Virus record (IMG/VR): IMGVR_UViG_3300027983_000019
Location: 1-58,109 of that record
Source of the DNA: a virus
Strand: one strand, 5' to 3'
Length of the DNA: 58,109 nt
Shown here: in pieces, positions 1-58,109 of the stretch
Numbering within the stretch: the stretch's first letter is position 1
How the letters are laid out: each line of letters opens with the position of its first letter
Program-made: the position numbers and the translations under genes
The notes under the pieces: generated by a model
Databases searched by the model: none
Seen by the model: the letters and a program-made list of their open reading frames with translations, nothing else
What the model was told of the DNA's origin: nothing

Positions 1-294
1 TGGTTAATCGATAATTTTGGTGATTTGACACCGGTTGTTGATGGTGATAAAACATTTTATGTTGATGGTAATAAAAAAACAATTTTTTATTATTATCAGG
101 ATGAAGAAAATGGACTTTGTTACGTTAATAATGATGATATATGGTCAGTTTTGAAAACCCGTTTTGGGATTAACTATAATGAAATTCAGAAAGTTACAAC
201 CATGTGGTTGGATGAGGTATACGGATTAACAGGACTCACACCGCCAATGCGCGGCAACCAATATTCCAACCGTTGGATGAGGTATACGGAATAA
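1..294 (+). CDS. Gene-array family protein, copy A (5' end outside window)
   Basis: The frame is open from base 1, so the N-terminus lies upstream of the window. It is nearly identical to the copy at 452-799. The recognisable core runs through FGDLTPVV, a Tyr-rich FYYYQDEENGLCYV strand, IWSVLKTRFGIN and ends in TTMWLDEVYGLTGLTP. That last stretch is encoded by the first repeat of the array at 207-432. After the repeat the frame reads into spacer 1 and, because that spacer is 29 bases, enters repeat 2 out of phase and stops at 292-294. Function unknown; the family's other members carry an N-terminal peptide resembling a phage capsid-targeting sequence. Confidence 0.75.
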   Translation, partial: WLIDNFGDLTPVVDGDKTFYVDGNKKTIFYYYQDEENGLCYVNNDDIWSVLKTRFGINYNEIQKVTTMWLDEVYGLTGLTPPMRGNQYSNRWMRYTE

Positions 295-432
295 CGGGAC
301 ACACACCTGATTTGTCTTTTTTAACCTTTGGGTGACGTTGGATGAGGTATACGGATTAACAGGACTCAAACCATTAGGGAATTTATCTAAATCATAAATC
401 GTGTTGGATGAGGTATACGGATTAACGGGACT
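207..432 (+). repeat. CRISPR-like gene-terminal repeat-spacer array A
   Basis: 36-base repeats at 207-242, 272-307 and 337-372, plus a last copy whose first 30 bases (403-432) match before it diverges. Spacers at 243-271 (29), 308-336 (29) and 373-402 (30) are unrelated to each other. Repeats begin GTTGGATGAGGTATACGG and end in CACC or a one-base variant. Repeat 1 is also coding (WLDEVYGLTGLTP). The degenerate final repeat runs directly into the upstream region of the next gene copy at 452. Confidence 0.9.
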
Positions 433-451
433 AGATAAACTATTTATAATT

Positions 452-799
452 ATGAACATTAGAAAAATAATAAAAGAGGAAATTGATAACTTCGATTGGA
501 TTGACCAATCGGGTATTGAAACCCCACTATCATGGTTAATCGATAATTTTGGTGATTTGACACCGGTTGTTGATGGTGATAAAACATTTTATGTTGATGG
601 TAATAAAAAAACAATTTTTTATTATTATCAGGATGAAGAAAATGGACTTTGTTACGTTAGTAACGATGATATATGGTCAGTTTTGAAAACCCGTTTTGGG
701 ATTAACTATAATGAAATTCAGAAAGTTACAACCATGTGGTTGGATGAGGTATACGGAATAACGGGACTCACACCATTAAAAATTTATTCGTTGAAATGA
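452..799 (+). CDS. Gene-array family protein, copy B, with capsid-targeting-like N-terminus
   Basis: 115 residues. It starts at the ATG preceded by ACTATTTATAATT, the same upstream box seen before other family members; the frame is open further upstream only through the repeat. N-terminus MNIRKIIKEEIDNFDW contains I-K-E, which fits the (I/L)-x-E cleavage rule known for T4-type prohead proteases. The C-terminal WLDEVYGITGLTP is the coding copy of the array repeat, and the final residues (LKIYSLK) come from spacer 1. Function unknown; packaging into the capsid is inferred. Confidence 0.8.
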   Translation: MNIRKIIKEEIDNFDWIDQSGIETPLSWLIDNFGDLTPVVDGDKTFYVDGNKKTIFYYYQDEENGLCYVSNDDIWSVLKTRFGINYNEIQKVTTMWLDEVYGITGLTPLKIYSLK

Positions 800-840
800 T
801 TGCTGTTGGATGAGGTATACGGAATAACGGGACTAACACC
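739..840 (+). repeat. CRISPR-like gene-terminal repeat-spacer array B
   Basis: Repeats at 739-774 (coding, end of copy B) and 805-840, with a 30-base spacer at 775-804. The two repeats differ at one position near the 3' end (CTCACACC versus CTAACACC). The bases after 840 do not lead to another repeat. Confidence 0.85.
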
Positions 841-873
841 CTTTATTAGAACAATCTACTATTGAATTGTGGT

Positions 874-1011
874 ATGGAATTTGAATATGGTTGTGAAAAT
901 CGGGTATTAAACGATGAAGTTATTCAGATGATTAAATCTAATGGGTTTGAGGTCCCATTCACTGATGAAGAAGAAGAAATTCAAAACAGTTTCATTATTA
1001 ATAACTTTTAG
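874..1011 (+). CDS. Small acidic protein, unknown
   Basis: 45 residues, ATG to TAG, starting 33 bases after array B. It has a central acidic run (TDEEEEIQ) and no recognisable domain. It could be a cargo gene carried with the array or an independent small phage gene. Included because the frame is intact and fills the gap before the next gene. Confidence 0.45.
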   Translation: MEFEYGCENRVLNDEVIQMIKSNGFEVPFTDEEEEIQNSFIINNF

Positions 1012-1079
1012 TGTAAAATTTGTTGACCAATTTAAAAAATATCACTATGTTTGTGGTATAATCAATAAAAATACATAAA

Positions 1080-1358
1080 ATGAAGGTTGAAAAGAAAAAA
1101 GTAAAATTCTTAAATAGGTTAGAGAAAGCTCAACATGGTGATGTACTTGATGTTATCCACTTTAAAAGAAAACATTTTAAAAAAGAAGTTGCTAATCCTA
1201 ACATTGGTTTTGGATTTGATGATATGAGAGATGGGCCAAAATGTTTTTATAGATGGTTAATCTGTGAAAATTACGACATTAAAACAAAACCAACATTTGA
1301 ACCTAATGGTGATTTTGGTATTATCATTACGATGACCAAACCACATACAACACAATAA
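1080..1358 (+). CDS. Hypothetical basic protein
   Basis: 92 residues with a Lys-rich N-terminal half (MKVEKKKVKFLNRLEKAQHG) and no recognised domain. AT-rich upstream spacer contains TGTTTGTGGTATAAT-like bases. It ends before a strong intrinsic terminator at 1416-1440, so it is probably a short transcription unit. Confidence 0.6.
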   Translation: MKVEKKKVKFLNRLEKAQHGDVLDVIHFKRKHFKKEVANPNIGFGFDDMRDGPKCFYRWLICENYDIKTKPTFEPNGDFGIIITMTKPHTTQ

Positions 1359-1415
1359 TCATAGTTGTTTCTTTGTTTAGGAAAAACAAAGTGGTGGAGG
1401 CCATTATGGCCCCAA

Positions 1416-1440
1416 CCCCTCCCTAGTGAGGGGTTTTTTT
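1416..1440 (+). terminator. Intrinsic terminator after the 92-residue gene
   Basis: CCCCTCCCTAGTGAGGGG hairpin followed by eight T, 20 bases before the next start. Confidence 0.8.
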
Positions 1441-1459
1441 TCAAACATAATTTATTAAA

Positions 1460-3472
1460 ATGAAAGTAGAAGACTTTTTAACTGACCCAAAAACCGTTGA
1501 GTTGGTATTATCATCTATTAATAAAAAAGTAACACTCCCTAATAGTGGGTTTCTTGCTGGTGGTTCTGTCGCTAACATGTTGTTATCACTATATCATAGT
1601 GGGACACCTTCTATGTTTAAAATTAATGATGTTGATATATTCATACCACAAGACCAATTAACCACAGATGAGTTAGAAGGGGAAGATATGTTACGATGTG
1701 ATGTGACATTTAATCTTGAACTTCATCAGGATGGTGATGAAGATTATGGTCAGATTTATGTAGAGAATGACGGCACATACTATAGGGTTATATCAAGTAA
1801 GAGAGATGGTCTGATTAATAATGTAAAATGTGTTATTGAACATGGTCAAACAGGTGGGACACATAGATACACACCCAATGGTGATGAAGGACAATTAATG
1901 ATACCAGTAACAAAACGTGATGCGGTAATACCGAATAATGACCCCGATAATGAAATTATATTAAGGGGTTTTGATTTAAATTGTTGTCAAGTTGGTGTTG
2001 ACCTTAAAAATAACCAAATATATTACACAAAGGATTTTGTTAATTTTTTAAAATCTAAACAAGTTTTAGTTAACATACCACACACACCATTTCATACAGC
2101 ATTAAGATTAATTAAAAAAATGAAAATGTATGGTGACTTTTGTTATTGTGATGTTGATTATGAAATCAAATATTTATATCACGCTGAAGGTTTAGATGGT
2201 TCTTGTCAGTTTTTTGGTAAAGAAAATTATGATAAGTTTATTGAAAACAAAGATGCATTAAAAAAATATCTTGAAGTAAGTGAGGTTAAGATAGAAAACA
2301 TGCCACACGAATATAGAAAAAAATACTTTCCTAAGTCATATGTATCACCTACTATGTCCTTTTTACAACCACGGGATAACTATATAAAAACTGAGATGAT
2401 TGAAGGTAGGGAGTTATGGAGATACACTTTTATTAATAACGATGATTTTATTGATGATGTGTGTGATAACTTGTGGGAATTAAAAAGAATATGGGAACTT
2501 AAACATAGAAACCTTAAAAAGACACAAGTAAGAAAAATTAATACAATCATGAATTATGGGAATCATAACTTACTTAAAACCCAAAAATATATCAGTGGTG
2601 ATTCTGATATAACCTATTTAATAATGTGTCTAATGACCATTGATGATTATTATAATTGTGATTTTACCGTTGGTCATCTTAAAGAAATAGATAGATTTAT
2701 TAAAGAACACGGTGGATTAAAAGGGTTAATCTCTAAATGTAAAACTGTACAAGAACAATATAACAATGTTAAGATGATTAAGAGGTTATCTAAATTGGAA
2801 GGTGATTGGGTTATCGGTGTATTGGAGACCCTTGGTGTTAGTAAAATGACCAACAACACCATTATTAACAAAGAGTGGATTGATAGTCTCGTAAAGGAGG
2901 AAAAAAATAGAATGTTAACACCATTGGTTAAAGCACTTAATTTAGATAACTTTAAATATAAAAAAAATATTACAGAATTGGTCATACCATTAGAATTAAG
3001 GTTGGAAGGTGAAAAAATGGGACATTGTGTTGGTGGTTATTCACACAATATAATAGATGGTAATTCAAGAATATTTAATATTAATATTGGTGGTGTTCAG
3101 TCAACACTCGAAATTAGTTTAACTAAACAGAACAACGACCCATGGTCTATCTCAGATGGGAAACCAAATGGTGAAAAATACTTTAAAATTAAACAACATA
3201 GTGGTAGATATCCAGAGAAAAAAGGTAATCACACACCCACAAACAAATGTAGGGGTGTGGCCTTTAAATTAGTCTATTACTTATCTAAACAAGAAATGTC
3301 TTGTGATGAATATCGTGATATGTTCACAAATAAACCATATAAACAATATTATGAAACAAATAGTGTGTTAGTTAAAAATAGTTGGTGGGAGATTGTAAAT
3401 GACAACCACAAACGTAAAAACAACCCAAATAAGAAAAAAAAGAATAACTATGGTGGGTGGATGTTAGGTTAA
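1460..3472 (+). CDS. Nucleotidyltransferase-like / PcfJ-like two-domain protein
   Basis: 670 residues. Near residues 30-62, GFLAGGSVANMLL followed by INDVDIFI looks like the G-G/S…DxD active-site signature of polymerase-beta-type nucleotidyltransferases. In the C-terminal third, LRLEGEKMGHCVGGY matches the hallmark (M.HCVG.Y) of PcfJ-like proteins found on phages and conjugative elements. The join of these two modules is the unusual part. Substrate unknown; a tRNA or other RNA target would fit the RNA-rich genome but is inference. Confidence 0.6.
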   Translation: MKVEDFLTDPKTVELVLSSINKKVTLPNSGFLAGGSVANMLLSLYHSGTPSMFKINDVDIFIPQDQLTTDELEGEDMLRCDVTFNLELHQDGDEDYGQIYVENDGTYYRVISSKRDGLINNVKCVIEHGQTGGTHRYTPNGDEGQLMIPVTKRDAVIPNNDPDNEIILRGFDLNCCQVGVDLKNNQIYYTKDFVNFLKSKQVLVNIPHTPFHTALRLIKKMKMYGDFCYCDVDYEIKYLYHAEGLDGSCQFFGKENYDKFIENKDALKKYLEVSEVKIENMPHEYRKKYFPKSYVSPTMSFLQPRDNYIKTEMIEGRELWRYTFINNDDFIDDVCDNLWELKRIWELKHRNLKKTQVRKINTIMNYGNHNLLKTQKYISGDSDITYLIMCLMTIDDYYNCDFTVGHLKEIDRFIKEHGGLKGLISKCKTVQEQYNNVKMIKRLSKLEGDWVIGVLETLGVSKMTNNTIINKEWIDSLVKEEKNRMLTPLVKALNLDNFKYKKNITELVIPLELRLEGEKMGHCVGGYSHNIIDGNSRIFNINIGGVQSTLEISLTKQNNDPWSISDGKPNGEKYFKIKQHSGRYPEKKGNHTPTNKCRGVAFKLVYYLSKQEMSCDEYRDMFTNKPYKQYYETNSVLVKNSWWEIVNDNHKRKNNPNKKKKNNYGGWMLG

Positions 3473-3672
3473 ATAACCTCCACCCCATCCTCAACACAAA
3501 CTTGTAGTTTTCCATTTTCTAAAATGACTTCAACAATGGGAACACCATCGGGGTATTGTTTAATTAACCTAGGGTCTTGTATGTGTTTAGTTGGTATTTT
3601 ATATGTGTCACTAACCCTACCCTTTAACGGTGGGTTATAACCTTTAATTAATACATTATCGTTTCTTTTCAT
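3469..3672 (-). CDS. Hypothetical small protein
   Basis: 67 residues from ATG (MKRNDNVLIKG); a longer reading would need an ATA start. Overlaps the end of the upstream minus-strand gene by 17 bases, suggesting translational coupling, and overlaps the plus-strand gene end at 3469-3472. KGRVSDTYKIPTKH and VEVILENGKLQVCVEDG look like a small beta-rich domain. No function assigned. Confidence 0.6.
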   Translation of the reverse strand: MKRNDNVLIKGYNPPLKGRVSDTYKIPTKHIQDPRLIKQYPDGVPIVEVILENGKLQVCVEDGVEVI

Positions 3673-4234
3673 TTTTTTTAATATCAAAATATATGTTAGA
3701 CATCCTTAGGTCAGTATTTGAACCACCAAATGGTATTGGTTCGTTATCATAGTAAACTTCGGATATTAATGAATTTATAATAACTTCATTATTTTCATTG
3801 TGAACCTCTTTACGGATAAACTTTAATTTACGAATATTGAAATAACCATCAATCATAAATAAGATGTCAGATATTAAACCTGAATGTTCTTGTATTGTTG
3901 TCATAACGATATCAGTGGTGTCTGGGTAAACATAACCGGTATCTTCTAATACACAAGCACCCCCATCATCAAAACACATGGATTCTAAAACAGTTATAGG
4001 TAAATCCATGACCACTTCATCGTTAACCGTTATTAATATATCACCACTTGTAATCCCATAATCCTGTTGTAAATCTATTCTTTTCCATTTCTTCCCTAAG
4101 TATTTATATAGTCCTTTAACCCATATATCATCTAATGTGTTTGACTGTTCTATTTTCTCATATTCTTCATTTGTTATTAGGCCTCTCGATACTTCGCACC
4201 CGTAACCCGATAAGATTATTCTTACAATGTCCAT
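3656..4234 (-). CDS. Hypothetical protein
   Basis: 192 residues, ATG start, strongly acidic centre (CFDDGGACVLEDTGYVYPDTTD). No domain recognised. First gene of a two-gene minus-strand unit convergent with the 670-residue gene. Confidence 0.65.
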   Translation of the reverse strand: MDIVRIILSGYGCEVSRGLITNEEYEKIEQSNTLDDIWVKGLYKYLGKKWKRIDLQQDYGITSGDILITVNDEVVMDLPITVLESMCFDDGGACVLEDTGYVYPDTTDIVMTTIQEHSGLISDILFMIDGYFNIRKLKFIRKEVHNENNEVIINSLISEVYYDNEPIPFGGSNTDLRMSNIYFDIKKNEKKR

Positions 4235-4407
4235 TACTAAAATTGTTTAGATTGTTTTTATTCCCCCAATTTTGGAGGTTAATAAACGATGATATTTTTA
4301 CATTAAGTGTTTTCATAATAATATGTGTCACTTTTTATTATAAATATTTGGCCACTTCCAATTCTTTTGTTATATTTAAAAAAATATTCACACTAAAAAG
4401 ACACATT

Positions 4408-5358
4408 ATGTTCAGAAACATTAAATTTACACACTTATTCCTAGCTTTAATGGTTATTTTTACTTCATGTAAAAAAGAAGAATTAGAGAAACCAAATAAC
4501 ACAAATATCAATACGAGTGGTAACTACACACCCGAAGGTGTAACGTGGGTGGTTTCACAAGCTATTGTTTATGTTGAAAATTTAGACAATGGAGCTAAAT
4601 CTGTTTATGACCATTTCGGACCAAATAAATTTAAATCATGTTTGGCAATATATGGGGAATCTAATGTTAAAATGGATTCAATAAAACAAAACCTTACCAC
4701 ATGGTTCTTTAGTAACAATAAGTTTACATTAAATGGTACTGAACAATTTAATTATACAAACTACGATGATAGAGTACTATCACCTATTGGTCTACATGGT
4801 GGGACAGCTAGACCAATCGAAATGATTAATGTTAATAGTGTTTCAATGACTGTTAAGGTACATGAAGCATATGGTAATGATGGTGTGAATAATTTTAAAT
4901 TTTGGACAATATTAACATTTATTAAATCAGGTGAAACGTGTAGTGACTGTGGACCTAACCATCAATATGGGTACACATATAGTGGAACATGGAATACACC
5001 ATTACAACCAACAACAGAGACAATGGCAGGAACAAGATGGGTTGTTACTAAGTTTAGAATTGGGTTCAGTATTGTTGAACCGAATGATACCTTAGACTTC
5101 ATCAGTAATACAAAATACACAATATCATTTGGTAATGGATTCAGTTCACCAACCGAAAGAAATTATAATCTAGCTGGTGTGATAGGTAATCCGAACAAAT
5201 CATTAACCCTATACCAATTCGCAACGGTTGGTACTGGTAATTATAGTGGACAAATAGGGTCAACATCTATAACTGATGGTATGATAAATGAAGCACTATT
5301 TAACGAAACATTTAATACAGGTGGTGATGTCTACATTACAATGGTAAAATTACCATAA
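4408..5358 (+). CDS. Secreted lipoprotein
   Basis: 316 residues from ATG at 4408. The N-terminus has a charged start, a hydrophobic core and lipobox VIFTSCKKEE, typical of Bacteroidota lipoproteins. The body contains two related halves, each with a W-V motif (GVTWVVSQAIVYVE and GTRWVVTKFRIGFS) followed by beta-rich sequence and FSNNKFTLNG / ISNTKYTISFG, so it is probably an internal duplication of a lipocalin-like domain. Expected to be anchored in the host envelope; a role in superinfection exclusion is possible but not shown. Confidence 0.75.
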   Translation: MFRNIKFTHLFLALMVIFTSCKKEELEKPNNTNINTSGNYTPEGVTWVVSQAIVYVENLDNGAKSVYDHFGPNKFKSCLAIYGESNVKMDSIKQNLTTWFFSNNKFTLNGTEQFNYTNYDDRVLSPIGLHGGTARPIEMINVNSVSMTVKVHEAYGNDGVNNFKFWTILTFIKSGETCSDCGPNHQYGYTYSGTWNTPLQPTTETMAGTRWVVTKFRIGFSIVEPNDTLDFISNTKYTISFGNGFSSPTERNYNLAGVIGNPNKSLTLYQFATVGTGNYSGQIGSTSITDGMINEALFNETFNTGGDVYITMVKLP

Positions 5359-5360
5359 TA

Positions 5361-5393
5361 AAAAAGGGGGGTCTTTATTGACCCCTTTTTTTA
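5361..5393. terminator. Bidirectional terminator between convergent genes
   Basis: GGGGTCTTTATTGACCCC hairpin flanked by A-run on the left and T-run on the right; serves the lipoprotein gene and the convergent membrane-protein gene. Confidence 0.85.
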
Positions 5394-6020
5394 CTTAGTT
5401 TTAATACCTTTTTTATTTAAGATACTATCAACAACTGATTTAAGTGTGTATGAACCAGCCGACATTGTTACACCAACAACTAATTTAGTGATACTTTCAA
5501 AGGTGGTACCATATGTGTTAATCAATTCTTTTATCACATCCATTGCTGGAACCAACATAAAAGTAAAACCTAAAACATCAGAAAGTGTGTAGATAGTCCT
5601 ACCCAATTTTTCACCAATGATAGACATTAGTTTTTTAATATTTAAAATGAATTTAGTTACGTTACTTAGTTCAAGGTCAAGATTTCCATCATTAACAGCC
5701 TTAGTTAATTTATCAACTTCCACACTTGAGTTGGTCATCATAATAGCTAATGACGTTATGATTAATAAAGCAACCTGTTCGTTTGTCATATTTAATCCAT
5801 CACCATTCAATAAATCAGTAACTGGTCCCATGAAGGCACCGATACCAGTACCAAATTGGAATATGAAGCCCGAACTAATACCCAAGTCCTTTAACACCTT
5901 CTTAAAAACACTATCATCCTTGGGTGTGCTTTCCTCTTTCAATATATTTTCGTATATTTTATTAACTTGACTGGTTATATAAACTTGTTCAGTTATAAGA
6001 TTTAATTTTAATTTATCCAT
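5391..6020 (-). CDS. Membrane protein, unknown
   Basis: 209 residues. Hydrophobic stretches around LGISSGFIFQFGTGIGAFMGP, VALLIITSLAIMM and VLGFTFMLVPAMDVI suggest three or more membrane helices, with a hydrophilic N-terminal region. The upstream sequence on its strand carries AATATTTATAATT directly before the ATG, the recurrent phage promoter-like box. Confidence 0.6.
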   Translation of the reverse strand: MDKLKLNLITEQVYITSQVNKIYENILKEESTPKDDSVFKKVLKDLGISSGFIFQFGTGIGAFMGPVTDLLNGDGLNMTNEQVALLIITSLAIMMTNSSVEVDKLTKAVNDGNLDLELSNVTKFILNIKKLMSIIGEKLGRTIYTLSDVLGFTFMLVPAMDVIKELINTYGTTFESITKLVVGVTMSAGSYTLKSVVDSILNKKGIKTK

Positions 6021-6044
6021 AATTATAAATATTAAGTAAACAAC

Positions 6045-6254
6045 ATGAATTGTATATTATTAATTATTGTATTAATATTAACATACCCCATAAGTCACTA
6101 TTTTATGAAAAAAGGTATGTATTTGGATTTAACTATGCCAACAAATAAAAAAAGATATAAAATATTGGGTAAATTATTCATAATCCCAATCATTAATTTG
6201 ATTGTTATGTTTATTTACATATGTTACACAATACACAAATTTAAAAGGATATGA
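6045..6254 (+). CDS. Small membrane protein
   Basis: 69 residues with two predicted membrane helices (CILLIIVLILTYPISHYF and LFIIPIINLIVMFIYIC). The stop overlaps the next start (ATGA), indicating an operon with the following gene. Function unknown. Confidence 0.65.
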   Translation: MNCILLIIVLILTYPISHYFMKKGMYLDLTMPTNKKRYKILGKLFIIPIINLIVMFIYICYTIHKFKRI

Positions 6255-6487
6255 GGGAGAAACAATCAAAAAAACAAAGTATCATTGAATCCGTCACTAA
6301 TACCCTATTTGGGACAATTTTTAATTTTTTGGTGTCATTGGTTGTCTACCCATTAGTTGGTATTGATGTGACTATGAAAGACATTGGTGTGTTAACAGTT
6401 ATTTTCACATTTATAAGTGTTATAAAGAATTTTTTAGTTAGAAGGTTTTTTGAAACTGAAACGTGGAATAATTTTAGGAAAAAATGA
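6251..6487 (+). CDS. DUF7220-like small phage membrane protein
   Basis: 78 residues. KQSIIESVTNTLFGTIFNF…VVYPLVGIDVTMKDIG…RRFFE follows the pattern of a small two-helix protein common in tailed phages (DUF7220 as I recall it): polar KQS.IES start, first helix, P-L-x-G turn, second helix, terminal RRxF. Role unknown. Overlaps both neighbours by four bases. Confidence 0.6.
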   Translation: MREKQSKKQSIIESVTNTLFGTIFNFLVSLVVYPLVGIDVTMKDIGVLTVIFTFISVIKNFLVRRFFETETWNNFRKK

Positions 6488-6510
6488 AAAAGTTAAGCAT
6501 ATTTATAAGC

Positions 6511-7062
6511 ATGAAGGGTATGATTAGAAAAATGTTAAGGGAAGATTTTGATTGGGTTACTAACGACACAGTTTCGTTTTTAGAAATAGGTGAACCATTA
6601 TCAACACAATCACCAAAAAACGCTTACCGATTACACATGACACATGGTGTTGGTGAGGAATATGGAACACATATCCCAAATTGGATTGATTTTAACACAG
6701 ATGATTTGGATAGGTTGACTAGATTTATCAAAATATTAAACTACTTAAACCTAAATCATGCTGATGGTTTAGATGGTTTAGTTGATTTATGGGTTAAGGG
6801 AGGCCAAACATGGGTTTTAAGTGATGATACAAATAAAGAAATTACATATGATAAAGAACTTGGTATGTGGTTTATTGACAACACTGAGTTTGATAAAGAT
6901 GAAATAACATACCAAATAGAAGAATGGTTACGTGAAGAGTTATTGGATTATGGTATAATAGATATCGATACATACCACCAAGAAGACGCAAGTGTTGAAG
7001 ATTGGAAAGTAACCTATTTTGATGAATTTGGTGTTGAACATGTGGTTAAAGTTAATTTATAA
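6511..7062 (+). CDS. Protein with capsid-targeting-like N-terminus
   Basis: 183 residues from the ATG at 6511; an in-frame ATG at 6484 exists but 6511 sits just after ATATTTATAAGC and gives the family N-terminus MKGMIRKMLREDFDWV. L-R-E fits the T4 prohead-protease cleavage rule (I/L)-x-E. The body (SLHMTHG-like, LVDLWVKGGQTWVLSDD) is not recognised. Inferred cargo of the phage head. Confidence 0.65.
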   Translation: MKGMIRKMLREDFDWVTNDTVSFLEIGEPLSTQSPKNAYRLHMTHGVGEEYGTHIPNWIDFNTDDLDRLTRFIKILNYLNLNHADGLDGLVDLWVKGGQTWVLSDDTNKEITYDKELGMWFIDNTEFDKDEITYQIEEWLREELLDYGIIDIDTYHQEDASVEDWKVTYFDEFGVEHVVKVNL

Positions 7063-7066
7063 AACA

Positions 7067-7717
7067 ATGGGTAAGACAATTATAATGGAAGGTCGATATG
7101 ATTCAGCAACTAATAAAGTTGTTAAAGATATCATGAAAGTGATTAAAAAATCGAAGAACTACCCAACAGATGGGATGGTTCACATATCACTACCTCACGA
7201 TTTGGAGAATACTGAAGAGTATGTGATGGAAAAGGCTAACATCGTATTCAGTGTTGAAGTTAATATCACTAGAGAGGAAAAAACACCCACATATGTGATT
7301 GAATCGTTTAGTATTCCTGACGAGGATATACTTGAATTTAATATATCAATCAACCCAAATAGTGAACCACAGATATACCCTGAATTAATGATAAAATTAC
7401 AGGAAGATGTGAGACATGAAATGGAACACCTATTACAGGGATTGGGTAGAGGTGACAGACCAGCACCAGAAAATAGACCTAAAGATGAATCAACATACAA
7501 CCACCACTCAAGTTTAGAAGAAGTACCAGCCATGGTACAAGGTTTTTATCGAAAAGCTAAAAAATTAAAAATACCATTAGATGATGTTATGAACCAAGAT
7601 TTGGAACATGAGGTTAAGAAAAACAACATATCTCAGATGGAAGCTGATAAATTACTTAACCTTTGGACACTATACGCTAAAAGAAGGTTACCAGCAGCTG
7701 TTTACAGAAACAAATAA
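7067..7717 (+). CDS. Zincin-like metallopeptidase
   Basis: 216 residues from ATG at 7067. DVRHEMEHLLQGLGRG contains HExxH, and about 30 residues later LEEVPAMVQGFYRKAKK supplies a downstream Glu pattern. The same layout recurs in the 372-residue protein at 49389-50507 (GHELTHIYQ … FEVNARVPQLYYS), so they are probably one family. Short N-terminal segment before the catalytic domain. Substrate unknown. It follows a putative head-cargo gene by four bases. Confidence 0.65.
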   Translation: MGKTIIMEGRYDSATNKVVKDIMKVIKKSKNYPTDGMVHISLPHDLENTEEYVMEKANIVFSVEVNITREEKTPTYVIESFSIPDEDILEFNISINPNSEPQIYPELMIKLQEDVRHEMEHLLQGLGRGDRPAPENRPKDESTYNHHSSLEEVPAMVQGFYRKAKKLKIPLDDVMNQDLEHEVKKNNISQMEADKLLNLWTLYAKRRLPAAVYRNK

Positions 7718-7735
7718 AAAGCCTATATTTAACTC

Positions 7736-8002
7736 ATGGGATATTGGGTTAGGGTAAAGTATGATTATTGTAGTGACCCATCAGTGGAATACACACAATT
7801 AATTAACACAAACCATTACTATCGTGAAAACGTAGATGGAACAACTTTACACATCGATTCACTAAAATTAATTAACATATTACCGAATGGTCTTGAACAC
7901 GATTCAGTCTATAACCAAATTACTGAAGTTGAGTTCAATGAAATCTTACATAATACCATAGATAAACTAGGTATTAATATAATAAATCATAAATTTATAT
8001 AA
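7736..8002 (+). CDS. Hypothetical protein
   Basis: 88 residues, ATG start, no recognised domain; Tyr-rich N-terminus (YWVRVKYDYCSDPSVEY). One base separates it from the next gene. Confidence 0.55.
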   Translation: MGYWVRVKYDYCSDPSVEYTQLINTNHYYRENVDGTTLHIDSLKLINILPNGLEHDSVYNQITEVEFNEILHNTIDKLGINIINHKFI

Positions 8003-8003
8003 A

Positions 8004-8249
8004 ATGGCAAAAAGTAAAAAAAGAGATGGTCACGCTAACCGAATTAAAATTAGAGCGGAAAAAAACAAATCAAAACAAAATTCATTTACCAAGGAATTTA
8101 AGGAGAAGTTAGATAAAGGTGTAGCTGAAGAATTAGCTAGACAAGCTCGTGAACTTAAAGGTAGGGAAATTGATGGAACGGAACAAAGAAGTGTACTAGA
8201 TACACCTATGAGTAAATCACCTATCATAAACACATCACCAAATCGTTAG
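8004..8249 (+). CDS. Hypothetical basic helical protein
   Basis: 81 residues, Lys/Arg-rich N-terminal half (AKSKKRDGHANRIKIRAEK) then an amphipathic helix (KEFKEKLDKGVAEELARQAR). Could bind nucleic acid; not recognised. Last gene before the NAD block. Confidence 0.55.
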   Translation: MAKSKKRDGHANRIKIRAEKNKSKQNSFTKEFKEKLDKGVAEELARQARELKGREIDGTEQRSVLDTPMSKSPIINTSPNR

Positions 8250-8299
8250 GTAGTTAAAATATTTTATACATATTTACATAAATTAATAAAAAATACAAT

Positions 8300-9514
8300 A
8301 TGATAATAAATAGTTTAATAGACTTAGATATCTACAAAATTACGATGATGCAACTAGCATATTTTAAACATCGTAATGTTGAAGTTGAATACAACTTTAA
8401 GAACAGGTCAAAAGATGTGAACCTTTTGGAGTACGTTAACATGGATGATTTAGTTAAGGAATTAGAACACGTAACCACGTTAAAAATGTCTGGTCGTGAA
8501 ATTGATACACTTAAAGAAACTGGATTATTTAAAGAGGAATTCTTGGATTTTTTAAGTAATCTAACACTACCTATGGTTAATGTAACAAAATCAATTCCAT
8601 TCAATACCTACGACATTAATGTTAGTGGTAATTGGTGTGATGTTATTTTGTGGGAGACATTAATACTATCCATCATTAATGAGTTATACCATAAGTCACA
8701 AATTAAAGATACATACCATATGGAAAGTACATACAATGAAGGTATGGATAGACTATATAGTAAGATTGAAAAGTTAAGGGGTGGTAAATATCGGTTTACT
8801 GAGTTCGGAACTAGACGAAGGTTTAGTAGAGAATGGCAGGAAATGGTTGTTAAAACACTTAAAAGGGAACACGATAACACCTTTGGTGGAATTGGTTTCC
8901 AAGGGACATCCAACGTTTATTTAGCAATGAAATTACACATACCATGTGTTGGGACATTCGCTCATGAAATGCCAATGGTTTATTCAGGTATTTACAATGA
9001 TGACCTAATCAGTTCACATAGAAAAATGTTAGATGACTGGTATGATTTTTATGGTAAGAGACTATCAATAGCTCTTACCGACACATATGGTAGTAAATTC
9101 TTTTTCGAGGACTTTACAGCAGAACAGGCAAGAGATTGGGATGGTTTCAGACAAGATAGTGGTGACCCATTTGTTTTCGGTGAAGAAGCTGAGGCTTTTT
9201 ATATCAGTAAAATGGTCGACCCAACAAATAAAGTTGTGGTATTCTCCGATGGACTTAATGTTGATAAAATTATAAAATTGGGTAATACGTTCAGGGGTAG
9301 AATTCAAACATTATTCGGATGGGGTACGAACTTATCAAATGATGTTGGATATCACACCTTATCAATGGTAGTTAAAGCGACGAAAGCTAATGGTCACGGA
9401 ACTGTTAAGTTGAGTGATAATCTGAATAAAGCTATTGGTACACCTGAAAACATAAAAAGGTTTACAGAAACCTTCGGATACACAAATAAAAATAAAGAAG
9501 AATTAATAAATTAA
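8300..9514 (+). CDS. pncB: Nicotinate phosphoribosyltransferase
   Basis: 404 residues, the usual PncB length. Signature segments in order: DIYKITMMQ near the start, FTEFGTRRRFSRE (about 170-185), GTSNVYLAM, GTFAHE, ALTDTYG, RQDSGDP, FSDGL and FGWGTNLSND. The family makes nicotinate mononucleotide from nicotinate and PRPP at the cost of ATP. The RRRFSRE and SDGL patterns favour nicotinate over nicotinamide as substrate. It heads a compact block with a NUDIX hydrolase and nadD (gaps of 2 and 4 bases). Confidence 0.92.
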   Translation: MIINSLIDLDIYKITMMQLAYFKHRNVEVEYNFKNRSKDVNLLEYVNMDDLVKELEHVTTLKMSGREIDTLKETGLFKEEFLDFLSNLTLPMVNVTKSIPFNTYDINVSGNWCDVILWETLILSIINELYHKSQIKDTYHMESTYNEGMDRLYSKIEKLRGGKYRFTEFGTRRRFSREWQEMVVKTLKREHDNTFGGIGFQGTSNVYLAMKLHIPCVGTFAHEMPMVYSGIYNDDLISSHRKMLDDWYDFYGKRLSIALTDTYGSKFFFEDFTAEQARDWDGFRQDSGDPFVFGEEAEAFYISKMVDPTNKVVVFSDGLNVDKIIKLGNTFRGRIQTLFGWGTNLSNDVGYHTLSMVVKATKANGHGTVKLSDNLNKAIGTPENIKRFTETFGYTNKNKEELIN

Positions 9515-9516
9515 AT

Positions 9517-10152
9517 ATGGAAGACACAGTAAAACAAGGGCCAGAAGTAATAAAAACAGAAGTAGTTTACGATGGTTATTTTAAAGTAAATAAATTAACG
9601 GTTAAGGATGGGGAAGTTGAGTACACAAGAGAGGTTTTCGAAAGGGGTCACAGTGTTGCTGGAATAGTCTTCAACACCATAACAGAAAAATATCTTTTCG
9701 TTAAGCAATTTAGAGCACCGACAGATGGTGACATGATTGAAATAGTTGCTGGTTCGTTAGATATCCCTGGTGAGGCACCAGCCGAAGCATTAAAACGTGA
9801 AATTGTTGAGGAAATGGGTTATAAGGTTGATTTAATTAACCACCTAAGAGACTTTTATTCAACACCAGGAGCTTGTTCTGAAGTTGTTTCATTATTCTAC
9901 GTTGAAGTTAGTGAGAAAATCGGAGACGGTGGTGGTGTTGACAATGAAAACATTGAGGTTGTTGAAGTTGATTACCTTGGTGCTACTGGTACACTCTTTT
10001 GGAACATGGATATTGAAAATGGGGGTAATATGATACCACCATACCAATTGATTGATGCTAAGTCTATTGTGGCTGTTAGTATGGTTGAAACAAGTAGAAT
10101 TTTGGGTGATATGTCTGATGTACTTACACAGGCTAAAATGAGAACAATGTAA
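9517..10152 (+). CDS. NUDIX hydrolase, probable ADP-ribose pyrophosphatase
   Basis: 211 residues. NUDIX box in AGSLDIPGEAPAEALKREIV followed by EEMGY: the REIVEEMG core is intact, with one extra residue between the first Gly and the Glu compared with the canonical spacing. FVKQFRAPTDGDMIEIVAG before the box and the downstream YSTPGACSE match the ADP-ribose pyrophosphatase subgroup. Expected to split ADP-ribose into AMP and ribose-5-phosphate, which could feed PRPP to pncB. Lies between pncB and nadD. Confidence 0.85.
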   Translation: MEDTVKQGPEVIKTEVVYDGYFKVNKLTVKDGEVEYTREVFERGHSVAGIVFNTITEKYLFVKQFRAPTDGDMIEIVAGSLDIPGEAPAEALKREIVEEMGYKVDLINHLRDFYSTPGACSEVVSLFYVEVSEKIGDGGGVDNENIEVVEVDYLGATGTLFWNMDIENGGNMIPPYQLIDAKSIVAVSMVETSRILGDMSDVLTQAKMRTM

Positions 10153-10156
10153 TATT

Positions 10157-10738
10157 ATGAAAAAAGTAGGTCTATATTTCGGGTCATTTAGCCCAATCCA
10201 CCATGGTCATCTTATCGTGGCAGACACGTTGTTGGGTATTTCTGACTTGGATGAAGTTTGGTTCGTCATAACACCAAAAAGTCCTGACAAGACAGATATA
10301 GACCTACTTTGCCATAATAAAAGATATGATATGTTAGAAAAAGTTATCGAAGATAACCCAAAACTACAGATATCAACAATTGAGTTTGACATGGAACAAC
10401 CCAACTACACACATAAAACGTTAGAAAAACTGAGGTTAAACAACCCAACAAATGAATTTGTTGTAATCATGGGGAGTGATAATGTTAACAATTTACAACA
10501 ATGGGTTGGTATAGATGAATGGAGACATCACCATAAGTTATATGTGGTTGAAAGACCATTAAATTATTTAGAACATGGTTCATTAATGTGGTATGGTCAA
10601 GGTAATTATAAAATTTTCGAAATTCCTCAGATAAACATTTCATCCACTATGATACGTGGGAATATTAAGAGTGGTAAATCAATAAAGTATTTGGTTCCCA
10701 ACAACATTATTAATGACATCACTAAAAACTATGGTTAA
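10157..10738 (+). CDS. nadD: Nicotinate-mononucleotide adenylyltransferase
   Basis: 193 residues. GLYFGSFSPIHHGHLIVAD carries the GxFxPxHxGH nucleotidyltransferase motif, VVIMGSDNVNNLQQW is the NadD-type substrate loop, and INISSTMIRGNIKSG is the C-terminal ISSTxIR motif. It adenylates NaMN (or NMN). With pncB it leaves only NadE, presumably host supplied, to complete NAD+. Confidence 0.92.
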   Translation: MKKVGLYFGSFSPIHHGHLIVADTLLGISDLDEVWFVITPKSPDKTDIDLLCHNKRYDMLEKVIEDNPKLQISTIEFDMEQPNYTHKTLEKLRLNNPTNEFVVIMGSDNVNNLQQWVGIDEWRHHHKLYVVERPLNYLEHGSLMWYGQGNYKIFEIPQINISSTMIRGNIKSGKSIKYLVPNNIINDITKNYG

Positions 10739-11093
10739 TCGATTCACAACATTTTTAAAAAACTTAACCTTCGTCGTAAGACCAAGGTATTGGTTGATGA
10801 ATTATCAATATAGTAAATCATGGGATATTAAACTAAATAAGTTATTAGATGAACACACATTTACAATAATAGGCCGACACACTGCTAAATTAGGTCCTAT
10901 TGATTTATGGATATCTAATTACCCATACGGTTCATACAGAAACCCATCGTACATTTGTAGACCATCGAGATTAACAATAATAAGATGTTGTAAAAAGTTA
11001 AAAAAGGACCAATACAATATAAATAACCCACCAAAAATCAATAAAATATCACCTAAAAAATATATAATCAGTTTTAAATTCGTTAACACATGA
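10731..11093 (+). CDS. Hypothetical protein downstream of nadD
   Basis: 120 residues from the ATG at 10731, overlapping the nadD stop by eight bases; a further in-frame ATG at 10713 is possible. Basic, with RPRYWLMNYQYSKSWD and DLWISNYPYGSYRNPSYICRPS; the latter (WxxNxPYGxGxxxxxxxRPSR) resembles a phage family often found beside DNA-metabolism genes. Function unknown. Confidence 0.55.
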   Translation: MVNRFTTFLKNLTFVVRPRYWLMNYQYSKSWDIKLNKLLDEHTFTIIGRHTAKLGPIDLWISNYPYGSYRNPSYICRPSRLTIIRCCKKLKKDQYNINNPPKINKISPKKYIISFKFVNT

Positions 11094-11281
11094 TACCAAA
11101 CAAACACATAAAAAGACATAAACTAGTAGAACCAAAATGGGAAACAATAAACAACAACTACCTTAACAATCTTGAAGCTTTTAGACAAATATATCTTAAT
11201 AGTGCATATGGTACTACTAATTCAAATAGGTTTATTACTTGTGATATTGTGGTTAGTGGTTCAACAAGCTATAACCTATGA
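11090..11281 (+). CDS. Hypothetical small protein
   Basis: 63 residues, coupled by ATGA overlaps to both neighbours. No recognised motif. Confidence 0.55.
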   Translation: MIPNKHIKRHKLVEPKWETINNNYLNNLEAFRQIYLNSAYGTTNSNRFITCDIVVSGSTSYNL

Positions 11282-11628
11282 GATTAATTATAGCTGGTGG
11301 TAGATACTTTATGGATTATAACCTAATGAAAAAAAAGTTAGATATAATCCTTTCTAATGTTGTTGAAGATATTGAGATAGTTTCGGGAATGGCGAATGGG
11401 GCTGATACGCTAGGTTTGAGATACGCTAGTGAAAATAAATTATTTGTTAAGGAATTTTATGCAGAATGGGGTAAACATGGTAAAAAGGCTGGACCCATAA
11501 GAAACAAGGAAATGGCTGAATACGCCACACATTGTGTTTGTTTTTGGGATGGGGTAAGTCGTGGTACTGAAAATATGATTAGTTTATCTAAAAAATATGG
11601 GTTAATTCTTATAGTGGTTAATTATTAA
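11278..11628 (+). CDS. DUF2493 / SLOG-fold nucleotide-binding protein
   Basis: 116 residues. LIIAGGRYF at the start, IVSGMANGADTLGLRYA, FYAEWGKHGKKAGPIRNKEM and FWDGVSRGTENMI reproduce the Rossmann-like pattern of DUF2493 (YspA-type) proteins: G-G-R, G-x-GAD, P-x-RN..M. The SLOG superfamily binds nucleotide ligands. Last gene of the operon that starts at pncB, so a link to NAD or ADP-ribose sensing is attractive but inferred. Confidence 0.75.
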   Translation: MRLIIAGGRYFMDYNLMKKKLDIILSNVVEDIEIVSGMANGADTLGLRYASENKLFVKEFYAEWGKHGKKAGPIRNKEMAEYATHCVCFWDGVSRGTENMISLSKKYGLILIVVNY

Positions 11629-11641
11629 CCCATATTTTTTT
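11598..11641 (+). terminator. Terminator of the NAD operon
   Basis: Outer arms TGGGTTAAT and ATTAACCCA enclose the end of the DUF2493 gene and are followed by a T-run. Confidence 0.6.
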
Positions 11642-11650
11642 GATATTCAT
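11618..11650 (-). pseudogene. 5' relic of a gene-array family copy
   Basis: After the last repeat of array C1 the usual upstream box (CCATTTATAATT) and ATGAATATCAAAAAAATA (MNIKKI) appear, then the frame is replaced by the end of the convergent terminator and stops. This looks like the surviving start of a third minus-strand copy, deleted by recombination. Confidence 0.6.
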
Positions 11651-11673
11651 AATTATAAATGGTTTACTTATCT

Positions 11674-11769
11674 AGTCCCTTTATTCCATACACCTCATCC
11701 AACAAATATTAAGTTTTGAAAATAATATCCGTAGGTATGAGTCCCGTTATTCCATATGCTTTATCCAAC
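11674..11769 (-). repeat. CRISPR-like gene-terminal array C1
   Basis: On the minus strand: coding repeat at 11769-11734, 30-base spacer at 11733-11704, terminal repeat matching over 30 bases at 11703-11674, then divergence into the next (relic) gene's upstream box. The terminal copy reads GTTGGATGAGGTGTATGG, closer to the consensus than the coding copy (GGATAAAGCATATGG). Confidence 0.85.
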
Positions 11770-12050
11770 CATATGGTTGTAACTTCCTGAATTTTATTAT
11801 AATTAATCCCAAAACGGGACCCCAAAAGTGACCATATTTCATCATATTTAATATAACAATTCCCATTTTCTTCATCCCGATAATAAAAAAACAATTTTTC
11901 ATAATTATCATCAACATAATATATTTTATCACCCCTAACAACCGGTGTCAAATCACTAAAATTATCAATTAACCACGAAAGTGGGGTTTCGACATCATTG
12001 ACCCAATCGAAGTTATCAATTTCTTCCTTTATTATTTTTCTAATATCCAT
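11709..12050 (-). CDS. Gene-array family protein, copy C1
   Basis: 113 residues from ATG at 12050, preceded on its strand by AACTATTTATAAAC. N-terminus MDIRKIIKEEIDNFDW, then ETPLSWLIDNFSDLTPVV, the FFYYRDEENGNCYIKYDEIW segment and C-terminal TTIWLDKAYGITGLIP encoded by the first repeat. The tail TDIIFKT is spacer-encoded. See copy B for the cleavage-site argument. Confidence 0.8.
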   Translation of the reverse strand: MDIRKIIKEEIDNFDWVNDVETPLSWLIDNFSDLTPVVRGDKIYYVDDNYEKLFFYYRDEENGNCYIKYDEIWSLLGSRFGINYNKIQEVTTIWLDKAYGITGLIPTDIIFKT

Positions 12051-12064
12051 GTTTATAAATAGTT

Positions 12065-12433
12065 TTAATCCTCCCAATACACAAATTCTCGAAGTTGGCC
12101 AACCCATAGTGTTGGGTGTCCTGTTATCCCATATACTTTATCCAACCATATGGTTGTAACTTCCTCAACTTCACCGGTGTTAAGACCGAAATAAGTCAAC
12201 AAAACACCCCATATTACCTCATAATCAATAAATAATATACTACCTTCTTCATTTTTATTATAATAAAAAAACGCTTCTTTTTTATCATCAACATAAAAGG
12301 TTTCGTCACCCTTAACAACCGGTGTCAAATCACCAAAATTATTGATTAACCACGAAAGTGGGGTTTCAATACCCGATTGGTCAATCCAATCGAAGTTATC
12401 AATTTCTTCTTTTATTATTTTTCTAATGTTCAT
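12065..12433 (-). CDS. Gene-array family protein, copy C2 (divergent)
   Basis: 122 residues, upstream box AACTATTTATAATT. N-terminal half almost identical to copy B; from KKEAFFYYNKNEEGSILF onward more divergent. The C-terminus TTIWLDKVYGITGHPT is the coding repeat, and the tail runs through the spacer (LWVGQLREF) into a badly decayed repeat, stopping at 12065. Confidence 0.8.
   Translation of the reverse strand: MNIRKIIKEEIDNFDWIDQSGIETPLSWLINNFGDLTPVVKGDETFYVDDKKEAFFYYNKNEEGSILFIDYEVIWGVLLTYFGLNTGEVEEVTTIWLDKVYGITGHPTLWVGQLREFVYWED
12081..12146 (-). repeat. CRISPR-like gene-terminal array C2
   Basis: Coding repeat at 12146-12111 and a 30-base spacer at 12110-12081. The next repeat is reduced to a decayed remnant (GTATTGGGAGGATTAAAAC) fused to the upstream box of copy C1. 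Confidence 0.7.
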
Positions 12434-12455
12434 AATTATAAATAGTTTACGGCAT

Positions 12456-12488
12456 TAAAAACCCCCGTTAATATTAACGGGGGTTAGT
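12456..12488 (-). terminator. Terminator of the tmRNA transcript
   Basis: AACCCCCGTTAATATTAACGGGGGTT-type perfect hairpin (arms CCCCCGTTAA / TTAACGGGGG) followed on the minus strand by T-run, immediately downstream of the tmRNA 3' end. Confidence 0.85.
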
Positions 12489-12492
12489 GTTG

Positions 12493-12894
12493 TGGACCTA
12501 GAGGGCTTCGAACCCCTCGTGTTGCCCAATATTCAATAAGTCTTCTACATGTTTATTCTATTTTTCTAAATAGACAAAATACAGAGTTCCCTTATTACTG
12601 TTCGGTTTACTCAGAACTAATCTTCAGTCATCTCTTTTTATGGTAGTGATTACACCTTGTTTCCGATTCTGTGTGACTTTACGTTTTACCCCTATCGGTT
12701 GTCAGGTTGTAAAGGTATTCAACATAGTCTAACTACGCTGTTACTGCTACACCATCAGTAACAAAGTTACCAACAGTTGCATCTGCTAAAATGTCTCCAT
12801 TTAAAATTGTGATACGATTAATTAACGTGACTATTATCATCTCACGACATGCTTACACTGTACATCTTATTGACAGTCAATTCCATTTAGGCCC
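12493..12894 (-). ncRNA. ssrA: tmRNA (trans-translation RNA)
   Basis: 402 bases. The 5' end GGGCCTA pairs with 3' TAGGTCC (one G-U) as the tRNA-like acceptor; the T-arm GAGGGGTTCGAAGCCCTC and discriminator A precede the 3' end, and AATGGAATTGAC matches the conserved 5' tmRNA segment. An open frame from GCA at 12786 to TAG at 12733 encodes a tag ADATVGNFVTDGVAVTA. It ends in a hydrophobic-small pattern (VAVTA) rather than the usual ALAA. The 3' CCA is not encoded. Works with SmpB and the host ribosome to rescue stalled translation. Confidence 0.9.
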
Positions 12895-12911
12895 ATAAAT
12901 CAAAGAACAAA

Positions 12912-12995
12912 TGGGAAAAATCAAGATTCGAACTTGCTTAGTGTGGTCCTCTCTAGTTGGGTCGTTCCACGAATTGGTTTCTCATACCTTTTCCC
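12912..12995 (-). tRNA. tRNA-like element upstream of tmRNA (anticodon not resolved)
   Basis: Acceptor arms GGGAAAA / TTTTCCC and T-arm CAAGTTCGAATCTTG are clear. The 45 bases between do not fold into convincing D and anticodon arms by eye and I found no loop with U33. May be a degenerate or unusual class II tRNA co-transcribed with tmRNA. Confidence 0.4.
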
Positions 12996-13007
12996 CGTTA
13001 CTTGATA

Positions 13008-13038
13008 CAAATATATGTATTAATATTTGATTAAACAA
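13008..13038 (-). promoter_or_regulatory. Host-type promoter for the tmRNA unit
   Basis: On the minus strand TTG, 20 bases, then TATATTTG: the Bacteroidota housekeeping pattern (TTG…TAnnTTTG). Confidence 0.75.
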
Positions 13039-13048
13039 GCGGGTTGGT

Positions 13049-13249
13049 TCAATTAAACGCCTCTTGAGCTAATTTAGTTGCTTTATCCTCTAAAATTTTC
13101 ATCTCAGATTTTAATTCAATAATTTTAGCTTGGTCACCATCTTGTGGTGTGATGTTTGTTTCTAACTCTCTTACTTGTGTTGCTTTTCTAGCGTGGTCTC
13201 CCAATAACTGGTCATACAATGCTGCCTTTTCTTTTGTCGTTAAACTCAT
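13049..13249 (-). CDS. Small coiled-coil protein
   Basis: 66 residues, heptad-like ATQVRELETNITPQDGDQ … IIELKSEMKILEDKATKLAQ. Probably an oligomerising helix; no function recognised. Confidence 0.6.
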   Translation of the reverse strand: MSLTTKEKAALYDQLLGDHARKATQVRELETNITPQDGDQAKIIELKSEMKILEDKATKLAQEAFN

Positions 13250-13312
13250 ATCTATATATTTTTATTTTCTTTAAAGATATTATTAAATACTTATAAGTAA
13301 ATACATAGAATT

Positions 13313-13525
13313 ATGGGAATGGATGTAATAGTGGGTTTATTTATCATGTTAGCGTTAGGTAATTTAATCATTATCTTAGTTTTAATAAATAAAATGAGTG
13401 AATTAACCAACGTGATTAAACAGAATAGTATGGTGTTAGATAGTAACAACATTAATATGAAAATGATAACTAAAATTTTAGAGGGTGTGTATAGTAAAAT
13501 TAAATCCCCTATTAATTTTAATTAG
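13313..13525 (+). CDS. Small membrane-anchored protein
   Basis: 70 residues: one N-terminal membrane helix (VIVGLFIMLALGNLIIILVL) followed by a polar helix. Its TAG overlaps the GTG of the next gene by one base. Confidence 0.6.
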   Translation: MGMDVIVGLFIMLALGNLIIILVLINKMSELTNVIKQNSMVLDSNNINMKMITKILEGVYSKIKSPINFN

Positions 13526-13932
13526 TGTCTGTTAGGAAACCTAAATCAAAAGTTAAATTAACTTTAAGGGAAGAGAACACCCTAAAAGAATGTAAAAAAC
13601 TTATCCGAGATAATCCAAAAATTAAAAGAAAGAAGTTGGATAAAATGAAGGATTTAGATAAAAGGTTGTATTATATAAAAGTGTGGGTGATTACTGAAAG
13701 TCAACCAATACACACATTAAGAAATTCCAAAAAAAGATGTTGGAGAGGTACTGGGTGTTATCACCTGGACCACATTGTTAGTATAAGTTATGGATTTTTG
13801 AATAAATTACCCCCTGAAAAAATTGGTAGTATGGATAACTTAAGATTTTTACATTGGACTAAGAATATTAAAAAAGGGAGTACGATGACTGAAGCTAGTC
13901 ACCGTACATTAAGAAGACTTAAACGAGATTAA
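13525..13932 (+). CDS. HNH endonuclease
   Basis: 135 residues, GTG start directly at the previous stop. HNH core in YHLDHIVSISYGFLNKL and MDNLRFLHWTKNIKKGS (DH, N, N residues visible). N-terminal half is basic. Could be a homing endonuclease or a packaging/processing nuclease; unlike the HEGs at 27 and 34 kb it is not inside an RNA operon. Confidence 0.75.
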   Translation: MSVRKPKSKVKLTLREENTLKECKKLIRDNPKIKRKKLDKMKDLDKRLYYIKVWVITESQPIHTLRNSKKRCWRGTGCYHLDHIVSISYGFLNKLPPEKIGSMDNLRFLHWTKNIKKGSTMTEASHRTLRRLKRD

Positions 13933-14336
13933 TATTCATCATCAGTTTGTTCGTAATTTATTAATTCATCCTCTGTGGGTCTAACAAATGGTTCCTTACA
14001 TACAAAGGCTTCGTAATAATTGTGAGCCACAATTACCTCATAGTGTGGGTGTGAACCATCATCGTCTTGCCATTTTAAAGCAATAACGGTTGTTCCACCA
14101 CTACTTATTCTTGTTCTCCAATATTGGCTGTCGGGGTTGTTTTCAAAGTATGTTAAACATTTGTCTACCCATAGGTTAATATCTTCGTTAGAAGCTGTAG
14201 AACCACTAAACTTAAAGTAGTCATTCATAATTTCATTACTATCTTCTCTAATAATAAATTTACCATCTGGATAGATTGGTCTACCCATTTTTTCATGTTT
14301 GGTTGGTGTGAATTTGTGTCTAATTTCTGTATTCAT
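13929..14336 (-). CDS. Hypothetical protein
   Basis: 135 residues, coupled (four-base overlap) to the upstream cREC gene. SSGGTTVIALKWQDDDGSHPHY suggests a beta-rich fold. Not recognised. Confidence 0.6.
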   Translation of the reverse strand: MNTEIRHKFTPTKHEKMGRPIYPDGKFIIREDSNEIMNDYFKFSGSTASNEDINLWVDKCLTYFENNPDSQYWRTRISSGGTTVIALKWQDDDGSHPHYEVIVAHNYYEAFVCKEPFVRPTEDELINYEQTDDEY

Positions 14337-14737
14337 AGGTCTAAATGTTTTTTTGCGTTTTCTAAATAGGATTTGATGTTTCTTCGACCCACGGGGTTAG
14401 CTGAATGTACTTGATATTCAGGTAATTTTAACCCATTATCATCACAATACGTAACTAAAAATTTAGCTGAATCCAAACCCGTTTCCTCAACACCCAATTC
14501 TTCAGTTGTATAACCATCCCAATCATTAAAATCCATATCATAGTGGATATCAGCCAAATCATGGTCAAAGGATACATGTGTTGGTACCCCATTTTTTTTA
14601 ACCCATGTAACGAAATCCCGATGTGTTTTAACCACATCCCATTCATCATTAAAGTATAACCTAGCCCAATCTTGTACTAAGTGACAAGCATCTTTGGGTT
14701 GTCTCATATCATCCAGGAAAAGTTTTTTATCTATCAT
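14333..14737 (-). CDS. Receiver-like cREC domain protein
   Basis: 134 residues. KLFLDDMRQPKDA, VSFDHDLADI and VHSANPVGRRNIKSYLE are the three conserved blocks of the cyclic-phosphate-processing receiver (cREC) family, in which receiver-like acidic residues are retained. The family is linked by others to nucleotide-signal defence contexts; here it could counter a host signal, which is inference. Upstream sequence carries a TATATTTG box. Confidence 0.75.
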   Translation of the reverse strand: MIDKKLFLDDMRQPKDACHLVQDWARLYFNDEWDVVKTHRDFVTWVKKNGVPTHVSFDHDLADIHYDMDFNDWDGYTTEELGVEETGLDSAKFLVTYCDDNGLKLPEYQVHSANPVGRRNIKSYLENAKKHLDL

Positions 14738-14917
14738 ACAACAAATATAGTAAAATATTTACAATAAACAAAGTAAATATATATTTAAGAGTATAATGGT
14801 TAACACCATCTTTTAAGTGGTCAGAGAACTACTCTGTTGAGTTATCTAATTTTTATATGAATTAGGTTACAATATCATTTGAAGGATACTAATAACAAAA
14901 GTAAAAATTAATTAATT

Positions 14918-15643
14918 ATGTCAAAAACAGAAATGCCTAGTGCTCACATCACAGTGAACTCTGGAAGAAAAAAAGTAAAAGAAGTTAACAATGTTTATCT
15001 TAACAATGGTCAGGAATTCGAAATCGAATTATTTAACCCAACAACCAATATTGTATTAACAAAAATCAAAATAAATAACAATTCAATTTCTAGTGGTGGT
15101 ATCATATTAAGACCAGGTGAAAGAATATACCTAGAAAGATATATTGACACACCAAAAAAGTTCTTATTTGATACATATGAGGTTGGTGGTGGTTCTTCCG
15201 AACAAAAGGCTATACTAAAAAACGGTTTGATTGAGGTTGAGTTTTTTAATGAGGATATCTCCCAATATTCATTAAAAAACTCAACAACTATTATTCGTAA
15301 TTACAATACATATAATTCACCATATTTAAATCAAACAACCCCATATTGTGCTAATAATAACTTACAGGGCTCTTCAATTAACACAATGATGGGTATTGGT
15401 AGTACTAATTCCCTTTCTGTGGAAACAGGTCGGGTTGAACAGGGTTCTAATTCAAACCAAACATTTGAAACACTTGATAAAAAATTTTTCTCATTTTCTT
15501 TTGAAAAAGTTATCTACCACCTTAAACCAACATCGACAGAACCAAAAACAACAACAGAGGTACTAACAAAGTATTGTACCGAATGTGGTAAAAAAGCCAA
15601 ACCATCTAATAAATTTTGTTCTAACTGTGGAACAAAACTATAA
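14918..15643 (+). CDS. Zinc-ribbon protein, probable virion or decoration component
   Basis: 241 residues. N-terminal domain (VYLNNGQEFEIELFNPTTNI…LRPGERIYLERYID) is beta-rich and matches a protein type I associate with large T4-like phages. A poorly conserved middle (Asn/Ser-rich) leads to a C-terminal CTECGKKAKPSNKFCSNCG zinc ribbon with two CxxC pairs. Long upstream non-coding stretch (14738-14917) and its own terminator suggest a highly expressed single gene. Confidence 0.6.
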   Translation: MSKTEMPSAHITVNSGRKKVKEVNNVYLNNGQEFEIELFNPTTNIVLTKIKINNNSISSGGIILRPGERIYLERYIDTPKKFLFDTYEVGGGSSEQKAILKNGLIEVEFFNEDISQYSLKNSTTIIRNYNTYNSPYLNQTTPYCANNNLQGSSINTMMGIGSTNSLSVETGRVEQGSNSNQTFETLDKKFFSFSFEKVIYHLKPTSTEPKTTTEVLTKYCTECGKKAKPSNKFCSNCGTKL

Positions 15644-15662
15644 ATAATGAATGTTAACCATA

Positions 15663-15696
15663 AAGAAAAAGGGACCTATTAAGGTCCCTTTTTTGA
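15663..15696. terminator. Bidirectional terminator
   Basis: AAAAAGGGACCTATTAAGGTCCCTTTTTT between convergent genes: perfect arms, A-run and T-run on either side. Confidence 0.85.
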
Positions 15697-15697
15697 T

Positions 15698-16150
15698 TTA
15701 CTCTGAATATCTAAAAGTTATGTTATTGTCGTTAGGGTTATCATCTAAACCCGTTTCCTCAACAATATCATATTCACCCCCATCATCTATGAAAATCTTC
15801 TTATACGATACCTCAACATCATCTATATATACATATAATTTGTAGTAATAATCTTTAGCTGACCATAAACCAAGTTCAACCATATCACCATCTTTCATTT
15901 CCCAATAATCATATTCCCATCTACGACTAACTGATGCGAATGATGGTGATGGAAAATGTTCCCCATAATTATACTCCGTTTGATAAACAGGTGTCACTGT
16001 TAACTCCAACCAATTAGTATACCCAAAATCAGGTGTTTGTATAAACTCGATTACATATTTAATTCTATGTAACCTTTCTTCTTTTTTACAAGAAATTAAT
16101 ACAATTGTTGTTAATATGATGAAAAATATTTTAGTTGTTAATCTTGTCAT
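15698..16150 (-). CDS. Lipoprotein
   Basis: 150 residues with signal FFIILTTIVLISCKKEE (lipobox LISC). Beta-rich acidic body. Envelope localisation expected; function unknown. Confidence 0.7.
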   Translation of the reverse strand: MTRLTTKIFFIILTTIVLISCKKEERLHRIKYVIEFIQTPDFGYTNWLELTVTPVYQTEYNYGEHFPSPSFASVSRRWEYDYWEMKDGDMVELGLWSAKDYYYKLYVYIDDVEVSYKKIFIDDGGEYDIVEETGLDDNPNDNNITFRYSE

Positions 16151-16206
16151 AATACATATTTATTGGGTTCCCTACAAATATACAATAATCATATTGAATG
16201 GCAATA

Positions 16207-16391
16207 AAAAAAACCCACAGGTAATTAACCCATGGGTAGTGTTTTGTTGTAACCCAAACAAGGGACACTTACTTTTCGTTGAAGTGTCAAACGGGGTATT
16301 TGATATCGAGTTACCCCTCGACTAAATATTCCTCCAACTTAGTAAGGAACATAATTTCACTCCGTCGACTGAGTAAGGTACTATGTAACCT
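16207..16391 (-). ncRNA. Candidate structured small RNA
   Basis: About 185 bases between a host-type promoter (16398-16428) and a hairpin/T-run at 16207-16235 (ACCCA…TGGGT then T8 on the minus strand). Contains a 7-bp hairpin GACACTT/AAGTGTC and GGGGTA/TACCCC arms. No protein of useful length and no family recognised. Confidence 0.45.
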
Positions 16392-16397
16392 CTGATA

Positions 16398-16428
16398 CAA
16401 ATATAGTTATAATTCACTTACATGTCAA
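16398..16428 (-). promoter_or_regulatory. Host-type promoter
   Basis: Minus strand TTGAC, 18 bases, TATATTTG; drives the 185-base RNA candidate. Confidence 0.7.
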
Positions 16429-16449
16429 GTGTTTTATTGAAGATAATTA

Positions 16450-17205
16450 CTATTTTTCAAACCCATCGTCGATAATATATTCACGAAGTTCATTAATACC
16501 TAACATATTAAAAGTTATTGAACCAACCGTGGTGTATTGTGTATCGTGAAAATGCCCATAGTACCATTCTTCGATATGGTTATTTGGTTTTAAGATGTTA
16601 TACATTTCAGTAACCAAACTCCTCTCATAAACTAAATCACCACCCAAGTTAGGGTCATCAAACATGAATTGTTCTACGATGTATGGCCAATCACCATCAA
16701 CATCAACATTAATTGGTTTAACAAAATTAGGCGCTGTATGTGTTACAACGAGACTAATGTTTCTCATACCATCTAACTTTTCTCTATCTAAAACAAAAGG
16801 TTCATCTTCCCAGTAACATCGTTTTTCACTATTATATTTAATTTCATCCCTATTTGATTGTTTACGTGGTACTCTATCAATACTAATAGCTCCACCAACA
16901 CCCAAGATGTTTTTACCCTGAACATTAATAATTGTGTAATCGGGGTGTAACTTAAGGTTTTCGTATATGTGGTCACCATTAAAATAACTTGGGTCGTCGT
17001 GGTTGCCTCTAAAAACATGTAAGACACAACCTCTCTCACCGAAAAAATTATTTATCTCTTTTAATTTATTTAACTCGAAATCTGACCCAATAAACCCAAC
17101 ACCAAAGTCACCCACATGTATGAATTCACTATCCACTATTTTTCTATCTCTAATTAACATTTGTATGTAACGAAGATTTCCGTGTGTATCACCTATAAAG
17201 TACAT
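16450..17205 (-). CDS. Metallophosphoesterase
   Basis: 251 residues. YFIGDTHGN, VGDFGVG, FRGNHDDP, VVTHTAP and YYGHFHDT are the five metal-binding blocks of calcineurin-like phosphoesterases in order. Substrate unknown. Three bases from folA, so co-transcribed. Confidence 0.85.
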   Translation of the reverse strand: MYFIGDTHGNLRYIQMLIRDRKIVDSEFIHVGDFGVGFIGSDFELNKLKEINNFFGERGCVLHVFRGNHDDPSYFNGDHIYENLKLHPDYTIINVQGKNILGVGGAISIDRVPRKQSNRDEIKYNSEKRCYWEDEPFVLDREKLDGMRNISLVVTHTAPNFVKPINVDVDGDWPYIVEQFMFDDPNLGGDLVYERSLVTEMYNILKPNNHIEEWYYGHFHDTQYTTVGSITFNMLGINELREYIIDDGFEK

Positions 17206-17208
17206 AAT

Positions 17209-17682
17209 TTAATTTTTTAATAGGACATGGTCATATGTAATATAACTAAATCCCTCGTTTTTAATATTTTCTTTCTCAACCCAATTAATAGCATCAATAG
17301 TTGGAAATGTGGTGTCACCCTCAACCTCAATATGAATTTTGGTTAGGTGTATTCTATCAGCGAAATCGATTGCTCTTTTATAAATCTCACCACCACCGAT
17401 AATAAAAATATCTTTATCATTTCCAGCTTTTTTAATTGCCTTGGTTATACTATCCACAACTAAACACCCTTCAATGACTAAATCTTTATTCCTAGAAATA
17501 ACAATATTAAGTCTGTTTGGGAGTGGTTGTCCGATTGATTCATAGGTTTTTCGACCCATAATTACCACATTATCCGTTGTCAATCTCTTAAACCTTTTTA
17601 GGTCATCGGGTATGTACCAAGGCATTTTATTGTCAACACCTATTATACCATTATCCGAAACTGCTGCTATTAATGAAACCAT
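17209..17682 (-). CDS. folA: Dihydrofolate reductase
   Basis: 157 residues, typical bacterial length. SLIAAVSDNGIIGVDNKMPW, IMGRKTYESIG, NIVISR and FIIGGGEIYKRAI are the diagnostic blocks; the active-site acidic residue follows MPWYIPDDLKRF. Supplies tetrahydrofolate for phage nucleotide synthesis. Confidence 0.93.
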   Translation of the reverse strand: MVSLIAAVSDNGIIGVDNKMPWYIPDDLKRFKRLTTDNVVIMGRKTYESIGQPLPNRLNIVISRNKDLVIEGCLVVDSITKAIKKAGNDKDIFIIGGGEIYKRAIDFADRIHLTKIHIEVEGDTTFPTIDAINWVEKENIKNEGFSYITYDHVLLKN

Positions 17683-17716
17683 AATTCTTTTATTTTAAAT
17701 ATATAGATAAAAATAA

Positions 17717-17748
17717 AATAAAAAACCCCACATACGGGGTTTTTTTAT
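17717..17748. terminator. Terminator hairpin between AAA+ and folA genes
   Basis: AAAACCCCACATACGGGGTTTTTTT; stops the AAA+ transcript before folA. Confidence 0.8.
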
Positions 17749-18791
17749 TAATATAAGTATTCTAACATACTTTGATGTACGTATACACCTTTTCTAATTT
17801 TAAATTTTCGGAATGTTTCATCACCGATATCAAGTGTGAAAGTATTTTCTGTTATATTTAATTCCACAATACTTCCATCAAGACCACTCATGTTGTCTCG
17901 AAGTCTAGACCCTTTATTGTAGTGTGGTAAGTAAATGTTTGTTTTTTCTTGGAAAAGTGTTTCCTTACCATTGATAACCTCAAACATATCCATTGGGTCA
18001 GTATTTTTAGTCACGTTGAATATCTCAAAGAATTCATTAGTAACAATACCATAAATGTTAGCTTCTTCAGCCATTGACTTAACGATATCAACCGTGATGT
18101 TTTTAAGTTCTTTTAGAATTTCAACTAATCCATGAATTAACTTAACGTCATCAACAGAATCTAACAAGACCTCATGAATATCCTCCATCGTTAGGTCACT
18201 AAATTCTTTTATGTAACGAATTCTAGATGGTCTAGAAATCATCGTGTCAGGTAAATTAACGGTGTTTGTTGTTAAGATAAACAATCTTTTATTTTTTGAT
18301 GTGAAAACACCATCCATAAGTGTTAATAAACTACCAACACTCTTTTTTTCACCATCATCATCATCACCATATGGACTTAATGAGTAAGTTTTTTCAAATT
18401 CATCGAATAAGATAATTATATCTTGGTTGATACTATTAATGAAACCACCCATGTTATCGAACGATTGATTAACTAAAATAGTTGGTAACTCTAACTCATT
18501 ACAAACTTGTTTTGCTAACACAGTTTTACCCGTACCCTTAAGACCTTTTAACAATACACCAAAATTCTTATTAAGTGATTTATAAGTTTGTGTAATTCTA
18601 GTGTTTAACCCCTTCTCAATACCATACACTTTTTCAGGTAATCCGAAACTATCAGATATGTGGGTTAGGAAAAACTCTTTTAGAAAAGCATCGAAACCTA
18701 ATTCATAAACACCTTTAGGTAATGTATTTGATACTGTTGGTAAATCTCCATAACTAAATCTACCGTTAGAATTGACCCATTGTTTACTCAT
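17748..18791 (-). CDS. AAA+ ATPase
   Basis: 347 residues. Walker A GLKGTGKTVLAKQ near residue 85, Walker B DIIILFDEFEKTY near 130, sensor-type FILTTNTVNLPD, arginine region SRPSRIRYIKEF. The arrangement resembles proteasome/BCS1-type AAA modules in phages. C-terminal beta-rich tail (TENTFTLDIGDETFRKF). Target unknown. Confidence 0.8.
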   Translation of the reverse strand: MSKQWVNSNGRFSYGDLPTVSNTLPKGVYELGFDAFLKEFFLTHISDSFGLPEKVYGIEKGLNTRITQTYKSLNKNFGVLLKGLKGTGKTVLAKQVCNELELPTILVNQSFDNMGGFINSINQDIIILFDEFEKTYSLSPYGDDDDGEKKSVGSLLTLMDGVFTSKNKRLFILTTNTVNLPDTMISRPSRIRYIKEFSDLTMEDIHEVLLDSVDDVKLIHGLVEILKELKNITVDIVKSMAEEANIYGIVTNEFFEIFNVTKNTDPMDMFEVINGKETLFQEKTNIYLPHYNKGSRLRDNMSGLDGSIVELNITENTFTLDIGDETFRKFKIRKGVYVHQSMLEYLY

Positions 18792-18869
18792 AATTTTTAT
18801 TTTTAATGATTAATATTGTTTTAGATTACAAACATAGGTATTTTTTTTCGTTAAAACAAGTAATACCCA

Positions 18870-18905
18870 ATAAAAAAAAAGGTCCTTTTTAGGGGACCTT
18901 TGTCA
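18870..18905 (-). terminator. Terminator downstream of tRNA-Leu
   Basis: AAAGGTCCCCTAAAAAGGACCTTTTTTTTT on the minus strand: good arms and T9. Confidence 0.8.
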
Positions 18906-18918
18906 AAACATTTGTTTT

Positions 18919-19043
18919 TGGATAAGGAAGGGAATTGAACCCTCCGATGAATCTTTTCGTGTCACAGTTTCTCAGCTGTTAACCTTATTGTGTGAAACCA
19001 ACCCATAATTCTATGGGTCGTGTATACTCTCCACCACTTATCT
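18919..19043 (-). tRNA. Oversized tRNA-Leu-like gene
   Basis: 125 bases. Acceptor GATAAG/CTTATC, Leu-type D-arm GTGGTGGAGAGTATACACG, T-arm GAGGGTTCAATTCCCTT. Two hairpins compete for the anticodon role: ACCCA/TGGGT right after the D-arm and ACAG/CTGT with GAG (Leu) in its loop. The extra 40 bases make it one of several expanded Leu tRNAs here. Confidence 0.6.
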
Positions 19044-19073
19044 TACACTAAATATAGTTATAATACTTGGTAA

Positions 19074-19682
19074 TTACAAGCTTCCATCCAATGAATTTGG
19101 GTAATATAGTAATGTTGGGTTTGTTTTTTGTATTTCATGTTCAGGGAATACGTCTGTAAATTGTTTTGTATTAAACTTTTTGGTTATTAAATGGTATCCG
19201 TTTTTTGTTGGGATTGTTGCTTCGATTTTATCACCCTTTGGGTCTAATCCGTTTATATAATCACCTACCACATTAACTACACCTAAATCCAAAACATCTA
19301 TGTCCACTATCCATCTCTTCTCATTTGTTTTTACTTGACCTACCACACTATCAAACAAGTTTTGTTGACTATGTTGTTTATTTTTAATTCGTGTGGCCAA
19401 GGCACCCATCATATCTAAAGACACATCCATATGGTTTTGTTTTTGGATATGGATGTATATTCTAGCTTTAAACATTTCAGCTAATTGTTTTATCTCATCA
19501 TACCTTTTTTCTAGATAGTCTAAATTACTAACACAATATGTTTTAATTGTTCTAACCGATTGGTGTTTATCTTTTTCACCCTCTGGTTGGTCCTTTTTTC
19601 GTTTCATCACATATAACATGTAGAAATCACCTTCCTCAGTAAAATTTAATAATGGTTTTATTTTTTCTATATTATCAATCAT
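19074..19682 (-). CDS. Phage protein with primase-like DxD/H motifs (tentative)
   Basis: 202 residues. ARIYIHIQKQNHMDVSLDMM, RWIVDIDVLD and IPTKNGYHLITKKFNTKQF are conserved blocks that I associate with a widespread phage family; the hydrophobic-D-hydrophobic-D plus later H spacing recalls archaeo-eukaryotic primase cores. Not enough to assign an activity. Confidence 0.5.
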   Translation of the reverse strand: MIDNIEKIKPLLNFTEEGDFYMLYVMKRKKDQPEGEKDKHQSVRTIKTYCVSNLDYLEKRYDEIKQLAEMFKARIYIHIQKQNHMDVSLDMMGALATRIKNKQHSQQNLFDSVVGQVKTNEKRWIVDIDVLDLGVVNVVGDYINGLDPKGDKIEATIPTKNGYHLITKKFNTKQFTDVFPEHEIQKTNPTLLYYPNSLDGSL

Positions 19683-19734
19683 TTTGTTTTTATTTTATGT
19701 TCCTCACTAAATACCTTACCTTTTTTAACGATAA

Positions 19735-19788
19735 ATAGGTAAAAGTCAGTATAAAGTTTTTTATACTTTCTTTTACCTATTAAGTTAT
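19735..19788 (-). terminator. Terminator of RNase P RNA
   Basis: Long stem AGGTAAAAG(A)AAGTATAAA / TTTATACTGACTTTTACCT on the minus strand directly after the RNA. Confidence 0.7.
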
Positions 19789-19791
19789 GAT

Positions 19792-20058
19792 GATGAGCTT
19801 ACCCGACTTTCTGCTAGCCATTAGACAGTCTCCACTGTTTTAATGGTTCGATACCATTTGTCTTAAATCCTCTTACCCGACTATAATTAGGCAACAATCA
19901 CCCTAAATCTGTTTGAGTTTCACCCTGGGAAGTGCGTACGGCCCCTTTATTGAACTTAATCACTTTGGTAGTTACCTCCTTCCGTATGTTGTGGTGTGTC
20001 GAAGTTTCTCTCCGTGGAGCGGCATCTTCTCTGTCATCATGTAATTTATTTATAACTT
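19792..20058 (-). ncRNA. rnpB: RNase P RNA
   Basis: 267 bases. The ends pair (AAGTTAT/ATAACTT and ATGATGA/TCATCAT), forming P1. Blocks in the bacterial order: GATGCCGC, GGAGAGAAACTTCGACACACC-like CR-I, GGAGGTAACTACC, CCCAGGGTGAAACTC, GTCGGGTAAGAGG, and near the 3' end AGCAGAAAGTCGGGTAAGCT, matching the CR-V AGAA..CGG(C/G)TTA signature. This would be the catalytic RNA for tRNA 5' maturation. Pairs functionally with RnpA at 30927-31214. CR-I deviates slightly from GAGGAAAGUC. Confidence 0.8.
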
Positions 20059-20071
20059 ATCTTTAACATTA

Positions 20072-20079
20072 CAAATATA
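20072..20079 (-). promoter_or_regulatory. Promoter -7 box for RNase P RNA
   Basis: TATATTTG on the minus strand about 14 bases before the P1 5' strand; a clear TTG box is not obvious. It overlaps the region upstream of the divergent gene at 20096. Confidence 0.5.
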
Positions 20080-20095
20080 GTGAATATTTATTAGT

Positions 20096-20908
20096 ATGGA
20101 ACTAAAAAGATTAAAAAAAATAATAAAAGAAGAAATAGGGGATTTTGACTGGGCACAAGATGTGTTAGCGGCTAGTCCAGATGATGAAGAGTTTGAATCA
20201 ATGCTTAACCACTTTGGGGCTAATTTGGTTTACGCTGAGGATTTTGAGGAAACGGATAGTTATGACTATCTTGGTGGGAAAACTTACAATGTTGATGGTG
20301 AAACTTGGGTGGTTTTAACCAAGGAACAAGCTGATGAAACATTAAAAGAGGATATACGAAGTCTTTATGAAGAGTTGGGTGTTGAAACAGTACGTGATAT
20401 ATCTGATTATGTTACTGTTTCCCAACAATGGATTGATGATTTTTGTGATGAGGAGGCTGACCATTATATGGATGATATAGATGAGGAAGACATACTCTCC
20501 AATTCTGATGATGAATACGAGGAAAGATATGATGACCTAACAGAGGAGATTGAGGAACTTGAGGACTTGTCTGATGATGATGAGTCCGTACAAACAAGAA
20601 TTTATGACCTAATAAAGCAAAGAGATAAAATTCTTGACGATGCTCGTGATGATGTAAGGGAAACCGAGTTGGTTGAATTACATAGATGTATGGAAGACCC
20701 AATTTATTGTTTAGTTAACGAAAAGGGTTGGTATTCTACTACTAAAGAATTACTTGATGCCATGTTATCACAATGGGGATGGGATATTGATGAAGAAAGA
20801 CTTGTTAACGACCTATTTCAAGAATCTAATTATGATTCATTGGGTTATGGTGAATACGCTGAAGAGATTGTTGAAGATACTGTTTATATATTGATTAGAA
20901 TGGATTAA
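20096..20908 (+). CDS. Acidic protein with capsid-targeting-like N-terminus
   Basis: 270 residues. N-terminus LKRLKKIIKEEIGDFDWAQDV, with I-K-E as a prohead-protease-like site. The body is extremely acidic (EEDILSNSDDEYEERYDDLTE, then EELEDLSDDDE) with a coiled-coil-like centre, and could mimic DNA or bind basic proteins. Preceded by AATATTTATTAGT. Function unknown. Confidence 0.65.
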   Translation: MELKRLKKIIKEEIGDFDWAQDVLAASPDDEEFESMLNHFGANLVYAEDFEETDSYDYLGGKTYNVDGETWVVLTKEQADETLKEDIRSLYEELGVETVRDISDYVTVSQQWIDDFCDEEADHYMDDIDEEDILSNSDDEYEERYDDLTEEIEELEDLSDDDESVQTRIYDLIKQRDKILDDARDDVRETELVELHRCMEDPIYCLVNEKGWYSTTKELLDAMLSQWGWDIDEERLVNDLFQESNYDSLGYGEYAEEIVEDTVYILIRMD

Positions 20909-20910
20909 CT

Positions 20911-20963
20911 ATGAAAAAATTCATAAAAAAAATATAAAAGAATCTGATTTTGATTGGGTTTAG
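20911..20963 (+). pseudogene. Relic of a capsid-targeting N-terminus
   Basis: ATGAAAAAATTCATAAAAAAAATA followed by AAAGAATCTGATTTTGATTGGGTTTAG: one base lost from the ATATTAAAAG seen in the genes at 21318 and 21705 puts a stop after eight codons. Without the deletion it would read MKKFIKKILKESDFDWV then stop. A truncated family member. Confidence 0.7.
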
Positions 20964-21256
20964 ACGAATTTAGATACCCTACCTATTGTTGTTTGTTTAA
21001 CACCATAATAAATTTCTTGTTTTTTAACTTGTGCTTTAAACCTCAACACGGAACCAATTTCAATTAACTCACCACCAACCAAGTATCTTTCATTAATTTT
21101 ACCGAATTTAGTTACTCTATTGTTATTATTATCAACCATTTGATAAACATTTGTATCACCAAATGGACCATCAAACTTATTAACACCAACAATTGTTAGT
21201 TCCATGTTAATTTTTTCACCAACCTTACCGATATAATCATTCCCAATGTCTAACAT
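20960..21256 (-). CDS. Small OB-fold-like protein
   Basis: 98 residues. GEKINMELTIVGVNKFDGPFG, YQMVDNNNNRVTKFGKIN and GSVLRFKAQVKKQEIYYGVKQT follow the strand pattern of an OB-fold single-stranded nucleic-acid binder. No start ambiguity. Assignment is by pattern only. Confidence 0.5.
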   Translation of the reverse strand: MLDIGNDYIGKVGEKINMELTIVGVNKFDGPFGDTNVYQMVDNNNNRVTKFGKINERYLVGGELIEIGSVLRFKAQVKKQEIYYGVKQTTIGRVSKFV

Positions 21257-21317
21257 CTATTTAATTTTATACTATTTATACAAATATACAAAACTTTTGT
21301 GATATTTATCAGTATAG

Positions 21318-21695
21318 ATGAAAAAACTTATAAAAAAAATATTAAAAGAATCTGATTTTGATTGGGTTGAGGGTATCCCTGAGGATTTGGTTATACCTGT
21401 TAATACCCCGTTTGTGATTATACTGGATATGACATTAAATACACATCTATGGTCTAAATTACAAAAAAAATTACAGGGTTTTGGGTGGAATTGGCGACAC
21501 ACCACTCATTACTCATTAGAATCTGTGATGTATGATTGTGATAGTGTAGTTGATAAACAGCCTACCTCACTTTCAGGTGGGGAACAATGGGATAGTAATA
21601 AAGGTTATATGGGTGTGTGGTGTAGTGATGAATGGGAAGGAAATATTACCTATTATGGTGAACATGTCTATAAATTATCTGAAATAGTTATATAA
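21318..21695 (+). CDS. Protein with capsid-targeting-like N-terminus
   Basis: 125 residues, MKKLIKKILKESDFDWVEGIP start (L-K-E site), preceded by GATATTTATCAG. The body contains GWNWRHTTHYSLESV and LSGGEQWDSNKGYMGVW, not recognised. Adjacent to a paralog with an almost identical first 17 codons at nucleotide level. Confidence 0.65.
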   Translation: MKKLIKKILKESDFDWVEGIPEDLVIPVNTPFVIILDMTLNTHLWSKLQKKLQGFGWNWRHTTHYSLESVMYDCDSVVDKQPTSLSGGEQWDSNKGYMGVWCSDEWEGNITYYGEHVYKLSEIVI

Positions 21696-21704
21696 CTTAA
21701 TATC

Positions 21705-22397
21705 ATGAAAAAACTTATAAAAAAAATATTAAAAGAATCTGATTTTGATTGGACTGAGGATATTATAGGTGTGTTCTCACCTGAAATGTTAAGATATGGG
21801 CAAACATTTAAGAATATGTGGAGTCAATATACAAGAATACTAAAATATGTTGGTAAAGATGATGAGGGTGTTAGTTACGAAACACCATTAACTCTTTTTA
21901 ATTTTGAAATTGTGTCGGATGAATCTGACCTTAATTTAGGTATAGAATTAGTACTTAACACCCACGATTTTATTAAATTTATTAAAGATGGTATATTGAC
22001 CCCAATGATTGATGAAGATGATTTTAAATTTTTGAATGAGTCTAATGATTTTGAATGGGTTGAGGATATCCCATCAGCTAGTGAGTATAGGTTTTTCATG
22101 ATTAGTCTTTGTATAGTTAATGATTACGATGAAGAAACACAAATCGATGAATGTCTTGAAGGTCGTGATATCTATGTTAAAATAAATAATTACGATGTTG
22201 ATGTTGATAGTATATGGAGATTCGGGATTGATGATATGGTTGCTTGTGGTGATGATGGTTATGACGTTATTGATTATTTAGAGACACATAACCTTGGTAT
22301 CCCACAATATGATGATTGTGAGGGTGTAACAGAAGTTAGTTTAAGTAGGTATTGTAAATATGGTCACGATACATTCTGTAATGGTGTGAACTGGTAA
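21705..22397 (+). CDS. Protein with two capsid-targeting-like segments (gene fusion)
   Basis: 230 residues. Starts MKKLIKKILKESDFDWTEDI; around residue 107 a second, weaker copy appears (DFKFLNESNDFEWVEDIPSAS), as if two family genes had fused. Nine bases after the previous gene. Both halves are acidic and unrecognised. Confidence 0.65.
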   Translation: MKKLIKKILKESDFDWTEDIIGVFSPEMLRYGQTFKNMWSQYTRILKYVGKDDEGVSYETPLTLFNFEIVSDESDLNLGIELVLNTHDFIKFIKDGILTPMIDEDDFKFLNESNDFEWVEDIPSASEYRFFMISLCIVNDYDEETQIDECLEGRDIYVKINNYDVDVDSIWRFGIDDMVACGDDGYDVIDYLETHNLGIPQYDDCEGVTEVSLSRYCKYGHDTFCNGVNW

Positions 22398-22400
22398 TAA

Positions 22401-22427
22401 TCACGGTGACTTATCACCGTGATATAT
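22401..22427 (+). terminator. Hairpin after the fusion gene
   Basis: ATCACGGTGACTTATCACCGTGAT; stable stem but weak T-run. Confidence 0.55.
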
Positions 22428-22435
22428 ACACATTT

Positions 22436-22510
22436 GTCTCCCCCACGGGCCTCGAACCCGTAACCTTTCCGTTAAAAGCGGAAAGCCCGTCCACTTGAGC
22501 TTCGAAGAGA
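22436..22510 (-). tRNA. tRNA-Lys(TTT)
   Basis: 75 bases; acceptor TCTCTTC/GGGGAGA, anticodon arm TTTCCG-CTTTTAA-CGGAAA, T-arm ACGGGTTCGAGGCCCGT. Last tRNA of operon T1, separated from the rest by its own terminator. Confidence 0.9.
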
Positions 22511-22512
22511 TA

Positions 22513-22621
22513 AAAAAAGGGACTAAGTTATGATTGACTTAGTCCCTTTTAGGTGTGGTTGTAATTTTGTTACCTCCAATTAGTCAATCGATTTTCACGA
22601 CTAACCAATTATCGGTTAGTC
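22513..22621 (-). promoter_or_regulatory. Candidate Lys attenuator before tRNA-Lys
   Basis: Between a Lys-rich ORF (22625-22834) and tRNA-Lys lie four mutually exclusive segments on the minus strand: GACTAACC, GGTTAGTC, then GGGACTAAGT and ACTTAGTCCC followed by T7. Segments 1+2 and 3+4 form hairpins (3+4 is a terminator); 2 can instead pair with GACTAA in 3. This is the layout of a classical attenuator. Confidence 0.6.
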
Positions 22622-22624
22622 TTG

Positions 22625-22834
22625 TTACTGTTTATATTTTAATTTATTTACCATAATTTCTACTTTGTTTTTTCTTTTAATCCTTTTAATCTTTAAAGCT
22701 CTTTTATACTTCTCGTTGAACTCTTTACGGAATTCACTTTTAATAACTTCTTTTTCTGAGTTACTTATTTTTCGTCTTAGTTTTAGTTCTTTTAGTAAAT
22801 ACCTCGTACTAAGACCTAATACTATTGTTAACAT
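22625..22834 (-). CDS. Lys-rich small protein, possible leader for tRNA-Lys
   Basis: 69 residues with 16 Lys (for example RALKIKRIKRKNK). Hydrophobic start (LTIVLGLSTRYLLKEL), then a basic helix. Its position directly before the attenuator-like hairpins and tRNA-Lys suggests a sensing role like the four shorter leaders; it may also be an ordinary basic protein. Confidence 0.55.
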   Translation of the reverse strand: MLTIVLGLSTRYLLKELKLRRKISNSEKEVIKSEFRKEFNEKYKRALKIKRIKRKNKVEIMVNKLKYKQ

Positions 22835-22857
22835 TTTGTTTTACTCTTTTAATTAGA

Positions 22858-22929
22858 AGTCAGGGAGGGAATCGAACCCCCGTAAATCGGGTTGCAACCG
22901 ACCACCTATATGCCTCTCAGACACCTGAC
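22858..22929 (-). tRNA. tRNA-Cys(GCA)
   Basis: 72 bases; acceptor GTCAGG/CCTGAC with U73 (normal for Cys), anticodon arm GTCGG-TTGCAAC-CCGAT, T-arm GGGGGTTCGATTCCCTC. Confidence 0.88.
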
Positions 22930-22936
22930 CAAATAA

Positions 22937-23010
22937 AAAGATAGAGATTAACTATATGAGTGTTTTTCCAAATCCAAATTGATGTAACTCACATTACCGC
23001 TTCTATCTTT
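22937..23010 (-). ncRNA. Y RNA-like small RNA inside the tRNA operon
   Basis: 74 bases between tRNA-Ala and tRNA-Cys. Outer helix AAAGATAGA/TCTATCTTT, then GAAGCGGTAATGTGAGTTAC, with inner helix ATGTGAG/CTCATAT. The same GAAGCGGT and GAGTTACATC segments recur in the RNA just upstream of the Ro60 gene (44223-44300). They resemble the animal Y RNA Ro60-binding strand (GGUAGUGAGUUAUC). Likely released by processing of the flanking tRNAs. Confidence 0.65.
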
Positions 23011-23014
23011 TTTG

Positions 23015-23089
23015 TGGAAGTGATGGGACTCGAACCCACATAACCTTCTCGTTGCAAACGAGTTGCTCAGCCAATTGAGCTACACCCCC
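23015..23089 (-). tRNA. tRNA-Ala(TGC)
   Basis: 75 bases; acceptor GGGGGTG/CACTTCC, anticodon arm ACTCG-TTTGCAA-CGAGA, T-arm GTGGGTTCGAGTCCCAT. Confidence 0.92.
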
Positions 23090-23143
23090 TTAGTGGCGTA
23101 CCTTTGATTTAAGAGAGGGCACTACCGTTTCAACTCTCTATAG

Positions 23144-23214
23144 AGCGAAATGTGAGAATCTAACTCCTTCCTCTCCTTGGAAGGGAGATGCTTTAACATT
23201 AAGCTACATTTCGC
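23144..23214 (-). tRNA. tRNA-Gly(TCC)
   Basis: 71 bases; acceptor GCGAAAT/ATTTCGC, anticodon arm TCTCC-CTTCCAA-GGAGA; T-loop slightly unusual (TTAGATT). Confidence 0.9.
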
Positions 23215-23258
23215 GTTTACCATTTTTTTTCTGACCTGAATGATATAAACAGGTTTCG

Positions 23259-23331
23259 CGGAGATGATGGGAGTCGAACCCACTCCGACCTCGCAGACAA
23301 CGAGACATCTTAACCGTTTGACCTCATCTCC
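23259..23331 (-). tRNA. tRNA-Asp(GTC)
   Basis: 73 bases; acceptor GGAGATG/CATCTCC, G73, anticodon loop TTGTCTG, T-arm GTGGGTTCGACTCCCAT. Confidence 0.92.
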
Positions 23332-23389
23332 ATTGCGTCTTAGTTGGTGGTACCACCATGTAGAACCTAAAACAATTTTAACCTACTTT

Positions 23390-23503
23390 TTATTTTCTAC
23401 CTTTTGTCCACCCTTTGTAATCCAACAGGTTCCGAATTGGGAGTTTAATTCCCCCTTTCCCTTGACCTTTCATTGTGTTACTCATCTTTTGTTTCCTTCC
23501 CAT
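23390..23503 (-). CDS. Small basic protein inside tRNA operon
   Basis: 37 residues (starts MGRKQKMSNTMKG), strongly basic, between tRNA-Pro and tRNA-Asp. The ATG follows ATTATTTATATGT, the recurrent TATTTATA-type box, so it may be expressed separately from the tRNAs. Unrecognised. Confidence 0.5.
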   Translation of the reverse strand: MGRKQKMSNTMKGQGKGGIKLPIRNLLDYKGWTKGRK

Positions 23504-23540
23504 ACATATAAATAATATGGGAAGGTACAAAAGTTCCATG

Positions 23541-23613
23541 TCTAAGTGATAGGATTCGAACCTACGACCTGAGTGTCCCAAACACCCCGCTCTACCAACT
23601 GAGCCACACCTAG
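23541..23613 (-). tRNA. tRNA-Pro(TGG)
   Basis: 73 bases; acceptor CTAGGTG/CACTTAG, anticodon arm GGGTG-TTTGGGA-CACTC. Confidence 0.92.
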
Positions 23614-23662
23614 TTTTTGTACTTCCTTCTCTCATACGGAGTATAGTACTAACTAATACAGG

Positions 23663-23743
23663 TGGTGCCTGATGGACTCGAACCACTCCCCTAAGGACGA
23701 AATTTACAGTTTCGCTGTCGTATCCAAACGACTTTCAGTCACC
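23663..23743 (-). tRNA. tRNA-Tyr(GTA)
   Basis: 81 bases with the long variable arm of bacterial tRNA-Tyr; acceptor GGTGACT/AGGCACC, anticodon arm CGAAA-CTGTAAA-TTTCG. First tRNA of operon T1. Confidence 0.88.
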
Positions 23744-23756
23744 AATTGTTTTTAAC

Positions 23757-23980
23757 TAAAAAACCCTCGACTTGTTATGGTCGAGGGTTTTAGTTTTAAA
23801 TTAATATCTTTTAATATTTAACTTAATACCTAAGGTCTCGACAATTGTGGTTATAACCACAATCAGTTCCCGCTTTCGCGTCACTCGGTTTATATGTCGG
23901 TTTATTAGTTATCATTGTTTTTGTTTTTTCTTTGTTTATAAATATAGTACAAATGTAGTAAAAGTTATCTTGTAAGTCAA
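23757..23980 (-). promoter_or_regulatory. Attenuator T1: promoter, leader ORF, terminator before Tyr-Pro-Asp-Gly-Ala-Cys-Lys tRNAs
   Basis: Minus strand: TTGAC (23980-23976), 18 bases, TACATTTG (23957-23950); leader ORF 23915-23823; terminator arms AACCCTCGAC (23789-23780) and GTCGAGGGTT (23771-23762) with T6. A second GTCGAG at 23842-23837, inside the leader's last codons, can pair with the terminator's CTCGAC and block it. A perfect hairpin TTGTGGTTATAACCACAA also lies in the leader. Confidence 0.75.
23823..23915 (-). CDS. Leader peptide T1 (30 residues)
   Basis: Begins MITNKPTYKPSDAKAG. Of 30 residues, 17 are Lys (3), Pro (2), Tyr (3), Asp (3), Ala (2), Gly (2) or Cys (2): exactly the seven amino acids of the operon's tRNAs. 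Codons such as AAA, TAT, GAC/GAT, GGA and TGT are those the encoded tRNAs read. Inferred to sense their charging through ribosome stalling. Confidence 0.7.
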   Translation of the reverse strand: MITNKPTYKPSDAKAGTDCGYNHNCRDLRY

Positions 23981-24009
23981 GTATTTTTTTAATTTATTTT
24001 AATATTTCT

Positions 24010-24081
24010 TTTTTTCCTTTAATTTAGGTCTTAAACCCTCGTTTCTGATACAAATATAAATAACTTATTTTGATAAATCAA
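24010..24081 (-). promoter_or_regulatory. Second host-type promoter with short untranslated RNA
   Basis: Minus strand TTG (24081-24079), 20 bases, TATATTTG (24058-24051). The RNA would begin near AAACGAGGGTTTAAGACC; a similar start (CAACGAGGATTAAG) follows the promoter at 30908-30938. Both lie just before a tRNA-operon promoter. Confidence 0.5.
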
Positions 24082-24090
24082 GATAAATCT

Positions 24091-24393
24091 TTATTTTTTA
24101 CCACATTTTTTACATCCTATGTTATCTTTTTTAATTTTTGGTCTCTTATTAATCATTAACTTAATCTGTAATGTAGTTACCATAATAACAACCATGATAA
24201 ATGAATAGGATGATGTTGTTTCTTGAATACCACCACTAAATATATCCTTAACTGATTGAACTCCTGATGATATAACCCATATAACAATGGATATAATGGT
24301 GATAATTTGTGTTAAGTTTCCACCCATAAATCTGTTTAATTCTTGTTGACCACCCTTTTGGTTATCTTTTGGTTTTTCTATTTTTTTATCCAT
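24091..24393 (-). CDS. Membrane protein with terminal Cys pair
   Basis: 100 residues: two hydrophobic helices (IITIISIVIWVISSGV and SFIMVVIMVTTLQI) and C-terminal CKKCGKK. Charged N-terminus. Unknown. Confidence 0.6.
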   Translation of the reverse strand: MDKKIEKPKDNQKGGQQELNRFMGGNLTQIITIISIVIWVISSGVQSVKDIFSGGIQETTSSYSFIMVVIMVTTLQIKLMINKRPKIKKDNIGCKKCGKK

Positions 24394-24400
24394 AATTTTA

Positions 24401-24910
24401 TTAAAATTGTCTAAAATGGTCGATATTAAAAGTAATTGGTGTTATCCCGTCATCTTCATCCATTCCTATTGAAATTGGTTGACAACCGATTAAATGATAA
24501 CTTTCTAATACCCCACCATTTCGTGAGTATAGTTGTAATGTCATATTTTTTTTTAAATTGTTCGTTCTGGAAAAGTTAAACCACTCAAATAACATATTAG
24601 CTTCACCCAAATCCAGAAACTCGACATAATGTTCACATTGTGTTCGTATTGGCATTTGGTTATAATTATGTAAATCTACACCTAACGAACCCATTCTTGG
24701 TTGATTTGTAGATACATGAAAATCTTGATGTCCATCACCTGATGGTATTTGTAAAATCCATCGAACACCATTTAATGGTATAGTTTCTAATAAATGATTT
24801 TGACTTCTTATTTCACTTATAGGTTGAGTAGTTAGTGGCCACACTTTTATAGGTGATTTCTTAACAAATGTTATATTTTCTTTTTTATTACTAGCTATAA
24901 ACAATTCCAT
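24401..24910 (-). CDS. T4 gp19-like tail-tube family protein
   Basis: 169 residues. ETIPLNGVRWILQIPSG, the middle FEWFNFSR and C-terminal LIGCQPISIGMDEDDGITPI…FNIDHFRQF follow the tail-tube pattern (…G..P..IG..D.d…I.F.f..F). May be the tail tube or a related baseplate/tube-initiator protein. A second member is at 48143-48706. Confidence 0.55.
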   Translation of the reverse strand: MELFIASNKKENITFVKKSPIKVWPLTTQPISEIRSQNHLLETIPLNGVRWILQIPSGDGHQDFHVSTNQPRMGSLGVDLHNYNQMPIRTQCEHYVEFLDLGEANMLFEWFNFSRTNNLKKNMTLQLYSRNGGVLESYHLIGCQPISIGMDEDDGITPITFNIDHFRQF

Positions 24911-24945
24911 GGCTAAAATATAGAATAACCAATAGACTTGTAAAC

Positions 24946-25407
24946 TTAATAAACAAACTTTAATGTTAATTTATCCCACTCATCATCTTTTTTTTCTTGG
25001 TTACATTTATAACAACACACTTTTAGATTACTAAATTCTTTGGCTAACTCTGGATGTTTGGCTTTTGGGAGGAAGTGGTCAGCGGTAGCCATATCATGAT
25101 GACTTTTAACCTCATCTTTTTTCCAATGGTATAATCTTAATTCTTTTTTACCACAATATTCACAATGTAATTCACCATGGGTCTTTAACATATATAGTAA
25201 AAACTTGGTGTTAAATAACATCTGTTTAAATTTATCGGCTTTCTTTGGGTTTTTTGGCATTGGGTCTATTTCCTTATAGGAATCTATTAATAATAGATAG
25301 TCAGCATATGTACCTTGTAAAGGTTGACCAAAAATTATGTCTTGTACCTTTACATGATTTGTTATTTTTCTAACTATTTTTCTTAACATTACATCTAATA
25401 TAATCAT
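24946..25407 (-). CDS. HNH endonuclease
   Basis: 153 residues. CEYCGKKELRLYHWKKD, MATADHFLPKAKHPELA and NLKVCCYKCNQEKKDDEW give two zinc CxxC pairs and the DH…N…N HNH core. The first ATG is used; an internal ATG six codons later is equally possible. Confidence 0.75.
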   Translation of the reverse strand: MIILDVMLRKIVRKITNHVKVQDIIFGQPLQGTYADYLLLIDSYKEIDPMPKNPKKADKFKQMLFNTKFLLYMLKTHGELHCEYCGKKELRLYHWKKDEVKSHHDMATADHFLPKAKHPELAKEFSNLKVCCYKCNQEKKDDEWDKLTLKFVY

Positions 25408-25470
25408 TTTTTTAGATAAATTAAACTTTAACTATTCAATGTTATGATATATTTATAGAAAAACAAAAAT

Positions 25471-25812
25471 ATGAACATTAGAAAAATAATAAAGGAGGAG
25501 ATTGATAACTTTGATTGGTTTGATGAGGGTGAAACTCCATTATCGCGGTTAATTGATAATTTTGGTGATTTGACACCGGTTGTTAGGGGTAATCTAACAT
25601 TCTATGCTGATAATAATAATAATAATAAAACAATTTTTTATTATTATCAGGATGAAGAAAATGGACTTTGTTATATTAATTATGATGAAATATGGTCAGT
25701 TTTGGAGTCTCGTTTTGGGATTAACTATAAGGAAATTCAGGTGGTTATAACCAAGTGGTTGGATGAGGTATACGGATTAACGGGACTCACACCTTCAAAA
25801 TCGATTTGGTGA
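25471..25812 (+). CDS. Gene-array family protein, copy D1
   Basis: 113 residues. MNIRKIIKEEIDNFDWFDEG, FGDLTPVVRG, FYYYQDEENGLCYINYDEIW, C-terminal TKWLDEVYGLTGLTP (coding repeat) and spacer tail SKSIW. Upstream ATATATTTATAG. Lies between two minus-strand blocks of tRNA-operon DNA. Confidence 0.8.
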   Translation: MNIRKIIKEEIDNFDWFDEGETPLSRLIDNFGDLTPVVRGNLTFYADNNNNNKTIFYYYQDEENGLCYINYDEIWSVLESRFGINYKEIQVVITKWLDEVYGLTGLTPSKSIW

Positions 25813-25904
25813 AATAGTTGAAGGTTGGATGAGGTATACGGAATAACGGGACTTACACCGTACTCTGGAGAATCTTCTGTTTACTTGGCGTTGGATGAGG
25901 TATA
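25758..25904 (+). repeat. CRISPR-like gene-terminal array D1
   Basis: Repeats 25758-25793 (coding) and 25824-25859, then a repeat truncated after 15 bases (25890-25904). Spacers 25794-25823 and 25860-25889 are both exactly 30 bases and unrelated. The second spacer is open in all 10 codons (YSGESSVYLA). Confidence 0.9.
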
Positions 25905-25932
25905 AAAATAATATGTTAAACTGAAAATAATT

Positions 25933-26280
25933 ATGAACATCAAAAAAATAATAAAAGAAGAAATTAATAATTTCGATTGGTTTGATGAGGGTGAAACACC
26001 ACTATCGTGGTTAATCGATAATTTTGGGGATTTAAAACCAGTTGTTGATGGTAATAAAATCACTTATGTTAATGATAATAATAAAATATTCTTTTATTAT
26101 TATCAGGATAAAAAAAATGGATATTGTTATATTAAATATGGTGAAATATGGTCAGTTTTGGATTCCCGTTTTGGAATTAACGATACTGAAATTATGGAAG
26201 TTACAACCACATGGTTGGATGAGGTCTACGGAATAACGGGACTCATACCCATAAGTTACGGTTCCCATTGCAGCATCTAG
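25933..26280 (+). CDS. Gene-array family protein, copy D2
   Basis: 115 residues. MNIKKIIKEEINNFDWFDEG start (I-K-E), FYYYQDKKNGYCYIKYGEIW, C-terminal TTTWLDEVYGITGLIP from the repeat, tail ISYGSHCSI from spacer 1. The stop TAG is completed by the first base of repeat 2. Confidence 0.8.
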   Translation: MNIKKIIKEEINNFDWFDEGETPLSWLIDNFGDLKPVVDGNKITYVNDNNKIFFYYYQDKKNGYCYIKYGEIWSVLDSRFGINDTEIMEVTTTWLDEVYGITGLIPISYGSHCSI

Positions 26281-26381
26281 TTGGATGAGGTATACGGAAT
26301 AACTGGACTCACACCTTTAAGTTGGTGGTGATACAACTTCTTCATGTTGGATGAGGTCTACGGAATAGTGGGGTGTACACC
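26214..26381 (+). repeat. CRISPR-like gene-terminal array D2
   Basis: Repeats 26214-26249 (coding), 26280-26315 and 26346-26381 (last one diverged in its second half: GGAATAGTGGGGTGTACACC). Spacers 26250-26279 and 26316-26345, 30 bases each. The array ends 38 bases before the 3' end of tRNA-Arg on the other strand. Confidence 0.9.
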
Positions 26382-26418
26382 ATTAAAATCAAATAAGTAT
26401 TAAGTTATTTTTAATTAG

Positions 26419-26492
26419 TGTACCAGGAGGGATTCGAACCCCCGACCTTATGGTCCGTAACCATATGCTCTATCCAACTGAGCTACAAGTAC
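26419..26492 (-). tRNA. tRNA-Arg(ACG)
   Basis: 74 bases; acceptor GTACTTG/CTGGTAC (one T-T), anticodon arm ATGG-TTACGGA-CCAT, T-arm GGGGGTTCGAATCCCTC. Last tRNA of operon T2. Confidence 0.88.
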
Positions 26493-26536
26493 ATTGTCAT
26501 AATCGTTAGTGATTAACTCACAACATTATGTTATAG

Positions 26537-26608
26537 TAGACATGGAGGGAGTTGAGCCCTCTTAACTAAGGTATAAGCTTAGCGTAATAACCCTTATACG
26601 ACATGTCC
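26537..26608 (-). tRNA. tRNA-Ile(TAT)
   Basis: 72 bases; acceptor GGACATG/CATGTCT, anticodon arm CTAAG-CTTATAC-CTTAG. Reads AUA directly, without needing lysidine. Confidence 0.85.
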
Positions 26609-26613
26609 ATTGG

Positions 26614-26701
26614 TAGAGGGTATGGGATTTGAACCCATGCGTCGTTTAACCGACCTAATAACTTTCCAAGTTATCCTCTTAAGCCACTTGAGTAACCCTC
26701 T
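26614..26701 (-). tRNA. tRNA-Ser(GGA)
   Basis: 88 bases, class II; acceptor AGAGGGT/ACCCTCT, anticodon arm ATAAC-TTGGAAA-GTTAT, variable arm GGTCGGTTAAACGACG. Confidence 0.88.
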
Positions 26702-26756
26702 ATTTTATTTTCTTCCCATACATATAAATATGTGGGAAGTACAAAAACGACCATGG

Positions 26757-26846
26757 CGGAAGACAAGGGGATTGAACCCTCACTACCCATTAAGGGTAGA
26801 CTTGTTTAGCAGACAAGCTCAACGAACCAATATTTGACTATCTTCC
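26757..26846 (-). tRNA. tRNA-Ser(GCT)
   Basis: 90 bases, class II; acceptor GGAAGAT/GTCTTCC, G73, anticodon arm CTTGT-CTGCTAA-ACAAG. Its 5' end overlaps the stop region of the adjacent homing-endonuclease gene. Confidence 0.88.
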
Positions 26847-27755
26847 ATTAGTGTGTAGATTATTTATGTACTTAATAATTTTATTAGTTTCTTCTATTAT
26901 AAATTTTTTATGACTTGTTAAATCTTTAACTATATATAATTTTATACCTAATATCTCACATTCTTTTATTTTCTGTTTATCTTTTTCTTTTGTTTTAATT
27001 AAAGAACCATCACCTCTAATGTCTTTGTAGTGGTATATACCATTCCACTCAATACCAAAATTCAATGAGGGTATATAAACATCTAATTCACGATTACCCA
27101 TTAGTGTTAACCTATCATTAAATAAAATAGTTAAATTAGGGAAATAAGTGTTTAGTTCATTTTCTAAATATATTTCAGGTTTAGACCTAAGACCATTTAT
27201 TAATTTATTATTTATTTTATTTCTACACACACCACCACAATATTTTCTTCTATTTAATTGTGTTTTAGTTAACCATAATTTTTTATCACAAACCGGACAA
27301 GTAAACTCAACCTTTGGTTTTGTTAATTTTTCACTTATTTTTCGTTTTATTTCGTTACACTTTTTATCATCAAATCTATCACACAGTTTAACACCTTTTA
27401 AATTGACACTAACTGAGTTTCTTATATTAATTAACCCTTGCTTTGATAGTGTGTACACACTCAATACTCTATCTCTATTAGTTGACGAAGCCGAACAACT
27501 GTGTCCACAATATTTATTACCCCTCACTTCGTATGGTATTACCTCAGAACAATATTCACACATTTTTGGTTCAATGTAATACTTTTCCTTATTCTTTCGA
27601 AGTGTTGTTGTTGTATGTTCACGACCTAATCTCACCATTTTCTCATACGATTTACCTTTATTTGGGTTTTTATCACAATTGACTACATGTGACCCAGCGT
27701 GTTTAGGCGTTTTAATTTCCACCTCACCACAGAATTTACATTCATATTTACACAT
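26838..27755 (-). CDS. Homing endonuclease, Vsr/EDxHD-like
   Basis: 305 residues. Four zinc-finger-like CxxC segments (CKFCGE, CEYCSE, CPVCDKK and CGGVC) precede a C-terminal nuclease: SKPEIYLENEL, NRELDVYIPSLNFGIEWNG and YHYKD then KIKECEILGIKLYIV. This is the order of Vsr-like (EDxHD) homing endonucleases such as I-Bth0305I. It splits operon T2 between tRNA-Ile(GAT) and tRNA-Ser(GCT); own upstream box GCATATTTATATA. Confidence 0.75.
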   Translation of the reverse strand: MCKYECKFCGEVEIKTPKHAGSHVVNCDKNPNKGKSYEKMVRLGREHTTTTLRKNKEKYYIEPKMCEYCSEVIPYEVRGNKYCGHSCSASSTNRDRVLSVYTLSKQGLINIRNSVSVNLKGVKLCDRFDDKKCNEIKRKISEKLTKPKVEFTCPVCDKKLWLTKTQLNRRKYCGGVCRNKINNKLINGLRSKPEIYLENELNTYFPNLTILFNDRLTLMGNRELDVYIPSLNFGIEWNGIYHYKDIRGDGSLIKTKEKDKQKIKECEILGIKLYIVKDLTSHKKFIIEETNKIIKYINNLHTNGR

Positions 27756-27875
27756 ATTACTTTATATATAAATATGCACGTGACACCCAAAACGAATAGC
27801 ACAAACGGTTTTAATCGAAAAAACTCGTGAAGCTTTTGGAGAGCCCACCGACACCAAGCCTGTCGTTTGTATTTG

Positions 27876-27948
27876 TTGTGTCGTAGGGAGTCGAACCCTA
27901 TTATTCTATCTTATCAGGATAGCCACTAAACCGTCCATGCCCGACACA
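27876..27948 (-). tRNA. tRNA-Ile(GAT)
   Basis: 73 bases; acceptor TGTGTCG/CGACACA, anticodon arm CTATC-CTGATAA-GATAG, T-arm TAGGGTTCGACTCCCTA. Confidence 0.9.
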
Positions 27949-27954
27949 ATGTTT

Positions 27955-28027
27955 GCTCTCCGTGGTGGTACTGACCCACCTTCCTCTGATTAACAATCAG
28001 GAGCTTCACTTTAAAGCTTACGAAGAG
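27955..28027 (-). tRNA. tRNA-Asn(GTT), first copy
   Basis: 73 bases; acceptor CTCTTCG/CGGAGAG, anticodon loop TTGTTAA in a CTGA/TCAG stem, C73. The 27-43 pair is mismatched; identity less certain than its neighbour. Confidence 0.7.
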
Positions 28028-28064
28028 TATTTCAATTATAAGGTTGGTGACTTATAACGTATTG

Positions 28065-28136
28065 CGGACTGGGAGAATAACGATATCTCGGCCTTCACCT
28101 TAACAGGGTGTTGCTCTTCCTCTGAGCTACCAATCC
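28065..28136 (-). tRNA. tRNA-Asn(GTT), second copy
   Basis: 72 bases; acceptor GGATTGG/CCAGTCC, G73, anticodon arm ACACC-CTGTTAA-GGTGA. Atypical T-loop (GATATCGTTATTC) shared with tRNA-His. Confidence 0.8.
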
Positions 28137-28149
28137 TTTTTTACTTTAG

Positions 28150-28237
28150 CGGAGAGCGGAGGAACCGACCCCCGTACCCTTTCGCGTAGCCTAGGTTTCA
28201 AATCTAGTCGCATCTCCATGACACTGCTTCACTCTCC
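28150..28237 (-). tRNA. tRNA-Ser(TGA)
   Basis: 88 bases, class II; acceptor GGAGAGT/GCTCTCC, G73, anticodon loop TTTGAAA, variable arm TACGCGAAAGGGTA. Confidence 0.85.
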
Positions 28238-28246
28238 ATTATTTTT

Positions 28247-28320
28247 GGGTGTATGAGGAATTACGATATCCCGACCTTCGATTCCACAAACCGACACTCT
28301 TCCTCTGAGCTACACACACC
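28247..28320 (-). tRNA. tRNA-His(GTG)
   Basis: 74 bases; acceptor GGTGTGT/ATACACC with C73 as expected for His, anticodon arm TCGGT-TTGTGGA-ATCGA. First tRNA of operon T2. Confidence 0.88.
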
Positions 28321-28324
28321 ATTT

Positions 28325-28495
28325 TTAATCCAGTTCAACAAAAATTATCATCTTACCTTTTTCTTTTTTAAACTTTAACTCCCCATGGTATCCACCTTGG
28401 TCAGCCTTTTCTCTGTGTTCATCCAAGATTTTATCAAAGTTATCTTGGAACTCCTTTATTTTTACCTCACCTATTTTTCTAACTAAATCACCCAT
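28325..28495 (-). CDS. Small hypothetical protein between attenuator T2 and tRNA-His
   Basis: 56 residues from ATG at 28495 (MGDLVRKIGEVKIKEFQDNF), Lys/Glu-rich helix then YHGELKFKKEKGKMIIFVELD. An upstream in-frame start would lie in the terminator. Co-transcribed with T2 only on readthrough. Confidence 0.6.
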   Translation of the reverse strand: MGDLVRKIGEVKIKEFQDNFDKILDEHREKADQGGYHGELKFKKEKGKMIIFVELD

Positions 28496-28504
28496 AATGT
28501 CTAT

Positions 28505-28711
28505 GTAAAAAAAAATCCCCACCTCGGTTTGAGATGGGGATTAAGTAGTTATTTTATTAACTATTAATTACACACATCTCGTCATCTTCGTTATCCACGA
28601 ATTACGACTGATATTAATATTATGTATGTTATTATTAGTTTTCATTTTCTTTTGTTTTTTCCTTGTTTATAAATATACTACAAATATAGTAAAAGTTTAC
28701 CGTTGTGTCAA
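28505..28711 (-). promoter_or_regulatory. Attenuator T2: promoter, leader ORF, terminator before His-Ser-Asn-Ile-Arg tRNAs
   Basis: Minus strand: TTGAC (28711-28707), 18 bases, TATATTTG (28688-28681); leader ORF 28645-28568; terminator ATCCCCATCTC / GAGGTGGGGAT with T9. GAGATG at 28580-28575 (in the leader) can pair with CATCTC of the terminator arm. An upstream hairpin TTCGT-GGATA-ACGAA can sequester that region. Confidence 0.75.
28568..28645 (-). CDS. Leader peptide T2 (25 residues)
   Basis: Begins MKTNNNIHNINISRNSW. Asn 6, Ile 4, Ser 2, Arg 2, His 1: 15 of 25 residues match the operon's tRNAs (His, Ser, Asn, Ile, Arg). Codons include AAT/AAC, ATA plus ATT/ATC (both Ile tRNAs), AGT and TCG (two of the three Ser tRNAs), CGT (Arg ACG) and CAT. 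Confidence 0.7.
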   Translation of the reverse strand: MKTNNNIHNINISRNSWITKMTRCV

Positions 28712-28730
28712 GTGTTTTTTAATTTATTTT

Positions 28731-29216
28731 CTATTTTTTTTTGTTTTCGGTCTTTACACCCTCTTTAAGTGAGTTTATTGTGTCTAATAAACTTGATGCT
28801 TCCTCATAATTTTCTTCATAAACAGCTTCATCTAATTTATTTTGTAATAAATTGATAATAATTTCGGGTGCCAATTCTTGGTCCACCATCTTATTTCTAT
28901 TTTCATTATTGTAGAATTCCTCAGGTGACATTGATATGGTATATATACTAACACTAGTATTATCACCATCTGTTGTTCCACTATATGAGTTATAACCATC
29001 AACATTAAGACCAGTTGCATCTAACCCAAATGGGTTGTTATTCATACCCCACATTAATTTCATTATCTCTTCATAACGATTTTCATAACCACCTATAATA
29101 CCTAAAAACTTTTTCTTAAAGTCGTCATCAGCCATTCTTTCTCTGAATAGTTTATTTAATTTTTCCCTATCAAAGTTTCCAAACTCATCAAATTCATCAT
29201 CATTAAATTCATTCAT
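28731..29216 (-). CDS. Acidic protein with UVR-like motif
   Basis: 161 residues; acidic N-terminus (FNDDEFDEFGNFDREKL), and near the C-terminus LLQNKLDEAVYEENYEEASS followed by LLDTINSLKE, which fits the UVR helical-hairpin motif of UvrB/C and Clp adaptor proteins. Partner unknown. Confidence 0.55.
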   Translation of the reverse strand: MNEFNDDEFDEFGNFDREKLNKLFRERMADDDFKKKFLGIIGGYENRYEEIMKLMWGMNNNPFGLDATGLNVDGYNSYSGTTDGDNTSVSIYTISMSPEEFYNNENRNKMVDQELAPEIIINLLQNKLDEAVYEENYEEASSLLDTINSLKEGVKTENKKK

Positions 29217-29289
29217 AATATATTTCTTTTTATTTAAATGTCGTTCATTTTTATTGTAAAGTCAAGTAAAGAAAAATGGATAAACTTAT

Positions 29290-29529
29290 TTATATAAATC
29301 GTCTTTTTTTAAATAATTTAATTTTTTTATCCTTAACTTTGTAACCTCGTTTTCTTAATTTTTTCATGGATTTATTCATTCTACCATCCTCTCGATTAAC
29401 AACCTTTTTCCTGGTCCCTAATGATTGATTATGTGACTGACCACTATTATAGTTTGGTCCTTTAATTGTACAGCAAGATGATAATATTAGTATAAATAAA
29501 CACACTAATATTTTAAATATTGTTTTCAT
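29290..29529 (-). CDS. Small basic lipoprotein
   Basis: 79 residues; signal FKILVCLFILILSSCC with lipobox LSSC, then a very basic tail (KLRKRGYKVKDKKIKLFKKR). Confidence 0.65.
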   Translation of the reverse strand: MKTIFKILVCLFILILSSCCTIKGPNYNSGQSHNQSLGTRKKVVNREDGRMNKSMKKLRKRGYKVKDKKIKLFKKRRFI

Positions 29530-29576
29530 TTATTTGTGTTAATTTAAGTTTAATATAAATATACACAAAAGTAAAT

Positions 29577-29838
29577 AAGGAAGGAATCGAACCCCCACAA
29601 CCTACTTTATTCGGTTATACCTTTCCGTGGTGACTCGGTTTTATATTATAGTATTATTGTTTTCTTGTACAAATTTTAAGGACCACCTGATTAAGGTAGG
29701 TTATTATCTAACATGGGTATCAACCCGTCCCACGCCATAAACCACTACACCACTCACTTTATATATCTCGGATGCGTTAATTAATGGACTTTTGATTCAC
29801 CATTTCGAAGTACGCGTCTACCATTCCGCCACTCATTT
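29577..29838 (-). tRNA. Anomalous split or decayed tRNA-Leu region
   Basis: A Leu-type 5' half (AAATGAG then GTGGCGGAATGGTAGACGCG) at 29838 and a complementary 3' end (T-arm GGGGGTTCGATTCCTTC then CTTATTT) at 29577 are separated by about 180 bases. In between is another tRNA-like 5' half (AAGTGAGTGGTGTAGTGG), whose acceptor can also pair with the same 3' end. Either two decayed tRNAs or a tRNA with an insertion. Confidence 0.4.
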
Positions 29839-29843
29839 ATTTG

Positions 29844-29912
29844 TAATTAAGGTTGGACTCGAACCAACGACCTCCCCTAAAGGATTGCTCTAACCAACTG
29901 AGCTACTTAATC
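29844..29912 (-). tRNA. tRNA, probably Pro(AGG) (anticodon tentative)
   Basis: 69 bases; acceptor GATTAAG/CTTAATT, canonical D-arm AGCTCAGTTGGTTAGAGC, T-arm GTTGGTTCGAGTCCAAC. Best anticodon loop TTAGGGG gives AGG; an alternative frame would give TAG, but there is no long variable arm for Leu. Confidence 0.6.
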
Positions 29913-30160
29913 CACCCTCTCATAACCGACTTGAGTAAGAACCTATTGAGGGAACACTAATATGATGTTTTCGGTTTTCACAGTATCTCCATGGGACTAA
30001 CCCATTGTGATTACCAAACCTCCACTAGTGGTTTTCTACTAGAAATCCGAACTGGTATCTTTGACTTTACTAATAATGGTTAGACACTAACGAGTAGGTA
30101 CTAAACACTTTCGAATTGGGGTAACTAAGATACAAAGTTACCATACACATCGATGATTTG
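29913..30160 (-). other. Unassigned 248-base stretch in tRNA operon
   Basis: No ORF of note. Contains a 7-bp hairpin GGTAACT/AGTTACC and CCCCAATTCGAAAGTG, which resembles a T-arm, so it may hold a decayed tRNA. Nothing else recognised. Confidence 0.3.
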
Positions 30161-30230
30161 TGTTGGGTGGGGGTGTCGAACCCTCATCTCCCGCCTGTGG
30201 CGAGTGTCCTAGCCATTAAACGAACCCAAC
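30161..30230 (-). tRNA. tRNA with unresolved anticodon
   Basis: 70 bases; acceptor GTTGGGT/ACCCAAC perfect, D-arm region TCGTTTAATGGCTAGGACA, T-arm GAGGGTTCGACACCCCC. The anticodon arm CTCGCCACAGGCGGGAG has no U33, so the identity is not assignable. Confidence 0.6.
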
Positions 30231-30301
30231 AACCAACAATATCAAACTGTAATTATCAATTATTGGTTCTAAAAACAACTATTACAGTAATTGTTTTATG
30301 G

Positions 30302-30417
30302 TACGGGTGGATGGACTCGAACCACCAAAAACTACTTTTCGGATTACTCTTACTTTTCGTCCACCTCGTCATGGGTTACCCCAAACAAGGCGTGTTTACC
30401 AATTTCACCACACCCGC
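30302..30417 (-). tRNA. Oversized tRNA-Leu-like (116 bases)
   Basis: Acceptor GCGGGTG/CACCCGT, D-arm TGGTGAAATTGGTAAACACG, stem CCTTG/CGAGG enclosing a 17-base loop that itself folds as TGGG-GTAA-CCCA. A long variable region (CGAAAAGTAAGAGTAATC…) is shared with the next two Leu genes. Confidence 0.65.
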
Positions 30418-30439
30418 TTATGTAGTTATTTAACATTGG

Positions 30440-30545
30440 TACGGAAGAAGGGACTCGAACCCCTAAAAACTACTTTTCAGATTACTCTTACTTTTTCGTT
30501 CACTACCCTAAAGAATAGCGTGTTTACCAATTTCACCACTTCCGT
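30440..30545 (-). tRNA. Oversized tRNA-Leu, probably TAG (106 bases)
   Basis: Acceptor ACGGAAG/CTTCCGT, Leu D-arm, anticodon arm CTATT-CTTTAG-GGTAG, variable region of about 38 bases (GAACGAAAAAGTAAGAGTAA…) before T-arm AGGGGTTCGAGTCCCTT. Confidence 0.7.
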
Positions 30546-30661
30546 AGTTAAGTCTATACCCCCTCATCCCTCTTCTAATCTTGGGGGTTCCACCTTGTGG
30601 GGTGGATGTGTTTTCATCAAATTCCGTTCAGGTAACGTATTGATTACTATTATTGACTTAG

Positions 30662-30767
30662 TACATGAGGATGGAATCGAACCATCAAGAACTACTTTTC
30701 AGATTACTCTTACTTTTTCGTTCACTACCCTAAAGAATAGCGTGTTTACCAATTTCACCACTCATGT
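30662..30767 (-). tRNA. Oversized tRNA-Leu, probably TAG (106 bases)
   Basis: Different acceptor (ACATGAG/CTCATGT) but the same D-arm, anticodon arm and expanded variable region as 30440-30545. First tRNA after the promoter at 30801. Confidence 0.7.
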
Positions 30768-30800
30768 ATATTATCTAATTTTGTTGTCTCTATTGTTATA

Positions 30801-30831
30801 CAAACCTAATCATTTTTTATTAGTTTGACAA
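30801..30831 (-). promoter_or_regulatory. Host-type promoter for the Leu tRNA operon
   Basis: Minus strand TTGTC, 18 bases, TAGGTTTG. Unlike T1-T4 there is no leader ORF or terminator before the first tRNA. Confidence 0.7.
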
Positions 30832-30849
30832 GTATTTTTGTGTTTTTTT

Positions 30850-30938
30850 TTATTTTATTTTAAAAAGGTTATCCAACCATTGTAACACTTAATCCTCGTT
30901 GTTGGTACAACTATATGTATAATATATTAAGTAGACAA
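30850..30938 (-). ncRNA. Candidate short RNA downstream of rnpA
   Basis: TTG (30938-30936), 20 bases, TATAGTTG, then an RNA of about 55 bases (CAACAACGAGGATTAAGTG…) ending in GGTTGGATAACC plus T5. Shares the CAACGAGG.TTAAG start with the RNA at 24045. Confidence 0.4.
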
Positions 30939-31214
30939 GTACTTTTTAAAATTTAATTTATTTGGTATTTTATCACCGATATAAATTAACGCCACTGAGT
31001 TAGTTGGAACAATCCCTTTTAGTTCCTCTCTCATCATCCTCTTTATTCTGTTTCTATCAACCGCTCTCTTAAACTTCTTAGAACTAACGGTAAATAAGTA
31101 ACCAGGTGTACCATCTGTAACAATTTTAATTAATACATTGTCCACCACTTTGTTTTTAGCTTCCACACTGAATAACCTATCAATATCTTTATTCTGTTTT
31201 AAACTATACTTCAT
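30927..31214 (-). CDS. rnpA: RNase P protein component
   Basis: 95 residues, slightly short for RnpA (about 110-120). KFKRAVDRNRIKRMMREELK is the signature RNR helix; upstream YLFTVSSKKFKR matches the central beta strand and the N-terminus SLKQNKDIDRLF matches the family start. Binds RNase P RNA (19792-20058) and tRNA precursors. A phage carrying both subunits is remarkable. Confidence 0.88.
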   Translation of the reverse strand: MKYSLKQNKDIDRLFSVEAKNKVVDNVLIKIVTDGTPGYLFTVSSKKFKRAVDRNRIKRMMREELKGIVPTNSVALIYIGDKIPNKLNFKKYLST

Positions 31215-31244
31215 GGTACAAATGTAAGTTAAATTTATTTAATA

Positions 31245-31275
31245 AACAAAAAAAAACCACCCTAAGGTGGTTTAT
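31245..31275 (-). terminator. Terminator upstream of rnpA
   Basis: AAACCACCTTAGGGTGGTTTTTTTTT on the minus strand, closing the unit that contains the T9SS-domain fragment. Confidence 0.8.
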
Positions 31276-31384
31276 CGGGTAAAATCAAAGGCCTTTTGTC
31301 TACCAAAACTATGTTTCATTTCTCATTGTTGTCAATGCTGTACCCAGACGGTATCACCAAACGAAAGAGGAGTTACACAATATC

Positions 31385-31780
31385 ATTCTTTTAATATCAT
31401 TCTTTTTGTTGAAATTCTATCACCATCAACAATTAATTGATAATAATACTCACCCCTACCAAGACCGTTATAGGTAACAGTTATTTTTGATTCTTGGTCA
31501 TCTAATCTAAAAGCAAAAACTTGATATGTAATATCCTTTATAAGGACTATATATGACACACTGTTCTCAGGTATTAAATACTCAATAATTGTATACCCAT
31601 TTGTTGCTGGGTTTGGGTAATTTTGACCAAGTGTTGGTATTATGGTAACTGTTGAATCCCCAATTAATGTTTCATCAACATGTGTAACTGTATTAACAAA
31701 GGTTTCTAAAATAATTGTGTCAGTCTTTGAACAACCATTAACATCTGTAACGGTTACATGATATTCACCCTTTTTTTATT
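31385..31780 (-). pseudogene. 3' fragment of a type IX secretion substrate (C-terminal sorting domain)
   Basis: About 130 codons open on the minus strand, no start codon. Reads GEYHVTVTDVNGCSKTDTI, a Bacteroidota surface-repeat end, then LGQNYPNPATNGYTIIEYLI, GRGEYYYQLIVDGDRIS and a final TKRMILKE, the T9SS C-terminal sorting domain. The frame begins at TAA-AAA-AAG next to tRNA-Met. Host-derived or phage gene remnant. Confidence 0.75.
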
Positions 31781-31796
31781 GTTAATATATATTTAG

Positions 31797-31872
31797 TAGC
31801 GGGAGCCAGAGTCGAACTGACGAATGTATGGCTTATGAGACCATAGAGGAATACCACACCTTCTACCCCACG
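31797..31872 (-). tRNA. tRNA-Met(CAT), possible initiator
   Basis: 76 bases; anticodon arm ATGGT-CTCATAA-GCCAT, T-arm GTCAGTTCGACTCTGGC. Acceptor CGTGGGG/TCCCGCT leaves a C1-U72 mismatch, a feature of initiator tRNAs, but the anticodon stem lacks the initiator GGG/CCC pairs. Confidence 0.8.
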
Positions 31873-31877
31873 TTTTG

Positions 31878-32017
31878 TGTACTTCTCAGGATTTGAACCT
31901 GAACGTGTGTACCTTAATTTAATCTACCCATAGTGTGTGGGTGGTTTGTAATCGTGTCCACACAACACTCAAACATTTACCATTAAACTAGGTGCGTCTA
32001 CATTCCGCCACAAGTAC
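31878..32017 (-). tRNA. Oversized tRNA-Leu-like (140 bases)
   Basis: Acceptor GTACTTG/GAAGTAC, Leu D-arm TGGCGGAATGTAGACGC, T-arm TTCAGGTTCAAATCCTGA. About 55 extra bases between D-arm and T-arm, including ACCCA-CACACTA-TGGGT. Anticodon not settled; TAA occurs in a loop-like TTTAATG. Confidence 0.55.
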
Positions 32018-32039
32018 TTTAATAAGTATATACTAAACT

Positions 32040-32228
32040 TTATTGTTTGTCAAGCCGTTTCCTGACATCTTCGTTTAATTTATCATTACCTTTAATAATG
32101 TGTCTTGGCTCAAACGGACAATGTCGACACCCGTTGGAACAACATTGACCCTTATAAGCCAAGAACTTTTCTGTGAGTATAATACACCCATCTTCTTTGT
32201 AAAAATTTTCTTCGTTAGACATAAACAT
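32040..32228 (-). CDS. DUF5522-like Cys-rich protein
   Basis: 62 residues: FYKEDGCIILTEKFLAYKGQ then CCSNGCRHCPFEPRH. The CC.NGC.HCP motif is the DUF5522 hallmark. Overlaps the stop of the HNH gene upstream. Confidence 0.75.
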   Translation of the reverse strand: MFMSNEENFYKEDGCIILTEKFLAYKGQCCSNGCRHCPFEPRHIIKGNDKLNEDVRKRLDKQ

Positions 32229-32778
32229 ATGATTTCCAATCCTCGTGGATATTTTTATATTGTGATAAGAACTCCATATAAGTTGGTCTATACGGTTCGT
32301 GTCTTATTGTTTTACCTGTTAGTAATTCATATTCCTTCAGTGACATATTACCCTTTTCAAGGTTACAAGTACCACAACAGGTTGCTAAATTTTCCCACGA
32401 GTTTTTACCACCTTTTGATTTTGGTTTAACGTGGTCAATCGTTAAGTTTTTTTCAGATGAACAATATACACACTTGTACTCATCTCTTCTGTAAATATTA
32501 AATCTTGATAATGTTACTTTTTTATGTGGTACATATACATAATTGTTTAATCTAACAATTGTTGGTCTTTTAAAACCTTTACCATCATCCGTTAATAACG
32601 TTGGACATTCACCGATTAAATTTAAATAATCCTCGTCTCTAATAGAAACCTTAATAGGGCTATCTTCTTCATACGATACAACATCAGCTTTCCCTTTGTA
32701 AGCGAGCCTAAACCCTCTATCAAAGTTCATCACAGTCATTGGTGACGCATCCATATTTAATACTAATATTTTGTTCAT
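32215..32778 (-). CDS. HNH endonuclease
   Basis: 187 residues. CVYCSSEKNLTIDHVKPKSK followed by GGKNSWENLATCCGTCNLEK is a complete HNH/zinc core; N-terminal VLNMDASPMTVMNFDRGFRL is typical of a widely distributed HNH group. Upstream box GACTATTTATAATT. Confidence 0.85.
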   Translation of the reverse strand: MNKILVLNMDASPMTVMNFDRGFRLAYKGKADVVSYEEDSPIKVSIRDEDYLNLIGECPTLLTDDGKGFKRPTIVRLNNYVYVPHKKVTLSRFNIYRRDEYKCVYCSSEKNLTIDHVKPKSKGGKNSWENLATCCGTCNLEKGNMSLKEYELLTGKTIRHEPYRPTYMEFLSQYKNIHEDWKSYVYV

Positions 32779-32822
32779 AACATTTTAATTATAAATAGTC
32801 TAAACTATTAAGTCAAGTGAAG

Positions 32823-32922
32823 TGACCCATAAAGGAATCGAACCTTATATTTGACAGGATAAAACCCATCATTACCGAAGTATGTTATATATCATTTGCA
32901 CAAATGTTTCAATACACGGGTC
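32823..32922 (-). tRNA. tRNA-like element (100 bases, class II-like)
   Basis: Acceptor GACCCGT/ATGGGTC and T-arm TAAGGTTCGATTCCTTT are good; a variable-arm hairpin GGGTTTTATCC is visible. D and anticodon arms are not resolvable. Follows tRNA-Leu(TAG). Confidence 0.45.
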
Positions 32923-32927
32923 AAAAG

Positions 32928-33008
32928 TACCTTCGGTGGGAGTCGAACCCACACGCCATAAGACAATAAATCCTAAATCTATCGTGTCTACCATTCCACC
33001 ACGAAGGC
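32928..33008 (-). tRNA. tRNA-Leu(TAG)
   Basis: 81 bases, normal class II; acceptor GCCTTCG/CGAAGGT, anticodon arm ATAGA-TTTAGGA-TTTAT. Confidence 0.9.
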
Positions 33009-33038
33009 ATTTATTAGTCTTTCCTAATAGTCTTAAAG

Positions 33039-33122
33039 TAGAGGTGATGGGAGTCGAACCCACAAGCCACAAAGGACATTGCCGCTTAAAAACAACGTGT
33101 ATACCAGTTTCACCACACCTCC
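33039..33122 (-). tRNA. tRNA-Leu(TAA)
   Basis: 84 bases, normal class II; acceptor GGAGGTG/CACCTCT, anticodon arm TTGTT-TTTAAGC-GGCAA. Confidence 0.9.
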
Positions 33123-33136
33123 ATGTGTAATTATTG

Positions 33137-33207
33137 TATCCCCAGATGGAATCGAACCACCATCATACTCAAAATCCTGAGTGGTCGTAACTCCACATAT
33201 ACAGGAC
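33137..33207 (-). tRNA. tRNA-Gln-like (TTG, tentative)
   Basis: 71 bases; T-arm GGTGGTTCGATTCCATC clear, acceptor weak (GTCCTGT/TGGGGAT), anticodon region CTCAGGATTTTGAG. Possibly a decaying second tRNA-Gln. Confidence 0.5.
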
Positions 33208-33212
33208 GTTTG

Positions 33213-33287
33213 TGAGGGTAGAGGGAGTCGAACCCCCGGCCTATTGTTTGTAAGACAACCACTCTAAACCAACTGAGCTATACCCCC
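33213..33287 (-). tRNA. tRNA-Val(TAC)
   Basis: 75 bases; acceptor GGGGGTA/TACCCTC, anticodon arm TTGT-CTTACAA-ACAA. Its 5' end overlaps the last codons of the HNH gene at 33278. Confidence 0.9.
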
Positions 33288-34078
33288 TTATATTCGTAAT
33301 GTTTTTTCCATTTTCTAATCGAGTTATCACTAACACCATACTTTTTACCTGTACCAACATAACCTAATGTTTCTATCTCTTCAAGTAGTTGGTTATATGT
33401 TGGTCTAACAACCTTTCGTTTAGATACTTCACTACAACCAACACACCTTAAACTTTTATTGTTTATTTTACAACCACAACTACAAAAATTTTCTTTTTTT
33501 AACCTTTTATTATTTTTACCTGAGAAAGTATCTAAAGTGGTGTCACAGTTGGGACAAACTATTCTAAGATTCTCAATTCTATTGTCGGTATTAATGCCGT
33601 TTATATGGTCTAATATTAAAGACATCTTTTTACCCATCCATTCATCGTTTTGACCACACAACTCACATATTCTCTCTTTAATCCCTTCCTTATATAATCT
33701 TTTTTTTAGTGTTGACGTACCGTATGTACTACCACTAACTAAAATTTCCTCTGTTGGTATTTTTAACCTTTTCCTCGTTATACCATTATTAAAATGTGAT
33801 ATATCTAAATTATATAAATTCATATAATTTTTAATTATTTTATATGATGCTCCAGTGATTGTAATACCCAAATCAATACATAGTTCCCTAATACTTCCAT
33901 AATCTTTAATTTTAGAACTTAACACTTTTTCGTTATATACTCTATGGTTATATTCAATAAAATTATCATTAGCGTATACATAAACTTCATTAACAGGTGT
34001 TTTTAACATACTAGCCACCATAAACGGACCACACTTACTATAGTTTTTTTTAATAATATTTTTTTCATGTTCTCTCAT
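33278..34078 (-). CDS. HNH homing endonuclease in tRNA operon T3
   Basis: 266 residues. ICELCGQNDEWMGKKMSLIL then DHINGINTDNRIENLRIVCP and NCDTTLDTFSGKN form the HNH core with zinc Cys; helix-turn-helix-like ends (IRELCIDLGITITGASYKI and the C-terminal YGVSDNSIRKWKKHYEY) suit DNA recognition. Separates tRNA-Thr(GGT) from tRNA-Val. Confidence 0.8.
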   Translation of the reverse strand: MREHEKNIIKKNYSKCGPFMVASMLKTPVNEVYVYANDNFIEYNHRVYNEKVLSSKIKDYGSIRELCIDLGITITGASYKIIKNYMNLYNLDISHFNNGITRKRLKIPTEEILVSGSTYGTSTLKKRLYKEGIKERICELCGQNDEWMGKKMSLILDHINGINTDNRIENLRIVCPNCDTTLDTFSGKNNKRLKKENFCSCGCKINNKSLRCVGCSEVSKRKVVRPTYNQLLEEIETLGYVGTGKKYGVSDNSIRKWKKHYEYKGV

Positions 34079-34136
34079 AATACTAACCTTTACATATAAA
34101 TACGTGTGGTATTGTAAAAGTTCGATATTTATTTAG

Positions 34137-34209
34137 AGCTAACGATGGGATTCGAACCCACTTCCTCTCAGATACCAACCGAGTGTTCAACCGCATGAAC
34201 TTCGTAAGC
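34137..34209 (-). tRNA. tRNA-Thr(GGT)
   Basis: 73 bases; acceptor GCTTACG/CGTTAGC, anticodon arm CTCGG-TTGGTAT-CTGAG, T-arm GTGGGTTCGAATCCCAT. Confidence 0.88.
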
Positions 34210-34214
34210 GTTTG

Positions 34215-34289
34215 TGGGACCACTCAGAGTTGAGCTGAGGCCTCATGTGTTTCAAACATGTGTACAATAACCACCTATACGATAGTCCC
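34215..34289 (-). tRNA. tRNA-Phe(GAA)
   Basis: 75 bases; acceptor GGGACTA/TGGTCCC, anticodon arm CATGT-TTGAAAC-ACATG. Confidence 0.9.
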
Positions 34290-34300
34290 ATTATTTATTT

Positions 34301-34374
34301 GAGGTGAATGAGAGAATCGAACTCTCGTCATTGGATTACAAAACCAACATAATTACCACTATACTAATTCACCT
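34301..34374 (-). tRNA. tRNA-Thr(TGT)
   Basis: 74 bases; acceptor AGGTGAA/TTCACCT, anticodon loop TTTGTAA in a TTGG/CCAA stem. Confidence 0.88.
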
Positions 34375-34379
34375 TATTG

Positions 34380-34449
34380 TAGCGTACCCGAGGTTCAAAC
34401 TCGGTTAATCATCCTTATGAGAGATAATCCTTTTTCACTAAGTTACGCC
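34380..34449 (-). tRNA. tRNA-Met(CAT)
   Basis: 70 bases; acceptor GGCGTAA/GTACGCT, anticodon loop CTCATAA, T-arm CCGAGTTTGAACCTCGG. Elongator Met or lysidine-type Ile cannot be separated by eye. Confidence 0.8.
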
Positions 34450-34467
34450 ATTACTATTATTTTAAAG

Positions 34468-34552
34468 TTGTCTCGGTAGGGTTCGAACCTACAACGGATT
34501 TCTCTCTCTCCCCGGTCAAAACGGGACGTGTTGCCAATTACACCACGAGACA
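34468..34552 (-). tRNA. tRNA-Gln(TTG)
   Basis: 85 bases; acceptor TGTCTCG/CGAGACA (U1-A72 as in Gln), anticodon arm TCCCG-TTTTGAC-CGGGG, long variable region for a Gln tRNA. First tRNA of operon T3. Confidence 0.85.
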
Positions 34553-34571
34553 ATATTACCAATAAATCAAA

Positions 34572-34801
34572 GAACAAAAAAAAACCCGAACTCAATAATT
34601 TGAATTCGGGTTTGTTTGATTGTATATCTTAAATTGTCATGAGACATTAGACACACCAAACCCGAATACAGTTTGTAACTGTACCATAAAGACTTGCGTC
34701 AGGGTAAATAAAGATATGTTTGTTAATGTTTTCATTTTGTTTTTAATTTTCTTTGTTTATAAATATACTACAAATATAGTAAAAGTTCTCTTATAAGTCA
34801 A
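34572..34801 (-). promoter_or_regulatory. Attenuator T3: promoter, leader ORF, terminator before Gln-Met-Thr-Phe-Thr-Val-Leu tRNAs
   Basis: Minus strand: TTGAC (34801-34797), 18 bases, TATATTTG (34778-34771); leader ORF 34735-34637; terminator arms AACCCGAA / TTCGGGTT with T9. ATTCGGGTTTG at 34667-34657, inside the leader, is complementary over 11 bases to CAAACCCGAAT of the terminator's first arm. Hairpin ACAGT-TACAA-ACTGT lies just upstream of it. Confidence 0.8.
34637..34735 (-). CDS. Leader peptide T3 (32 residues)
   Basis: Begins MKTLTNISLFTLTQVFMVQL. After the initiator Met, 22 of 31 residues are Thr 5, Val 5, Leu 4, Phe 4, Gln 3 or Met 1: the amino acids of the tRNAs in the operon. 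Thr codons cover ACA/ACG and ACC/ACT (both Thr tRNAs); Leu codons cover TTA and CTG (both Leu tRNAs). Confidence 0.75.
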   Translation of the reverse strand: MKTLTNISLFTLTQVFMVQLQTVFGFGVSNVS

Positions 34802-34810
34802 GTATTTTTT

Positions 34811-35878
34811 TTATTTATTTTTAATATACTTGAAATCTTCGTTTTCTTCCAATGATAATAGTGTGTGATATATCAATTTAATCACATTTTTAACATCTTT
34901 TTTATCCACAGTCTCAACCGTAGTGTGCATGTATTTTAATGGTAATGATATCAATTGACAAGCAACACCACCATTAGATGTGTAAAAAGCGTTTGTATCT
35001 GTTCCAGAGTTACCATTATATGTACCCCTTTGGAATTTAATTTCTTTTTCCTTAGCTACACCAATTACTTTCTTATGTAAATTTAGTTGGATGTCTCCAC
35101 CTCTAAAAATAACTGGACCGAGACCTGACTTTGTATCACCAGCTGTTTGTTTGTTCATGTGTGGTGTATGTGTATCATGACATACATCCGTTATAATCGC
35201 AACATTAGGTTTAATTGTTTGAGCTATCATTTTAGCTCCGAATAAACCAATTTCTTCCTGAACTGAATTAACGATGTATAGAGTGTAAGGTAATTTATCA
35301 CCTTTATCTTTTAATTTTTTAGCGACTTGTGCTATCATATACCCACCAATTCTGTTGTCCAACGCTCTTGATATGTATTTTCCTTTTCTTTCTTTGAATT
35401 GTGTATTATATACCATAGGACAACCTACAAATATACCCATACCCTCAACTTCTTCTTTTGATGATGCCTCAACATCGACAAATAGGTTGTCAACACTTGG
35501 TTGTAATTCACTTGAACTCTTTCTTTCGTGTATAGCTAACCAACCAAAGTGACCTTCAACTACACCATTTTCACCAAGTATTTGAACACTCGTTCCAGGT
35601 GCTATTTGATGGTCTGAACCACCATTTCGAACTACCCTAATAAATCCATCACTATCAATGTGGTTAACCGTCCACCCAATCTCATCAGCGTGAGCCTCAA
35701 TAACTACTTTATAGTCTTTTCCTGGGTTAACAACCCCAACAGCTGTTCCATATACATCGGTAAATGTTTCATCAACATAATCCTTTATATAATCCAACCA
35801 AATTTGTTGACCTTCGGTTTCCATCCCCGTAGGTGATTTGGCGTTAAGGTATTTTTCTAAAAACTCTTCTTTTTTCAT
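34811..35878 (-). CDS. M42-family metallo-aminopeptidase
   Basis: 355 residues, full family length. Metal and catalytic residues in order: EAHADEIGW, SRALDNRIGG, SVQEEIGLFGA, TDVCHDTHTP and the C-terminal KYMHTTVE. The family makes large cytosolic aminopeptidases that finish peptide degradation; rare in phages. May recycle amino acids from host protein. Nucleotide style is like its neighbours. Confidence 0.9.
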   Translation of the reverse strand: MKKEEFLEKYLNAKSPTGMETEGQQIWLDYIKDYVDETFTDVYGTAVGVVNPGKDYKVVIEAHADEIGWTVNHIDSDGFIRVVRNGGSDHQIAPGTSVQILGENGVVEGHFGWLAIHERKSSSELQPSVDNLFVDVEASSKEEVEGMGIFVGCPMVYNTQFKERKGKYISRALDNRIGGYMIAQVAKKLKDKGDKLPYTLYIVNSVQEEIGLFGAKMIAQTIKPNVAIITDVCHDTHTPHMNKQTAGDTKSGLGPVIFRGGDIQLNLHKKVIGVAKEKEIKFQRGTYNGNSGTDTNAFYTSNGGVACQLISLPLKYMHTTVETVDKKDVKNVIKLIYHTLLSLEENEDFKYIKNK

Positions 35879-35905
35879 ATTATTTAATTATAAATTTATG
35901 TGTTT

Positions 35906-36334
35906 CTAATTTTTTGATTGGTTTTGTGTTATTATTAATTTGGTAACTATCACCTTTTTTTTTAGGTACCCCTCATCATGTAGTCTATTTATTATTTCAT
36001 CGTAAACTAATTCATTATAATATGAGTAATATTCGTAAAATTCATTTGGGTTATTACCTTTTCTTGGGTTTCGTTGACACCAATGTGGGTTTTCTATTAA
36101 CATATACCCATTTTTAACCAAAAAACTATATATAGACCACCGTAATGGGTTTTTCCCAACAAACTCTGTTAATATATTAGGTTTATCTTTTATTTCTCCT
36201 CGATTCCAATAACAGAATGGAACCCACCGTTCAGTATTAAGAGACTTTAGGAATAATTTTAAATCATCCAAATCAACTGAATTAATTAAAATAGAATAAT
36301 CCAATCTAAGTTTATTTAATTCATTAACTACCAT
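35906..36334 (-). CDS. Hypothetical protein
   Basis: 142 residues; GKNPLRWSIYSFLVKNGYML then IINRLHDEGYLKKKVI suggest a winged-helix-like end. Not recognised. Confidence 0.55.
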   Translation of the reverse strand: MVVNELNKLRLDYSILINSVDLDDLKLFLKSLNTERWVPFCYWNRGEIKDKPNILTEFVGKNPLRWSIYSFLVKNGYMLIENPHWCQRNPRKGNNPNEFYEYYSYYNELVYDEIINRLHDEGYLKKKVIVTKLIITQNQSKN

Positions 36335-36370
36335 TCTTTTTCGTTTATATAATTATGTGTCCGATGTTAA

Positions 36371-37120
36371 TCAACTACCCCACTTATTCCACTCAGGGTC
36401 ATCCATTACTAACTTACCGTTTCTACCCATATGTTCAGGGTATAATTGGAACACGGGGTCAGATTGTGTTAATTCTTTGGTATTTAAATCCATAATGGAT
36501 AATTTACCAATATATGTAGCTCCCGTATCCATATTCCACACATTACTAATGTTCACTGGTCTTCCATGTTTGAATGTACTAATGGTTGGTGTGTGTCCGA
36601 TATAAACTTCTTTAAACATGTCCGTACCCTCTAAATAACCATTTGTTAAATCAGACCAAAAAACTCTGTCCCAAAAATATGTGGTTTTTTCTTGTTTATC
36701 GACTGGTATATCTGTATTAAAACCAGCGTGTAAAAATAATCGATTTTGTTCATCAATGTGGTATAATTCAGTTTCCTCTAGGTATTGAATGTGTTTATCA
36801 ACTAATTCGGGTTTATTGTAATAAGAGAGGTGGGTAGCTTTACCACCTTGGTGGTACCAAGTATCACTATATTCATCCACACCATTTTTTAATGTGTGTC
36901 TGAGAAAATCTAATGTCCATTCATCATGATTACCCCTTATTTTTATTAAGTTTTTAATTTTAATTAATTCCTCAATACATTCAGCCACATCAGGCCAACC
37001 ATCACAAACGTCACCCAAAGATATTAACTTATCATTTTCATAATCAAAGTTAACAGCTTCTAATACTTGTTTTAAAGCCCTATACCCACCATGGATATCC
37101 CCAATCACCAATTCTCTCAT
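36371..37120 (-). CDS. PPP-type protein/nucleotide phosphatase
   Basis: 249 residues. VIGDIHGGY, SLGDVCDGWPD, KIRGNHDEW, LFLHAGFN and YIGHTPT are the metal-site blocks of PPP/ApaH-like phosphatases. Its start overlaps the preceding gene by four bases. Confidence 0.88.
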   Translation of the reverse strand: MRELVIGDIHGGYRALKQVLEAVNFDYENDKLISLGDVCDGWPDVAECIEELIKIKNLIKIRGNHDEWTLDFLRHTLKNGVDEYSDTWYHQGGKATHLSYYNKPELVDKHIQYLEETELYHIDEQNRLFLHAGFNTDIPVDKQEKTTYFWDRVFWSDLTNGYLEGTDMFKEVYIGHTPTISTFKHGRPVNISNVWNMDTGATYIGKLSIMDLNTKELTQSDPVFQLYPEHMGRNGKLVMDDPEWNKWGS

Positions 37121-37339
37121 ATTAATTTTTTATGTAACTCCATCAAAAACCCAATTATGTGTGTGTCGTGGACACCCGAACGAATTTCCTCAAATGTTTT
37201 ACACACTTCAATCGAAGTACCCTTATTAGATGCACTAAACACATTATAAACTAACCCATAATTTATTCCTAAACTCACCGGTAATCGTTTTAACTTGTTC
37301 CCCAAAGGTGTTAGTTAGTTCTTTTCTGAGGTCGGACAT
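37117..37339 (-). CDS. Small protein interrupted by a frameshift
   Basis: From ATG at 37339 (directly coupled, TAATG) the frame reads MSDLRKELTNTFGEQVKTIT and stops after about 32 codons. The +1 frame carries on with SLGINYGLVYNVFSASNKG to 37117. Together they form one plausible 70-residue protein, so there is a frameshift near 37270: mutation, sequence error or programmed. Confidence 0.5.
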
Positions 37340-37476
37340 TAAACTAGGTTTATTATTCCTAAAAGTTTATTATTCCTAAAACAATCCATTTGATGGGTTT
37401 CAATAACCCATGTTAAAACACCCCGACTACACGTTATTGGTAAACTTACATTAGTACTGTCATTTATTGTTATCAT
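37339..37476 (-). CDS. Small hypothetical protein
   Basis: 45 residues (MITINDSTNVSLPITCSRG start), coupled to both neighbours by near-overlapping stop/start codons. Unknown. Confidence 0.5.
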   Translation of the reverse strand: MITINDSTNVSLPITCSRGVLTWVIETHQMDCFRNNKLLGIINLV

Positions 37477-37477
37477 A

Positions 37478-37711
37478 CTATTTAATTTTATTTGGTATAG
37501 TGTTTTTAAGTTTATCAAAATCAGAACACATATCTTCCTCATTCTGATATAGGTAAGATGTTTCAGAATCAACTTCCCCACCTTTTTCCACCACCTCAAT
37601 GGAAGGTAAACCATATGAACTTTTAAAAAAATGGTAACCATTTTTAATTATGTTTTTTGAATCATTCTGTAATGAAGTGTTTTTAAACTTAACTATTGTA
37701 TTTTTCGACAT
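37478..37711 (-). CDS. Hypothetical protein
   Basis: 77 residues; acidic C-terminal half (EVVEKGGEVDSETSYLYQNE). Overlapped at its start by the -1-frame extension of the upstream gene. Confidence 0.6.
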   Translation of the reverse strand: MSKNTIVKFKNTSLQNDSKNIIKNGYHFFKSSYGLPSIEVVEKGGEVDSETSYLYQNEEDMCSDFDKLKNTIPNKIK

Positions 37712-38002
37712 AATCTTGTAACTTTAAATAAATTATTGAAATAACTTGTCTATCACAATTTTTTGTTTCTACCCCATCTATGGAATAGATAATATCATAA
37801 TAATTACATAATTGGTGTGGTATTAAAAGGTATAGGATTTCTTTTTTATGTAAATTACATCACCTTTACTATCAATGGTGTCTGTGTAGTAGAATAAATT
37901 ACTAAAATATATTCTACGACCAACCATATCACACTCCTTTACCATTTCGATGGTTGATTCAGATTCTTGTCTACCTAAAAGGTGATTGTCAAAAACACCC
38001 AT
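37689..38002 (-). CDS. Small protein with possible programmed -1 frameshift
   Basis: Zero frame: 59 residues from ATG at 38002 to TAA at 37823. At 37846-37840 the coding strand has A-AAA-AAG, the classic -1 slippery heptamer. The -1 frame is open to 37689 and reads protein-like (IIYSIDGVETKNCDRQVISI), but has no start of its own. Either programmed frameshifting or an indel in the six-A run. Confidence 0.5.
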
Positions 38003-38187
38003 CAAACTAGTGTTTTAGTTAAGTGGTTATAATCTTTTAGGTATTTTTCATAAGAAGCCTCATCCATCTCTTTTAACCTATTAAATTGAATCCCTATCCT
38101 ACTTTCAGAAATAGTAATTTCACCTTTTTTAATTTGTTTCATCTTAACGGTGATATTCTTCTCAATTTGTCTTATTTGTTTTAACAT
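38002..38187 (-). CDS. Small helical protein
   Basis: 61 residues, Lys-rich helices (LKQIRQIEKNITVKMKQIKK). Stop TGA overlaps the next ATG. Confidence 0.55.
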   Translation of the reverse strand: MLKQIRQIEKNITVKMKQIKKGEITISESRIGIQFNRLKEMDEASYEKYLKDYNHLTKTLV

Positions 38188-38265
38188 ACAACGGGTTTTA
38201 AAAGATTAAACATTTATTTAAACAAATATAAAAAACTTTTCTTAATAAAACAAGTAATTAGAAAT

Positions 38266-38772
38266 CTAATTAAAAATATCTATACCCACCCAAATTTTTT
38301 TAGGTATAAACTCTAATCTTTTTATCACCATAGACACACCAATTATTGACTTATATACCCCATCTTCAACTCTCCAACTCACCAAATTTTGGTTGTGATT
38401 ATCAATATAATATAATCTACCCATTGGTACTAAATTAAGTGGTCGAACGGATACTAAATCCTGACCAATTGTTCTAGCCATTACTTGTTCAGCCATTGGT
38501 AATAAAGTATTATGATGTATAGGTTCACCATTAATAAATGGGTACATAATATCATTCAATATTTGTCTATTAACTTCAGTTGCAACTTGTTCAGATAATA
38601 ATGCTGTCAATTCAGCCTCAGCGTCGATGTTATGGAATGCTGTTAAATCTTGTGTTAATTCAGGTGTCCAAGTAACTCTTAAGTTCCTTGTTCGTATTTC
38701 TACTACTCCGTTATGAACATAATTACCAGTTATAAAGTTATGTGTGTAAGAACTTTTTTTAATCATTATCAT
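38266..38772 (-). CDS. Major-capsid-protein-like fragment (central part)
   Basis: 168 residues. NLRVTWTPELTQDLTAFHNI followed by DAEAELTALLSEQVATEVNR strongly resembles the conserved centre of T4 gp23-type capsid proteins (…ELAQDL.A.HG.DAEAEL..IL..E…E.NRE). N- and C-terminal capsid domains are absent. Starts with KKSSYTHNFITGNYVH, nearly repeated in the next gene upstream. Confidence 0.6.
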   Translation of the reverse strand: MIMIKKSSYTHNFITGNYVHNGVVEIRTRNLRVTWTPELTQDLTAFHNIDAEAELTALLSEQVATEVNRQILNDIMYPFINGEPIHHNTLLPMAEQVMARTIGQDLVSVRPLNLVPMGRLYYIDNHNQNLVSWRVEDGVYKSIIGVSMVIKRLEFIPKKIWVGIDIFN

Positions 38773-39013
38773 TAGTTAATGTGTCAGATAATGTTTGGTA
38801 TAATCTGTTATTTATGGGTCGGATTGTGTACCTTGATGAGATTGATTGGTTAGTTTGGTATTCATTCGAGACTACCTCCGTAAGTTCCATGGGTATGTAT
38901 GGTACAAACATATAACCAACATCTAAAAAATTGTTTCCTATTTTAAGGTGTACACCCTTACCTGTGATGAAATTATGACGAATATTGTCACATTTTATTA
39001 AAACGTTGTCCAT
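38759..39013 (-). CDS. Major-capsid-protein-like fragment (C-terminal part)
   Basis: 84 residues. GYMFVPYIPMELTEVVSNEY and SISSRYTIRPINNRLYQTL look like the C-terminal end of gp23-type capsid proteins (YFAPY.PL…SRYG…N.). Shares RHNFITGKGVH with the 38266 gene. Overlaps that gene by 14 bases. Confidence 0.5.
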   Translation of the reverse strand: MDNVLIKCDNIRHNFITGKGVHLKIGNNFLDVGYMFVPYIPMELTEVVSNEYQTNQSISSRYTIRPINNRLYQTLSDTLTNDND

Positions 39014-39024
39014 GTTAGTAAATA

Positions 39025-39933
39025 CTACATAACTTCTAAATTATGTGTACACTTTGGGCACGAATAACTCACATTAAATCTTTTATCGGTCACTATTTGT
39101 GTTCCACTACAACAATCATAAACACTTGTATCATCTTTTTTAGGTTTTTCATTAACTAAATCATACAAACAAATTAGGTCTTTATTAATAATAAAGGCAT
39201 ATCTATGTTTTCTAGTTCTAGATATCCAAACACCCTCTTTTTCTTTAGTAGTACCCCTTGGGTTAACTTTACCACCATCAGTGTAGGAAAAGAAATCACT
39301 CTTTTTGTTGGTTAATCCGTAATAACTGAAATTACATACTTGGTATATACTACCAGTGTGTCTACTATCATCAGCTAAAGTGATTACAGCTCTAATTTCT
39401 TCTTTTTTAAGGAGTTTAATACTTGTTGATAATAAAAACGATGTCGCGTTGGTTCCATTTAAGTTTGGCATAACACATAATCTACTTAGTTCTAATACCG
39501 ATTGGTCAGTGTTAGGCAAACCAAACCAACCTTTTAGTGCAACATTACCTTGTGGGTTAGAAAACGCCGTTACACCTAATAATTCACCACCACCCTTATG
39601 ATACATACCATAAGAAAATTTAGCAAAGAATTTAGCTGCACCTAAGTAATGATAGGTCTTTATGAACTCATATGCTATTTTTTTATCGATTAGTTTAATT
39701 ACGTAATCTTTTTTCTTAAAATCGTTGTTGTGTGTTTTTTCAGGTTCGGATTTCATCTTAAATATTGGGAAGTTCCCATGTGGTACTGTGTATTCATCAC
39801 CACTATCTTTGTCTTGGATTAGGTGACCACCATCCAACGGTTTCAAATAAACCCCGATATTATTAGTCTTACTTAAAAAAACATCACCAGGGTTTAAATC
39901 ACCTAATAATGTGTGTTCTTCATTAAAATTCAT
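39025..39933 (-). CDS. Mom-like DNA-modification protein
   Basis: 302 residues. Central block FIKTYHYLGAAKFFAKFSYG, SVLELSRLCVMPNLNGTNAT, AVITLADDSRHTGSIYQVCN and FSYYGLTNKKSDFF matches the phage Mu Mom GNAT-like family that adds a carbamoylmethyl group to adenine in DNA. A C-terminal zinc-binding-like YDCCSGTQI…YSCPKCTHNL is extra. Would protect phage DNA from restriction. Confidence 0.7.
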   Translation of the reverse strand: MNFNEEHTLLGDLNPGDVFLSKTNNIGVYLKPLDGGHLIQDKDSGDEYTVPHGNFPIFKMKSEPEKTHNNDFKKKDYVIKLIDKKIAYEFIKTYHYLGAAKFFAKFSYGMYHKGGGELLGVTAFSNPQGNVALKGWFGLPNTDQSVLELSRLCVMPNLNGTNATSFLLSTSIKLLKKEEIRAVITLADDSRHTGSIYQVCNFSYYGLTNKKSDFFSYTDGGKVNPRGTTKEKEGVWISRTRKHRYAFIINKDLICLYDLVNEKPKKDDTSVYDCCSGTQIVTDKRFNVSYSCPKCTHNLEVM

Positions 39934-40342
39934 GTCTTAATATGTGTTTATTGGGTTCGATGTTTATTCTAAAAACTGTTGATAGATTTTCTATTTTAGA
40001 TATGTCAACAGCTAATAAGTTGTAATCAACACTCACCACCCCGTTAGGTTCTATAGAACCATTAGCTCTGGTCGCTAAACCAAATTCACCATTTAATATA
40101 CCATTGATAATTAGTTCGTTATCTGTTTGTAAATCACCAACCATTGTCCCCCCAACCATTCTTAAATTAGTTATCTGATGTGTTGGGTTTTCGGTTAAAT
40201 GGGTTTGTGGTTGATATAGTTCAAAATATCCACCCAAGTATGTTTTTTTATTAACACATAACTTAGATAATAACTCAAACGGGTACACCCTATCATTCTT
40301 ATTTATTACATTAGATTCAAGTATTTTAATTGACATTCTCAT
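39923..40342 (-). CDS. Prohead-protease (gp21)-like protein lacking the expected Ser
   Basis: 139 residues. INKNDRVYPFELLSKL (N.R.YP), QTHLTENPTHQITNLRMVGG and NGEFGLATRANGSI align with T4 gp21-type proteases. Where active enzymes read G-V-S-S-R this has G-L-A-T-R, so the nucleophile appears lost. A helper, scaffold or decayed paralog. An in-frame ATG at 40336 is an alternative start. Confidence 0.6.
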   Translation of the reverse strand: MRMSIKILESNVINKNDRVYPFELLSKLCVNKKTYLGGYFELYQPQTHLTENPTHQITNLRMVGGTMVGDLQTDNELIINGILNGEFGLATRANGSIEPNGVVSVDYNLLAVDISKIENLSTVFRINIEPNKHILRHEF

Positions 40343-40584
40343 GTGTGTATGAATATTGGTGTGTTTTCACCCATCCATGCTTGGATTATATTAAATGAAA
40401 AATACTCATGAGCTTCCTCAAAAGACATATTATCTCTCGTTATTAAAATATCAATAATCTTGGAGACACTATAGGCCACAACTGGACCTAAATCTATTCG
40501 TTCAGCCATACCAATGATAGCCTCATCGAAACCATCACATGTTAACGCCTCTTCATTGTATTCTATAATTTCTTGATGTGTCAT
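40339..40584 (-). CDS. Conserved small phage protein
   Basis: 81 residues from ATG at 40584 (MTHQEIIEYNEEALTCDGFD). EALTCDGFDEAIIGMAERID and MSFEEAHEYFSFNIIQAWMG (with GENTPIF) form a pattern I have seen in many phages (EAL..DGF..A.IG…EA.EYF.FN…GE.TPIF). Function unknown. Confidence 0.6.
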   Translation of the reverse strand: MTHQEIIEYNEEALTCDGFDEAIIGMAERIDLGPVVAYSVSKIIDILITRDNMSFEEAHEYFSFNIIQAWMGENTPIFIHT

Positions 40585-40634
40585 ACGATAATAATAGGTA
40601 TAAAAAATGGGGTTATAAACCCCATTTTTATTAA

Positions 40635-41498
40635 TTACCATATTTTTCCATTACCACTTAACACAAAGCTTTTGGTGCCCATTCTATTATATATTATAAC
40701 ACCATTACCATTTAATGGTGACATAAAATAATCAATATCTACATACCACCTACTTTTACTAGCTTCTATGGCTTGTTCCTCCCAATTTTTAACTTGACAG
40801 GTAATTGTTCTACCCTTATATTCCATTATTAAATCAGCCCCAAATAACATATCAATGAAGTCACCATTACCACCTTGATATAATTTTTTCATACCGAATT
40901 TTTCTAAAACTTTACAAACATAAGATTCAGCAGCATCACCTATATTTGTCATATGGATTGAATTTCTAGTAAACACCTTTATATCATCAATTGAGTAATA
41001 CTCGTTGATTAGTTGTGATAATGTGGGTTTTATACTTTCTAGATACTTCTTAACACCAATTAATTCTTTATCCATCAAATTACTAAGTTGACCTTTTTTT
41101 ATTATTAAATCAGTCACTAATTCAGCCAAATCACTATAATTCGTGTTTAATTTATTAACGTAATGCCACTCACCACCTTCATCTATAACTAAACCAGCTT
41201 CTAATAGTTTTTCATGTATATACACACCATCCACCAACTTAATAGAATTAAATTTTCCGGTGTCATAAAGTAGTTTTAGTGGTTCTTGGTATTCTTCAGT
41301 TCTATCCTCAATAACCTTAATAGTATTTAACATGTTATCAACAATACACCTCAAACCCAAACCACTCCCACTATATAACCATGAAGATAAACTACTAATT
41401 TTCTGACATAGTTTTCTAGCCTCTGGGTCACTAAAGTTTGAACAACTTTTGTAATTAGTTTTACTAATCTCCTCTTTTATTATTTTCTTTATATTCAT
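40635..41498 (-). CDS. Putative nuclease with capsid-targeting-like N-terminus
   Basis: 287 residues. Start MNIKKIIKEEISKTNYKSC gives the I-K-E prohead-protease site. The C-terminal third has ESYVCKVLEKFGMKKLYQGG, then FGADLIMEYKGRTITCQVKN: the E … D … QxK layout of PD-(D/E)xK (Mrr-like) nucleases. If packaged, it would enter the cell with the DNA. An ATG two codons upstream is possible. Confidence 0.6.
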   Translation of the reverse strand: MNIKKIIKEEISKTNYKSCSNFSDPEARKLCQKISSLSSWLYSGSGLGLRCIVDNMLNTIKVIEDRTEEYQEPLKLLYDTGKFNSIKLVDGVYIHEKLLEAGLVIDEGGEWHYVNKLNTNYSDLAELVTDLIIKKGQLSNLMDKELIGVKKYLESIKPTLSQLINEYYSIDDIKVFTRNSIHMTNIGDAAESYVCKVLEKFGMKKLYQGGNGDFIDMLFGADLIMEYKGRTITCQVKNWEEQAIEASKSRWYVDIDYFMSPLNGNGVIIYNRMGTKSFVLSGNGKIW

Positions 41499-41523
41499 AG
41501 TCATATATGATTTATCTACTCAA

Positions 41524-42405
41524 TTACGTATCCATGTTTTTACCAAACATTTCGGATTCCTTAGCTCTTCTAGGTATGTGACCTTGGTATGTTATATGTG
41601 TGTTTTTAATCTTTTCTCTAGCTTCTTCATAATCACCTCGTTTAACTATTTGTATAAAATCTGAGTTCCTAAATCCACTTACACCCATATTAAATATCAT
41701 AGATATCATAGCTTCATACATGTCTTGGTCTATTTCATACCCAACACCCTTTTTATCCCAATCATTTAACAATCGGTCTAATCCATCTTTTGCGTATAAA
41801 ACATCAGCTTTAAATAATTTTTTAGCCCTTTCTATAGTAATCACATCACCCTTTTTAAATTGTGACTGATTAATTCGTTCAGCGTGACCCCAACCAATTG
41901 TAACCATATCATCACCTAATTGATAAGCTTTTAATACAGCTTCACCTTTATTTTTTCTACTACCCTCCTCATATTTAAGGAAGTCAATTAGGTTTTTAGT
42001 CACCTTGGTTGGTTTAGTATATTTAACCCCCTTAACCTTTGGTGTTGTTGGTAGGGATGTACTTGTCATTAAAACCTCTTTTTCAATTTCAGGAACACCG
42101 TTTGAAACGATGTTTGAAACACTATTGAGACCTAAGATACTAATTAATCCCGTAATAACATACCTAATCATTTTTATTTTTAAATTTTTTGGTACGCTCT
42201 CCACTTTTTTTATAAAGGTTATTAAATATTGTTCAGCTTGTGAACTTGTTTTAACATTCTTTTTTGTATTATCGATTTTATCTTTAACCACATCCCACTC
42301 AAATGTTGGTGATGTCTCATCCTCAGATAAAACAATAAGGTCATTAATGAATGACCATTCGTTGAATGATATCACTTCCTCCTTAATTATTTTTCTTATA
42401 TCCAT
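41524..42405 (-). CDS. GH24-type lysozyme with capsid-targeting-like N-terminus and membrane helix
   Basis: 293 residues. MDIRKIIKEEVISFNEWSF start, a helix around IRYVITGLISILGLNSVSNI, then a lysozyme domain from about residue 150: LIDFLKYEEGSRKN (catalytic Glu), VTIGWGHAERI and the late RRAKESEMFG. T4-lysozyme type muramidase. The N-terminus suggests delivery from the virion; a second role in lysis is possible. Preceded by TATATTTATAAAC. Confidence 0.75.
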   Translation of the reverse strand: MDIRKIIKEEVISFNEWSFINDLIVLSEDETSPTFEWDVVKDKIDNTKKNVKTSSQAEQYLITFIKKVESVPKNLKIKMIRYVITGLISILGLNSVSNIVSNGVPEIEKEVLMTSTSLPTTPKVKGVKYTKPTKVTKNLIDFLKYEEGSRKNKGEAVLKAYQLGDDMVTIGWGHAERINQSQFKKGDVITIERAKKLFKADVLYAKDGLDRLLNDWDKKGVGYEIDQDMYEAMISMIFNMGVSGFRNSDFIQIVKRGDYEEAREKIKNTHITYQGHIPRRAKESEMFGKNMDT

Positions 42406-42467
42406 GTTTATAAATATAATGTTAACGCATAAAAAATGGGGTAATAATTAAATCATCACCCCATTTT

Positions 42468-44105
42468 TTACTGAGTTACCTCAACGACAGAGACGTTAGT
42501 TTCCACTTCATCCCATGCGTCTATTAGTACCTTAGCGAACTGACTTTCTTTCCCAGTCCACCCTGACAATATAGCTCCTCTATATAAATTTTCAGGAACA
42601 ACCGAGTTATTATATCCAGCTGTTTGTATCGTAAACATATTAACCTTCGGGTTAACATCTTTCCTATACCTCTCAACTAATTTAAGAACATCGATGTAGT
42701 TCCCATAACTAGTACCACCATAAATATAGTCTTTATAGTCACTTCGGTTTATCCCAAACAACGAACCGTGTCCAGCTTGTTGGTCTGAGTATATAAAGAT
42801 ATTGTCGTAGTGAACTTTGTTTTCGATTGCCTCCTTGAAGAACAACCAAATACCATTTTCAGTTCTTGGACCTTGTTTTTTACCTCGTTCTTTGGTTTCT
42901 TTCATTTGAGATAAGATACCATTTCTTTTCGAAACAGGTTTTAAATCTAGTTTATCACCGAAAACGCCAACCTCACCTTCATCAGATTGTATCGCGGTAA
43001 TTATACTAGACAAGTTACCTATATCAGCAACAGTAACAGTACCATATTCAGAATTAAAAGAACCCCAAGCCGAACCAGAGTTATCAGATAAACAAACTGT
43101 TTTACCCTTTAATTTAGGTAAATTTTTCACCGAAATATCAAGACACTCTTCAAGTGCATCTTTCAATAGACCTTCGTGATTAACACCTTCAATAGCTTTG
43201 AACGCTGAGTAATATCTAAAAGGGAATTGTTTACCGTAAAGTACACCGCCTTTTAATTTTTCACACACATCTTTAGTGAATAGTAGGTCATTAACCTCTG
43301 TGAAGATACCTCTAAGATTTATTAGTAAAGCCATATGAGGTATTTTGATTGTATCAAAAATCTCTTTCCATGTTTTACCTTCGGACCTTAAACTTTCCCA
43401 TGTTCGTGAACTTTCTTCCACAGTGACATTACCCGTAGTCATCATCTCTGTAATGACATCTGATTTAGCGTGAGAAATTCTCACTAAATCTATAAGTCCT
43501 TTGGATTTATACTTATTCATTCTGTAAGCGTCGAACTCACCTAACGCGTCAGCCCAAACCCTTTTTACGATTGACGGTAAACCCTTTTTGGTCACATTTA
43601 ACCACATGTAGTAGTCAAACTGATTTGTGATGTCATCAGGTCTGATAATAAGTTCAGAACCAATTTTTCTCATAACACCAGGGTTTTCTTTGTTAAATTC
43701 AACCCTTCCTTCGTGTCTTGCTGCTCTAATAAATATTACAGCTGGGTTCATCCTCATGAAATACTCGTGTCTTAAAGTACGAGCTAATTCCAAAGTCCCC
43801 ATAAAGTTTTCAGTTAATGCCTCATCAATACACTTAGTAAAAACATCTGTTGTTGTTTCAACTTCATCGTCAGAATATAACCCAAGTACGTCATTCTTCA
43901 TAATAGTCTGAATATTGGTTGGTTTATCGTGTGATGCTTTGTAGTAAGATGGTTCACCGAATATTGAACTCCCAGCTACAATCCTTAACGTGTCTAATGG
44001 TTTTAAGGTATAAGATGTACCTCCCATAAAATTTGTTACGGACGTTCCTTCGTGTGTTCTAATACTCGACACTGTTTTCTTAGAAGATTTTGAAAATTTA
44101 CTCAT
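42468..44105 (-). CDS. rsr: Ro60 (TROVE/vWA) RNA-binding protein
   Basis: 545 residues, full Ro60 length. HEAT-like TROVE part includes FIRAARHEGRVEF, RVWADALGEFDAYRM, LLINLRGIF and PFRYYSAFKAIE. The vWA-type domain has KTVCLSDNSGSAW (MIDAS-like D-x-S-x-S: D-N-S-G-S) and IFIYSDQQAGHGSLF. Ro60 rings hold misfolded RNAs and Y RNA in RNA quality control. A Y-like RNA locus with its own promoter and terminator lies immediately upstream. Confidence 0.88.
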   Translation of the reverse strand: MSKFSKSSKKTVSSIRTHEGTSVTNFMGGTSYTLKPLDTLRIVAGSSIFGEPSYYKASHDKPTNIQTIMKNDVLGLYSDDEVETTTDVFTKCIDEALTENFMGTLELARTLRHEYFMRMNPAVIFIRAARHEGRVEFNKENPGVMRKIGSELIIRPDDITNQFDYYMWLNVTKKGLPSIVKRVWADALGEFDAYRMNKYKSKGLIDLVRISHAKSDVITEMMTTGNVTVEESSRTWESLRSEGKTWKEIFDTIKIPHMALLINLRGIFTEVNDLLFTKDVCEKLKGGVLYGKQFPFRYYSAFKAIEGVNHEGLLKDALEECLDISVKNLPKLKGKTVCLSDNSGSAWGSFNSEYGTVTVADIGNLSSIITAIQSDEGEVGVFGDKLDLKPVSKRNGILSQMKETKERGKKQGPRTENGIWLFFKEAIENKVHYDNIFIYSDQQAGHGSLFGINRSDYKDYIYGGTSYGNYIDVLKLVERYRKDVNPKVNMFTIQTAGYNNSVVPENLYRGAILSGWTGKESQFAKVLIDAWDEVETNVSVVEVTQ

Positions 44106-44133
44106 AGTTTTAATATTTTATTAATGTTTAGAC

Positions 44134-44180
44134 ATAAAAAACCCCTTTACTGATTGGTGGGGTAGTAAAGGGGTTATAAA
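44134..44180 (-). terminator. Terminator between Y RNA locus and Ro60 gene
   Basis: Minus strand AACCCCTTTACT…AGTAAAGGGGTTTTTT: 12-bp stem with T6. Confidence 0.85.
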
Positions 44181-44222
44181 GACAACACCCCACATTAGTG
44201 GAATGTTGTTTTTTGGAATATC

Positions 44223-44300
44223 CTTTACTGAGAATAGTTGATAGAGTATGGTTTTTATATATAAGCTATAGATGTAACTCGTATCACCGCTTCAGTAAAT
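44223..44300 (-). ncRNA. Y RNA-like element, short
   Basis: 78 bases. Outer helix TTTACTGA/TCAGTAAA, then GAAGCGGTGATACGAGTTAC, with inner helix TGATA-GAG/CTC-TATCA (one bulge). Shares the GAAGCGGT…GAGTTACATC strand with the RNA at 22937-23010. Confidence 0.65.
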
Positions 44301-44314
44301 ATTTTAGACTTATT

Positions 44315-44593
44315 TAGGTCTATTCGAGATTTACTCAGAATAGTTCATATGTTACATATTATTGTTGGTTACTTTTATTCACCTCTAATGTATGACACGT
44401 TACAGATATAGGATGTAATCCTCTTAAGTTACAGTGTCATAAGTTTCTGACATCTTATTTAAGGACGTTTATGTTAGTCCGACAATTTTAATTCACAACT
44501 TTGGTTTTTACACTTCCCGTTGTTGGTACAATATTGACAAATATCCCTATCTATTTTAAGAAGTATCTATTTTAACCGCTTCGAATAAACCTA
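44315..44593 (-). ncRNA. Y RNA-like element, long
   Basis: 279 bases closed by a 13-bp helix TAGGTTTATTCGA / TCGAATAGACCTA (one G-U), followed directly by GAAGCGGTTAAAATAG with inner pairing AATAG/CTATT. The same helix-GAAGCGGT arrangement as the two short elements. Size is like bacterial YrlA-type Y RNAs. Together with 44223-44300 it forms one transcript. Confidence 0.65.
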
Positions 44594-44620
44594 AAAGTCT
44601 TTGTTTCTGTTTGTTTATTA

Positions 44621-44649
44621 AAAATATGTATCTTTTTTCGTAATGTCAA
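44621..44649 (-). promoter_or_regulatory. Promoter of the Y RNA locus
   Basis: Minus strand TTGACA (44649-44644) and TACATATTTT (44630-44621); the downstream box deviates from TAnnTTTG. Confidence 0.5.
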
Positions 44650-44669
44650 GGGTTTACCCTATTTTTTAA

Positions 44670-45356
44670 TCACAAATTTTCTAATTGATTAATTAAATTT
44701 TTAGCTGTCTCAATATCACCATTATCGAGTGCATCTTGTGCTTTTACTAATAATCCAGCCTTATCATCACCCACCACTTTTATTTCTGAAGCCATCTCTA
44801 ATAGTTTAACCCTTATAATTGGTTCACCTATGAGTTTAATTTTAGTTGTTAAAGCCTCAAACTCAACTCTATCCATTGGGTTTTTATTATCACAATGTTC
44901 ATTAATCTCCGTGATTAAATTATTAATAATTTTGGTACCATTTTCTCTTTCACTTACAGATATTTGGTGTGACTTATTTTCTAATAAAGAGTATCTAATT
45001 GTGTGAATATTAGCCATGAATGTTTTCTCAGGTGATTCAACAATATCACCACCTTCCGTTAAAATCCTAACACAATCATCCACCATATCCATAATTATAT
45101 TTTGACTTGTTGTTATAATTCTAACCTCATCGTTTATGATTGTTGAACTAACAATCATTGATATGAAATTCTTCACCTGTGGTAAGGACATTTCTTTTTC
45201 AGGGAATAAGAATGTTGTTGGTGAAAACTCCAACATTTCCTCAATCTGTTTATTTGAGTGGTAAGGTGCTACCAAACATTTTAATACTTTACCACCATAC
45301 ATCATTTTTGATGTTGATATTTGTTCTTCCGTTAATTCGAATAAATTCTTTACCAT
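44670..45356 (-). CDS. Hypothetical helical protein
   Basis: 228 residues, mainly alpha-helical; C-terminal KAGLLVKAQDALDNGDIETA looks like a short TPR-like repeat. Unknown. Shares the strand with and lies upstream of the Ro60/Y RNA unit. Confidence 0.6.
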   Translation of the reverse strand: MVKNLFELTEEQISTSKMMYGGKVLKCLVAPYHSNKQIEEMLEFSPTTFLFPEKEMSLPQVKNFISMIVSSTIINDEVRIITTSQNIIMDMVDDCVRILTEGGDIVESPEKTFMANIHTIRYSLLENKSHQISVSERENGTKIINNLITEINEHCDNKNPMDRVEFEALTTKIKLIGEPIIRVKLLEMASEIKVVGDDKAGLLVKAQDALDNGDIETAKNLINQLENL

Positions 45357-45357
45357 A

Positions 45358-45582
45358 TTATTTAATTAAATGTTTAACACTTTCACATGGTACACATGTA
45401 ACCCCTAACCCAGTTGCATCTGTACTAAAAGATTTTCTTGATGCGACAATACCAAAACATAAATTAGTTCTACTGTCTCTCACGTATTGAATGTCGTTAG
45501 AATCAACATCTACATTACCAGATGTAGATACACTACAACTCATCATTCCTAACCCTAATCCTAACACCATTATTCTTCTCAT
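45358..45582 (-). CDS. Small lipoprotein
   Basis: 74 residues; signal MVLGLGLGMMSCSVS with lipobox MMSC; TRC-like LCFGIVASRKSFSTDATGLG and VTCVPCE contain Cys residues that may pair. Confidence 0.65.
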   Translation of the reverse strand: MRRIMVLGLGLGMMSCSVSTSGNVDVDSNDIQYVRDSRTNLCFGIVASRKSFSTDATGLGVTCVPCESVKHLIK

Positions 45583-45594
45583 ATTTTATTTATT

Positions 45595-46164
45595 TTAATC
45601 CCACCAATTCTCGATTTTTTGATTTAGAATTTTGAACAATAAATTTTTACATCTTACTTGGTTTTCATGTGCAATTTCCATCGCTATTATTTTACCACCA
45701 TCTTCTTGTTTTTTTTCTAATGGTTGATTAAAACGATTAATTTCCCCACTAATAACTTTTTTATATTGTCGGGGATATTTTTTAAAGTATTCACTAAAAT
45801 TTTCAGATAAAAACACATCGTTAATTTCATAACTCTTTATATCACTTTTTAATTTATCTAAGTTTTCACCAAAAGTAATTTTATTTTCATAGTATGACTG
45901 ATATTCCATATTATAATACTCATCTTGACAATGTCTAATTAATTTAGTACATAATAATATTTGTTCAGAATCACGTTTAGATTGAGTATGAATACCTTGA
46001 TTTTTTAACTTAAACCTTAATATTTCATATATGTAAAAAGTATCCCAATCACGGTCTTTATATATGATTGGGAACCACTTAATTAAGTTTTTAATCCCAT
46101 ATATAAAATTCCTAGGGACGTGTTTAGCATCAAATCTAATCCAAATTTTTAATTTATCTAACAT
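45595..46164 (-). CDS. Conserved phage protein, unknown
   Basis: 189 residues; N-terminal NFIYGIKNLIKWFPIIYKDR DWDTFYIYEILRFKL matches a family I have seen in large phages (GI.NLI.W…IW.DRDWD…L..KL). Basic and helical. Function unknown. Confidence 0.6.
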   Translation of the reverse strand: MLDKLKIWIRFDAKHVPRNFIYGIKNLIKWFPIIYKDRDWDTFYIYEILRFKLKNQGIHTQSKRDSEQILLCTKLIRHCQDEYYNMEYQSYYENKITFGENLDKLKSDIKSYEINDVFLSENFSEYFKKYPRQYKKVISGEINRFNQPLEKKQEDGGKIIAMEIAHENQVRCKNLLFKILNQKIENWWD

Positions 46165-46172
46165 AGTTTTTA

Positions 46173-46565
46173 TTAAATATATTCTTTTATGATTTGTGAA
46201 ACAACTTTGTTATCAGCCATACCTTTGAAGTTTTTATTAAATTCACCCATCATTTGACCGATGTTATTTAAACCATTCTTACTATATGTGGATATGATTT
46301 CACGAATTCTATCTTCACCCATTAAAATAGGTAGATACGTTTCAATATAACTTAATTCCTTTTCGGATTCACTGTTGTTTGTTTCTTTAAGTGATTTTTC
46401 CATTTTCTTAACCACCACCAACACATTTTCATCTGTCGGTTCAATACCTTTACCACCCATGGCATCTATTTCTCCTTTAATTACCCCAAGGAAATTCTTT
46501 TTATTCATGTCTTTAGCTTTAAAAGCTGTCATGAAATCTTTGTTAATTTGTTCTTTTAGTGTCAT
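46173..46565 (-). CDS. GatB/YqeY-domain protein
   Basis: 130 residues; KEQINKDFMTAFKAKDMNKK at the start, VKKMEKSLKETNNSESEKEL in the middle and IGQMMGEFNKNFKGMADNKV near the end follow YqeY closely. The domain resembles the tRNA-binding tail of GatB; fits the tRNA-rich genome. Confidence 0.85.
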   Translation of the reverse strand: MTLKEQINKDFMTAFKAKDMNKKNFLGVIKGEIDAMGGKGIEPTDENVLVVVKKMEKSLKETNNSESEKELSYIETYLPILMGEDRIREIISTYSKNGLNNIGQMMGEFNKNFKGMADNKVVSQIIKEYI

Positions 46566-46571
46566 TTTTTT

Positions 46572-46769
46572 TTATTTTTTAATAAAACTAATCTTCGTTA
46601 CTTGGTATAACCAAACACCTGTGACCAATGTTAAACAATGGGACATTAACCCCAATAATTCATGTTTAGATGATAACCAATAGTATATTTCGGATAAAAA
46701 AATGACCCAAACCACCCATGTTAATATAAACACAATTATTTTCGATATTTTTTCTAAAATTTTACCCAT
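46572..46769 (-). CDS. Small membrane protein
   Basis: 65 residues, two hydrophobic helices (IIVFILTWVVWVIFLSEIYY and LMSHCLTLVTGVWLYQVT). Unknown; a holin is one possibility. Confidence 0.55.
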   Translation of the reverse strand: MGKILEKISKIIVFILTWVVWVIFLSEIYYWLSSKHELLGLMSHCLTLVTGVWLYQVTKISFIKK

Positions 46770-46770
46770 T

Positions 46771-47262
46771 CTATTCGAATTCTATGATTTTACTCCTAAC
46801 GTGACCATTTATTTCGGTTATTATAAAAAAGAAATAAGTTTTTCCGTACTGAACAAATGATGTAAACATGTATCCCTTGTCTTTTTTTAACATTTTTCGT
46901 ATATATGGGTCTCGTTGAATTGCGTCCCAATATATATTTTCATCCTCAGAATATTTATTATCAATATTAAAAATAATGTGTACTTTGGAACTGTCAATGT
47001 GTTTTACTAATAAATCTTCGAAGTGGTAATCCCACATAATCCCCCTTTCATAGTCACCAGGTATACTATCCCACCGTAATGGGTGTTCCCTATCAGCGTT
47101 TATTGAATTGTGTATCCGATTAGATGTCCCAGTCATAAAGATTAGACTATCCATTCTCGTCGTGTCGGCTGTATTAAACCACATTCTACTATACTCCTCT
47201 ATTTCTTGACCAAAAGATGGTGTTGAGGTTAATAAAATTAATACATAAAGTAACTTTTTCAT
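46771..47262 (-). CDS. Secreted protein
   Basis: 163 residues with a classical signal peptide KKLLYVLILLTSTPSFGQE (signal peptidase I site after FG/Q). Body acidic, unrecognised. Confidence 0.65.
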   Translation of the reverse strand: MKKLLYVLILLTSTPSFGQEIEEYSRMWFNTADTTRMDSLIFMTGTSNRIHNSINADREHPLRWDSIPGDYERGIMWDYHFEDLLVKHIDSSKVHIIFNIDNKYSEDENIYWDAIQRDPYIRKMLKKDKGYMFTSFVQYGKTYFFFIITEINGHVRSKIIEFE

Positions 47263-47284
47263 AATATTTATTGTTATACCTAAT

Positions 47285-47593
47285 TTAAATTTTTATTTCA
47301 GATAAAAAAACTTCAAAGGTCTCAACCGTTCTTTGTGATGGTACACCAAATTTATCAACATAATCCACATAGTCGTAGTTTTTATAAAACCGCCTAACGT
47401 CAACTACTCGATATTCTTTCTTAACACCTTTTTTGAATAGTTCCTTATTTGGGAACCTTTTGTTATACCAAATTTCATCCATCATTGTGTCAAAAAATAT
47501 GATTTCATTTATTGATGGTACACAAGATGTTGGTGTTGTTAAAATATTTTCATCCTCAAGCCAATAGGATATTTCTGTTTTATCTTTACTCAT
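47285..47593 (-). CDS. Hypothetical protein
   Basis: 102 residues, aromatic-rich (VRRFYKNYDYVDYVDKFG). Unknown. Confidence 0.55.
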   Translation of the reverse strand: MSKDKTEISYWLEDENILTTPTSCVPSINEIIFFDTMMDEIWYNKRFPNKELFKKGVKKEYRVVDVRRFYKNYDYVDYVDKFGVPSQRTVETFEVFLSEIKI

Positions 47594-47733
47594 ATTAATT
47601 CATGTTAATTATAAAATGTCCATACTGTGTGATGAAAATGTCTATTTGTTCTAGTTCCGTTGGTTTCATAATGTAATATTAGTTATTATTTTTTAATTAA
47701 ACAAATTTAAATGTGTTTTGTGGTGTTGTTCCT

Positions 47734-48066
47734 TTAGTTAGGGTCATATAATAACCCATCACCATTAGTGTCAATGTGTACTAATTCTAATGTATCGTAA
47801 ACGATAGGTGAATTGGATTGTTTTGATGTCATTCTCGATTGAATTTCTTGTTCATTTTGCCTTGTTGTTTCTGACATTTTATTGTCAAATTTAAGGAAAT
47901 ATGAACCATAAGATTTGTAGTTAGGTCCTCTTTTTGCGTCGGATTCAACTACTTTTTCTGTTCTAAACTTGTAACGATACACATAAACATCTTTACTTTT
48001 TTGACAAGATATTATTGTTAATGTTATAATAACTATAAATACGATTTTTTTAAATGTGTTTTTCAT
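47734..48066 (-). CDS. Lipoprotein
   Basis: 110 residues; signal KKIVFIVIITLTIISCQKS with lipobox IISC. Body acidic at the end (VHIDTNGDGLLYD). Confidence 0.7.
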   Translation of the reverse strand: MKNTFKKIVFIVIITLTIISCQKSKDVYVYRYKFRTEKVVESDAKRGPNYKSYGSYFLKFDNKMSETTRQNEQEIQSRMTSKQSNSPIVYDTLELVHIDTNGDGLLYDPN

Positions 48067-48142
48067 AATGTTTATCTTTTAGTTTGTCTACAAATATACT
48101 TTACTAAATTGGATTGGCAATGATATTTATGATAAAAGTTTT

Positions 48143-48706
48143 ATGAAATTTGATTATATACACAGGTTCTTACCTATAAATGATGAGGTTATACCATTAA
48201 ATGAAGAAGTTATACCCGAAATGACACCTTTTAATGTACCACACTTATATGAAACAATGAGGGGAAATCGATTTATAATTCATTTTCCAGATGTTCTAAA
48301 TATAGAATCGTGGGTTGTGTCATCGATGGTTAGACCAAGTATCACAATGGGATTAAATGGTAGTCATGAATGGGATGAAATGGTGATTAAATTTAGGGAC
48401 CAAATAGGTGTATCAACTTCAAATAGATTATGGGAATTATTTATTGGTGTTACATCACAAACGGAAACACTAACCGTTCACGGTGATTTACTTAACGAAT
48501 ATCGTGATAGATATTCCGATATTAGAGTAAATGGGTTAACATTTAATTTAGAAATGTTAGACCCAAATGGTGTTGTCGTTAGTAAGTGGACAATTAATAA
48601 TTCTGAAATAATTAATTTTGGGTTTGGAGATTTGTCTTACGATGATGGTGGTGTAGTTGAATGTTCTATGACCGTTAAGCCACAGAACGTCCAACTACAT
48701 TTTTAA
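48143..48706 (+). CDS. T4 gp19-like tail-tube family protein
   Basis: 187 residues. GNRFIIHFPDVLNIESWVVS and SSMVRPSITMG (N.F.V…V..V.RPS), then MLDPNGVVVSKWTINNSEII followed by NFGFGDLSYDDGGVVECSMT reproduce the gp19/tail-tube signature (DP.G.V…W.L.g..I…FG.L.Y.ddg…). Only plus-strand gene in a minus-strand block; upstream GATATTTATGATAAAAG. Confidence 0.7.
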   Translation: MKFDYIHRFLPINDEVIPLNEEVIPEMTPFNVPHLYETMRGNRFIIHFPDVLNIESWVVSSMVRPSITMGLNGSHEWDEMVIKFRDQIGVSTSNRLWELFIGVTSQTETLTVHGDLLNEYRDRYSDIRVNGLTFNLEMLDPNGVVVSKWTINNSEIINFGFGDLSYDDGGVVECSMTVKPQNVQLHF

Positions 48707-48999
48707 ACTAAAGTTGATTCTATTAATGTGAATTCATCTTTGTTAATAGCTTTGGAAATCCACCTATTCAATTCAGAACCTTTCATTTCATCGTAGAAAG
48801 TTGTTGTACCTAAATCATCGGATAAGGTATATTGTGGTTGGTCATAAACTGTATCACTCTCAACCACAGTTGGTATTGGGAATTCGTAGACATTTCCATC
48901 TACTTTAACTTTGTAGTAAATGTTTCCAGCTACATATCGACTTAATTTAGCTATTTCTTTTGACTTATATAAGTCTTTCTTTACATCATTAACATTCAT
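48703..48999 (-). CDS. Hypothetical protein
   Basis: 98 residues; YYKVKVDGNVYEFPIPTVVE suggests a small beta-sheet domain. Overlaps the plus-strand gene by four bases. Confidence 0.55.
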   Translation of the reverse strand: MNVNDVKKDLYKSKEIAKLSRYVAGNIYYKVKVDGNVYEFPIPTVVESDTVYDQPQYTLSDDLGTTTFYDEMKGSELNRWISKAINKDEFTLIESTLV

Positions 49000-49015
49000 A
49001 TCATTTAATTTTTAG

Positions 49016-49088
49016 AACCCCCGACTGGATTCAAACCAGTGACCGACGCTTTAGAAAAACGTTGCTCTATTCACTGAGCTACAGGGGC
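49016..49088 (-). tRNA. tRNA-Arg(TCT)
   Basis: 73 bases; acceptor GCCCCTG/CGGGGGT, anticodon arm ACGTT-TTTCTAA-AGCGT, T-arm ACTGGTTTGAATCCAGT. Confidence 0.88.
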
Positions 49089-49100
49089 TTGTTTTTTTAG

Positions 49101-49174
49101 TATTCCCAACGGAATTCGAATCCGTAATCTTCACATTGAAAGTGTGGTGCCTTATCCAATTTGGCCATAGGAAT
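49101..49174 (-). tRNA. tRNA-Glu(TTC)
   Basis: 74 bases; acceptor ATTCCTA/TGGGAAT, anticodon arm CACA-CTTTCAA-TGTG, T-arm ACGGATTCGAATTCCGT. Confidence 0.88.
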
Positions 49175-49188
49175 ATTTAATTTTTAGA

Positions 49189-49369
49189 ACAAAAAAAATC
49201 CGATTATTTCTAATCGGATTTTTTAAAGTTTATATAATACAATATTACTTCATATCCGATGTGAATAAGTCTCTCTTTCTTCTCTTCTCTCTATGTTAGT
49301 AATTATTGTCATTGTTTCTTGTTTTTTATAAGTATACTACAAATATAGTAAAAGTATTCTAATTGTCAA
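49189..49369 (-). promoter_or_regulatory. Attenuator T4: promoter, leader ORF, terminator before Glu-Arg tRNAs
   Basis: Minus strand: TTGAC (49369-49365), 17 bases, TATATTTG (49347-49340); leader ORF 49312-49250; terminator AAATCCGATTA…TAATCGGATTTTTTTT. A copy of ATCGGAT at 49260-49254, in the last leader codons, can pair with the terminator's ATCCGAT. TTCA/TGAA arms flank that copy. Confidence 0.8.
49250..49312 (-). CDS. Leader peptide T4 (20 residues)
   Basis: MTIITNIERREERETYSHRI: four Glu and four Arg, seven of them in a run ERREERE, and the operon downstream holds only tRNA-Glu and tRNA-Arg(TCT). Three Arg codons are AGA, exactly the codon read by the encoded tRNA-Arg. Confidence 0.8.
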   Translation of the reverse strand: MTIITNIERREERETYSHRI

Positions 49370-49388
49370 GTATTATTTTTTTTATTTT

Positions 49389-50507
49389 TTACTCTTGTCC
49401 TTCTTGAATCACCATATTAACAACTTTACTTAATTTCTTTTTCATTTTATCAGCTTTATATTGAAACCTTTTTTCAAAAAATTCAAAGAACTTGATTGGG
49501 TTGTTTTTCACATTTTCGGGTACTTTTTCCATAAACGGGATTTCAATACCCATTTTCTTAAGATGTACTTGTGCATCCCGTATTATTAAATCCCACTGTT
49601 CAATTAATTTACCATATACATTATCACCCATTTCGGATTCAAATTTATCCATAAACTCTTTAGAGTTGAAACCTTTTAACATCTGATAATCTTTCCACGG
49701 TTCACTGGTTTTTAGAAACTTTAATGCTGATTCCTTATCAGTTGCATTGTGTTGTTTCATCGAATAATATAACTGAGGTACCCTAGCGTTAACCTCAAAA
49801 GATAATGAAAGGTACATAATGTGTAAAAATCTATTCCATGTTGGCATATCCGAAATTTTTAGTTTTTGTGGTAATACATTAAGTATAGTCTCTTTACCAA
49901 AACCAATTGTTTTTTTACCACCCAATAATTGTCTATATGTTTGGTATATGTGTGTTAGTTCATGACCAACAACAGGTGTTAATGTGTTGAATAAATTTTT
50001 TTCGTGGTCATTATTTTTTTCACTAATAAATGAAAATGGTATGTTAACGATAAATAATAATTCATTTTTTGGGAATATTGTTGCTTTACCTAATTTTTTT
50101 AATTGTATATTAGCTAAATCATCTGATGTGTAACTTTGTGTTGCCTCAAAATTCTTACCATAATTACCACCCTCAAAGACTACATCAGGTAAAACACACA
50201 ACTCAACAGTTAACTTTGGGTTATATAATGGTAAATTTTTGAATGTTTCGGATTTTAAAAATTCAAACATATCACCATCAAAGTGTATGTCAACCAACAT
50301 ATTAGTAAATTCTTTACCATTAATTTGATAAGCACCCTCATACATTGTGTATTGATTACCTCTCCACTCTATCTCACTACCTTCCCATTTATCTCGACTA
50401 ATAATAACATCAACCGTTGATACCACCATTTCTGATACATAACCAACCCATTTATCTATTGCTGTGGGTACACCCATTATCTCATTTATAAGTTCTTTCT
50501 TTTTCAT
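49389..50507 (-). CDS. Zincin-like metallopeptidase
   Basis: 372 residues. VGHELTHIYQTYRQLLGG holds HExxH, and LSLSFEVNARVPQLYYSMKQ gives the downstream Glu. N-terminus KKKELINEIMGVP contains I-N-E, another possible prohead-protease site. Larger relative of the 7067-7717 protein. Upstream CACATATTTATAAGTGT. Confidence 0.65.
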   Translation of the reverse strand: MKKKELINEIMGVPTAIDKWVGYVSEMVVSTVDVIISRDKWEGSEIEWRGNQYTMYEGAYQINGKEFTNMLVDIHFDGDMFEFLKSETFKNLPLYNPKLTVELCVLPDVVFEGGNYGKNFEATQSYTSDDLANIQLKKLGKATIFPKNELLFIVNIPFSFISEKNNDHEKNLFNTLTPVVGHELTHIYQTYRQLLGGKKTIGFGKETILNVLPQKLKISDMPTWNRFLHIMYLSLSFEVNARVPQLYYSMKQHNATDKESALKFLKTSEPWKDYQMLKGFNSKEFMDKFESEMGDNVYGKLIEQWDLIIRDAQVHLKKMGIEIPFMEKVPENVKNNPIKFFEFFEKRFQYKADKMKKKLSKVVNMVIQEGQE

Positions 50508-50525
50508 ACACTTATAAATATGTGA

Positions 50526-51479
50526 TTACTCCATAGATGTGTTATATTTTAAATTCCTTAACATCTCTTCTTGTTCATTTGATAGTGCATTAGGCATCAC
50601 CCCATCAACTGTGATGAACAAATTACCCCTAACACCTGAACGACCATCCATTAATCCTTTAGCTATTAATCTAAAAACTTTATTAGGTGGACACAATTTA
50701 TCAACCTTTATTTTAACTTTACCATCAAGTGTTATGATTTCTAATTCAGTACCCAACATTAGGTCAATTATATTAACTTTTTCTCTTTTGGTAATGTTAA
50801 GTCCGTCGATTTCAAATAATGGGTGTTTTTTCAATACAATCTTAAAAATAACATCACCATGGTTTGAACCATTTACTTGATTACCGATACCACTCATTAT
50901 AATGTTACCACCCGTCATACCTTTCGGGATGTTAATGGTTACATTTTTAATAGATTTTTTATTACCTGAACCATGACAACCACCACATTGTTTGGTGAAA
51001 ACACTACCCCCACCATTACAGGTATTACAAATGAAACTATGTAGATAATCAGTAAGATAACCCTTACCATGACAATGTGGGCAAACCATAGGTTCCTTAC
51101 CCCCCTTACCTGAACAATCATCACAAGACGTTGATTGGTTAAATGAAACTTCCTTATCAACACCACTAAAGACTTCCTCCAATGTAACCTCAACAACTAA
51201 TTCTATAGGTCTGACACTTCTTTTAGTGAATTGGTTACCAAATCCACCAAACCCACTAAATGGGTTATTATTGAATGGATTACGTCTTTGTTTTTCGGGT
51301 TCTTTTCTTTTACCAGTCAAAATTTCATAAGCTTCATTCACTTTTGACATTTTCTCAACAGCGTCATCGTCTTTGTTGATGTCGGGATGGAATTTTTTTG
51401 ACATTTTTCTATATGCCTTTTTTATATCACCCTCAGATGCATTATTTTTTAAACCTAAAACTTCATAATATTGATTCAT
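50526..51479 (-). CDS. dnaJ: DnaJ/Hsp40 co-chaperone
   Basis: 317 residues from MNQYYEVLGLK; longer in-frame starts exist. J-domain with KKFHPDINKDD (HPD), G/F region (NPFSGFGGFG), four zinc repeats CDDCSGKG, CPHCHGKG, CNTCNGGG, CGGCHGSG, and a substrate-binding C-terminus. Would recruit host DnaK to phage substrates. Confidence 0.93.
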   Translation of the reverse strand: MNQYYEVLGLKNNASEGDIKKAYRKMSKKFHPDINKDDDAVEKMSKVNEAYEILTGKRKEPEKQRRNPFNNNPFSGFGGFGNQFTKRSVRPIELVVEVTLEEVFSGVDKEVSFNQSTSCDDCSGKGGKEPMVCPHCHGKGYLTDYLHSFICNTCNGGGSVFTKQCGGCHGSGNKKSIKNVTINIPKGMTGGNIIMSGIGNQVNGSNHGDVIFKIVLKKHPLFEIDGLNITKREKVNIIDLMLGTELEIITLDGKVKIKVDKLCPPNKVFRLIAKGLMDGRSGVRGNLFITVDGVMPNALSNEQEEMLRNLKYNTSME

Positions 51480-51529
51480 AGTATTAAACTTATTCATATA
51501 GATTTGTAATGTCAATCTATTTATAACAT

Positions 51530-52171
51530 ATGTATCAAATTGTTTTAATGGAAAATAGGGTTAAAGTTAAGGTTCTCCACACTTATGGTAGAGAACGTGA
51601 CGCCATGTATAGATTTAATAAAATTGAATCTGATAATGTGTTTATGTCTAAAAAAACCGTATATAAAGAAAAAGTATTGGTTGATGTGTCGTATGAAGTT
51701 CTTTTACTAAAAACTTATGTGGATGGTGATAAGAATGTTTCGATTAAAAATAAGTTTGGTCATGTTATTCAAATAAAAACCGATGATGGTGATTGGGTTG
51801 TGATGGGTAAAACTGATTATGACATTGAAGAGGTGTTTAATGTTACGGGTGCTAATAGAAAACTTAATGGTAGTGAAATATTAGAACATGTATTATTGAA
51901 TAATACTAAGGAATCCAACATGAAACAAGTGGTTATATTAAACAATAAGGTGGTTGTTGAGGGTCTTAATATATTCATGGTAACATGTAAAAATGTTCAT
52001 GAAGCCACAAGACTTTACAATAAACTGAGGGTTCATTGTTTTGATAAAAATGTTGGTCATGTTGTGTTTTTTGGGACGGTTCCTAAGGAGAACAAAAAAT
52101 CGTGGTATAAAAAAATCCATAATAGGACTGGAACAAACTATAACAGATTATATCGTTCAAGTTCTAGATAA
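51530..52171 (+). CDS. Hypothetical protein
   Basis: 213 residues; two halves with related strands (NRVKVKVLHTYGRERDAMYR and NKVVVEGLNIFMVTCKNVHE…RLYNKL), perhaps a duplicated small alpha/beta domain. Upstream CTATTTATAACAT. Convergent with the next gene by eight bases. Confidence 0.6.
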   Translation: MYQIVLMENRVKVKVLHTYGRERDAMYRFNKIESDNVFMSKKTVYKEKVLVDVSYEVLLLKTYVDGDKNVSIKNKFGHVIQIKTDDGDWVVMGKTDYDIEEVFNVTGANRKLNGSEILEHVLLNNTKESNMKQVVILNNKVVVEGLNIFMVTCKNVHEATRLYNKLRVHCFDKNVGHVVFFGTVPKENKKSWYKKIHNRTGTNYNRLYRSSSR

Positions 52172-52586
52172 ACGAACATCTATCTATATTATATGTTATA
52201 AAATCTAAGTCGTGTTTTAGTAAATAAACCACACCATCAACAACATTAAAACCCTTAACATTTAATAAAACAAATGTTAAATAAATACAAGTGTTTTTAA
52301 TTTCATCAATTTCATCATTATTTATGTTCAAATTATAGAGGTATGCAACAAATGTCATTAACCACGTTAGATTTAATTCCGACGAATAAAATTCAGTCAA
52401 TACTGGATTACCCATTTTAACCCACACAATAGGTAATTGTTTTTCATATTGATTGCGGGTGTATAGGTTAGTGAAGTGTTCAATATGTCGGTCATCAAGT
52501 TTATCTTTTAGGAAATGACTTTTAAGGTCTTTTAACTCGTTATCCAAGGTTAATAAAAATTGTTCATGTTGTTCATCTGTTATCAT
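52164..52586 (-). CDS. Hypothetical helical protein
   Basis: 140 residues, all-alpha pattern. Unknown. Confidence 0.55.
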   Translation of the reverse strand: MITDEQHEQFLLTLDNELKDLKSHFLKDKLDDRHIEHFTNLYTRNQYEKQLPIVWVKMGNPVLTEFYSSELNLTWLMTFVAYLYNLNINNDEIDEIKNTCIYLTFVLLNVKGFNVVDGVVYLLKHDLDFITYNIDRCSFI

Positions 52587-52610
52587 AGTAAAAATATACT
52601 TAAACCTAAT

Positions 52611-53216
52611 TTAGGATTGAAGTATATTTTTAAGAAAACTATCTCTATGTTGTGGTGTGATGCCATGTTCTATAATAGCCTCTCTATGGTTTTTAGTGCC
52701 GTACCCCTTGTTAGTATCCCAACCGTAATTTGGGTGTAGTTCATGTTGTTCTTTCATGTATTCATCACGAGTTACTTTAGCTAAAATAGATGCTGCAGCA
52801 ATAGAATAGTAAGTGTTGTCACCTTTAATAACACACGTATGTGGTGTTTGATTATATTGATTGAAGTAATCCCCATCCACCAATAAGTGATTAGGCTTAA
52901 CTTTTAGATTATCCAATGAATTGTGCATCGCTTTCATAGTCGATTGTAGAATATTATGTTCGTCAATGTACTCGGAACTGATAAACTCGATTGAATAGTC
53001 GATAGCGTGTTCCTTAATCAACTCATAAGCCTCTTTTCGTTTCTTTTCCGAGAGTTTCTTCGAATCCTTAACAATGTCGTAGTCGAAATCGTGTGGAAGG
53101 ATTACAGCTGATGCCACAACGGGTCCAGCTAAACACCCTCTACCCACCTCATCTAGGCCAGCTATATACTTTAAGTGGCCTAAGTGAGGTGGGAAGTTTT
53201 TTAGTTTATTTTTCAT
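52611..53216 (-). CDS. rnhB: Ribonuclease HII
   Basis: 201 residues, normal length. GLDEVGRGCLAGPVVASAVI, KDSKKLSEKKR, HLLVDGDYF and SIAAASILAKVTRDEYM with the D-E-D-D catalytic set; ends with YGTKNHREAI…HRDSF. Removes RNA primers/ribonucleotides. Confidence 0.95.
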   Translation of the reverse strand: MKNKLKNFPPHLGHLKYIAGLDEVGRGCLAGPVVASAVILPHDFDYDIVKDSKKLSEKKRKEAYELIKEHAIDYSIEFISSEYIDEHNILQSTMKAMHNSLDNLKVKPNHLLVDGDYFNQYNQTPHTCVIKGDNTYYSIAAASILAKVTRDEYMKEQHELHPNYGWDTNKGYGTKNHREAIIEHGITPQHRDSFLKNILQS

Positions 53217-53244
53217 AATTTATTTAATGTTTATTTACCAACAC

Positions 53245-53415
53245 TCATTTAGTTCGGTGGTTTAAACAAGTATCTCCGTATATTTCTGTGGGTATCTTCC
53301 CACAAACCCTACATTTAATTACAAAATGTTTATTACCAAATATTCTTGCTAATAATCTTATAATTGGGTTAAAGAATAATACGTTTTCGGGTTTGTTATA
53401 ATACTTTGTTTCCAT
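53245..53415 (-). CDS. Small protein with zinc-knuckle-like pattern
   Basis: 56 residues (METKYYNKPENVLFFNPIIR start). CRVCGKIPTEIYGDTCLNH has a CxxC and later C…H. Intact between rnhB and the next gene; unknown. Confidence 0.55.
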   Translation of the reverse strand: METKYYNKPENVLFFNPIIRLLARIFGNKHFVIKCRVCGKIPTEIYGDTCLNHRTK

Positions 53416-53495
53416 AATTCATTCGTTAACAACTATTTTACCGACCACTCCGAAATTTTAGACTTGATAAATAATTTAAGTTCCACATTTGTTTC

Positions 53496-53732
53496 TTAAT
53501 ATCTCCCATATTTAGCTTTATTTAATTTATCTTTTAAATTTCTAATCTCATCTAAGAGATTTTCATTTATACCATAACTCGTTCCGTATGCCTCAAATTC
53601 TATTTTATTTAAATGACTTAATTCATTAAGTATGTTTATTGCATTTTGCAATGCGATATCTTGTTTTGAGATTATCAAAACTTGGTTTATCGCCACATTG
53701 TTTTCTTCTGTTACTAAATTTGAAATTTCCAT
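53496..53732 (-). CDS. Hypothetical helical protein
   Basis: 78 residues, coiled-coil-like C-terminus (LLDEIRNLKDKLNKAKYG). Confidence 0.55.
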   Translation of the reverse strand: MEISNLVTEENNVAINQVLIISKQDIALQNAINILNELSHLNKIEFEAYGTSYGINENLLDEIRNLKDKLNKAKYGRY

Positions 53733-53823
53733 TTTTTATTGGTTTTTATTATTGATTACTTGTTTACAAATATACAGTATTATGTATTAACAACCTAATA
53801 AAAAATGATTTTTATTATAGTTT

Positions 53824-54030
53824 TCATAATTTATTTAATACCAACGTAAGCTTAAACCGTTTTACCAATTCGGAAAATATCATATCGGTATCTTCGGGCG
53901 TTGGTGGTACACACATTCTATGGCTCTTACCCCCTGTTCTTGCAAGTTCTGTAATTTGTCTTTCTACTTCTTTTATCAAGGTTTCATTACTCATTTCTGA
54001 TTGCAATTCTTTTAATCTTTCTACTGTCAT
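53824..54030 (-). CDS. Hypothetical protein
   Basis: 68 residues; TVERLKELQSEMSNETLIKE helix, then ARTGGKSHRMCVPPTPEDTD. Unknown. Confidence 0.55.
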   Translation of the reverse strand: MTVERLKELQSEMSNETLIKEVERQITELARTGGKSHRMCVPPTPEDTDMIFSELVKRFKLTLVLNKL

Positions 54031-54063
54031 ATTTCTATTATTTAAAGTTTGTAATTCGTACTT

Positions 54064-54816
54064 TTAATTAACATTTGTGGGAGAAAATTTAAAAAGTTTT
54101 TCCACACTCTCCTTACTTCCCCCTATTTTACCGTTCGCACTTAAACTACTTTTAGTTTGTTTTTCCCAAACACATTTAAAGTCATTCGGTGCATTGTATT
54201 CACTTACATAAATTGTATGTCCTTGTTTACTAATACCCCTTACCCAATCCCAAAAATAAATATGATTAAAATCTTTTGACGTTGAATATTGTTTTGTTCC
54301 TTGATATGGGATATCACAATAAACAATACTATTAGGTGGTAACTCTAATTCAGTATAATCAACACTTTTAAACTGACATCCTTTAATCCTTGGAAGTTGT
54401 TTTTCGATATTCCTTATCGCTTCAGCAATGTAGTCTCTAACCGTTCCAATTTTCGTGTTTGATTTTCCTGAATAACCACCATCAAAAAATCTCCCATTTG
54501 CGGAACCCATCCAACCTATCCAACCTATCATAAAATCATCAAATTCTATATTAGTTCCATTGTTATATTCAGTTCTTGCTTTATCATATAAATCTTTTGG
54601 TATTTCATATGGTCGTTCACGATTTTCTAATAAACCATTCCACATGGCAATAAGGTGTTTGTTTTTATCGTTTGCTATTCGACTTCCATCAACATCACAA
54701 ATCATATTCATACCACCAGCAAATGGTTCAACATAACATTGTTCAGGTTTTCTGTCTTTTAAAATAATCGGCAAAATCTCTTTACTAAATCGTGCCTTAC
54801 TTCCCATATATTTCAT
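54064..54816 (-). CDS. dam: DNA adenine N6-methyltransferase (D12 class)
   Basis: 250 residues. KYMGSKARFSKEILP, YVEPFAGGMNM, IANDKN and SIVYCDIPYQGTKQY are D12 motifs; the catalytic DPPY reads DIPY. Helps protect or mark phage DNA, alongside the Mom-like protein. Confidence 0.85.
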   Translation of the reverse strand: MKYMGSKARFSKEILPIILKDRKPEQCYVEPFAGGMNMICDVDGSRIANDKNKHLIAMWNGLLENRERPYEIPKDLYDKARTEYNNGTNIEFDDFMIGWIGWMGSANGRFFDGGYSGKSNTKIGTVRDYIAEAIRNIEKQLPRIKGCQFKSVDYTELELPPNSIVYCDIPYQGTKQYSTSKDFNHIYFWDWVRGISKQGHTIYVSEYNAPNDFKCVWEKQTKSSLSANGKIGGSKESVEKLFKFSPTNVN

Positions 54817-54848
54817 ATTAAAATTATTTTTATTATAGTTTTTTTAAT

Positions 54849-55094
54849 TTATTGATAACCTTCATGTTCAAAATTTAATACGATACCTAATATGTTAATT
54901 TCAAATGGTTCAACTAATTCATCCTTTTCTATTTCCAACTCCTTAACCTTAGCCACCTCTTTCTGTAACTCCCTATGATTTAATATTTCCAAATTGAAAT
55001 TCATTTCGGTTGGTAATATGAATTTACCTTGTTTAACCTCATCCATTTCAATTAGTGAAATAACAAAATCTACATAATTTTTAAGTTTAATCAT
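54849..55094 (-). CDS. Hypothetical protein
   Basis: 81 residues, acidic helical (LQKEVAKVKELEIEKDELVE). Eight-base overlap with the next upstream gene. Confidence 0.55.
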   Translation of the reverse strand: MIKLKNYVDFVISLIEMDEVKQGKFILPTEMNFNLEILNHRELQKEVAKVKELEIEKDELVEPFEINILGIVLNFEHEGYQ

Positions 55095-55290
55095 TTGTAA
55101 ATAATTTAAATAATTTATGGTACCACTTTATTTTTTTTTGTGGTTTATTGGGTTCGTTTTTTATTAGGTCACCCATTCCGTTTTGGACATCGTGAATAAA
55201 TTTTCTTTTGTTAGCGTCAGTTGATAACGCATCTTGTTCCATTTTTCGTCTTTCGTGATTAACGGTCCATTCAATGTTTGGGTCTTCCAT
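55087..55290 (-). CDS. Hypothetical protein
   Basis: 67 residues; basic C-terminus (PQKKIKWYHKLFKLF). Overlaps the HAD gene's end by 20 bases. Confidence 0.5.
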   Translation of the reverse strand: MEDPNIEWTVNHERRKMEQDALSTDANKRKFIHDVQNGMGDLIKNEPNKPQKKIKWYHKLFKLFTND

Positions 55291-55795
55291 CTATTACTTT
55301 ATTTAATTTAAATTTAATATTATCAGTGTGTTCGATATATCTACCCCACCTTTCAAAGACATCAACGTGTTCTTTCCTATCATCCCACATTTCCATCTCT
55401 TTAATAGACGGGTATTTATCAATAATGTCAGCCATATGTCTCATTTTACTATTTTCGGTTAAACCACCCTCTTTAAAAAGGTACATATCGAAAGTGAAAC
55501 CTTTTTTATCTAAAATTTTTCTAACCTGTGGTTCCAACTCTATAACTCTTCCTGTCAATAAAACTTTTAATGTATTTGGGTTTTTTGATTCCTCCATATA
55601 ATCCCTAACAACTTCAGGGTTGGTAGTCATATCGAAAACATCCATATCTAATGACTGTGGTCTTGTCCACCATGATAGAAAAGGCCATTTTTCCTTGTTG
55701 TAATAATCAGCCCATTTTTGTTCATTTCCCTTTGTTTGTATTGGTGAATTAACCATGGTTGAATCAAAGTCAAATATTGCTACTCTACTATACAT
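55271..55795 (-). CDS. HAD-family protein, SAK RNA-repair-like
   Basis: 174 residues. RVAIFDFDSTMVNSPIQTKG (DxD), WADYYNKEKWPFLSWWTRPQ, VLLTGRVIELEPQVRKIL and EMWDDRKEHVDVFERWG match the HAD domain of Swiss-army-knife RNA-repair proteins (FDFD.T.F..P…WW…TGR…DDR..H…F). A phosphatase acting on nucleic-acid ends is plausible. Confidence 0.65.
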   Translation of the reverse strand: MYSRVAIFDFDSTMVNSPIQTKGNEQKWADYYNKEKWPFLSWWTRPQSLDMDVFDMTTNPEVVRDYMEESKNPNTLKVLLTGRVIELEPQVRKILDKKGFTFDMYLFKEGGLTENSKMRHMADIIDKYPSIKEMEMWDDRKEHVDVFERWGRYIEHTDNIKFKLNKVIDGRPKH

Positions 55796-55859
55796 ATATC
55801 ATTGTTTTTACTTTATACTTACAAATATAATAACAATTACTAATAAAGGACACAAAAAA

Positions 55860-56195
55860 ATGGGAATATTAATTTTTATACTAATCAATTACGGAATATC
55901 TAATATAGTTGTTCACGGGTCAATCTTTAACGGTTTTAGAGGTTTTTGGAACAGGGTAAACCCTGGTTTCTTTGGAACACTATTTTCCTGCATGATATGT
56001 TTCCCGACATGGTCGGGATTTATTGTATCAACAATTTTTCAATTGATGGGTTATGATAATTTATCCCCGTTAGCTAGTCAAGGTGTTGATAATATCTATT
56101 TATCTGTGTTTTTAGATGGTTGTATTGCGTCGGGAGCTGTTTTTTTCATTCACATTATTGAAGAATGGTTTGAATTAAACGCACCAAGGGATTAA
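55860..56195 (+). CDS. DUF1360-like membrane protein
   Basis: 111 residues from ATG at 55860 (MGILIFILINYGISN). FFGTLFSCMICFPTWSGFIV carries the C..C…W.G motif between membrane helices. Unknown role. Confidence 0.6.
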   Translation: MGILIFILINYGISNIVVHGSIFNGFRGFWNRVNPGFFGTLFSCMICFPTWSGFIVSTIFQLMGYDNLSPLASQGVDNIYLSVFLDGCIASGAVFFIHIIEEWFELNAPRD

Positions 56196-56225
56196 TTAAC
56201 CCAAACTAAGACATATTTATGTTAT

Positions 56226-56609
56226 ATGAGGGGTATTATTAAAAAAATATTAAAGGAATCTGAGTTTGATTGGGTTACTAATATTGATGGGTTTTTACCT
56301 ATGAGTACATGGTTTAATATGGGTGTGGATGAAATTACCGAAATATTTGGTGATTACGGACCCATAAATAAAAAGGATAAACCCGTTGTGCACGTAAAAG
56401 GTAACTTGGAGTACTCAGTTGGTGAATTTATTTACATCGATTGTTTATTCATGGTAAATGGTTTCACCTCGGATATTATTGATTTAGAATTCGTGGAAAA
56501 TCATGATAAACCACTTGATTGGAGTTGGCGTATGGATAATGTTAACTACATTATCCTAAGTTCATCAGATGAAAGTGATTTGAATATATTAATGTCAATA
56601 GTTAATTAA
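56226..56609 (+). CDS. Protein with capsid-targeting-like N-terminus
   Basis: 127 residues. MRGIIKKILKESEFDWVTNI (L-K-E site), preceded by CATATTTATGTTAT. Body has DEITEIFGDYGPINKKDKPV; unrecognised. Confidence 0.65.
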   Translation: MRGIIKKILKESEFDWVTNIDGFLPMSTWFNMGVDEITEIFGDYGPINKKDKPVVHVKGNLEYSVGEFIYIDCLFMVNGFTSDIIDLEFVENHDKPLDWSWRMDNVNYIILSSSDESDLNILMSIVN

Positions 56610-56771
56610 TCACATTGGCGATTTCCTTCATCATTTCCTTCTTCCCATCTTTCTTGGCCGTAATCTTCAATTAATGTTGTTATCACTATCTAAACAAACA
56701 CCAACAACTGTTTTATTTGGAAAAACTACTTCATCTCTTACAAATGTTTTTACATTAGATTTAATTGACAT
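56606..56771 (-). pseudogene. Small gene broken by a frameshift
   Basis: ATG at 56771 gives MSIKSNVKTFVRDEVVFPNK … VCLDSDNN then a stop; a shifted frame continues protein-like (TLIEDYGQERWEEGNDEGNR) to TAA at 56606. One indel near 56695 would restore about 55 residues. Confidence 0.5.
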
Positions 56772-56844
56772 AATTATTGGCTTTTATTTTTCTATGTTTA
56801 GTCATATGACATTACAAATATACAAAAAATAATGAAACAAAAAA

Positions 56845-56877
56845 ATCCTGAACCAAAAAGATTCAGGATTTTTACCA
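56845..56877 (-). terminator. Terminator after the 108-residue gene
   Basis: AAATCCTGAATCTTTTTGGTTCAGGATTTTTTT on the minus strand. Confidence 0.8.
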
Positions 56878-56891
56878 TTATGTTAATTAAC

Positions 56892-57218
56892 CTATAGTTC
56901 TAATATATTAAATAAATGTGTTTCAACAAGTTTATCATGGAAACTTACCGAGTGTGTTTCAGTAACACTATGTTCTTTAAGTATCTTTTGTGTTACTAAC
57001 GATTGTAACCATTCATTAATTTTATTGTCTGCTGCTATACTATTTAATGCACTGAACTCTTTGGTCCCGTTCACCTCTTTATATATAACATCAATCTGTT
57101 CTTCCGTAAAGTCGTTCATATCAGTTAACTCATACTCGTACTTAACGGTGTAAAAGTTTAGGTCATTTAATGCCTCAACTCTTTGTTCTGTTTGGTTATA
57201 ATTTTTTGGTAACCCCAT
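56892..57218 (-). CDS. Hypothetical protein
   Basis: 108 residues, acidic helical. Its ATG overlaps the stop of the next upstream gene by one base. Operon with the two following genes. Confidence 0.55.
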   Translation of the reverse strand: MGLPKNYNQTEQRVEALNDLNFYTVKYEYELTDMNDFTEEQIDVIYKEVNGTKEFSALNSIAADNKINEWLQSLVTQKILKEHSVTETHSVSFHDKLVETHLFNILEL

Positions 57219-57676
57219 TACGCTTCTACTGGTTTTTTTTTATCTTCGGTAACTACCTTAGATTTCTCCTCTTTATCTGTGTTATTATTTTTACTCTGAC
57301 CACCCAATTTTAATACATCGGTATCTGAACTAAATCTTAGAACTTTCAACTCATCTAAAGTACTTGTTTCAAATACTTCTTTAAGTTGAGCTACTTTTTC
57401 TTTAAGTAACTCTTCCTTTTGTTCTACTTCAATATTCTTATCAACAACGTCAACACTGAACCAATCAATTAAGTTATCAAAACTCTCTGTTTCACTATAA
57501 ATCATATAGTGTGACCATCCCTTTTCGATTATTGTTGGTAGTAGTTGACTCATGAACACTCCGTCTGAAGGAATTGTCCATGTGTTTTTCATATGTACTT
57601 CTATCACTGAGAACTCATCAGCTTTTTTAATACCACGAAGATAAGGGTTTAATTTTTTAAATATACTTTCAATCAT
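57218..57676 (-). CDS. Hypothetical protein
   Basis: 152 residues; ordered N-terminal domain, then a coiled-coil (EVEQKEELLKEKVAQLKEVF) and a charged disordered tail. Unknown; structural role possible. Confidence 0.55.
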   Translation of the reverse strand: MIESIFKKLNPYLRGIKKADEFSVIEVHMKNTWTIPSDGVFMSQLLPTIIEKGWSHYMIYSETESFDNLIDWFSVDVVDKNIEVEQKEELLKEKVAQLKEVFETSTLDELKVLRFSSDTDVLKLGGQSKNNNTDKEEKSKVVTEDKKKPVEA

Positions 57677-57679
57677 ATC

Positions 57680-57889
57680 TTATATTTTAATCCCCACAAA
57701 TATCGTGGACAATAAGTAGGAGAGGGAAAGTAGGAATAACACAAGTTGTATCGTAGATACTTCGTATTTTCGTTTCCATCCCTCTTCTTCTCTTAGTCTC
57801 CTAATCACTTGCCATATATGTAGACCCACATTGAGTATACTCATGAAAAATGTTAGGAAAAAAATCTTATTTATTAAAGATTCAAACAT
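57680..57889 (-). CDS. Small membrane protein
   Basis: 69 residues, two helices (IFFLTFFMSILNVGLHIW and IQLVLFLLSLSYLLSTIF) separated by a basic loop. Confidence 0.6.
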   Translation of the reverse strand: MFESLINKIFFLTFFMSILNVGLHIWQVIRRLREEEGWKRKYEVSTIQLVLFLLSLSYLLSTIFVGIKI

Positions 57890-58077
57890 TAGACAGCTGG
57901 GGTATCTTTTTTAGTTTCACTAATTTCCATTCTTACATCCTTAGCGAAATTTCTAATTTCTTGTAAAGATTTTCTAGCTCTCGTTCCAGCTGTTTTATTA
58001 CCTTTTTCTTGGAATTTACCGTAATCTTCTTCGAAGTTAGCTACCATTGTTTTCAATTCTTCTAATCTGTTGCTCAT
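57889..58077 (-). CDS. Histone H1-like (Hc1) DNA-binding protein
   Basis: 62 residues: NRLEELKTMVANFEEDYGKF, then QEKGNKTAGTRARKSLQEIR. The KGNK.AGTR.RK segment is the hallmark of Bacteroidota Hc1 histone-like proteins; the Lys/Ala/Pro tail of chlamydial Hc1 is missing. Could compact phage DNA. The TAATG junction couples it to the next gene. Confidence 0.85.
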   Translation of the reverse strand: MSNRLEELKTMVANFEEDYGKFQEKGNKTAGTRARKSLQEIRNFAKDVRMEISETKKDTPAV

Positions 58078-58109
58078 TTTAATTTGTTTTTTTTTTTTTT
58101 TTTTATTTT

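Follow-up and report, generated by a model that had tools for sequence, protein, structure and literature searches.

Gene-terminal arrays in phage genomes suggest that host CRISPR machinery writes into the genes of viruses of Bacteroidota

The genes of a multi-copy phage family end in a 36-nt sequence that recurs downstream between unrelated spacers, which suggests that the CRISPR machinery of the hosts writes into viral genes in viruses of Bacteroidota. These structures are probably virus-borne type II-C-like mini-CRISPR arrays, in which the coding 3' end of the gene provides the leader and the first repeat, and which would be extended by host Cas1-Cas2. The anatomy of the arrays, as read from their sequences, strongly suggests that the insertion step is carried out by Cas1-Cas2.

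Gene copies and arrays in the window

The window, which is the whole stretch of DNA analyzed here, is a virus record of 58,109 bases (IMG/VR IMGVR_UViG_3300027983_000019), and its first 12.5 kb has no megablast relatives in INPHARED. As an earlier note on this DNA had described, it carries six paralogous genes of one family that end in one 36-nt sequence. Their products (113–122 aa; the first gene runs past the left edge) start with MNIRKIIKEEIDNFDW and end with W-L-D-E-V-Y-G-[IL]-T-G-L-T-P or a close variant, and the 36-nt repeat corresponds to the final 36 coding nt, GTTGGATGAGGTATACGGAATAACGGGACTCACACC. The note had placed an array behind each of the six genes and counted ten spacers, whereas the sequence recurs 3' at 65–66-nt steps behind five of them, with nine spacers of 29–30 nt that show no mutual relatedness. 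The 20-nt core of the repeat occurs 12 times in the window (≤3 mismatches), compared with 0.05 expected, and none of 100 shuffles contained as many.

On the plus strand, gene copy 1 (1–294), whose 5' end lies beyond the window, reads ...MWLDEVYGLTGLTP... up to a stop at 294, and is 98% identical to copy 2 across 242 nt. Array 1 (207–438; repeats at 207–242, 272–307 and 337–372, and a last one starting at 403 that matches until about nt 31) has the coding 3' end of this gene as its first repeat, and spacers at 243–271, 308–336 and 373–402. Gene copy 2 (452–799, 115 aa) carries array 2 (739–840), which consists of the coding repeat 739–774, the spacer 775–804 and the repeat 805–840. Gene copy 3 (25471–25812, 113 aa) carries array 3 (25758–25904), with repeats at 25758–25793 and 25824–25859, a degenerate last repeat at 25890 that retains the first 15 nt, and spacers at 25794–25823 and 25860–25889. 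Gene copy 4 (25933–26280, 115 aa) carries array 4 (26214–26381), with repeats at 26214–26249 and 26280–26315, a degenerate one at 26346–26381, and spacers at 26250–26279 and 26316–26345. On the minus strand, gene copy 6 (11709–12050, 113 aa) carries array 5 (11668–11769), which consists of the coding repeat 11769–11734, the spacer 11733–11704 and the repeat 11703–11668 with an altered 3' end. The spacing within arrays 1 to 5 is thus 65, 65, 66 / 66 / 66, 66 / 66, 66 / 66. The remaining gene, copy 5 (12065–12433, minus strand, 122 aa), has a lone diverged repeat (12146–12111) and no array, and the differences in this repeat are mostly synonymous. A degenerate last repeat, which had also been reported earlier, is clear at 25890 and 26346; only the 3' end is changed at 403 and 11703, and the last repeat at 805 is intact.

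Rfam detected no RNA family at the window arrays, and the gene-family protein has no convincing Pfam or PHROGs match. Its AlphaFold model (pLDDT 84) yielded weak fold matches, to unnamed phage proteins only. An N-terminal stretch, e.g., M(N/D/K)I(R/K)KIIKEE or ...ILKESDFDW, is common to the six gene copies and to window proteins with quite different bodies (at 20096, 21318, 21705, 41498, 42405 and 56226). Adjoining gene copies 5 and 6, an apparently non-coding stretch (12490–12894, minus strand) resembles tmRNA (RF00023, full-model match with E 1.3e-14; its 40.2 bits are below the gathering score of 47) and received no ARAGORN call. The window also contains 23 tRNA genes on the minus strand (22436–49174) and three tandem tRNA-like genes (30302–30417, 30440–30545 and 30662–30767, minus strand) whose anticodon region is longer by about 35 nt; these are found by Rfam and not by ARAGORN, and are possibly intron-bearing or degenerate tRNAs.

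Array anatomy and spacer turnover among related phages

Exact matches to the window repeat in IMG/VR led to three more array-bearing phage contigs, from three metagenomes, and to one chance match. A protein-based search added distant relatives (45% and 36% identity) that are also array-ended, with GCTGGATGAGACCTACAATTTAAGGGGATTCACACC and GTTGGATGAGGTATACAATTTAAGGGGAGTCACAAC. A scan with the core TACAATTTAANGGGNNTNACA yielded 55 stretches; most contain a member of the gene family, many have arrays, and one, L054, was rejected as a chance match. The same anatomy was seen in dozens of related large-phage contigs in IMG/VR, with 59 distinct arrays and about 97 spacers, a spread that goes beyond the earlier note. 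Repeat-bearing loci number 13 in the 296-kb record G010, where nine have at least two repeats, and four in the 281-kb record G007, where two have arrays. Many loci among the related phages have a single repeat and no array. The family motif at the gene end is W-L-D-E-V-Y-[NG]-[LI]-x-G-x-T. Codon conservation was 0.81 for the first repeat compared with 0.71, a figure that was not used as evidence because most loci were fetched by a pattern that fixes part of the first repeat.

The repeat-bearing module also terminates other proteins (L061 12751–13209; L017 5947–6300; L063, 11249 region, minus strand). In one module-ended protein, the N-terminus is formed by the C-terminal portion of an Fe/Mn superoxide dismutase (PF02777, E 1.7e-17), and other such loci have open frames of 507 and 578 aa. 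At L002 5048–5600, two adjacent gene copies have the same CAGTAACGGGCGTCAATACAAACAAACC / CATTAACGGGCGTC... and the same remnant behind their last repeats, indicating that whole gene-plus-array units duplicate.

The anatomy was evaluated in the 59 distinct arrays, which have 2–6 repeats each. They combine constant 36-nt repeats with unrelated spacers of near-constant length, so that the CRISPR-like size, regularity and polarity proposed for the window hold in the related phages as well. The 97 unique spacers are mostly 30 nt (39 spacers), 31 nt (29) or 29 nt (14) long, with a few of 32–33 nt and a mode of 30, and have a GC content of 0.34 compared with 0.32 for the phages. The internal repeats are 98% identical to the gene's own repeat over nt 1–23 and 95% identical over nt 24–36, whereas the gene-distal repeat is 91% and 40% identical, respectively, with a sharp break past nt 23. 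The leader-distal terminal repeat is thus degenerate, although some arrays keep an intact one, and the conservation of its first 23 nt suggests some use for that part. The arrays lie in viral genomes without cas genes, as do virus-borne mini-CRISPR arrays, and hold up to 5 spacers compared with 1–2.

In all these arrays, as in the window, the leader position is occupied by the coding 3' end of the gene, instead of a non-coding AT-rich leader. The second repeat matches the first repeat of its own gene at 35.1 of 36 positions and the repeats of other genes at 30.6, indicating that the copies descend from the gene-proximal repeat. The reading frame is kept by 44 of the 97 spacer lengths, and out-of-frame reads stop inside the second repeat; the downstream repeats are therefore not maintained as coding sequence. 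Copying at the nucleotide level, which had been proposed for the window, is borne out there and in the related phages. The protein tails past the constant motif are all different and spacer-encoded. Position 1 of the repeat is G in all arrays, and position 36 is C (G on the opposite strand) in 92%. The two preceding nt are invariably TG, which, followed by G, is also the conserved Trp codon.

For the analysis of spacer turnover, the arrays were grouped by their downstream flanks. In such groups, the same gene at the same place is followed by quite different spacers. Partly shared arrays were found in only three groups (L027/L076 and L032; L039 and L041; L029 and L074), and in all three the common spacers are gene-distal and the differences are confined to the gene side. 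Spacers thus differ among relatives, being lost and gained gene-proximally, in keeping with the CRISPR-like character first noted in the window. For L076 and L032, which come from two metagenomes, 3 mismatches were found in the 4,574 bp compared (none in 1,649 bp of flank on the gene side and three in 2,925 bp on the other side). Their four distal spacers are identical, whereas the gene-proximal spacer is wholly different (33 and 31 nt). As judged from this comparison, the pattern is what leader-proximal acquisition, with duplication of the leader-proximal repeat, would leave, while exchange between arrays may be the source of the difference in a single pair.

CRISPR machinery, spacer targets and host repeats

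No Cas1 (PF01867) was detected in 43 phage records, including two of nearly 300 kb, and no Cas9 (TIGR01865) or Cas2 (PF09827) in 16, while bacterial controls scored; the records are fragments or of uncertain completeness, so this absence, which agrees with the lack of cas genes noted earlier, is not proof. The window has a weak HNH-like match (16.5 bits, far under the cut-off). No tracrRNA-like anti-repeat exceeded shuffles in G010, G007 or the window, and no complete type II-C locus, with cas9, cas1, cas2 and tracrRNA, was detected in the phage records searched. Downstream of the arrays, antisense promoters were not in excess, TAnnTTTG being at background. The candidate antisense promoter TATAAATA was rejected, as it is merely the TATTTATA motif of the next gene. 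This motif precedes many ORFs by no more than 30 nt in G010, G007 and the window (44 of 314 in G010, compared with 1.7 expected), and is probably a phage promoter motif.

The window spacers, for which a search against phage and plasmid genomes had been proposed, gave no match in INPHARED or PLSDB; nor did any other spacer in INPHARED. Seed searches with five spacers in IMG/VR found no full-length protospacer. An origin of the spacers in the phages' own genomes or in sister phages was also considered and rejected, as no match exceeded chance except for one of 20 nt. In this case, an L074 spacer matches a gene of related phages at 20 of 20 nt, without a full-length match, and the matching part is at the would-be PAM-proximal end of the spacer. 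The two largest genomes have 16 spacers, and for none of these was a match to the carrier genome better than chance; a purge of guides against the phage itself would lead one to expect this.

Likeness of the repeat to Bacteroidota type II-C repeats was an aspect outside the earlier note. A phage-repeat pattern (GTTG, TACAATTT, CACAAC) was run over 84,980 species and hit 77 stretches. In three of them, many copies follow each other at 66-nt steps. These stretches are arrays from two Bacteroidota: Flavobacteriales UBA5081 (L173/L214), where genes like cas9, cas1 and cas2 are present, and Ekhidna (L177), where cas1 and cas2 are. Repeats are 36 nt and spacers 30 nt long in either genome, and the arrays lie behind cas2 in the same orientation as a phage array behind its gene. 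For UBA5081 (L214), the last repeat keeps only the first 20 nt, and an anti-repeat with a terminator-like hairpin adjoins cas9, which indicates that the crRNA reads in the opposite orientation. In crRNA orientation, the phage repeat reads GTTGTGACTCCCCTT-AAATTGTA... and that of UBA5081 GTTGTGAATCGCTTTCAAATTGTA....

Since a pattern search is biased, repeats were also taken, by a repeat-blind choice, from type II Cas1 loci of Bacteroidia, where type II Cas1 was found in 53 of 217 genomes. Against the resulting 21 II-C repeats, with the Ekhidna repeat added, none of 2,000 self-shuffles scored as well as two common phage variants (TACAATTT), whereas 74 of 2,000 did for the more diverged variant of the window, whose II-C likeness is weak. 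No species in the genome collection has a repeat of the exact phage form, and none of 395 Bacteroidia genomes has the phage repeat at phage spacing. A type VI-B repeat, which has similar ends and size, was rejected because the phage repeat lacks a hairpin (z −0.28, compared with −3.41 for a VI-B repeat). Many 46–47-nt II-C repeats of Bacteroidia (e.g., L301, L317 and L323) contain TATCTTTG, which matches the Bacteroidota −7 promoter box TAnnTTTG, in agreement with transcription starting within repeats.

In the II-C system of F. columnare, the repeats are 36 bp with a leader-distal GTTGT, transcription runs towards the leader, and Cas1-Cas2 also serves a foreign (VI-B) array in trans (PMC8092290). 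For type II-A of S. thermophilus, recognition by Cas1-Cas2 takes in about 10 bp of the leader and 5 bp of the repeat; a G is required at each end of the 36-bp repeat, and off-target sites mimic the leader-repeat junction (PMC6895254).

Explanations and comparison with known systems

In the probable course of events, the host type II-C Cas1-Cas2 would mistake the gene end for a leader-repeat junction, insert a prespacer of about 30 bp and duplicate the 36-bp target, upon which the gene would retain its motif and gain a new tail and stop codon. Transcription of the arrays might further oppose that of the gene, just as it runs towards the leader in II-C arrays; the array RNAs could then pair with host tracrRNA and perhaps direct host Cas9 to rival phages or to mobile elements of other kinds. 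By analogy, the arrays would most likely function like the virus-borne mini-CRISPR arrays of SPV1/SPV2, using host proteins against related viruses. The full picture, in which a phage gene doubles as CRISPR leader and first repeat, host II-C Cas1-Cas2 keeps adding spacers, several updatable guide arrays borrow host Cas9 and the protein tail is altered too, has about an even chance of being correct. Against the main reading, no genome with this repeat and no convincing protospacer were found in the searches run, the TAnnTTTG box of many 46–47-nt host repeats is absent from the phage repeat, and the spacer lengths, with 31 nt common and some of 32–33, spread wider than in host arrays.

The gene ends could instead be false leader-repeat junctions that divert host Cas1-Cas2 into phage genes, the arrays being scars that give no useful crRNA. 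The high copy number of the gene (G010 with 13 repeat-bearing loci, the window with six genes), the shortness of the arrays, and the lack of detected cas genes and of a clear antisense promoter are consistent with such a decoy for adaptation. Scars of infection, however, should mostly carry DNA of the infecting phage, whereas self-matches above chance are absent among the 16 spacers of the two largest genomes. Conservation also extends to the gene-distal spacers and to the initial 23 nt of the last repeat; this explanation is unlikely. A decoy at the RNA level, in which gene mRNA with the tracrRNA anti-repeat-like UACAAUUUAAGGGGAGUCACAAC soaks up host crRNA repeats in the manner of a Racr, extra repeats serving as dose, would account for the many loci with one repeat and no array, and for the resemblance of the 3' half of the repeat, in gene orientation, to the host anti-repeat ACAATTTGAAAGCGATTCACAA. 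It leaves the unrelated 30-nt spacers with their one-ended turnover unexplained and appears improbable.

Without any CRISPR enzyme, the arrays could also come from simple tandem duplication followed by decay, or from homologous recombination that passes repeat-spacer units between phages. Duplication of a whole gene with its array is seen in L002, and a spacer could be swapped by recombination between repeats. The spacers, however, have no common ancestry and a tight length of about 30, and between near-identical flanks they are wholly different, always on the gene side, which makes such an origin very improbable. Spacers that serve to vary the C-terminal tail behind a constant motif would fit the differing, spacer-encoded tails. 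Fewer than half of the spacer lengths (44 of 97) are in frame, however, out-of-frame reading ends immediately inside the second repeat, and conservation of repeats and spacers reaches well past the stop codon; diversification of the protein is the least credible account of all.

If extension by host Cas1-Cas2 is true, CRISPR adaptation extends past non-coding leaders, and a conserved coding sequence can be an entry site; a widespread group of aquatic Bacteroidota phages would carry several updatable arrays per genome without a cas gene. The arrays would be a natural record of captures by host Cas1-Cas2 during infection, possibly a means for phages to turn host immunity on their rivals, and would directly test how short a leader suffices for type II integrases.

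In the open-licence literature searched, viral mini-arrays and solitary repeats are described, none with a protein-coding leader and first repeat, and none that terminates the members of a multi-copy gene family. The mini-CRISPR arrays of the Sulfolobales viruses SPV1/SPV2 (PMC6858448; review PMC11656645) are likewise short, viral and without cas genes, close relatives carry different spacers at the same position, and host adaptation machinery is presumed. Unlike the present arrays, they are intergenic, lie behind a host-like leader, have host-like repeats and target related viruses, whereas the phages analyzed here have a coding leader and first repeat and up to about nine arrays each.

Bacteroidota II-C arrays (F. 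columnare, PMC8092290; R. anatipestifer, PMC6008519; UBA5081, L173/L214; Ekhidna, L177) share the 36-nt repeats (in one subgroup), spacers of about 30 nt, the leader-distal GTTGTGA, the degenerate far repeat (UBA5081, L214) and new spacers beside the leader. The phage arrays differ in that no cas9, cas1, cas2 or tracrRNA is nearby and a coding gene stands where cas2 and the leader would be, and their repeat matches the II-C repeats at best at about 20 of 24 nt. Solitary repeat units, or RNA anti-CRISPRs (PMC10651486), are also phage-encoded mimics of host repeats without cas genes, whereas the present phages have arrays with changing spacers and a coding first repeat. Ectopic integration by type II Cas1-Cas2 (PMC6895254) likewise occurs at lookalikes of the leader-repeat junction; here, in contrast, the site is conserved across many phages and used repeatedly.

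Follow-up and report, generated by a model that had tools for sequence, protein, structure and literature searches.

The 3′ end of a small, fast-evolving phage gene doubles as the first repeat of an array of direct repeats and unique spacers. On balance, we lean towards the view that this array grows by a polar insertion resembling CRISPR adaptation, and that it thereby remodels the C-terminus of a protein that is perhaps packaged in the virion.

Gene Copies and Arrays in the Window

The window, i.e., the whole stretch of DNA that was analyzed, is a linear virus record of 58,109 bases carrying one small gene in six copies (Table 1). The 3′ end of each copy is GTTGGATGAGGTATACGGAATAACGGGACTCACACC or a variant of it, encoding (W)LDEVYGITGLTP, and this 36-base segment at the gene end (LDEVYGITGLTP) is repeat 1 of the array. 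Most copies are followed by one to three extra repeats, separated by unique spacers of 29–30 bases, with unit lengths of 65, 65 and 66 bases in the first array and 66 in all others. The last repeat of array 1, at 403, is degenerate and extends into the upstream region of the next gene. The plus-strand repeats amount to 11 forward matches, versus 0 in a reversed-pattern control, and are thus not due to chance. The gene body is real coding sequence, as indicated by a median dN/dS of 0.46 among window-type copies and of 0.28 in a larger group of relatives. Of the 23 tRNAs of the window, 21 are densely clustered at 22436–34552, among small genes and two of the array-bearing copies.

Table 1. Copies of the gene and associated arrays in the window.
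Feature	Positions	Strand	Description
Gene copy cut by contig start	1–294	+	Tail PMRGNQYSNRWMRYTE; frame shifted by 29-base first spacer
Array 1	207–438	+	Repeats at 207, 272, 337, 403; spacers of 29, 29, 30 bases
Complete gene copy, 115 aa	452–799	+	Tail LKIYSLK; ORF MNIRKIIKEEIDNFDW...WLDEVYGITGLTPLKIYSLK; stop at 797–799
Array 2, repeat 1	739–774	+	Last conserved codons of the gene
Array 2, spacer 1	775–804	+	Codes tail LKIYSLK and stop
Array 2, repeat 2	805–840	+	Terminal, untranslated
Gene copy, 113 aa	25471–25812	+	Tail SKSIW
Array 3	25758–25905	+	Repeats at 25758, 25824, truncated 25890; two 30-base spacers
Gene copy, 115 aa	25933–26280	+	Tail ISYGSHCSI; stop codon spans spacer-repeat junction
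Array 4	26214–26381	+	Repeats at 26214, 26280, 26346 (terminal, degenerate); two 30-base spacers
Gene copy, 122 aa	12065–12433	-	Single diverged repeat; tail HPTLWVGQLREFVYWED
Gene copy, 113 aa	11709–12050	-	Starts MDIRKIIKEE; tail TDIIFKT
Array 6	11668–11769	-	Repeat 11769–11734, spacer 11733–11704, terminal repeat 11703–11668

In the window copies, repeat 1 is translated throughout and the stop codon lies within spacer 1 or shortly beyond it, which agrees with the original prediction that the frame of each copy runs through the repeat into the first spacer, and which excludes translation ending before the repeat. The four tails that it named (LKIYSLK, TDIIFKT, SKSIW and ISYGSHCSI) are all present in the window, and the longer ones to which it alluded correspond to PMRGNQYSNRWMRYTE, in the copy ending at 294, and HPTLWVGQLREFVYWED, in the minus-strand copy at 12433–12065.

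Distribution of the Architecture among Related Phages

The same architecture is found at about 80 related loci. Protein searches of IMG/VR retrieved relatives from 81% down to about 32% identity, with essentially the same organization in each: the last 12 codons of the gene constitute the repeat, with the consensus GTTGGATGAGGTCTACAATTTAAGGGGAGTCACACC, and up to five further copies follow at spacings of mostly 65–69 bases. The arrays were found again in independent metagenomes. As in CRISPR arrays, the 36-base repeats of the window family are direct and near-identical, and the spacers are unique and of similar length (28–33 bases, most commonly 30). No relative of the window gene was found in bacterial genomes or by tblastn on 50,697 phage records, and searches of Pfam, PHROGs, NCBIfam, PADLOC and PDB gave no family for either protein. 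A weak match to CroV588 (E 0.018) disappeared when another family member was used as query.

The phages carrying these arrays constitute a group of large uncultured phages that are probably related to T4. The C-terminal motif persists in a few paralogues without repeats (L030 at 3022, L035 at 7547), so the repeat appears to be derived from ordinary coding sequence. In L035 (4079–7622), L095 and L206, paralogues of the array gene form tandem clusters in which the terminal repeat breaks after about 23 bases and abuts the upstream region of the next copy, a junction that is recurrent.

Polar Turnover at Orthologous Loci

Arrays were assigned to the same orthologous locus when the sequences flanking them on either side, beyond the gene, were homologous. 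At locus A, L050, L233 and L234 have spacers 2–5 in common, whereas spacer 1 of L050 differs (31 bases, versus 33 in L233/L234); the other arrays of this locus share no spacers. Since L233 and L234 were recovered from separate metagenomes, the spacer-1 variant is not an assembly error. At locus B, L208 and L223 have the last spacer in common and the first different. Loci C and E retain conserved flanks around entirely different spacers, and 1–5 unrelated spacers lie between homologous flanks in the remaining comparisons at loci A, B, C and E. Shared spacers were thus seen in only two orthologous comparisons within the window family, and in both the arrays agree in distal spacers but not in spacer 1, indicating that the array grows at its gene-proximal end. 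This is the polarity expected at the leader end of a CRISPR array, with the gene standing where the leader would be, and an age gradient in translated arrays (see below) has the same direction. The tails consequently differ between orthologous loci with conserved flanks, as new units enter beside the gene, and the claim of a replaceable, strain-variable tail is borne out; invariance of the tails across strains is excluded.

According to the model that we favor, each event would add about 66 bases, consisting of a 36-base copy of the repeat and 28–33 bases of new sequence. The unit would enter where the conserved domain meets the first repeat, displacing older units downstream. Because the conserved coding sequence of the gene ends with repeat 1, the C-terminal tail would be swapped at each insertion. 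In the window family the insert often breaks the frame, so that of the spacers only the first is translated, the older units persisting as untranslated DNA. In the sister families described below the frame is kept and the whole array is translated. The most likely use of such a process would be to diversify the C-terminus of a fast-evolving phage protein.

Reading Frame and Protein Tails in the Window Family

It had been proposed that repeat and spacer together measure 66 bases, so that a new unit would replace the tail while keeping the frame. This does not hold for the window family: units in the window measure 65 or 66 bases, 20 of 57 first spacings are divisible by three (35%, the chance level), and so are 40 of 98 spacings overall. 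The unit length is therefore not fixed at 66, and insertion does not generally preserve the frame. Of 53 first spacers, 15 contain a stop in the frame of the gene, which is not distinct from the 20/53 and 25/53 seen in the other two frames. In many arrays the frame ends within repeat 2, the other two frames of which soon stop (after VG and WMRSTI, respectively). Given that neither frame nor stop position leaves a signal, the tail of the window family may be tolerated rather than selected, and could be a by-product. The idea that the array diversifies a protein end thus survives in the turnover of tails and in the translated arrays of the sister families, but finds no selection on frame or stops in the window family itself.

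The loss of frame also bears on a proposal in which the host drives the process. Host Cas1-Cas2 would confuse the gene end with a leader-repeat junction and insert prespacers during infection, and these insertions would be tolerated at a dispensable gene end. Polar insertion, duplication of the repeat and a ruler-like spacer length would all follow from such activity, and no phage integrase was identified in the searched records. The phenomenon is, however, too systematic for an accident, as it affects most loci of the family in several metagenomes and multiple copies per phage, with sister arrays kept in frame, and the spacers do not match the phages themselves. We regard this origin as distinctly unlikely.

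Translated Arrays in Sister Gene Families

Scanning relatives for a 66-base periodicity uncovered two sister gene families, again in these phages, in which the reading frame stays open through the entire array. Their layouts are a domain followed by (VEDTIQNGVKHT + 10 residues)n and a domain followed by (VEETLNCKVLST + 10 residues)n, i.e., a unit pattern of (12 conserved + 10 variable residues)n. A dedicated scan retrieved 150 related stretches, 80 of which were kept. The 53 distinct translated arrays comprise 476 units, all in frame, and the spacer is exactly 10 residues long in 367 of the 476. The frame-preserving argument, rejected for the window family, holds here, and these two families, translated from end to end, lend strong support to a use of the arrays at the protein level.

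The translated arrays are graded along their length. Mismatches of the repeats to the array consensus rise from 2.9/36 near the domain to 9.2/36 at the far end, spacers that are not 10 residues long increase from 8% to 54% in the same direction, and spacers common to different phage groups sit more distally from the domain (p = 0.006). The oldest, C-terminal units (L195, L197, L237–L316), e.g., EDGDWLDGDER, IGTLRRT and HDDCSNNIARVEGI, are conserved across distant phages, while the proximal ones are not.

It could be argued that these are ordinary repeat-protein genes, in which units are amplified and shuffled by recombination and diverge by point mutation, the window family being a decayed form. 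The sister arrays do encode 22-residue repeats, duplicated units occur in L113 and L256, a copy of the linker lies inside L280, and in one translated group of alleles (L256–L264) units have also been gained and lost internally, indicating that recombination within arrays contributes. Nevertheless, spacers are mutually unrelated while adjacent repeats are identical in DNA, the age gradient has a single young end, and the spacers of the window family are unique and 28–33 bases long regardless of frame, which together render this account very improbable.

The relationship between the window and sister families is suggested by several similarities. The sister sequence GTG GAA GAG ACC CTA AAT TGT AAG GTA CTC resembles the window-type TTG GAA GAG ACC TAT AAT TTG AAG GGT CTA of L027, and the end of the window gene (IW..L..FG.....I..WLDEVYNL) aligns with FFNMLKTLFSMPDEVFNDVISEWVEDTLNCK of the sister type. 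Profile comparison gives weak homology (E about 0.002, probability 13–16%).

Repeat Sequence, CRISPR Likeness and Insertion Machinery

Repeat 1 is more conserved than the gene that contains it. Orthologs mostly show 0–1 differences in its 36 bases, as compared to about 9–15% in the gene body, with neighboring genes and trailers differing less than the gene body. Moreover, rare codons are almost fixed in repeat 1 (GAG 39/39, AGG 34/35, TAC 38/42). Near-identity and fixed rare codons together suggest a constraint at the DNA level or homogenization.

An alternative reading is that the locus is a CRISPR-like guide array in disguise, producing crRNA-like RNAs or decoys for the VI-B or II-C systems of Bacteroidota hosts, with the gene end acting as leader plus first repeat and the changed tail as a by-product. 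Such an array would be expected to have 36-base repeats, unique spacers of 28–33 bases, polar growth and a degenerate terminal repeat, as seen here, and the untranslated repeats remain nearly identical. In addition, most window-family repeats resemble, in register, the VI-B-type repeats of Bergeyella, Riemerella and Capnocytophaga at 21–25 of 36 positions (23–25 for the commoner forms, 19–20 for the window's own repeat); few non-array 36-mers score as high as 23 against VI-B-type repeats in over 1 Mb of phage sequence. There is also a precedent that counts in favor of this proposal, as VI-B arrays of F. columnare are extended in trans by the Cas1-Cas2 of a II-C system (PMC8092290).

On the other hand, the repeats fold no better than their shuffles (z from -0.9 to +1.8, versus -3.3 and -2.0 for VI-B repeats), so that the structured repeat RNA of CRISPR arrays is not reflected in fold scores, which lie near z of 0, and Rfam gave no match. 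The similarity to VI-B repeats is notable but, since the repeats do not fold, it is taken as a lead; it also falls on different strands in different families. One genome scan with a VI-B-type pattern returned no array bearing the window repeat. Cas1 was found in none of 43 records, most of which are fragments, and Cas2 in none of 21, again mostly fragments but including contigs of 187–304 kb; reverse transcriptase (PF00078) was likewise found in none of 17 records. The inserting enzyme may come from the host or be of a kind not recognized in these searches. Together with the openness of the sister arrays for translation and the lack of convincing protospacers (see below), these findings make a guide array an unlikely, though not negligible, explanation.

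Nature and Source of the Spacers

The trinucleotide signature of the spacers (0.067 ± 0.008) equals that of the phages (0.068), with values of 0.034 for a small Bacteroidota set and 0 for shuffled sequence, and this k-mer agreement with the phages' own DNA rules out random, untemplated spacers. The spacers show neither strand bias nor coding bias. No source was found in the phages themselves or their relatives, no convincing protospacer was present in about 3 Mb of sequence, and exact IMG/VR scans with two first spacers gave matches only in arrays. Matches to mobile elements were weak (3 of 142, versus 0.67 expected). Two apparent protospacers, in a small zinc-finger-like phage ORF of L087 and in a dnaK-like ORF of L111, were within the range of shuffled sequences, and matches of translated spacers to local ORFs did not exceed those of reversed peptides.

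The Encoded Protein and Other Genes of the Window

The array genes, like several other genes of these phages, start with a short (I/L)xE segment. This N-terminal motif occurs in 11 of 75 window proteins and in 27 of 335 proteins of a 296-kb relative, against a background of 0.7%. A T4-type S77 prohead protease was found in 3 of 17 records, all relatives, and none in the window. The internal proteins of T4 provide a precedent for phage products that are packaged and injected, and by analogy the product of the array gene may also be packaged in the virion and injected. In most pairs compared, the gene body evolves faster than its neighbors, which would fit a role in conflict with hosts.

An N-terminal segment of the form M.I.KIIKEEI..FDW or MKKLIKKILKESDFDW is common to otherwise unrelated proteins of the window (20096, 21318, 21705, 40635–41504, 56226 and others), including a phage lysozyme (41524–42405). 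The segment includes (I/L)xE, and it may act as a capsid-targeting sequence of the T4 kind. The window also encodes a TROVE/Ro60-like RNA-binding protein (42468–44105, minus strand; Pfam TROVE 3e-5; PHROG 850, 7e-39). A Mom-like DNA modification protein (39025–39933) and a DNA methyltransferase (54064–54816, minus strand) suggest that the phage DNA is modified. A nicotinate phosphoribosyltransferase (8300–9514) and an M42 aminopeptidase (34811–35878) are unusual phage cargo.

Relation to Known Systems and Significance

Diversity-generating retroelements achieve targeted diversification of protein ends through adenine mutagenesis and a reverse transcriptase. The arrays described here would also diversify a protein end in a targeted way, but through insertion of new units, and reverse transcriptase was not found in the 17 records mentioned above. 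In Rhs and CdiA proteins, C-terminal tips are exchanged and orphan tips are displaced downstream. Here, too, a variable and replaceable C-terminus follows a conserved junction, and older ends lie displaced downstream, but the tips measure only 5–20 residues, form a ruler-like array and are accompanied by no immunity genes that we could see.

The likeness to CRISPR arrays and viral CRISPR mini-arrays (PMC11656645) extends to direct 36-base repeats, unique spacers of about 30 bases, leader-end polarity, a degenerate terminal repeat and hypervariability between close relatives. Unlike in those arrays (PMC11656645), repeat 1 is coding here, sister arrays are fully translated, repeats lack a fold, Cas1 and Cas2 were not found in the searched records, protospacers were not confirmed and no identity to host repeats was seen. 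RNA anti-CRISPRs, or solitary repeat units, likewise place CRISPR-repeat-like sequence on a phage, but here multiple repeats lie within genes and are separated by spacers that undergo turnover (PMC10651486). A survey of RNA anti-CRISPRs did not find type VI examples (PMC10651486).

A more specific proposal, which we put forward only tentatively, is that segments of about 30 bases are captured and installed at the 3′ ends of phage genes by an adaptation-like machine, which would be either an unrecognized phage product or a host system put to use by the phage. Translation of the captured DNA would then generate protein diversity. To our knowledge, polar insertion of unique segments with duplication of the repeat is known only from CRISPR adaptation, the product of which is RNA. 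Here the same pattern lies within phage genes, and its product in the sister families is protein. Confirmation of the insertion step would add a further route to protein diversification to those of retroelement mutagenesis and cassette exchange. It would also make CRISPR arrays and repeat proteins less sharply distinct, and the arrays would constitute a natural record of the DNA met by these phages.

Follow-up and report, generated by a model that had tools for sequence, protein, structure and literature searches.

RNase P is among the few RNA enzymes common to nearly all cells. The roles of the GGU in loop L15, of the bulged U and of the RnpA binding site in this enzyme are established. A minimal natural form is the archaeal type T RNase P RNA (Pyrobaculum), in which the specificity domain is reduced and which has the archaeal protein set. 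In bacteria, the catalytic domain (C-domain) of the E. coli RNA has been isolated by engineering; according to that study, its cleavage is slowed about 100-fold whether or not the C5 protein is present, and it depends on a 'P6-mimic' and can dispense with P18, a helix that contacts P8 of the removed domain (PMC5839562). T4-type textbook phages are generally held to leave tRNA trimming to the host (see in part PMC11143913). Neither an RNase P RNA nor an RnpA encoded by a phage was found to be reported in the open-licence main texts searched (including PMC7162821, PMC13282480, PMC7824862, PMC12363816, PMC6784885 and PMC11143913).

The stretch of DNA analysed here, hereafter the window, is the 58,109-base IMG/VR virus record IMGVR_UViG_3300027983_000019, which has no end repeats. 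An RNase P RNA was identified on its minus strand at about 20040-19784. Like the archaeal type T RNA, it has a reduced specificity domain, whereas some of the phages described here encode a bacterial RnpA. It resembles the engineered E. coli C-domain (PMC5839562) in being free of the specificity domain (S-domain), in having a P6-type contact and in the dispensability or loss of P18, but the phage RNA is natural and carries a covarying P6 as well as a P7 stub. The results obtained with the engineered domain match what the phages kept (P6) and what they lost (P8-P14 and, in the window's group, P18).

Detection and architecture of the RNA

The first-pass annotation of the window had proposed an RNA with the P1 pairing and conserved RNase P blocks at 19.8-20.1 kb, and CR-I-like and CR-V-like blocks as well as P1 can indeed be recognized by eye on the minus strand. 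This proposal was confirmed with a covariance model (R1) that was built from four other phage RNAs (alignment A6), leaving out the window. R1 gave a single match in the window, at the RNA (77.9 bits, E=1.2e-15), while the second-best score was 9.5 bits (E=1.9); the score is somewhat favoured because the RNAs of LR756502, LR745206 and a 476-kb contig had been chosen for their likeness to the window. The P4 catalytic core, whose absence would have counted against the proposal according to the annotation, is present (AC/GU and UCGAC/GUCGG, with a bulged U). The RNA possibly extends to about 20059-19781.

A check that the annotation had suggested, an Infernal search with bacterial RNase P models, left, for stock models, the window RNA below threshold. 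At the gathering threshold Rfam 15 reported 24 tRNAs in the whole window and nothing else, RNase P included. Between 19600 and 20300 there was no Rfam 15 RNase P match even at E<=10, and searches of the window's own record with RF00010 and RF00011 gave no match. Plain minimum free energy folding of the RNA was indistinguishable from shuffles (z=0.02), and blastn of the region against phages gave no result. When neighbouring genes were used as bait, the homologues of the neighbour had no such RNA upstream. A tight P4 descriptor, designed after the window had been seen, matched the window alone in 2,356,641 bases, and loose P4 descriptors ('canon5' among them) gave many chance matches. A 16-nt CR-V pattern was present in 20 contigs, none of which passed the P4 descriptor, the sole basis on which they were judged.

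Table 1. Positions of the RNase P RNA elements and associated genes in the window (5' strand / 3' strand for helices)
Feature	Position	Strand	Basis or remark
RNase P RNA, catalytic-domain-only	core 20012-19795; with P1 20040-19790	(-)	R1 match and helix coordinates
P1	AUGAUGA 20040-20034 / UCAUCAU 19796-19790	(-)	helix coordinates
Possible outer P1 helix	20059-20052 / 19788-19781	(-)	helix coordinates
P2	GAUGCC 20026-20021 / GGUAUC 19855-19850	(-)	helix coordinates and family pairing
P3	20022-20020 / 20014-20012	(-)	short; tentative because it has only 3 bp and overlaps P2 as drawn
CR-I	20012-19997	(-)	
P4 catalytic helix	20005-20004 and 20002-19998 / 19807-19801; bulged U 20003	(-)	helix coordinates
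CR-V	19814-19798	(-)	
P5	CACC 19996-19993 / GGUG 19924-19921	(-)	helix coordinates
P6 pseudoknot	CAACA 19991-19987 / UGUUG 19896-19892 in L17	(-)	not in the covariance model
P7 stub in place of the specificity domain	19983-19979 / 19932-19928	(-)	
P15	19917-19915 / 19872-19870	(-)	not in the covariance model
P16	19909-19906 / 19882-19879	(-)	one base common to P17 as drawn
P17	19906-19902 / 19891-19887	(-)	
L15 GGU	19877-19875	(-)	
Extra hairpin at the P19 place, between P2' and P4'	19846-19841 / 19823-19818 and 19838-19834 / 19829-19825	(-)	
RnpA, RNase P protein, 95 aa	30927-31214	(-)	PF00825
tRNA gene region, likely substrates	22436-34552	(-)	21 of the 23 ARAGORN tRNA genes, all on the strand of the RNA

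Only the P7 stub is left of the specificity domain (P7-P14 with CR-II and CR-III), P8-P14 being lost. P18 is absent from the RNAs of the window, LR756502, LR745206 and the 476-kb contig, and hairpins occupy its place in a 362-kb contig, in Stenotrophomonas phage DLP6 and in a 735-kb phage. The hairpin at the P19 place of the window is absent from LR756502, LR745206 and the 476-kb contig. An alternative assignment, in which the P16 strands would be P15/P11 and L17 would be L12, was ruled out by comparison with Bacteroidota rnpB and by the P5 and P6 pairing. From sequence comparison we conclude that the phage RNase P RNA is reduced to its C-domain, as shown by the fold, the family and the loss of P8-P14 and P18.

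A phage RNA family and its relation to bacterial RNase P RNA

Relatives were collected with RnpA as bait, which led to three IMG/VR contigs and two huge phages in GenBank, LR756502 (642 kb) and LR745206 (635 kb). Used as a single query against the fetched records (nhmmer/blastn), the window RNA gave weak colinear matches in three relatives (LR756502, E=0.018; the 476-kb contig, E=0.11; LR745206, two words), and the RNAs at these places have the same blocks as the window RNA with different stem sequences. A fifth RNA, in the 362-kb contig, was found by a 16-base conserved string. The RNA was not found in two of the six RnpA-bearing records, contigs of 159 kb (G003) and 16 kb (G001), which are perhaps fragments. 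In alignment A6, 95.8% of 120 cells were paired and 18 of 30 pairs had changed on both sides; none of 500 shuffles reached either value, and slid structures paired 26-48%. On whole records R1 gave one strong match in each of the four relatives, with a second match in LR745206 at 17.9 bits (E=0.28). When run on 20 bacterial genomes as a control, R1 yielded one match only (E=0.96), and it found none of 19 bacterial rnpB loci. RF00010 and RF00011 gave one 53-nt, 11.4-bit chance match on these phage records (LR756502).

A 36-base pattern fitting all five RNAs retrieved 41 viral stretches, two of them already known, and the other 39 all received R1 scores of 67-173 bits. This success is partly built in because the pattern covers part of the model; the evidence is carried by the helices outside it. 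The RNA of the 362-kb contig and these 39 loci were picked by patterns derived from family members. BLAST of GenBank phages with family members added four more, the 735-kb LR756501, the 595-kb LR756511, DLP6 and a Microbacterium phage, on which R1 scored 118.4, 91.6, 52.8 and 46.1 bits, respectively. The family comprises 48 phage records, among them two cultured isolates and the phages of 735, 642 and 635 kb; LR756503, which has the same length and match coordinates, is not counted. At 562 nt, one member (L250 6334-6895) is about three times as long as usual and has an insertion within the RNA.

Forty-four family sequences were aligned, of which 38 remained distinct after identical cores were dropped. 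Among the 38, P4 was paired in 259 of 259 cells, with both-side changes in 4 of 7 pairs, and P6 in 190 of 190, with such changes in 5 of 5 pairs. The corresponding values were 152/152 for P5, 181/190 for P7, 143/152 for P15, which also covaries, 144/151 for P16 and 164/189 for P17. For each of these seven helices, none of 500 strand shuffles reached the observed value. P6 and P15 are not part of R1. The 6-bp P2 was scored in 35 of the 38 sequences and forms between the strands of the same RNA in 33, compared to 162 of 1142 swapped combinations (0 of 2000 permutations reached this value). P1 differs in sequence between phages yet pairs in each, with a mean of 10.7 bp compared to 8.2 bp for swapped strands in 37 sequences (one with a short flank was dropped), although this swap test is a weak control because the strands are A+T-rich. 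The L15 GGU is present in all 44 aligned sequences.

The tie to bacterial RNase P RNA came from the Microbacterium phage. RF00010 matched its RNA at 64.3 bits (E=1.8e-19), below the cut-off of 100, in an alignment that replaces about 110 S-domain model positions by 26 nt, and R1 matched the same place (E=6e-9). Its blocks GAGGAAAGUCCGG and ACAGAAUCCGGCUUACA are those of textbook RNase P RNAs. Rfam gave no match on the DLP6 member. For a test in the other direction, 19 rnpB genes were taken from 20 genomes; C-domains could be cut from 12, the remaining seven loci having failed the motif or P5 match criteria, and nine were used for a bacterial C-domain model (alignment A8, model R2). With filters off, phage RNAs were the three best matches of R2 in 65,537 bases (32.2, 23.5 and 20.5 bits; E=1.1e-5, 0.0014 and 0.0073). 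R2 missed the window RNA and most of the RNA of the 362-kb contig, so the identity of the window RNA rests on a chain through its relatives, from RF00010 to the Microbacterium phage RNA, from there to R1, and from R1 to the window.

Like bacterial class A RNAs (RF00010; e.g. those of Bacteroidota), the phage RNAs have P1-P5, the P6 pseudoknot, P15-P17, a P4 with bulged U, CR-I and CR-V, and they also have in common with them the L15 GGU and the joining strand UAGAUAAAUG. The UAGAYAAAUG strand before P2' of Bacteroidota rnpB is kept as well. In contrast to class A RNAs, the phage RNAs are without P8-P14 and, in the window's group, without P18; their cores are mostly 157-190 nt long compared to 252-354 nt in the bacterial cores examined, and they fall below the RF00010 gathering cut-off or are not scored at all. 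An ordinary class A RNA was ruled out by the missing S-domain and P18. P18 is also missing from some bacterial RNAs (L243 and L239), one of which, the Chitinophaga rnpB (L243), carries GCAAUAGAUAAAUGA as do the phage RNAs.

RnpA and the tRNA genes

An RnpA homologue with the RNR signature had also been claimed, at 30.9-31.2 kb, and this claim held. The protein scored 40.7 bits against PF00825 (cut-off 22.3; E=2.7e-10) and contains the RNR-type signature KRAVDRNRIKR. It agrees with bacterial RnpA in signature and profile score; the phage protein has 95 aa and its gene lies among tRNA genes, 11 kb from the RNA. Relatives in IMG/VR contigs are 72% (L001), 47% (L002) and 45% (L003) identical, and LFxVSSKKFKRAVDRN is common to the RnpA of six records (alignment A7). 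The RnpA profile matched the solved RnpA structure 1a6f (E=6.9e-7), and an AlphaFold2 model from a shallow alignment of four sequences had a pLDDT of 54. Judged by their titles, the best 80 of 421 bacterial RnpA loci belong to Bacteroidota (77) and Polynucleobacter (2), with one giving no phylum. According to Al-Shayeb et al., the five phage genomes of >634 kb in their study are Mahaphages with predicted Bacteroidetes hosts (PMC7162821). In the 635-kb phage a large ORF resembling a TonB-dependent outer-membrane receptor adjoins rnpA (L064 20993-23641).

RnpA was sought in 47 of the 48 RNA-bearing records, the Microbacterium phage being left out. It was present in four, namely the window, LR756502, LR745206 and the 476-kb contig (IMG/VR 3300032236_002285), and was not found in the other 43, which include DLP6, a complete genome according to its deposit, as well as 321-735-kb contigs or genomes; many of the smaller records may be fragments. 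The annotation had further proposed a complete phage holoenzyme acting independently of the host. Both subunits do lie on the window contig, as in the three other records, and a complete holoenzyme may fit the window phage. RNA alone is the rule, however, which rules out that the phage holoenzyme is always complete, and with RnpA in only 4 of 47 records, independence from the host does not hold as a general principle.

ARAGORN found 23 tRNA genes in the window, the nearest 2.4 kb from the RNA. In 19 of 44 family members a tRNA gene lies within 2 kb of the RNA, always on the same strand and often 12-31 nt away, and in both isolates, DLP6 and the Microbacterium phage, the RNA occupies unannotated gaps of tRNA arrays. 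The further substrates that had been suggested, a tmRNA and Y-RNA-containing transcripts, were not borne out: neither Rfam nor ARAGORN found a tmRNA in the window, and Rfam recognized no Y RNA there.

Several sequences near the tRNA genes are unusual. Three tRNA-like genes of 106-116 nt with a long internal stretch in common lie at 30302-30767 (-), with similar ones in contig L001 at about 9741-10006. The segment 27865-28140, which holds a tRNA-Asn followed by two apparent unusual tRNA-like sequences, shares 87% identity with L001 across 305 aligned columns. A repeat of about 80-100 bases occurs near tRNA clusters at 23914-24012, 28625-28733, 34730-34825 and 49312-49394, and in three copies in L001; it is perhaps a promoter. 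ARAGORN 'Pyl' tRNAs were reported near the RNA in three members (L252, L260 and L247) and may be stop-codon suppressors in phages with a changed code.

Proposed function and alternatives

We consider it quite probable that phage tRNAs are matured by this RNA, acting as a natural RNase P made of the C-domain only, with the phage's own RnpA in the window and with host RnpA elsewhere. In such an enzyme P4, CR-I and CR-V would form the metal-binding active site and the L15 GGU would pair with the 3' RCC of the pre-tRNA. RnpA, the phage's own here and the host's in most sister phages, would permit cleavage at cellular magnesium, and the enzyme would remove the 5' leaders of phage pre-tRNAs. The loss of the T-loop-reading specificity domain should lower its selectivity and may allow it to use odd phage tRNAs. 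A wider scenario, for which we see even chances, is that of a widespread phage ribozyme family minus its substrate-recognition half, most members of which would recruit host RnpA or act protein-free in trimming tRNA-array transcripts, while one Bacteroidota megaphage lineage would have captured rnpA to give a minimal holoenzyme.

The absence of RnpA from 43 of the 47 records and the loss of the specificity domain would also suit a decoy, that is, an RNase P homologue that binds host RnpA and thereby lowers tRNA maturation in the host, with phage tRNAs being matured by another route. We think this improbable: all aligned sequences retain the P4 bulge, CR-I/CR-V, P6 and the GGU that binds the substrate, a decoy has no need of the L15 GGU, and some phages have added an RnpA of their own. 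The lost T-loop-reading domain could instead point to an RNase MRP-like enzyme with the same core acting mainly on other phage RNAs (tRNA-like elements, possible Ro-bound RNAs or polycistronic leaders), and the atypical 106-116-nt tRNA-like genes and a Ro/TROVE protein in the window would be in keeping with such substrates. This too seems unlikely, as the L15 GGU, reader of the tRNA 3' end, is invariant and the RNA resides within ordinary tRNA arrays in many phages. That the resemblance arose by chance, or that the RNA is a structured one of another kind, might be suspected from the missing Rfam match of the window and from a minimum free energy in the range of shuffled sequences, but the covariation in the family, the independent R1 match to the window and the RF00010 match to a family member refute chance resemblance and leave this explanation a negligible probability.

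As tRNA-maturing C-domain RNAs of natural origin, the phage RNAs would show what evolution keeps in a bacterial-type RNase P RNA minus the specificity domain (P4, P6 and L15) and would be small natural ribozymes for structure work. A hybrid enzyme of phage RNA and host protein becomes testable, and the RNAs make up a family missed by current RNA models.

Other genes were observed in passing. The Ro/TROVE protein of the window (42468-44105, minus strand) matched PF05731 just above the cut-off and shares 50.9% identity across 94% with gp540 of Bacillus phage G. A protein of the M42 aminopeptidase family is encoded at 34811-35878 on the minus strand (PF05343, E=8.7e-71). The Microbacterium phage has genes annotated as an RNA ligase and an ADP-ribosyltransferase next to its RNA-containing tRNA array (L294 3870-5701).

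Follow-up and report, generated by a model that had tools for sequence, protein, structure and literature searches.

How large phages dose their many tRNA genes, and why they carry them, is an open question, and the tRNA operon T1 poses it for a single gene: why tRNA-Lys stands apart from the other tRNAs of its operon. The window analyzed here is an entire IMG/VR virus record (58 kb; 58,109 nucleotides). On the minus strand, T1 consists of a promoter, a leader ORF, a terminator, six tRNA genes, a 69-codon ORF, a linker of 74 nt, a second terminator and finally tRNA-Lys (Table 1). A first-pass annotation had described leader-peptide attenuators in front of four tRNA operons (T1 to T4) and a fifth, Lys-specific attenuator embedded in T1. 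The 69-residue ORF with 16 Lys residues on which the latter proposal was built is indeed present between tRNA-Lys and the other T1 tRNAs.

Table 1. Features of operon T1 and leader ORFs of the other tRNA operons in the window.
Feature	Position	Strand	Remarks
Operon T1 promoter (TTGAC...TACATTTG)	23950-23980	-	Bacteroidota-type by motif; motif also found before relatives' leaders
T1 leader ORF MITNKPTYKPSDAKAGTDCGYNHNCRDLRY	23823-23915	-	Encodes every amino acid carried by the T1 tRNAs; Lys has 3 codons
T1 leader terminator	23760-23791	-	From hairpin search
tRNA-Tyr, Pro, Asp, Gly, Ala, Cys of operon T1	22856-23743	-	
tRNA-Cys	22930-22856	-	
Candidate leader ORF	22625-22834	-	69 codons, 16 Lys (final ones are codons 64, 66 and 68)
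Segment A (GACTAACC)	22614-22621	-	Covered, in the model, when the ribosome is at the stop codon
Segment B (AATTGGTTAGTCG)	22598-22610 (core 22606-22599)	-	Partner is A or C
Segment C (CGATTGACTAATT)	22578-22590 (core 22589-22582)	-	Partner is B or D
Segment D (AAAAGGGACTAAGTCAATC)	22532-22550	-	5' arm and loop of Lys terminator
Segment E	22512-22528	-	3' arm of Lys terminator and T7 run
tRNA-Lys (ttt)	22436-22509	-	Gene behind the terminator
Hairpin 3' of tRNA-Lys	22400-22423	-	Putative operon end; no T run
T2 leader ORF (Gln Thr Phe Val Leu operon)	34637-34735	-	T1-leader class
T3 leader ORF (His Ser Asn Ile Arg operon)	28568-28645	-	T1-leader class
T4 leader ORF (Glu Arg operon)	49250-49312	-	T1-leader class

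The leaders at the start of the operons form a class that extends beyond this phage. Viral contigs were scanned with the promoter motif that T1 to T4 have in common, and every new contig found in this way carries a tRNA operon made up of promoter, short ORF, terminator and tRNAs. Besides T1 to T4, the class includes leaders in L021, L025, L026, L028, L029, L031, L032 and L036, and contigs carrying it reach 318 kb. Near-identical leaders are found in records G001 and G002, while G003 is a diverged relative with about 26-60% protein identity (stronger matches) and a different gene order. The promoter motif had no match in genome contigs. A search of viral contigs with the T1-leader DNA pattern gave at least 119 stretches, none of which, among the matches listed, precedes tRNAs, and these were attributed to chance.

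Leader composition follows the tRNAs encoded behind each leader. In 14 distinct leaders, a mean of 65% of residues match the tRNAs of the same operon compared with 35% ± 5% after random reassignment of leaders to operons (0 of 20,000 permutations as high, p < 5e-5); it should be noted that related leaders such as L029a and L036 are not independent and that the tRNA sets are imperfect, some tRNAs having been missed by ARAGORN and read by eye. All amino acids of the operon, as read, are present in 13 of the 14 leaders. Pro may serve as an illustration, with tRNA-Pro and a leader Pro both found in the window and in L029 and both absent from the T1 operon of G003 as read. The architecture is similarly constant. 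In 15 leaders, 20-31 nt separate the stop codon from the terminator, and the best partner of the terminator 5' arm lies within the ORF in every case, its end 3-32 nt short of the stop codon (single z-scores from -1.2 to -5.4). In a model of ribosome position, the 5' arm is sequestered until the A site has moved about 55-85% through the ORF and is then freed in nearly all leaders, L032 and L029b showing only partial predicted release at the stop. Of all codons ahead of the modelled switch, 79% are cognate, compared with 40% beyond it (14 leaders; Fisher p 1e-15, relatedness ignored), and the operon amino acids all precede the switch point with the exception of one Ala. This concentration of cognate codons before the switch fits what a stalling sensor needs. 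The relatives' leaders thus strongly back the proposed attenuators T1 to T4, and control of phage tRNA operons by leader-peptide attenuation, as read from these sequence patterns, is well supported. This wider class is a stronger and more interesting result than the Lys element itself.

Within T1, the stem in front of tRNA-Lys comprises 14 bp (22550-22537 / 22528-22515, -18.8 kcal/mol) and is followed by a T7 run at 22518-22512, three bases before the tRNA gene. Among 18 phage tRNA operon stretches examined, no other internal terminator is as strong, with one far weaker hairpin found in G003. It is likely that a genuine terminator gates tRNA-Lys. A different role for the hairpin, either as a stop for the convergent plus strand genes ending at 22397 or as a processing site, would make the T run incidental. 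Plus strand genes do converge on tRNA-Lys and the same stem ends in TTTT on that strand; however, the T7 run lies on the minus strand, in the direction of the tRNA, the plus strand tail reads just TTTTAGG, and the structure of the linker would be left unexplained. We consider such a role improbable.

The four segments proposed to form alternative hairpins, the last being the T7 terminator, were recovered with their pairings. Due to repetition of GACTAA/TTAGTC in the linker, the pairings A:B (-11.7 kcal/mol), B:C (-9.5), C:D (-9.9) and D:E (-20.2) compete with each other, B:C taking a 13-bp form (22610-22598 with 22590-22578). The 112-nt segment folds at -38.7 compared with -16.6 ± 3.1 for shuffles (z -7.2), a figure dominated by the terminator. 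When the terminator is removed, the 74-nt linker still folds beyond chance (-19.4 versus -9.2 ± 2.6 for shuffled sequences, p ~0.001), and linker and terminator have 6 hexamers in common versus 1.0 expected by chance (p 0.0095). The best predicted antiterminator of the element ends 44 nt past the stop codon and pairs with the terminator loop and three stem bases, so that C:D leaves the rest of the stem uncovered (p 0.056 for the best antiterminator duplex). At equilibrium, D:E is favoured in all ribosome states.

Ribosome position was modelled by masking the RNA as far as the ribosome's leading edge and scoring sequestration of the terminator 5' arm. Predicted sequestration of D is unchanged for all A-site positions from codon 3 to 68 and falls from 11 nt to 3-5 nt as the A site moves from Lys68 to codon 69/stop, where the arm is released because A is covered by the ribosome, leaving B to pair with C. 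A difference this large was obtained in 0.7% of shuffled linkers (p 0.0067), which, like the other p-values for this element, should be regarded as exploratory since masks and segments were chosen after the sequence was seen. The modelled flip is unaffected by temperature (15-37 °C) or by footprint size between +13 and +16; a footprint of +17 shifts it one codon earlier, so that it takes place when the A site holds Lys68.

Based on this model, a polymerase that gets beyond the T1 leader would transcribe tRNA-Tyr to tRNA-Cys, followed by the 69-codon ORF. If this ORF were untranslated, or a ribosome held at or before codon 68, A:B would form and leave C free for D; C:D would then occupy the 5' arm and loop of the terminator on their emergence, and the polymerase would continue into tRNA-Lys. 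If the ORF were completed, the ribosome at the stop codon would cover A, B would pair with C and D would be free, so that D:E could form and transcription would halt three bases short of tRNA-Lys. Scarcity of charged tRNA-Lys would in this way lead to more read-through, as Lys is the commonest codon of the ORF and codons 64, 66 and 68 all encode it, adding a second, Lys-biased step to the multi-amino-acid T1 leader. We put the chance that a conditional terminator gates tRNA-Lys through ribosome position with a bias towards Lys slightly below even. Regarding its parts, control of the terminator by the position of a ribosome on the ORF, as suggested by the model, has about an even chance, and a Lys-biased response somewhat less. 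Some weaknesses are clear: the switch is seen in a single sequence and in none of the relatives, so that covariation is lacking; C:D, with three stem bases covered, may block the terminator incompletely; and a ribosome would have to be at the stop codon with the polymerase 80-100 nt ahead.

The main competitor of such a switch is an ordinary intrinsic terminator under no regulation, whose leaky read-through would keep tRNA-Lys at a low ratio, with the ORF encoding a common small basic phage protein. Dominance of the terminator fold at equilibrium in every ribosome state fits this simpler account, as do the codon score of the ORF, which resembles that of other genes, and the Lys-rich small ORFs conserved in relatives' tRNA operons irrespective of the position of tRNA-Lys. 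It does not account for linker structure and shared hexamers above chance or for a modelled switch that coincides exactly with the ORF's end, and a strong constitutive block ahead of tRNA-Lys would be odd given that the operon leader already encodes Lys. We regard a plain terminator as unlikely, though still a serious contender.

Lys accounts for 23% of the residues of the 69-codon ORF (16 of 69) compared with a phage average of 9%. With 52% A in the strand, 18% AAR codons would be expected from base composition. Among 122 short ORFs of the clade, 4 are at least as Lys-rich, the 69-residue ORF itself included. A small conserved Lys-rich family (M..VLTGKLES..EI) is found in relatives' tRNA operons (L025:2056-2175, L031:9261-9434, L032:235-354 and L021:6587-6721). 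Since these operons keep small Lys-rich ORFs away from tRNA-Lys, the Lys content of the ORF is a doubtful signal. A profile search did not match the 69-residue ORF to this basic family, and no homologue was found in IMG/VR (back-translated patterns), 16 relative records, Pfam, PHROGs or a phage collection. Inspection by eye for a second, shorter leader ORF beside the Lys terminator gave just a 12-codon TTG-start frame without Lys.

The modelled switch is itself indifferent to which codon causes the delay: a stall at any codon, or absent translation, leaves the terminator arm sequestered, and three Lys codons already precede the switch point of the T1 leader. The element could act as a general sensor of translation, with tRNA-Lys opened by any slowing of ribosomes in the ORF, be it through shortage of any amino acid or of ribosomes themselves. 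Constant sequestration of D from codon 3 to 68, merely 24% of which are Lys, would be expected from such a sensor. Lys is nevertheless the commonest codon and occupies positions 64, 66 and 68, and the codons of the phage's other leaders correspond to the tRNAs that each of them precedes. A general sensor appears rather unlikely, less so than a role in stopping convergent genes, and Lys specificity is no more than plausible. Of the private, Lys-specific step originally envisaged, the unique internal terminator and the predicted flip directly after the last Lys codon thus stand, while the Lys bias is weakened by a pre-switch Lys share that mostly reflects A-richness.

Relatives place tRNA-Lys differently. 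In L029 it lies 12 nt behind tRNA-Cys and in G003 it precedes all other tRNAs of its operon; in both it is served by the common leader alone, with no private step, which makes the element look lineage-specific. No second sequence of the element was found in relatives, none of which conserves it, and searches for the locus elsewhere by way of its neighbouring proteins returned no relatives. A private tRNA-Lys promoter was also sought, but the minus strand from the T1 promoter (23980) to position 18859 has no match to TTG-N16-24-TAnnTTTG. The Lys element may possibly be a derived second tier within the leader class. In the resulting two-tier scheme, which we put forward tentatively as having perhaps one chance in three, the leader would sense shortage of any tRNA under its control, and a Lys-biased, ribosome-sensing terminator inside the operon would then set tRNA-Lys apart.

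Several further features were observed around the tRNA operons. A palindrome is repeated around TATTTATATGTATGGGAAG in tRNA spacers (window ~23520-23490 and ~26737-26710, minus strand), and a possibly tRNA-like spacer (AGAAGCGGT..GTTACATC..GGAT) at ~23010-22940 (minus strand), which gave no tRNA call, is similar to L029 ~12838-12945. Unusually long tRNA-like genes of 106-116 nt with a common insert are located at 30302-30417, 30440-30545 and 30662-30767 (minus strand) and at L021:14591-14700, and G003 has a similar gene. A phage-encoded RNase P protein lies among the tRNA operons (30927-31214, minus strand; Pfam PF00825, E 2.7e-10), and HNH or homing endonuclease genes are found in or beside them (26838-27755, 32215-32778 and 33278-34078, minus strand). 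The protein encoded at 42468-44105 (minus strand) has a weak match to the TROVE (Ro RNA-binding) domain (E 3.4e-5).

To our knowledge, leader-peptide attenuation of phage tRNA operons has not been reported. No mention of leader control of such operons was found in the open-access papers searched, including the large-phage papers PMC9723584 and PMC7162821. If the leaders act as proposed, the phage would gauge shortages of individual charged tRNAs in the course of infection and produce only the tRNAs concerned; if the Lys step is real as well, dosing could be set for single tRNAs. The Lys element offers a compact test case, its ORF and pairings being separately alterable.

Like the leaders of its clade, the Lys element has an ORF on the 5' side, a terminator just ahead of a tRNA gene and, in the model, ribosome-dependent sequestration of the terminator 5' arm. 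Clade leaders share a promoter motif, ORFs of 20-36 codons and an antiterminator inside the ORF, all of which the Lys element lacks; its gap between stop codon and terminator is 74 nt rather than 20-31 nt, and cognate codons make up 24% of its pre-switch codons compared with 54-94%. The proposed fifth attenuator stands in having a unique terminator and a linker that behaves as a switch in the model; it is no fifth copy of the leaders, with 69 rather than 20-36 residues, a longer gap, an antiterminator outside the ORF and no promoter. T-box riboswitches also couple tRNA charging to termination, the sensor proposed here being a ribosome on an ORF; an Rfam search of the window returned only the tRNA family at gathering score. 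The closest parallel is with leader-peptide attenuators of the trp, his, thr, ilv and pheST type. The his leader forms several alternating stems, as is predicted for the Lys element. In these systems, as predicted here, the position of a ribosome on an ORF picks between mutually exclusive hairpins, and an intrinsic terminator lies directly 5' of the controlled gene. The Lys element differs in having a 69-codon ORF with only about a quarter Lys codons and no promoter of its own, and in controlling a tRNA, in a phage and from inside an operon.
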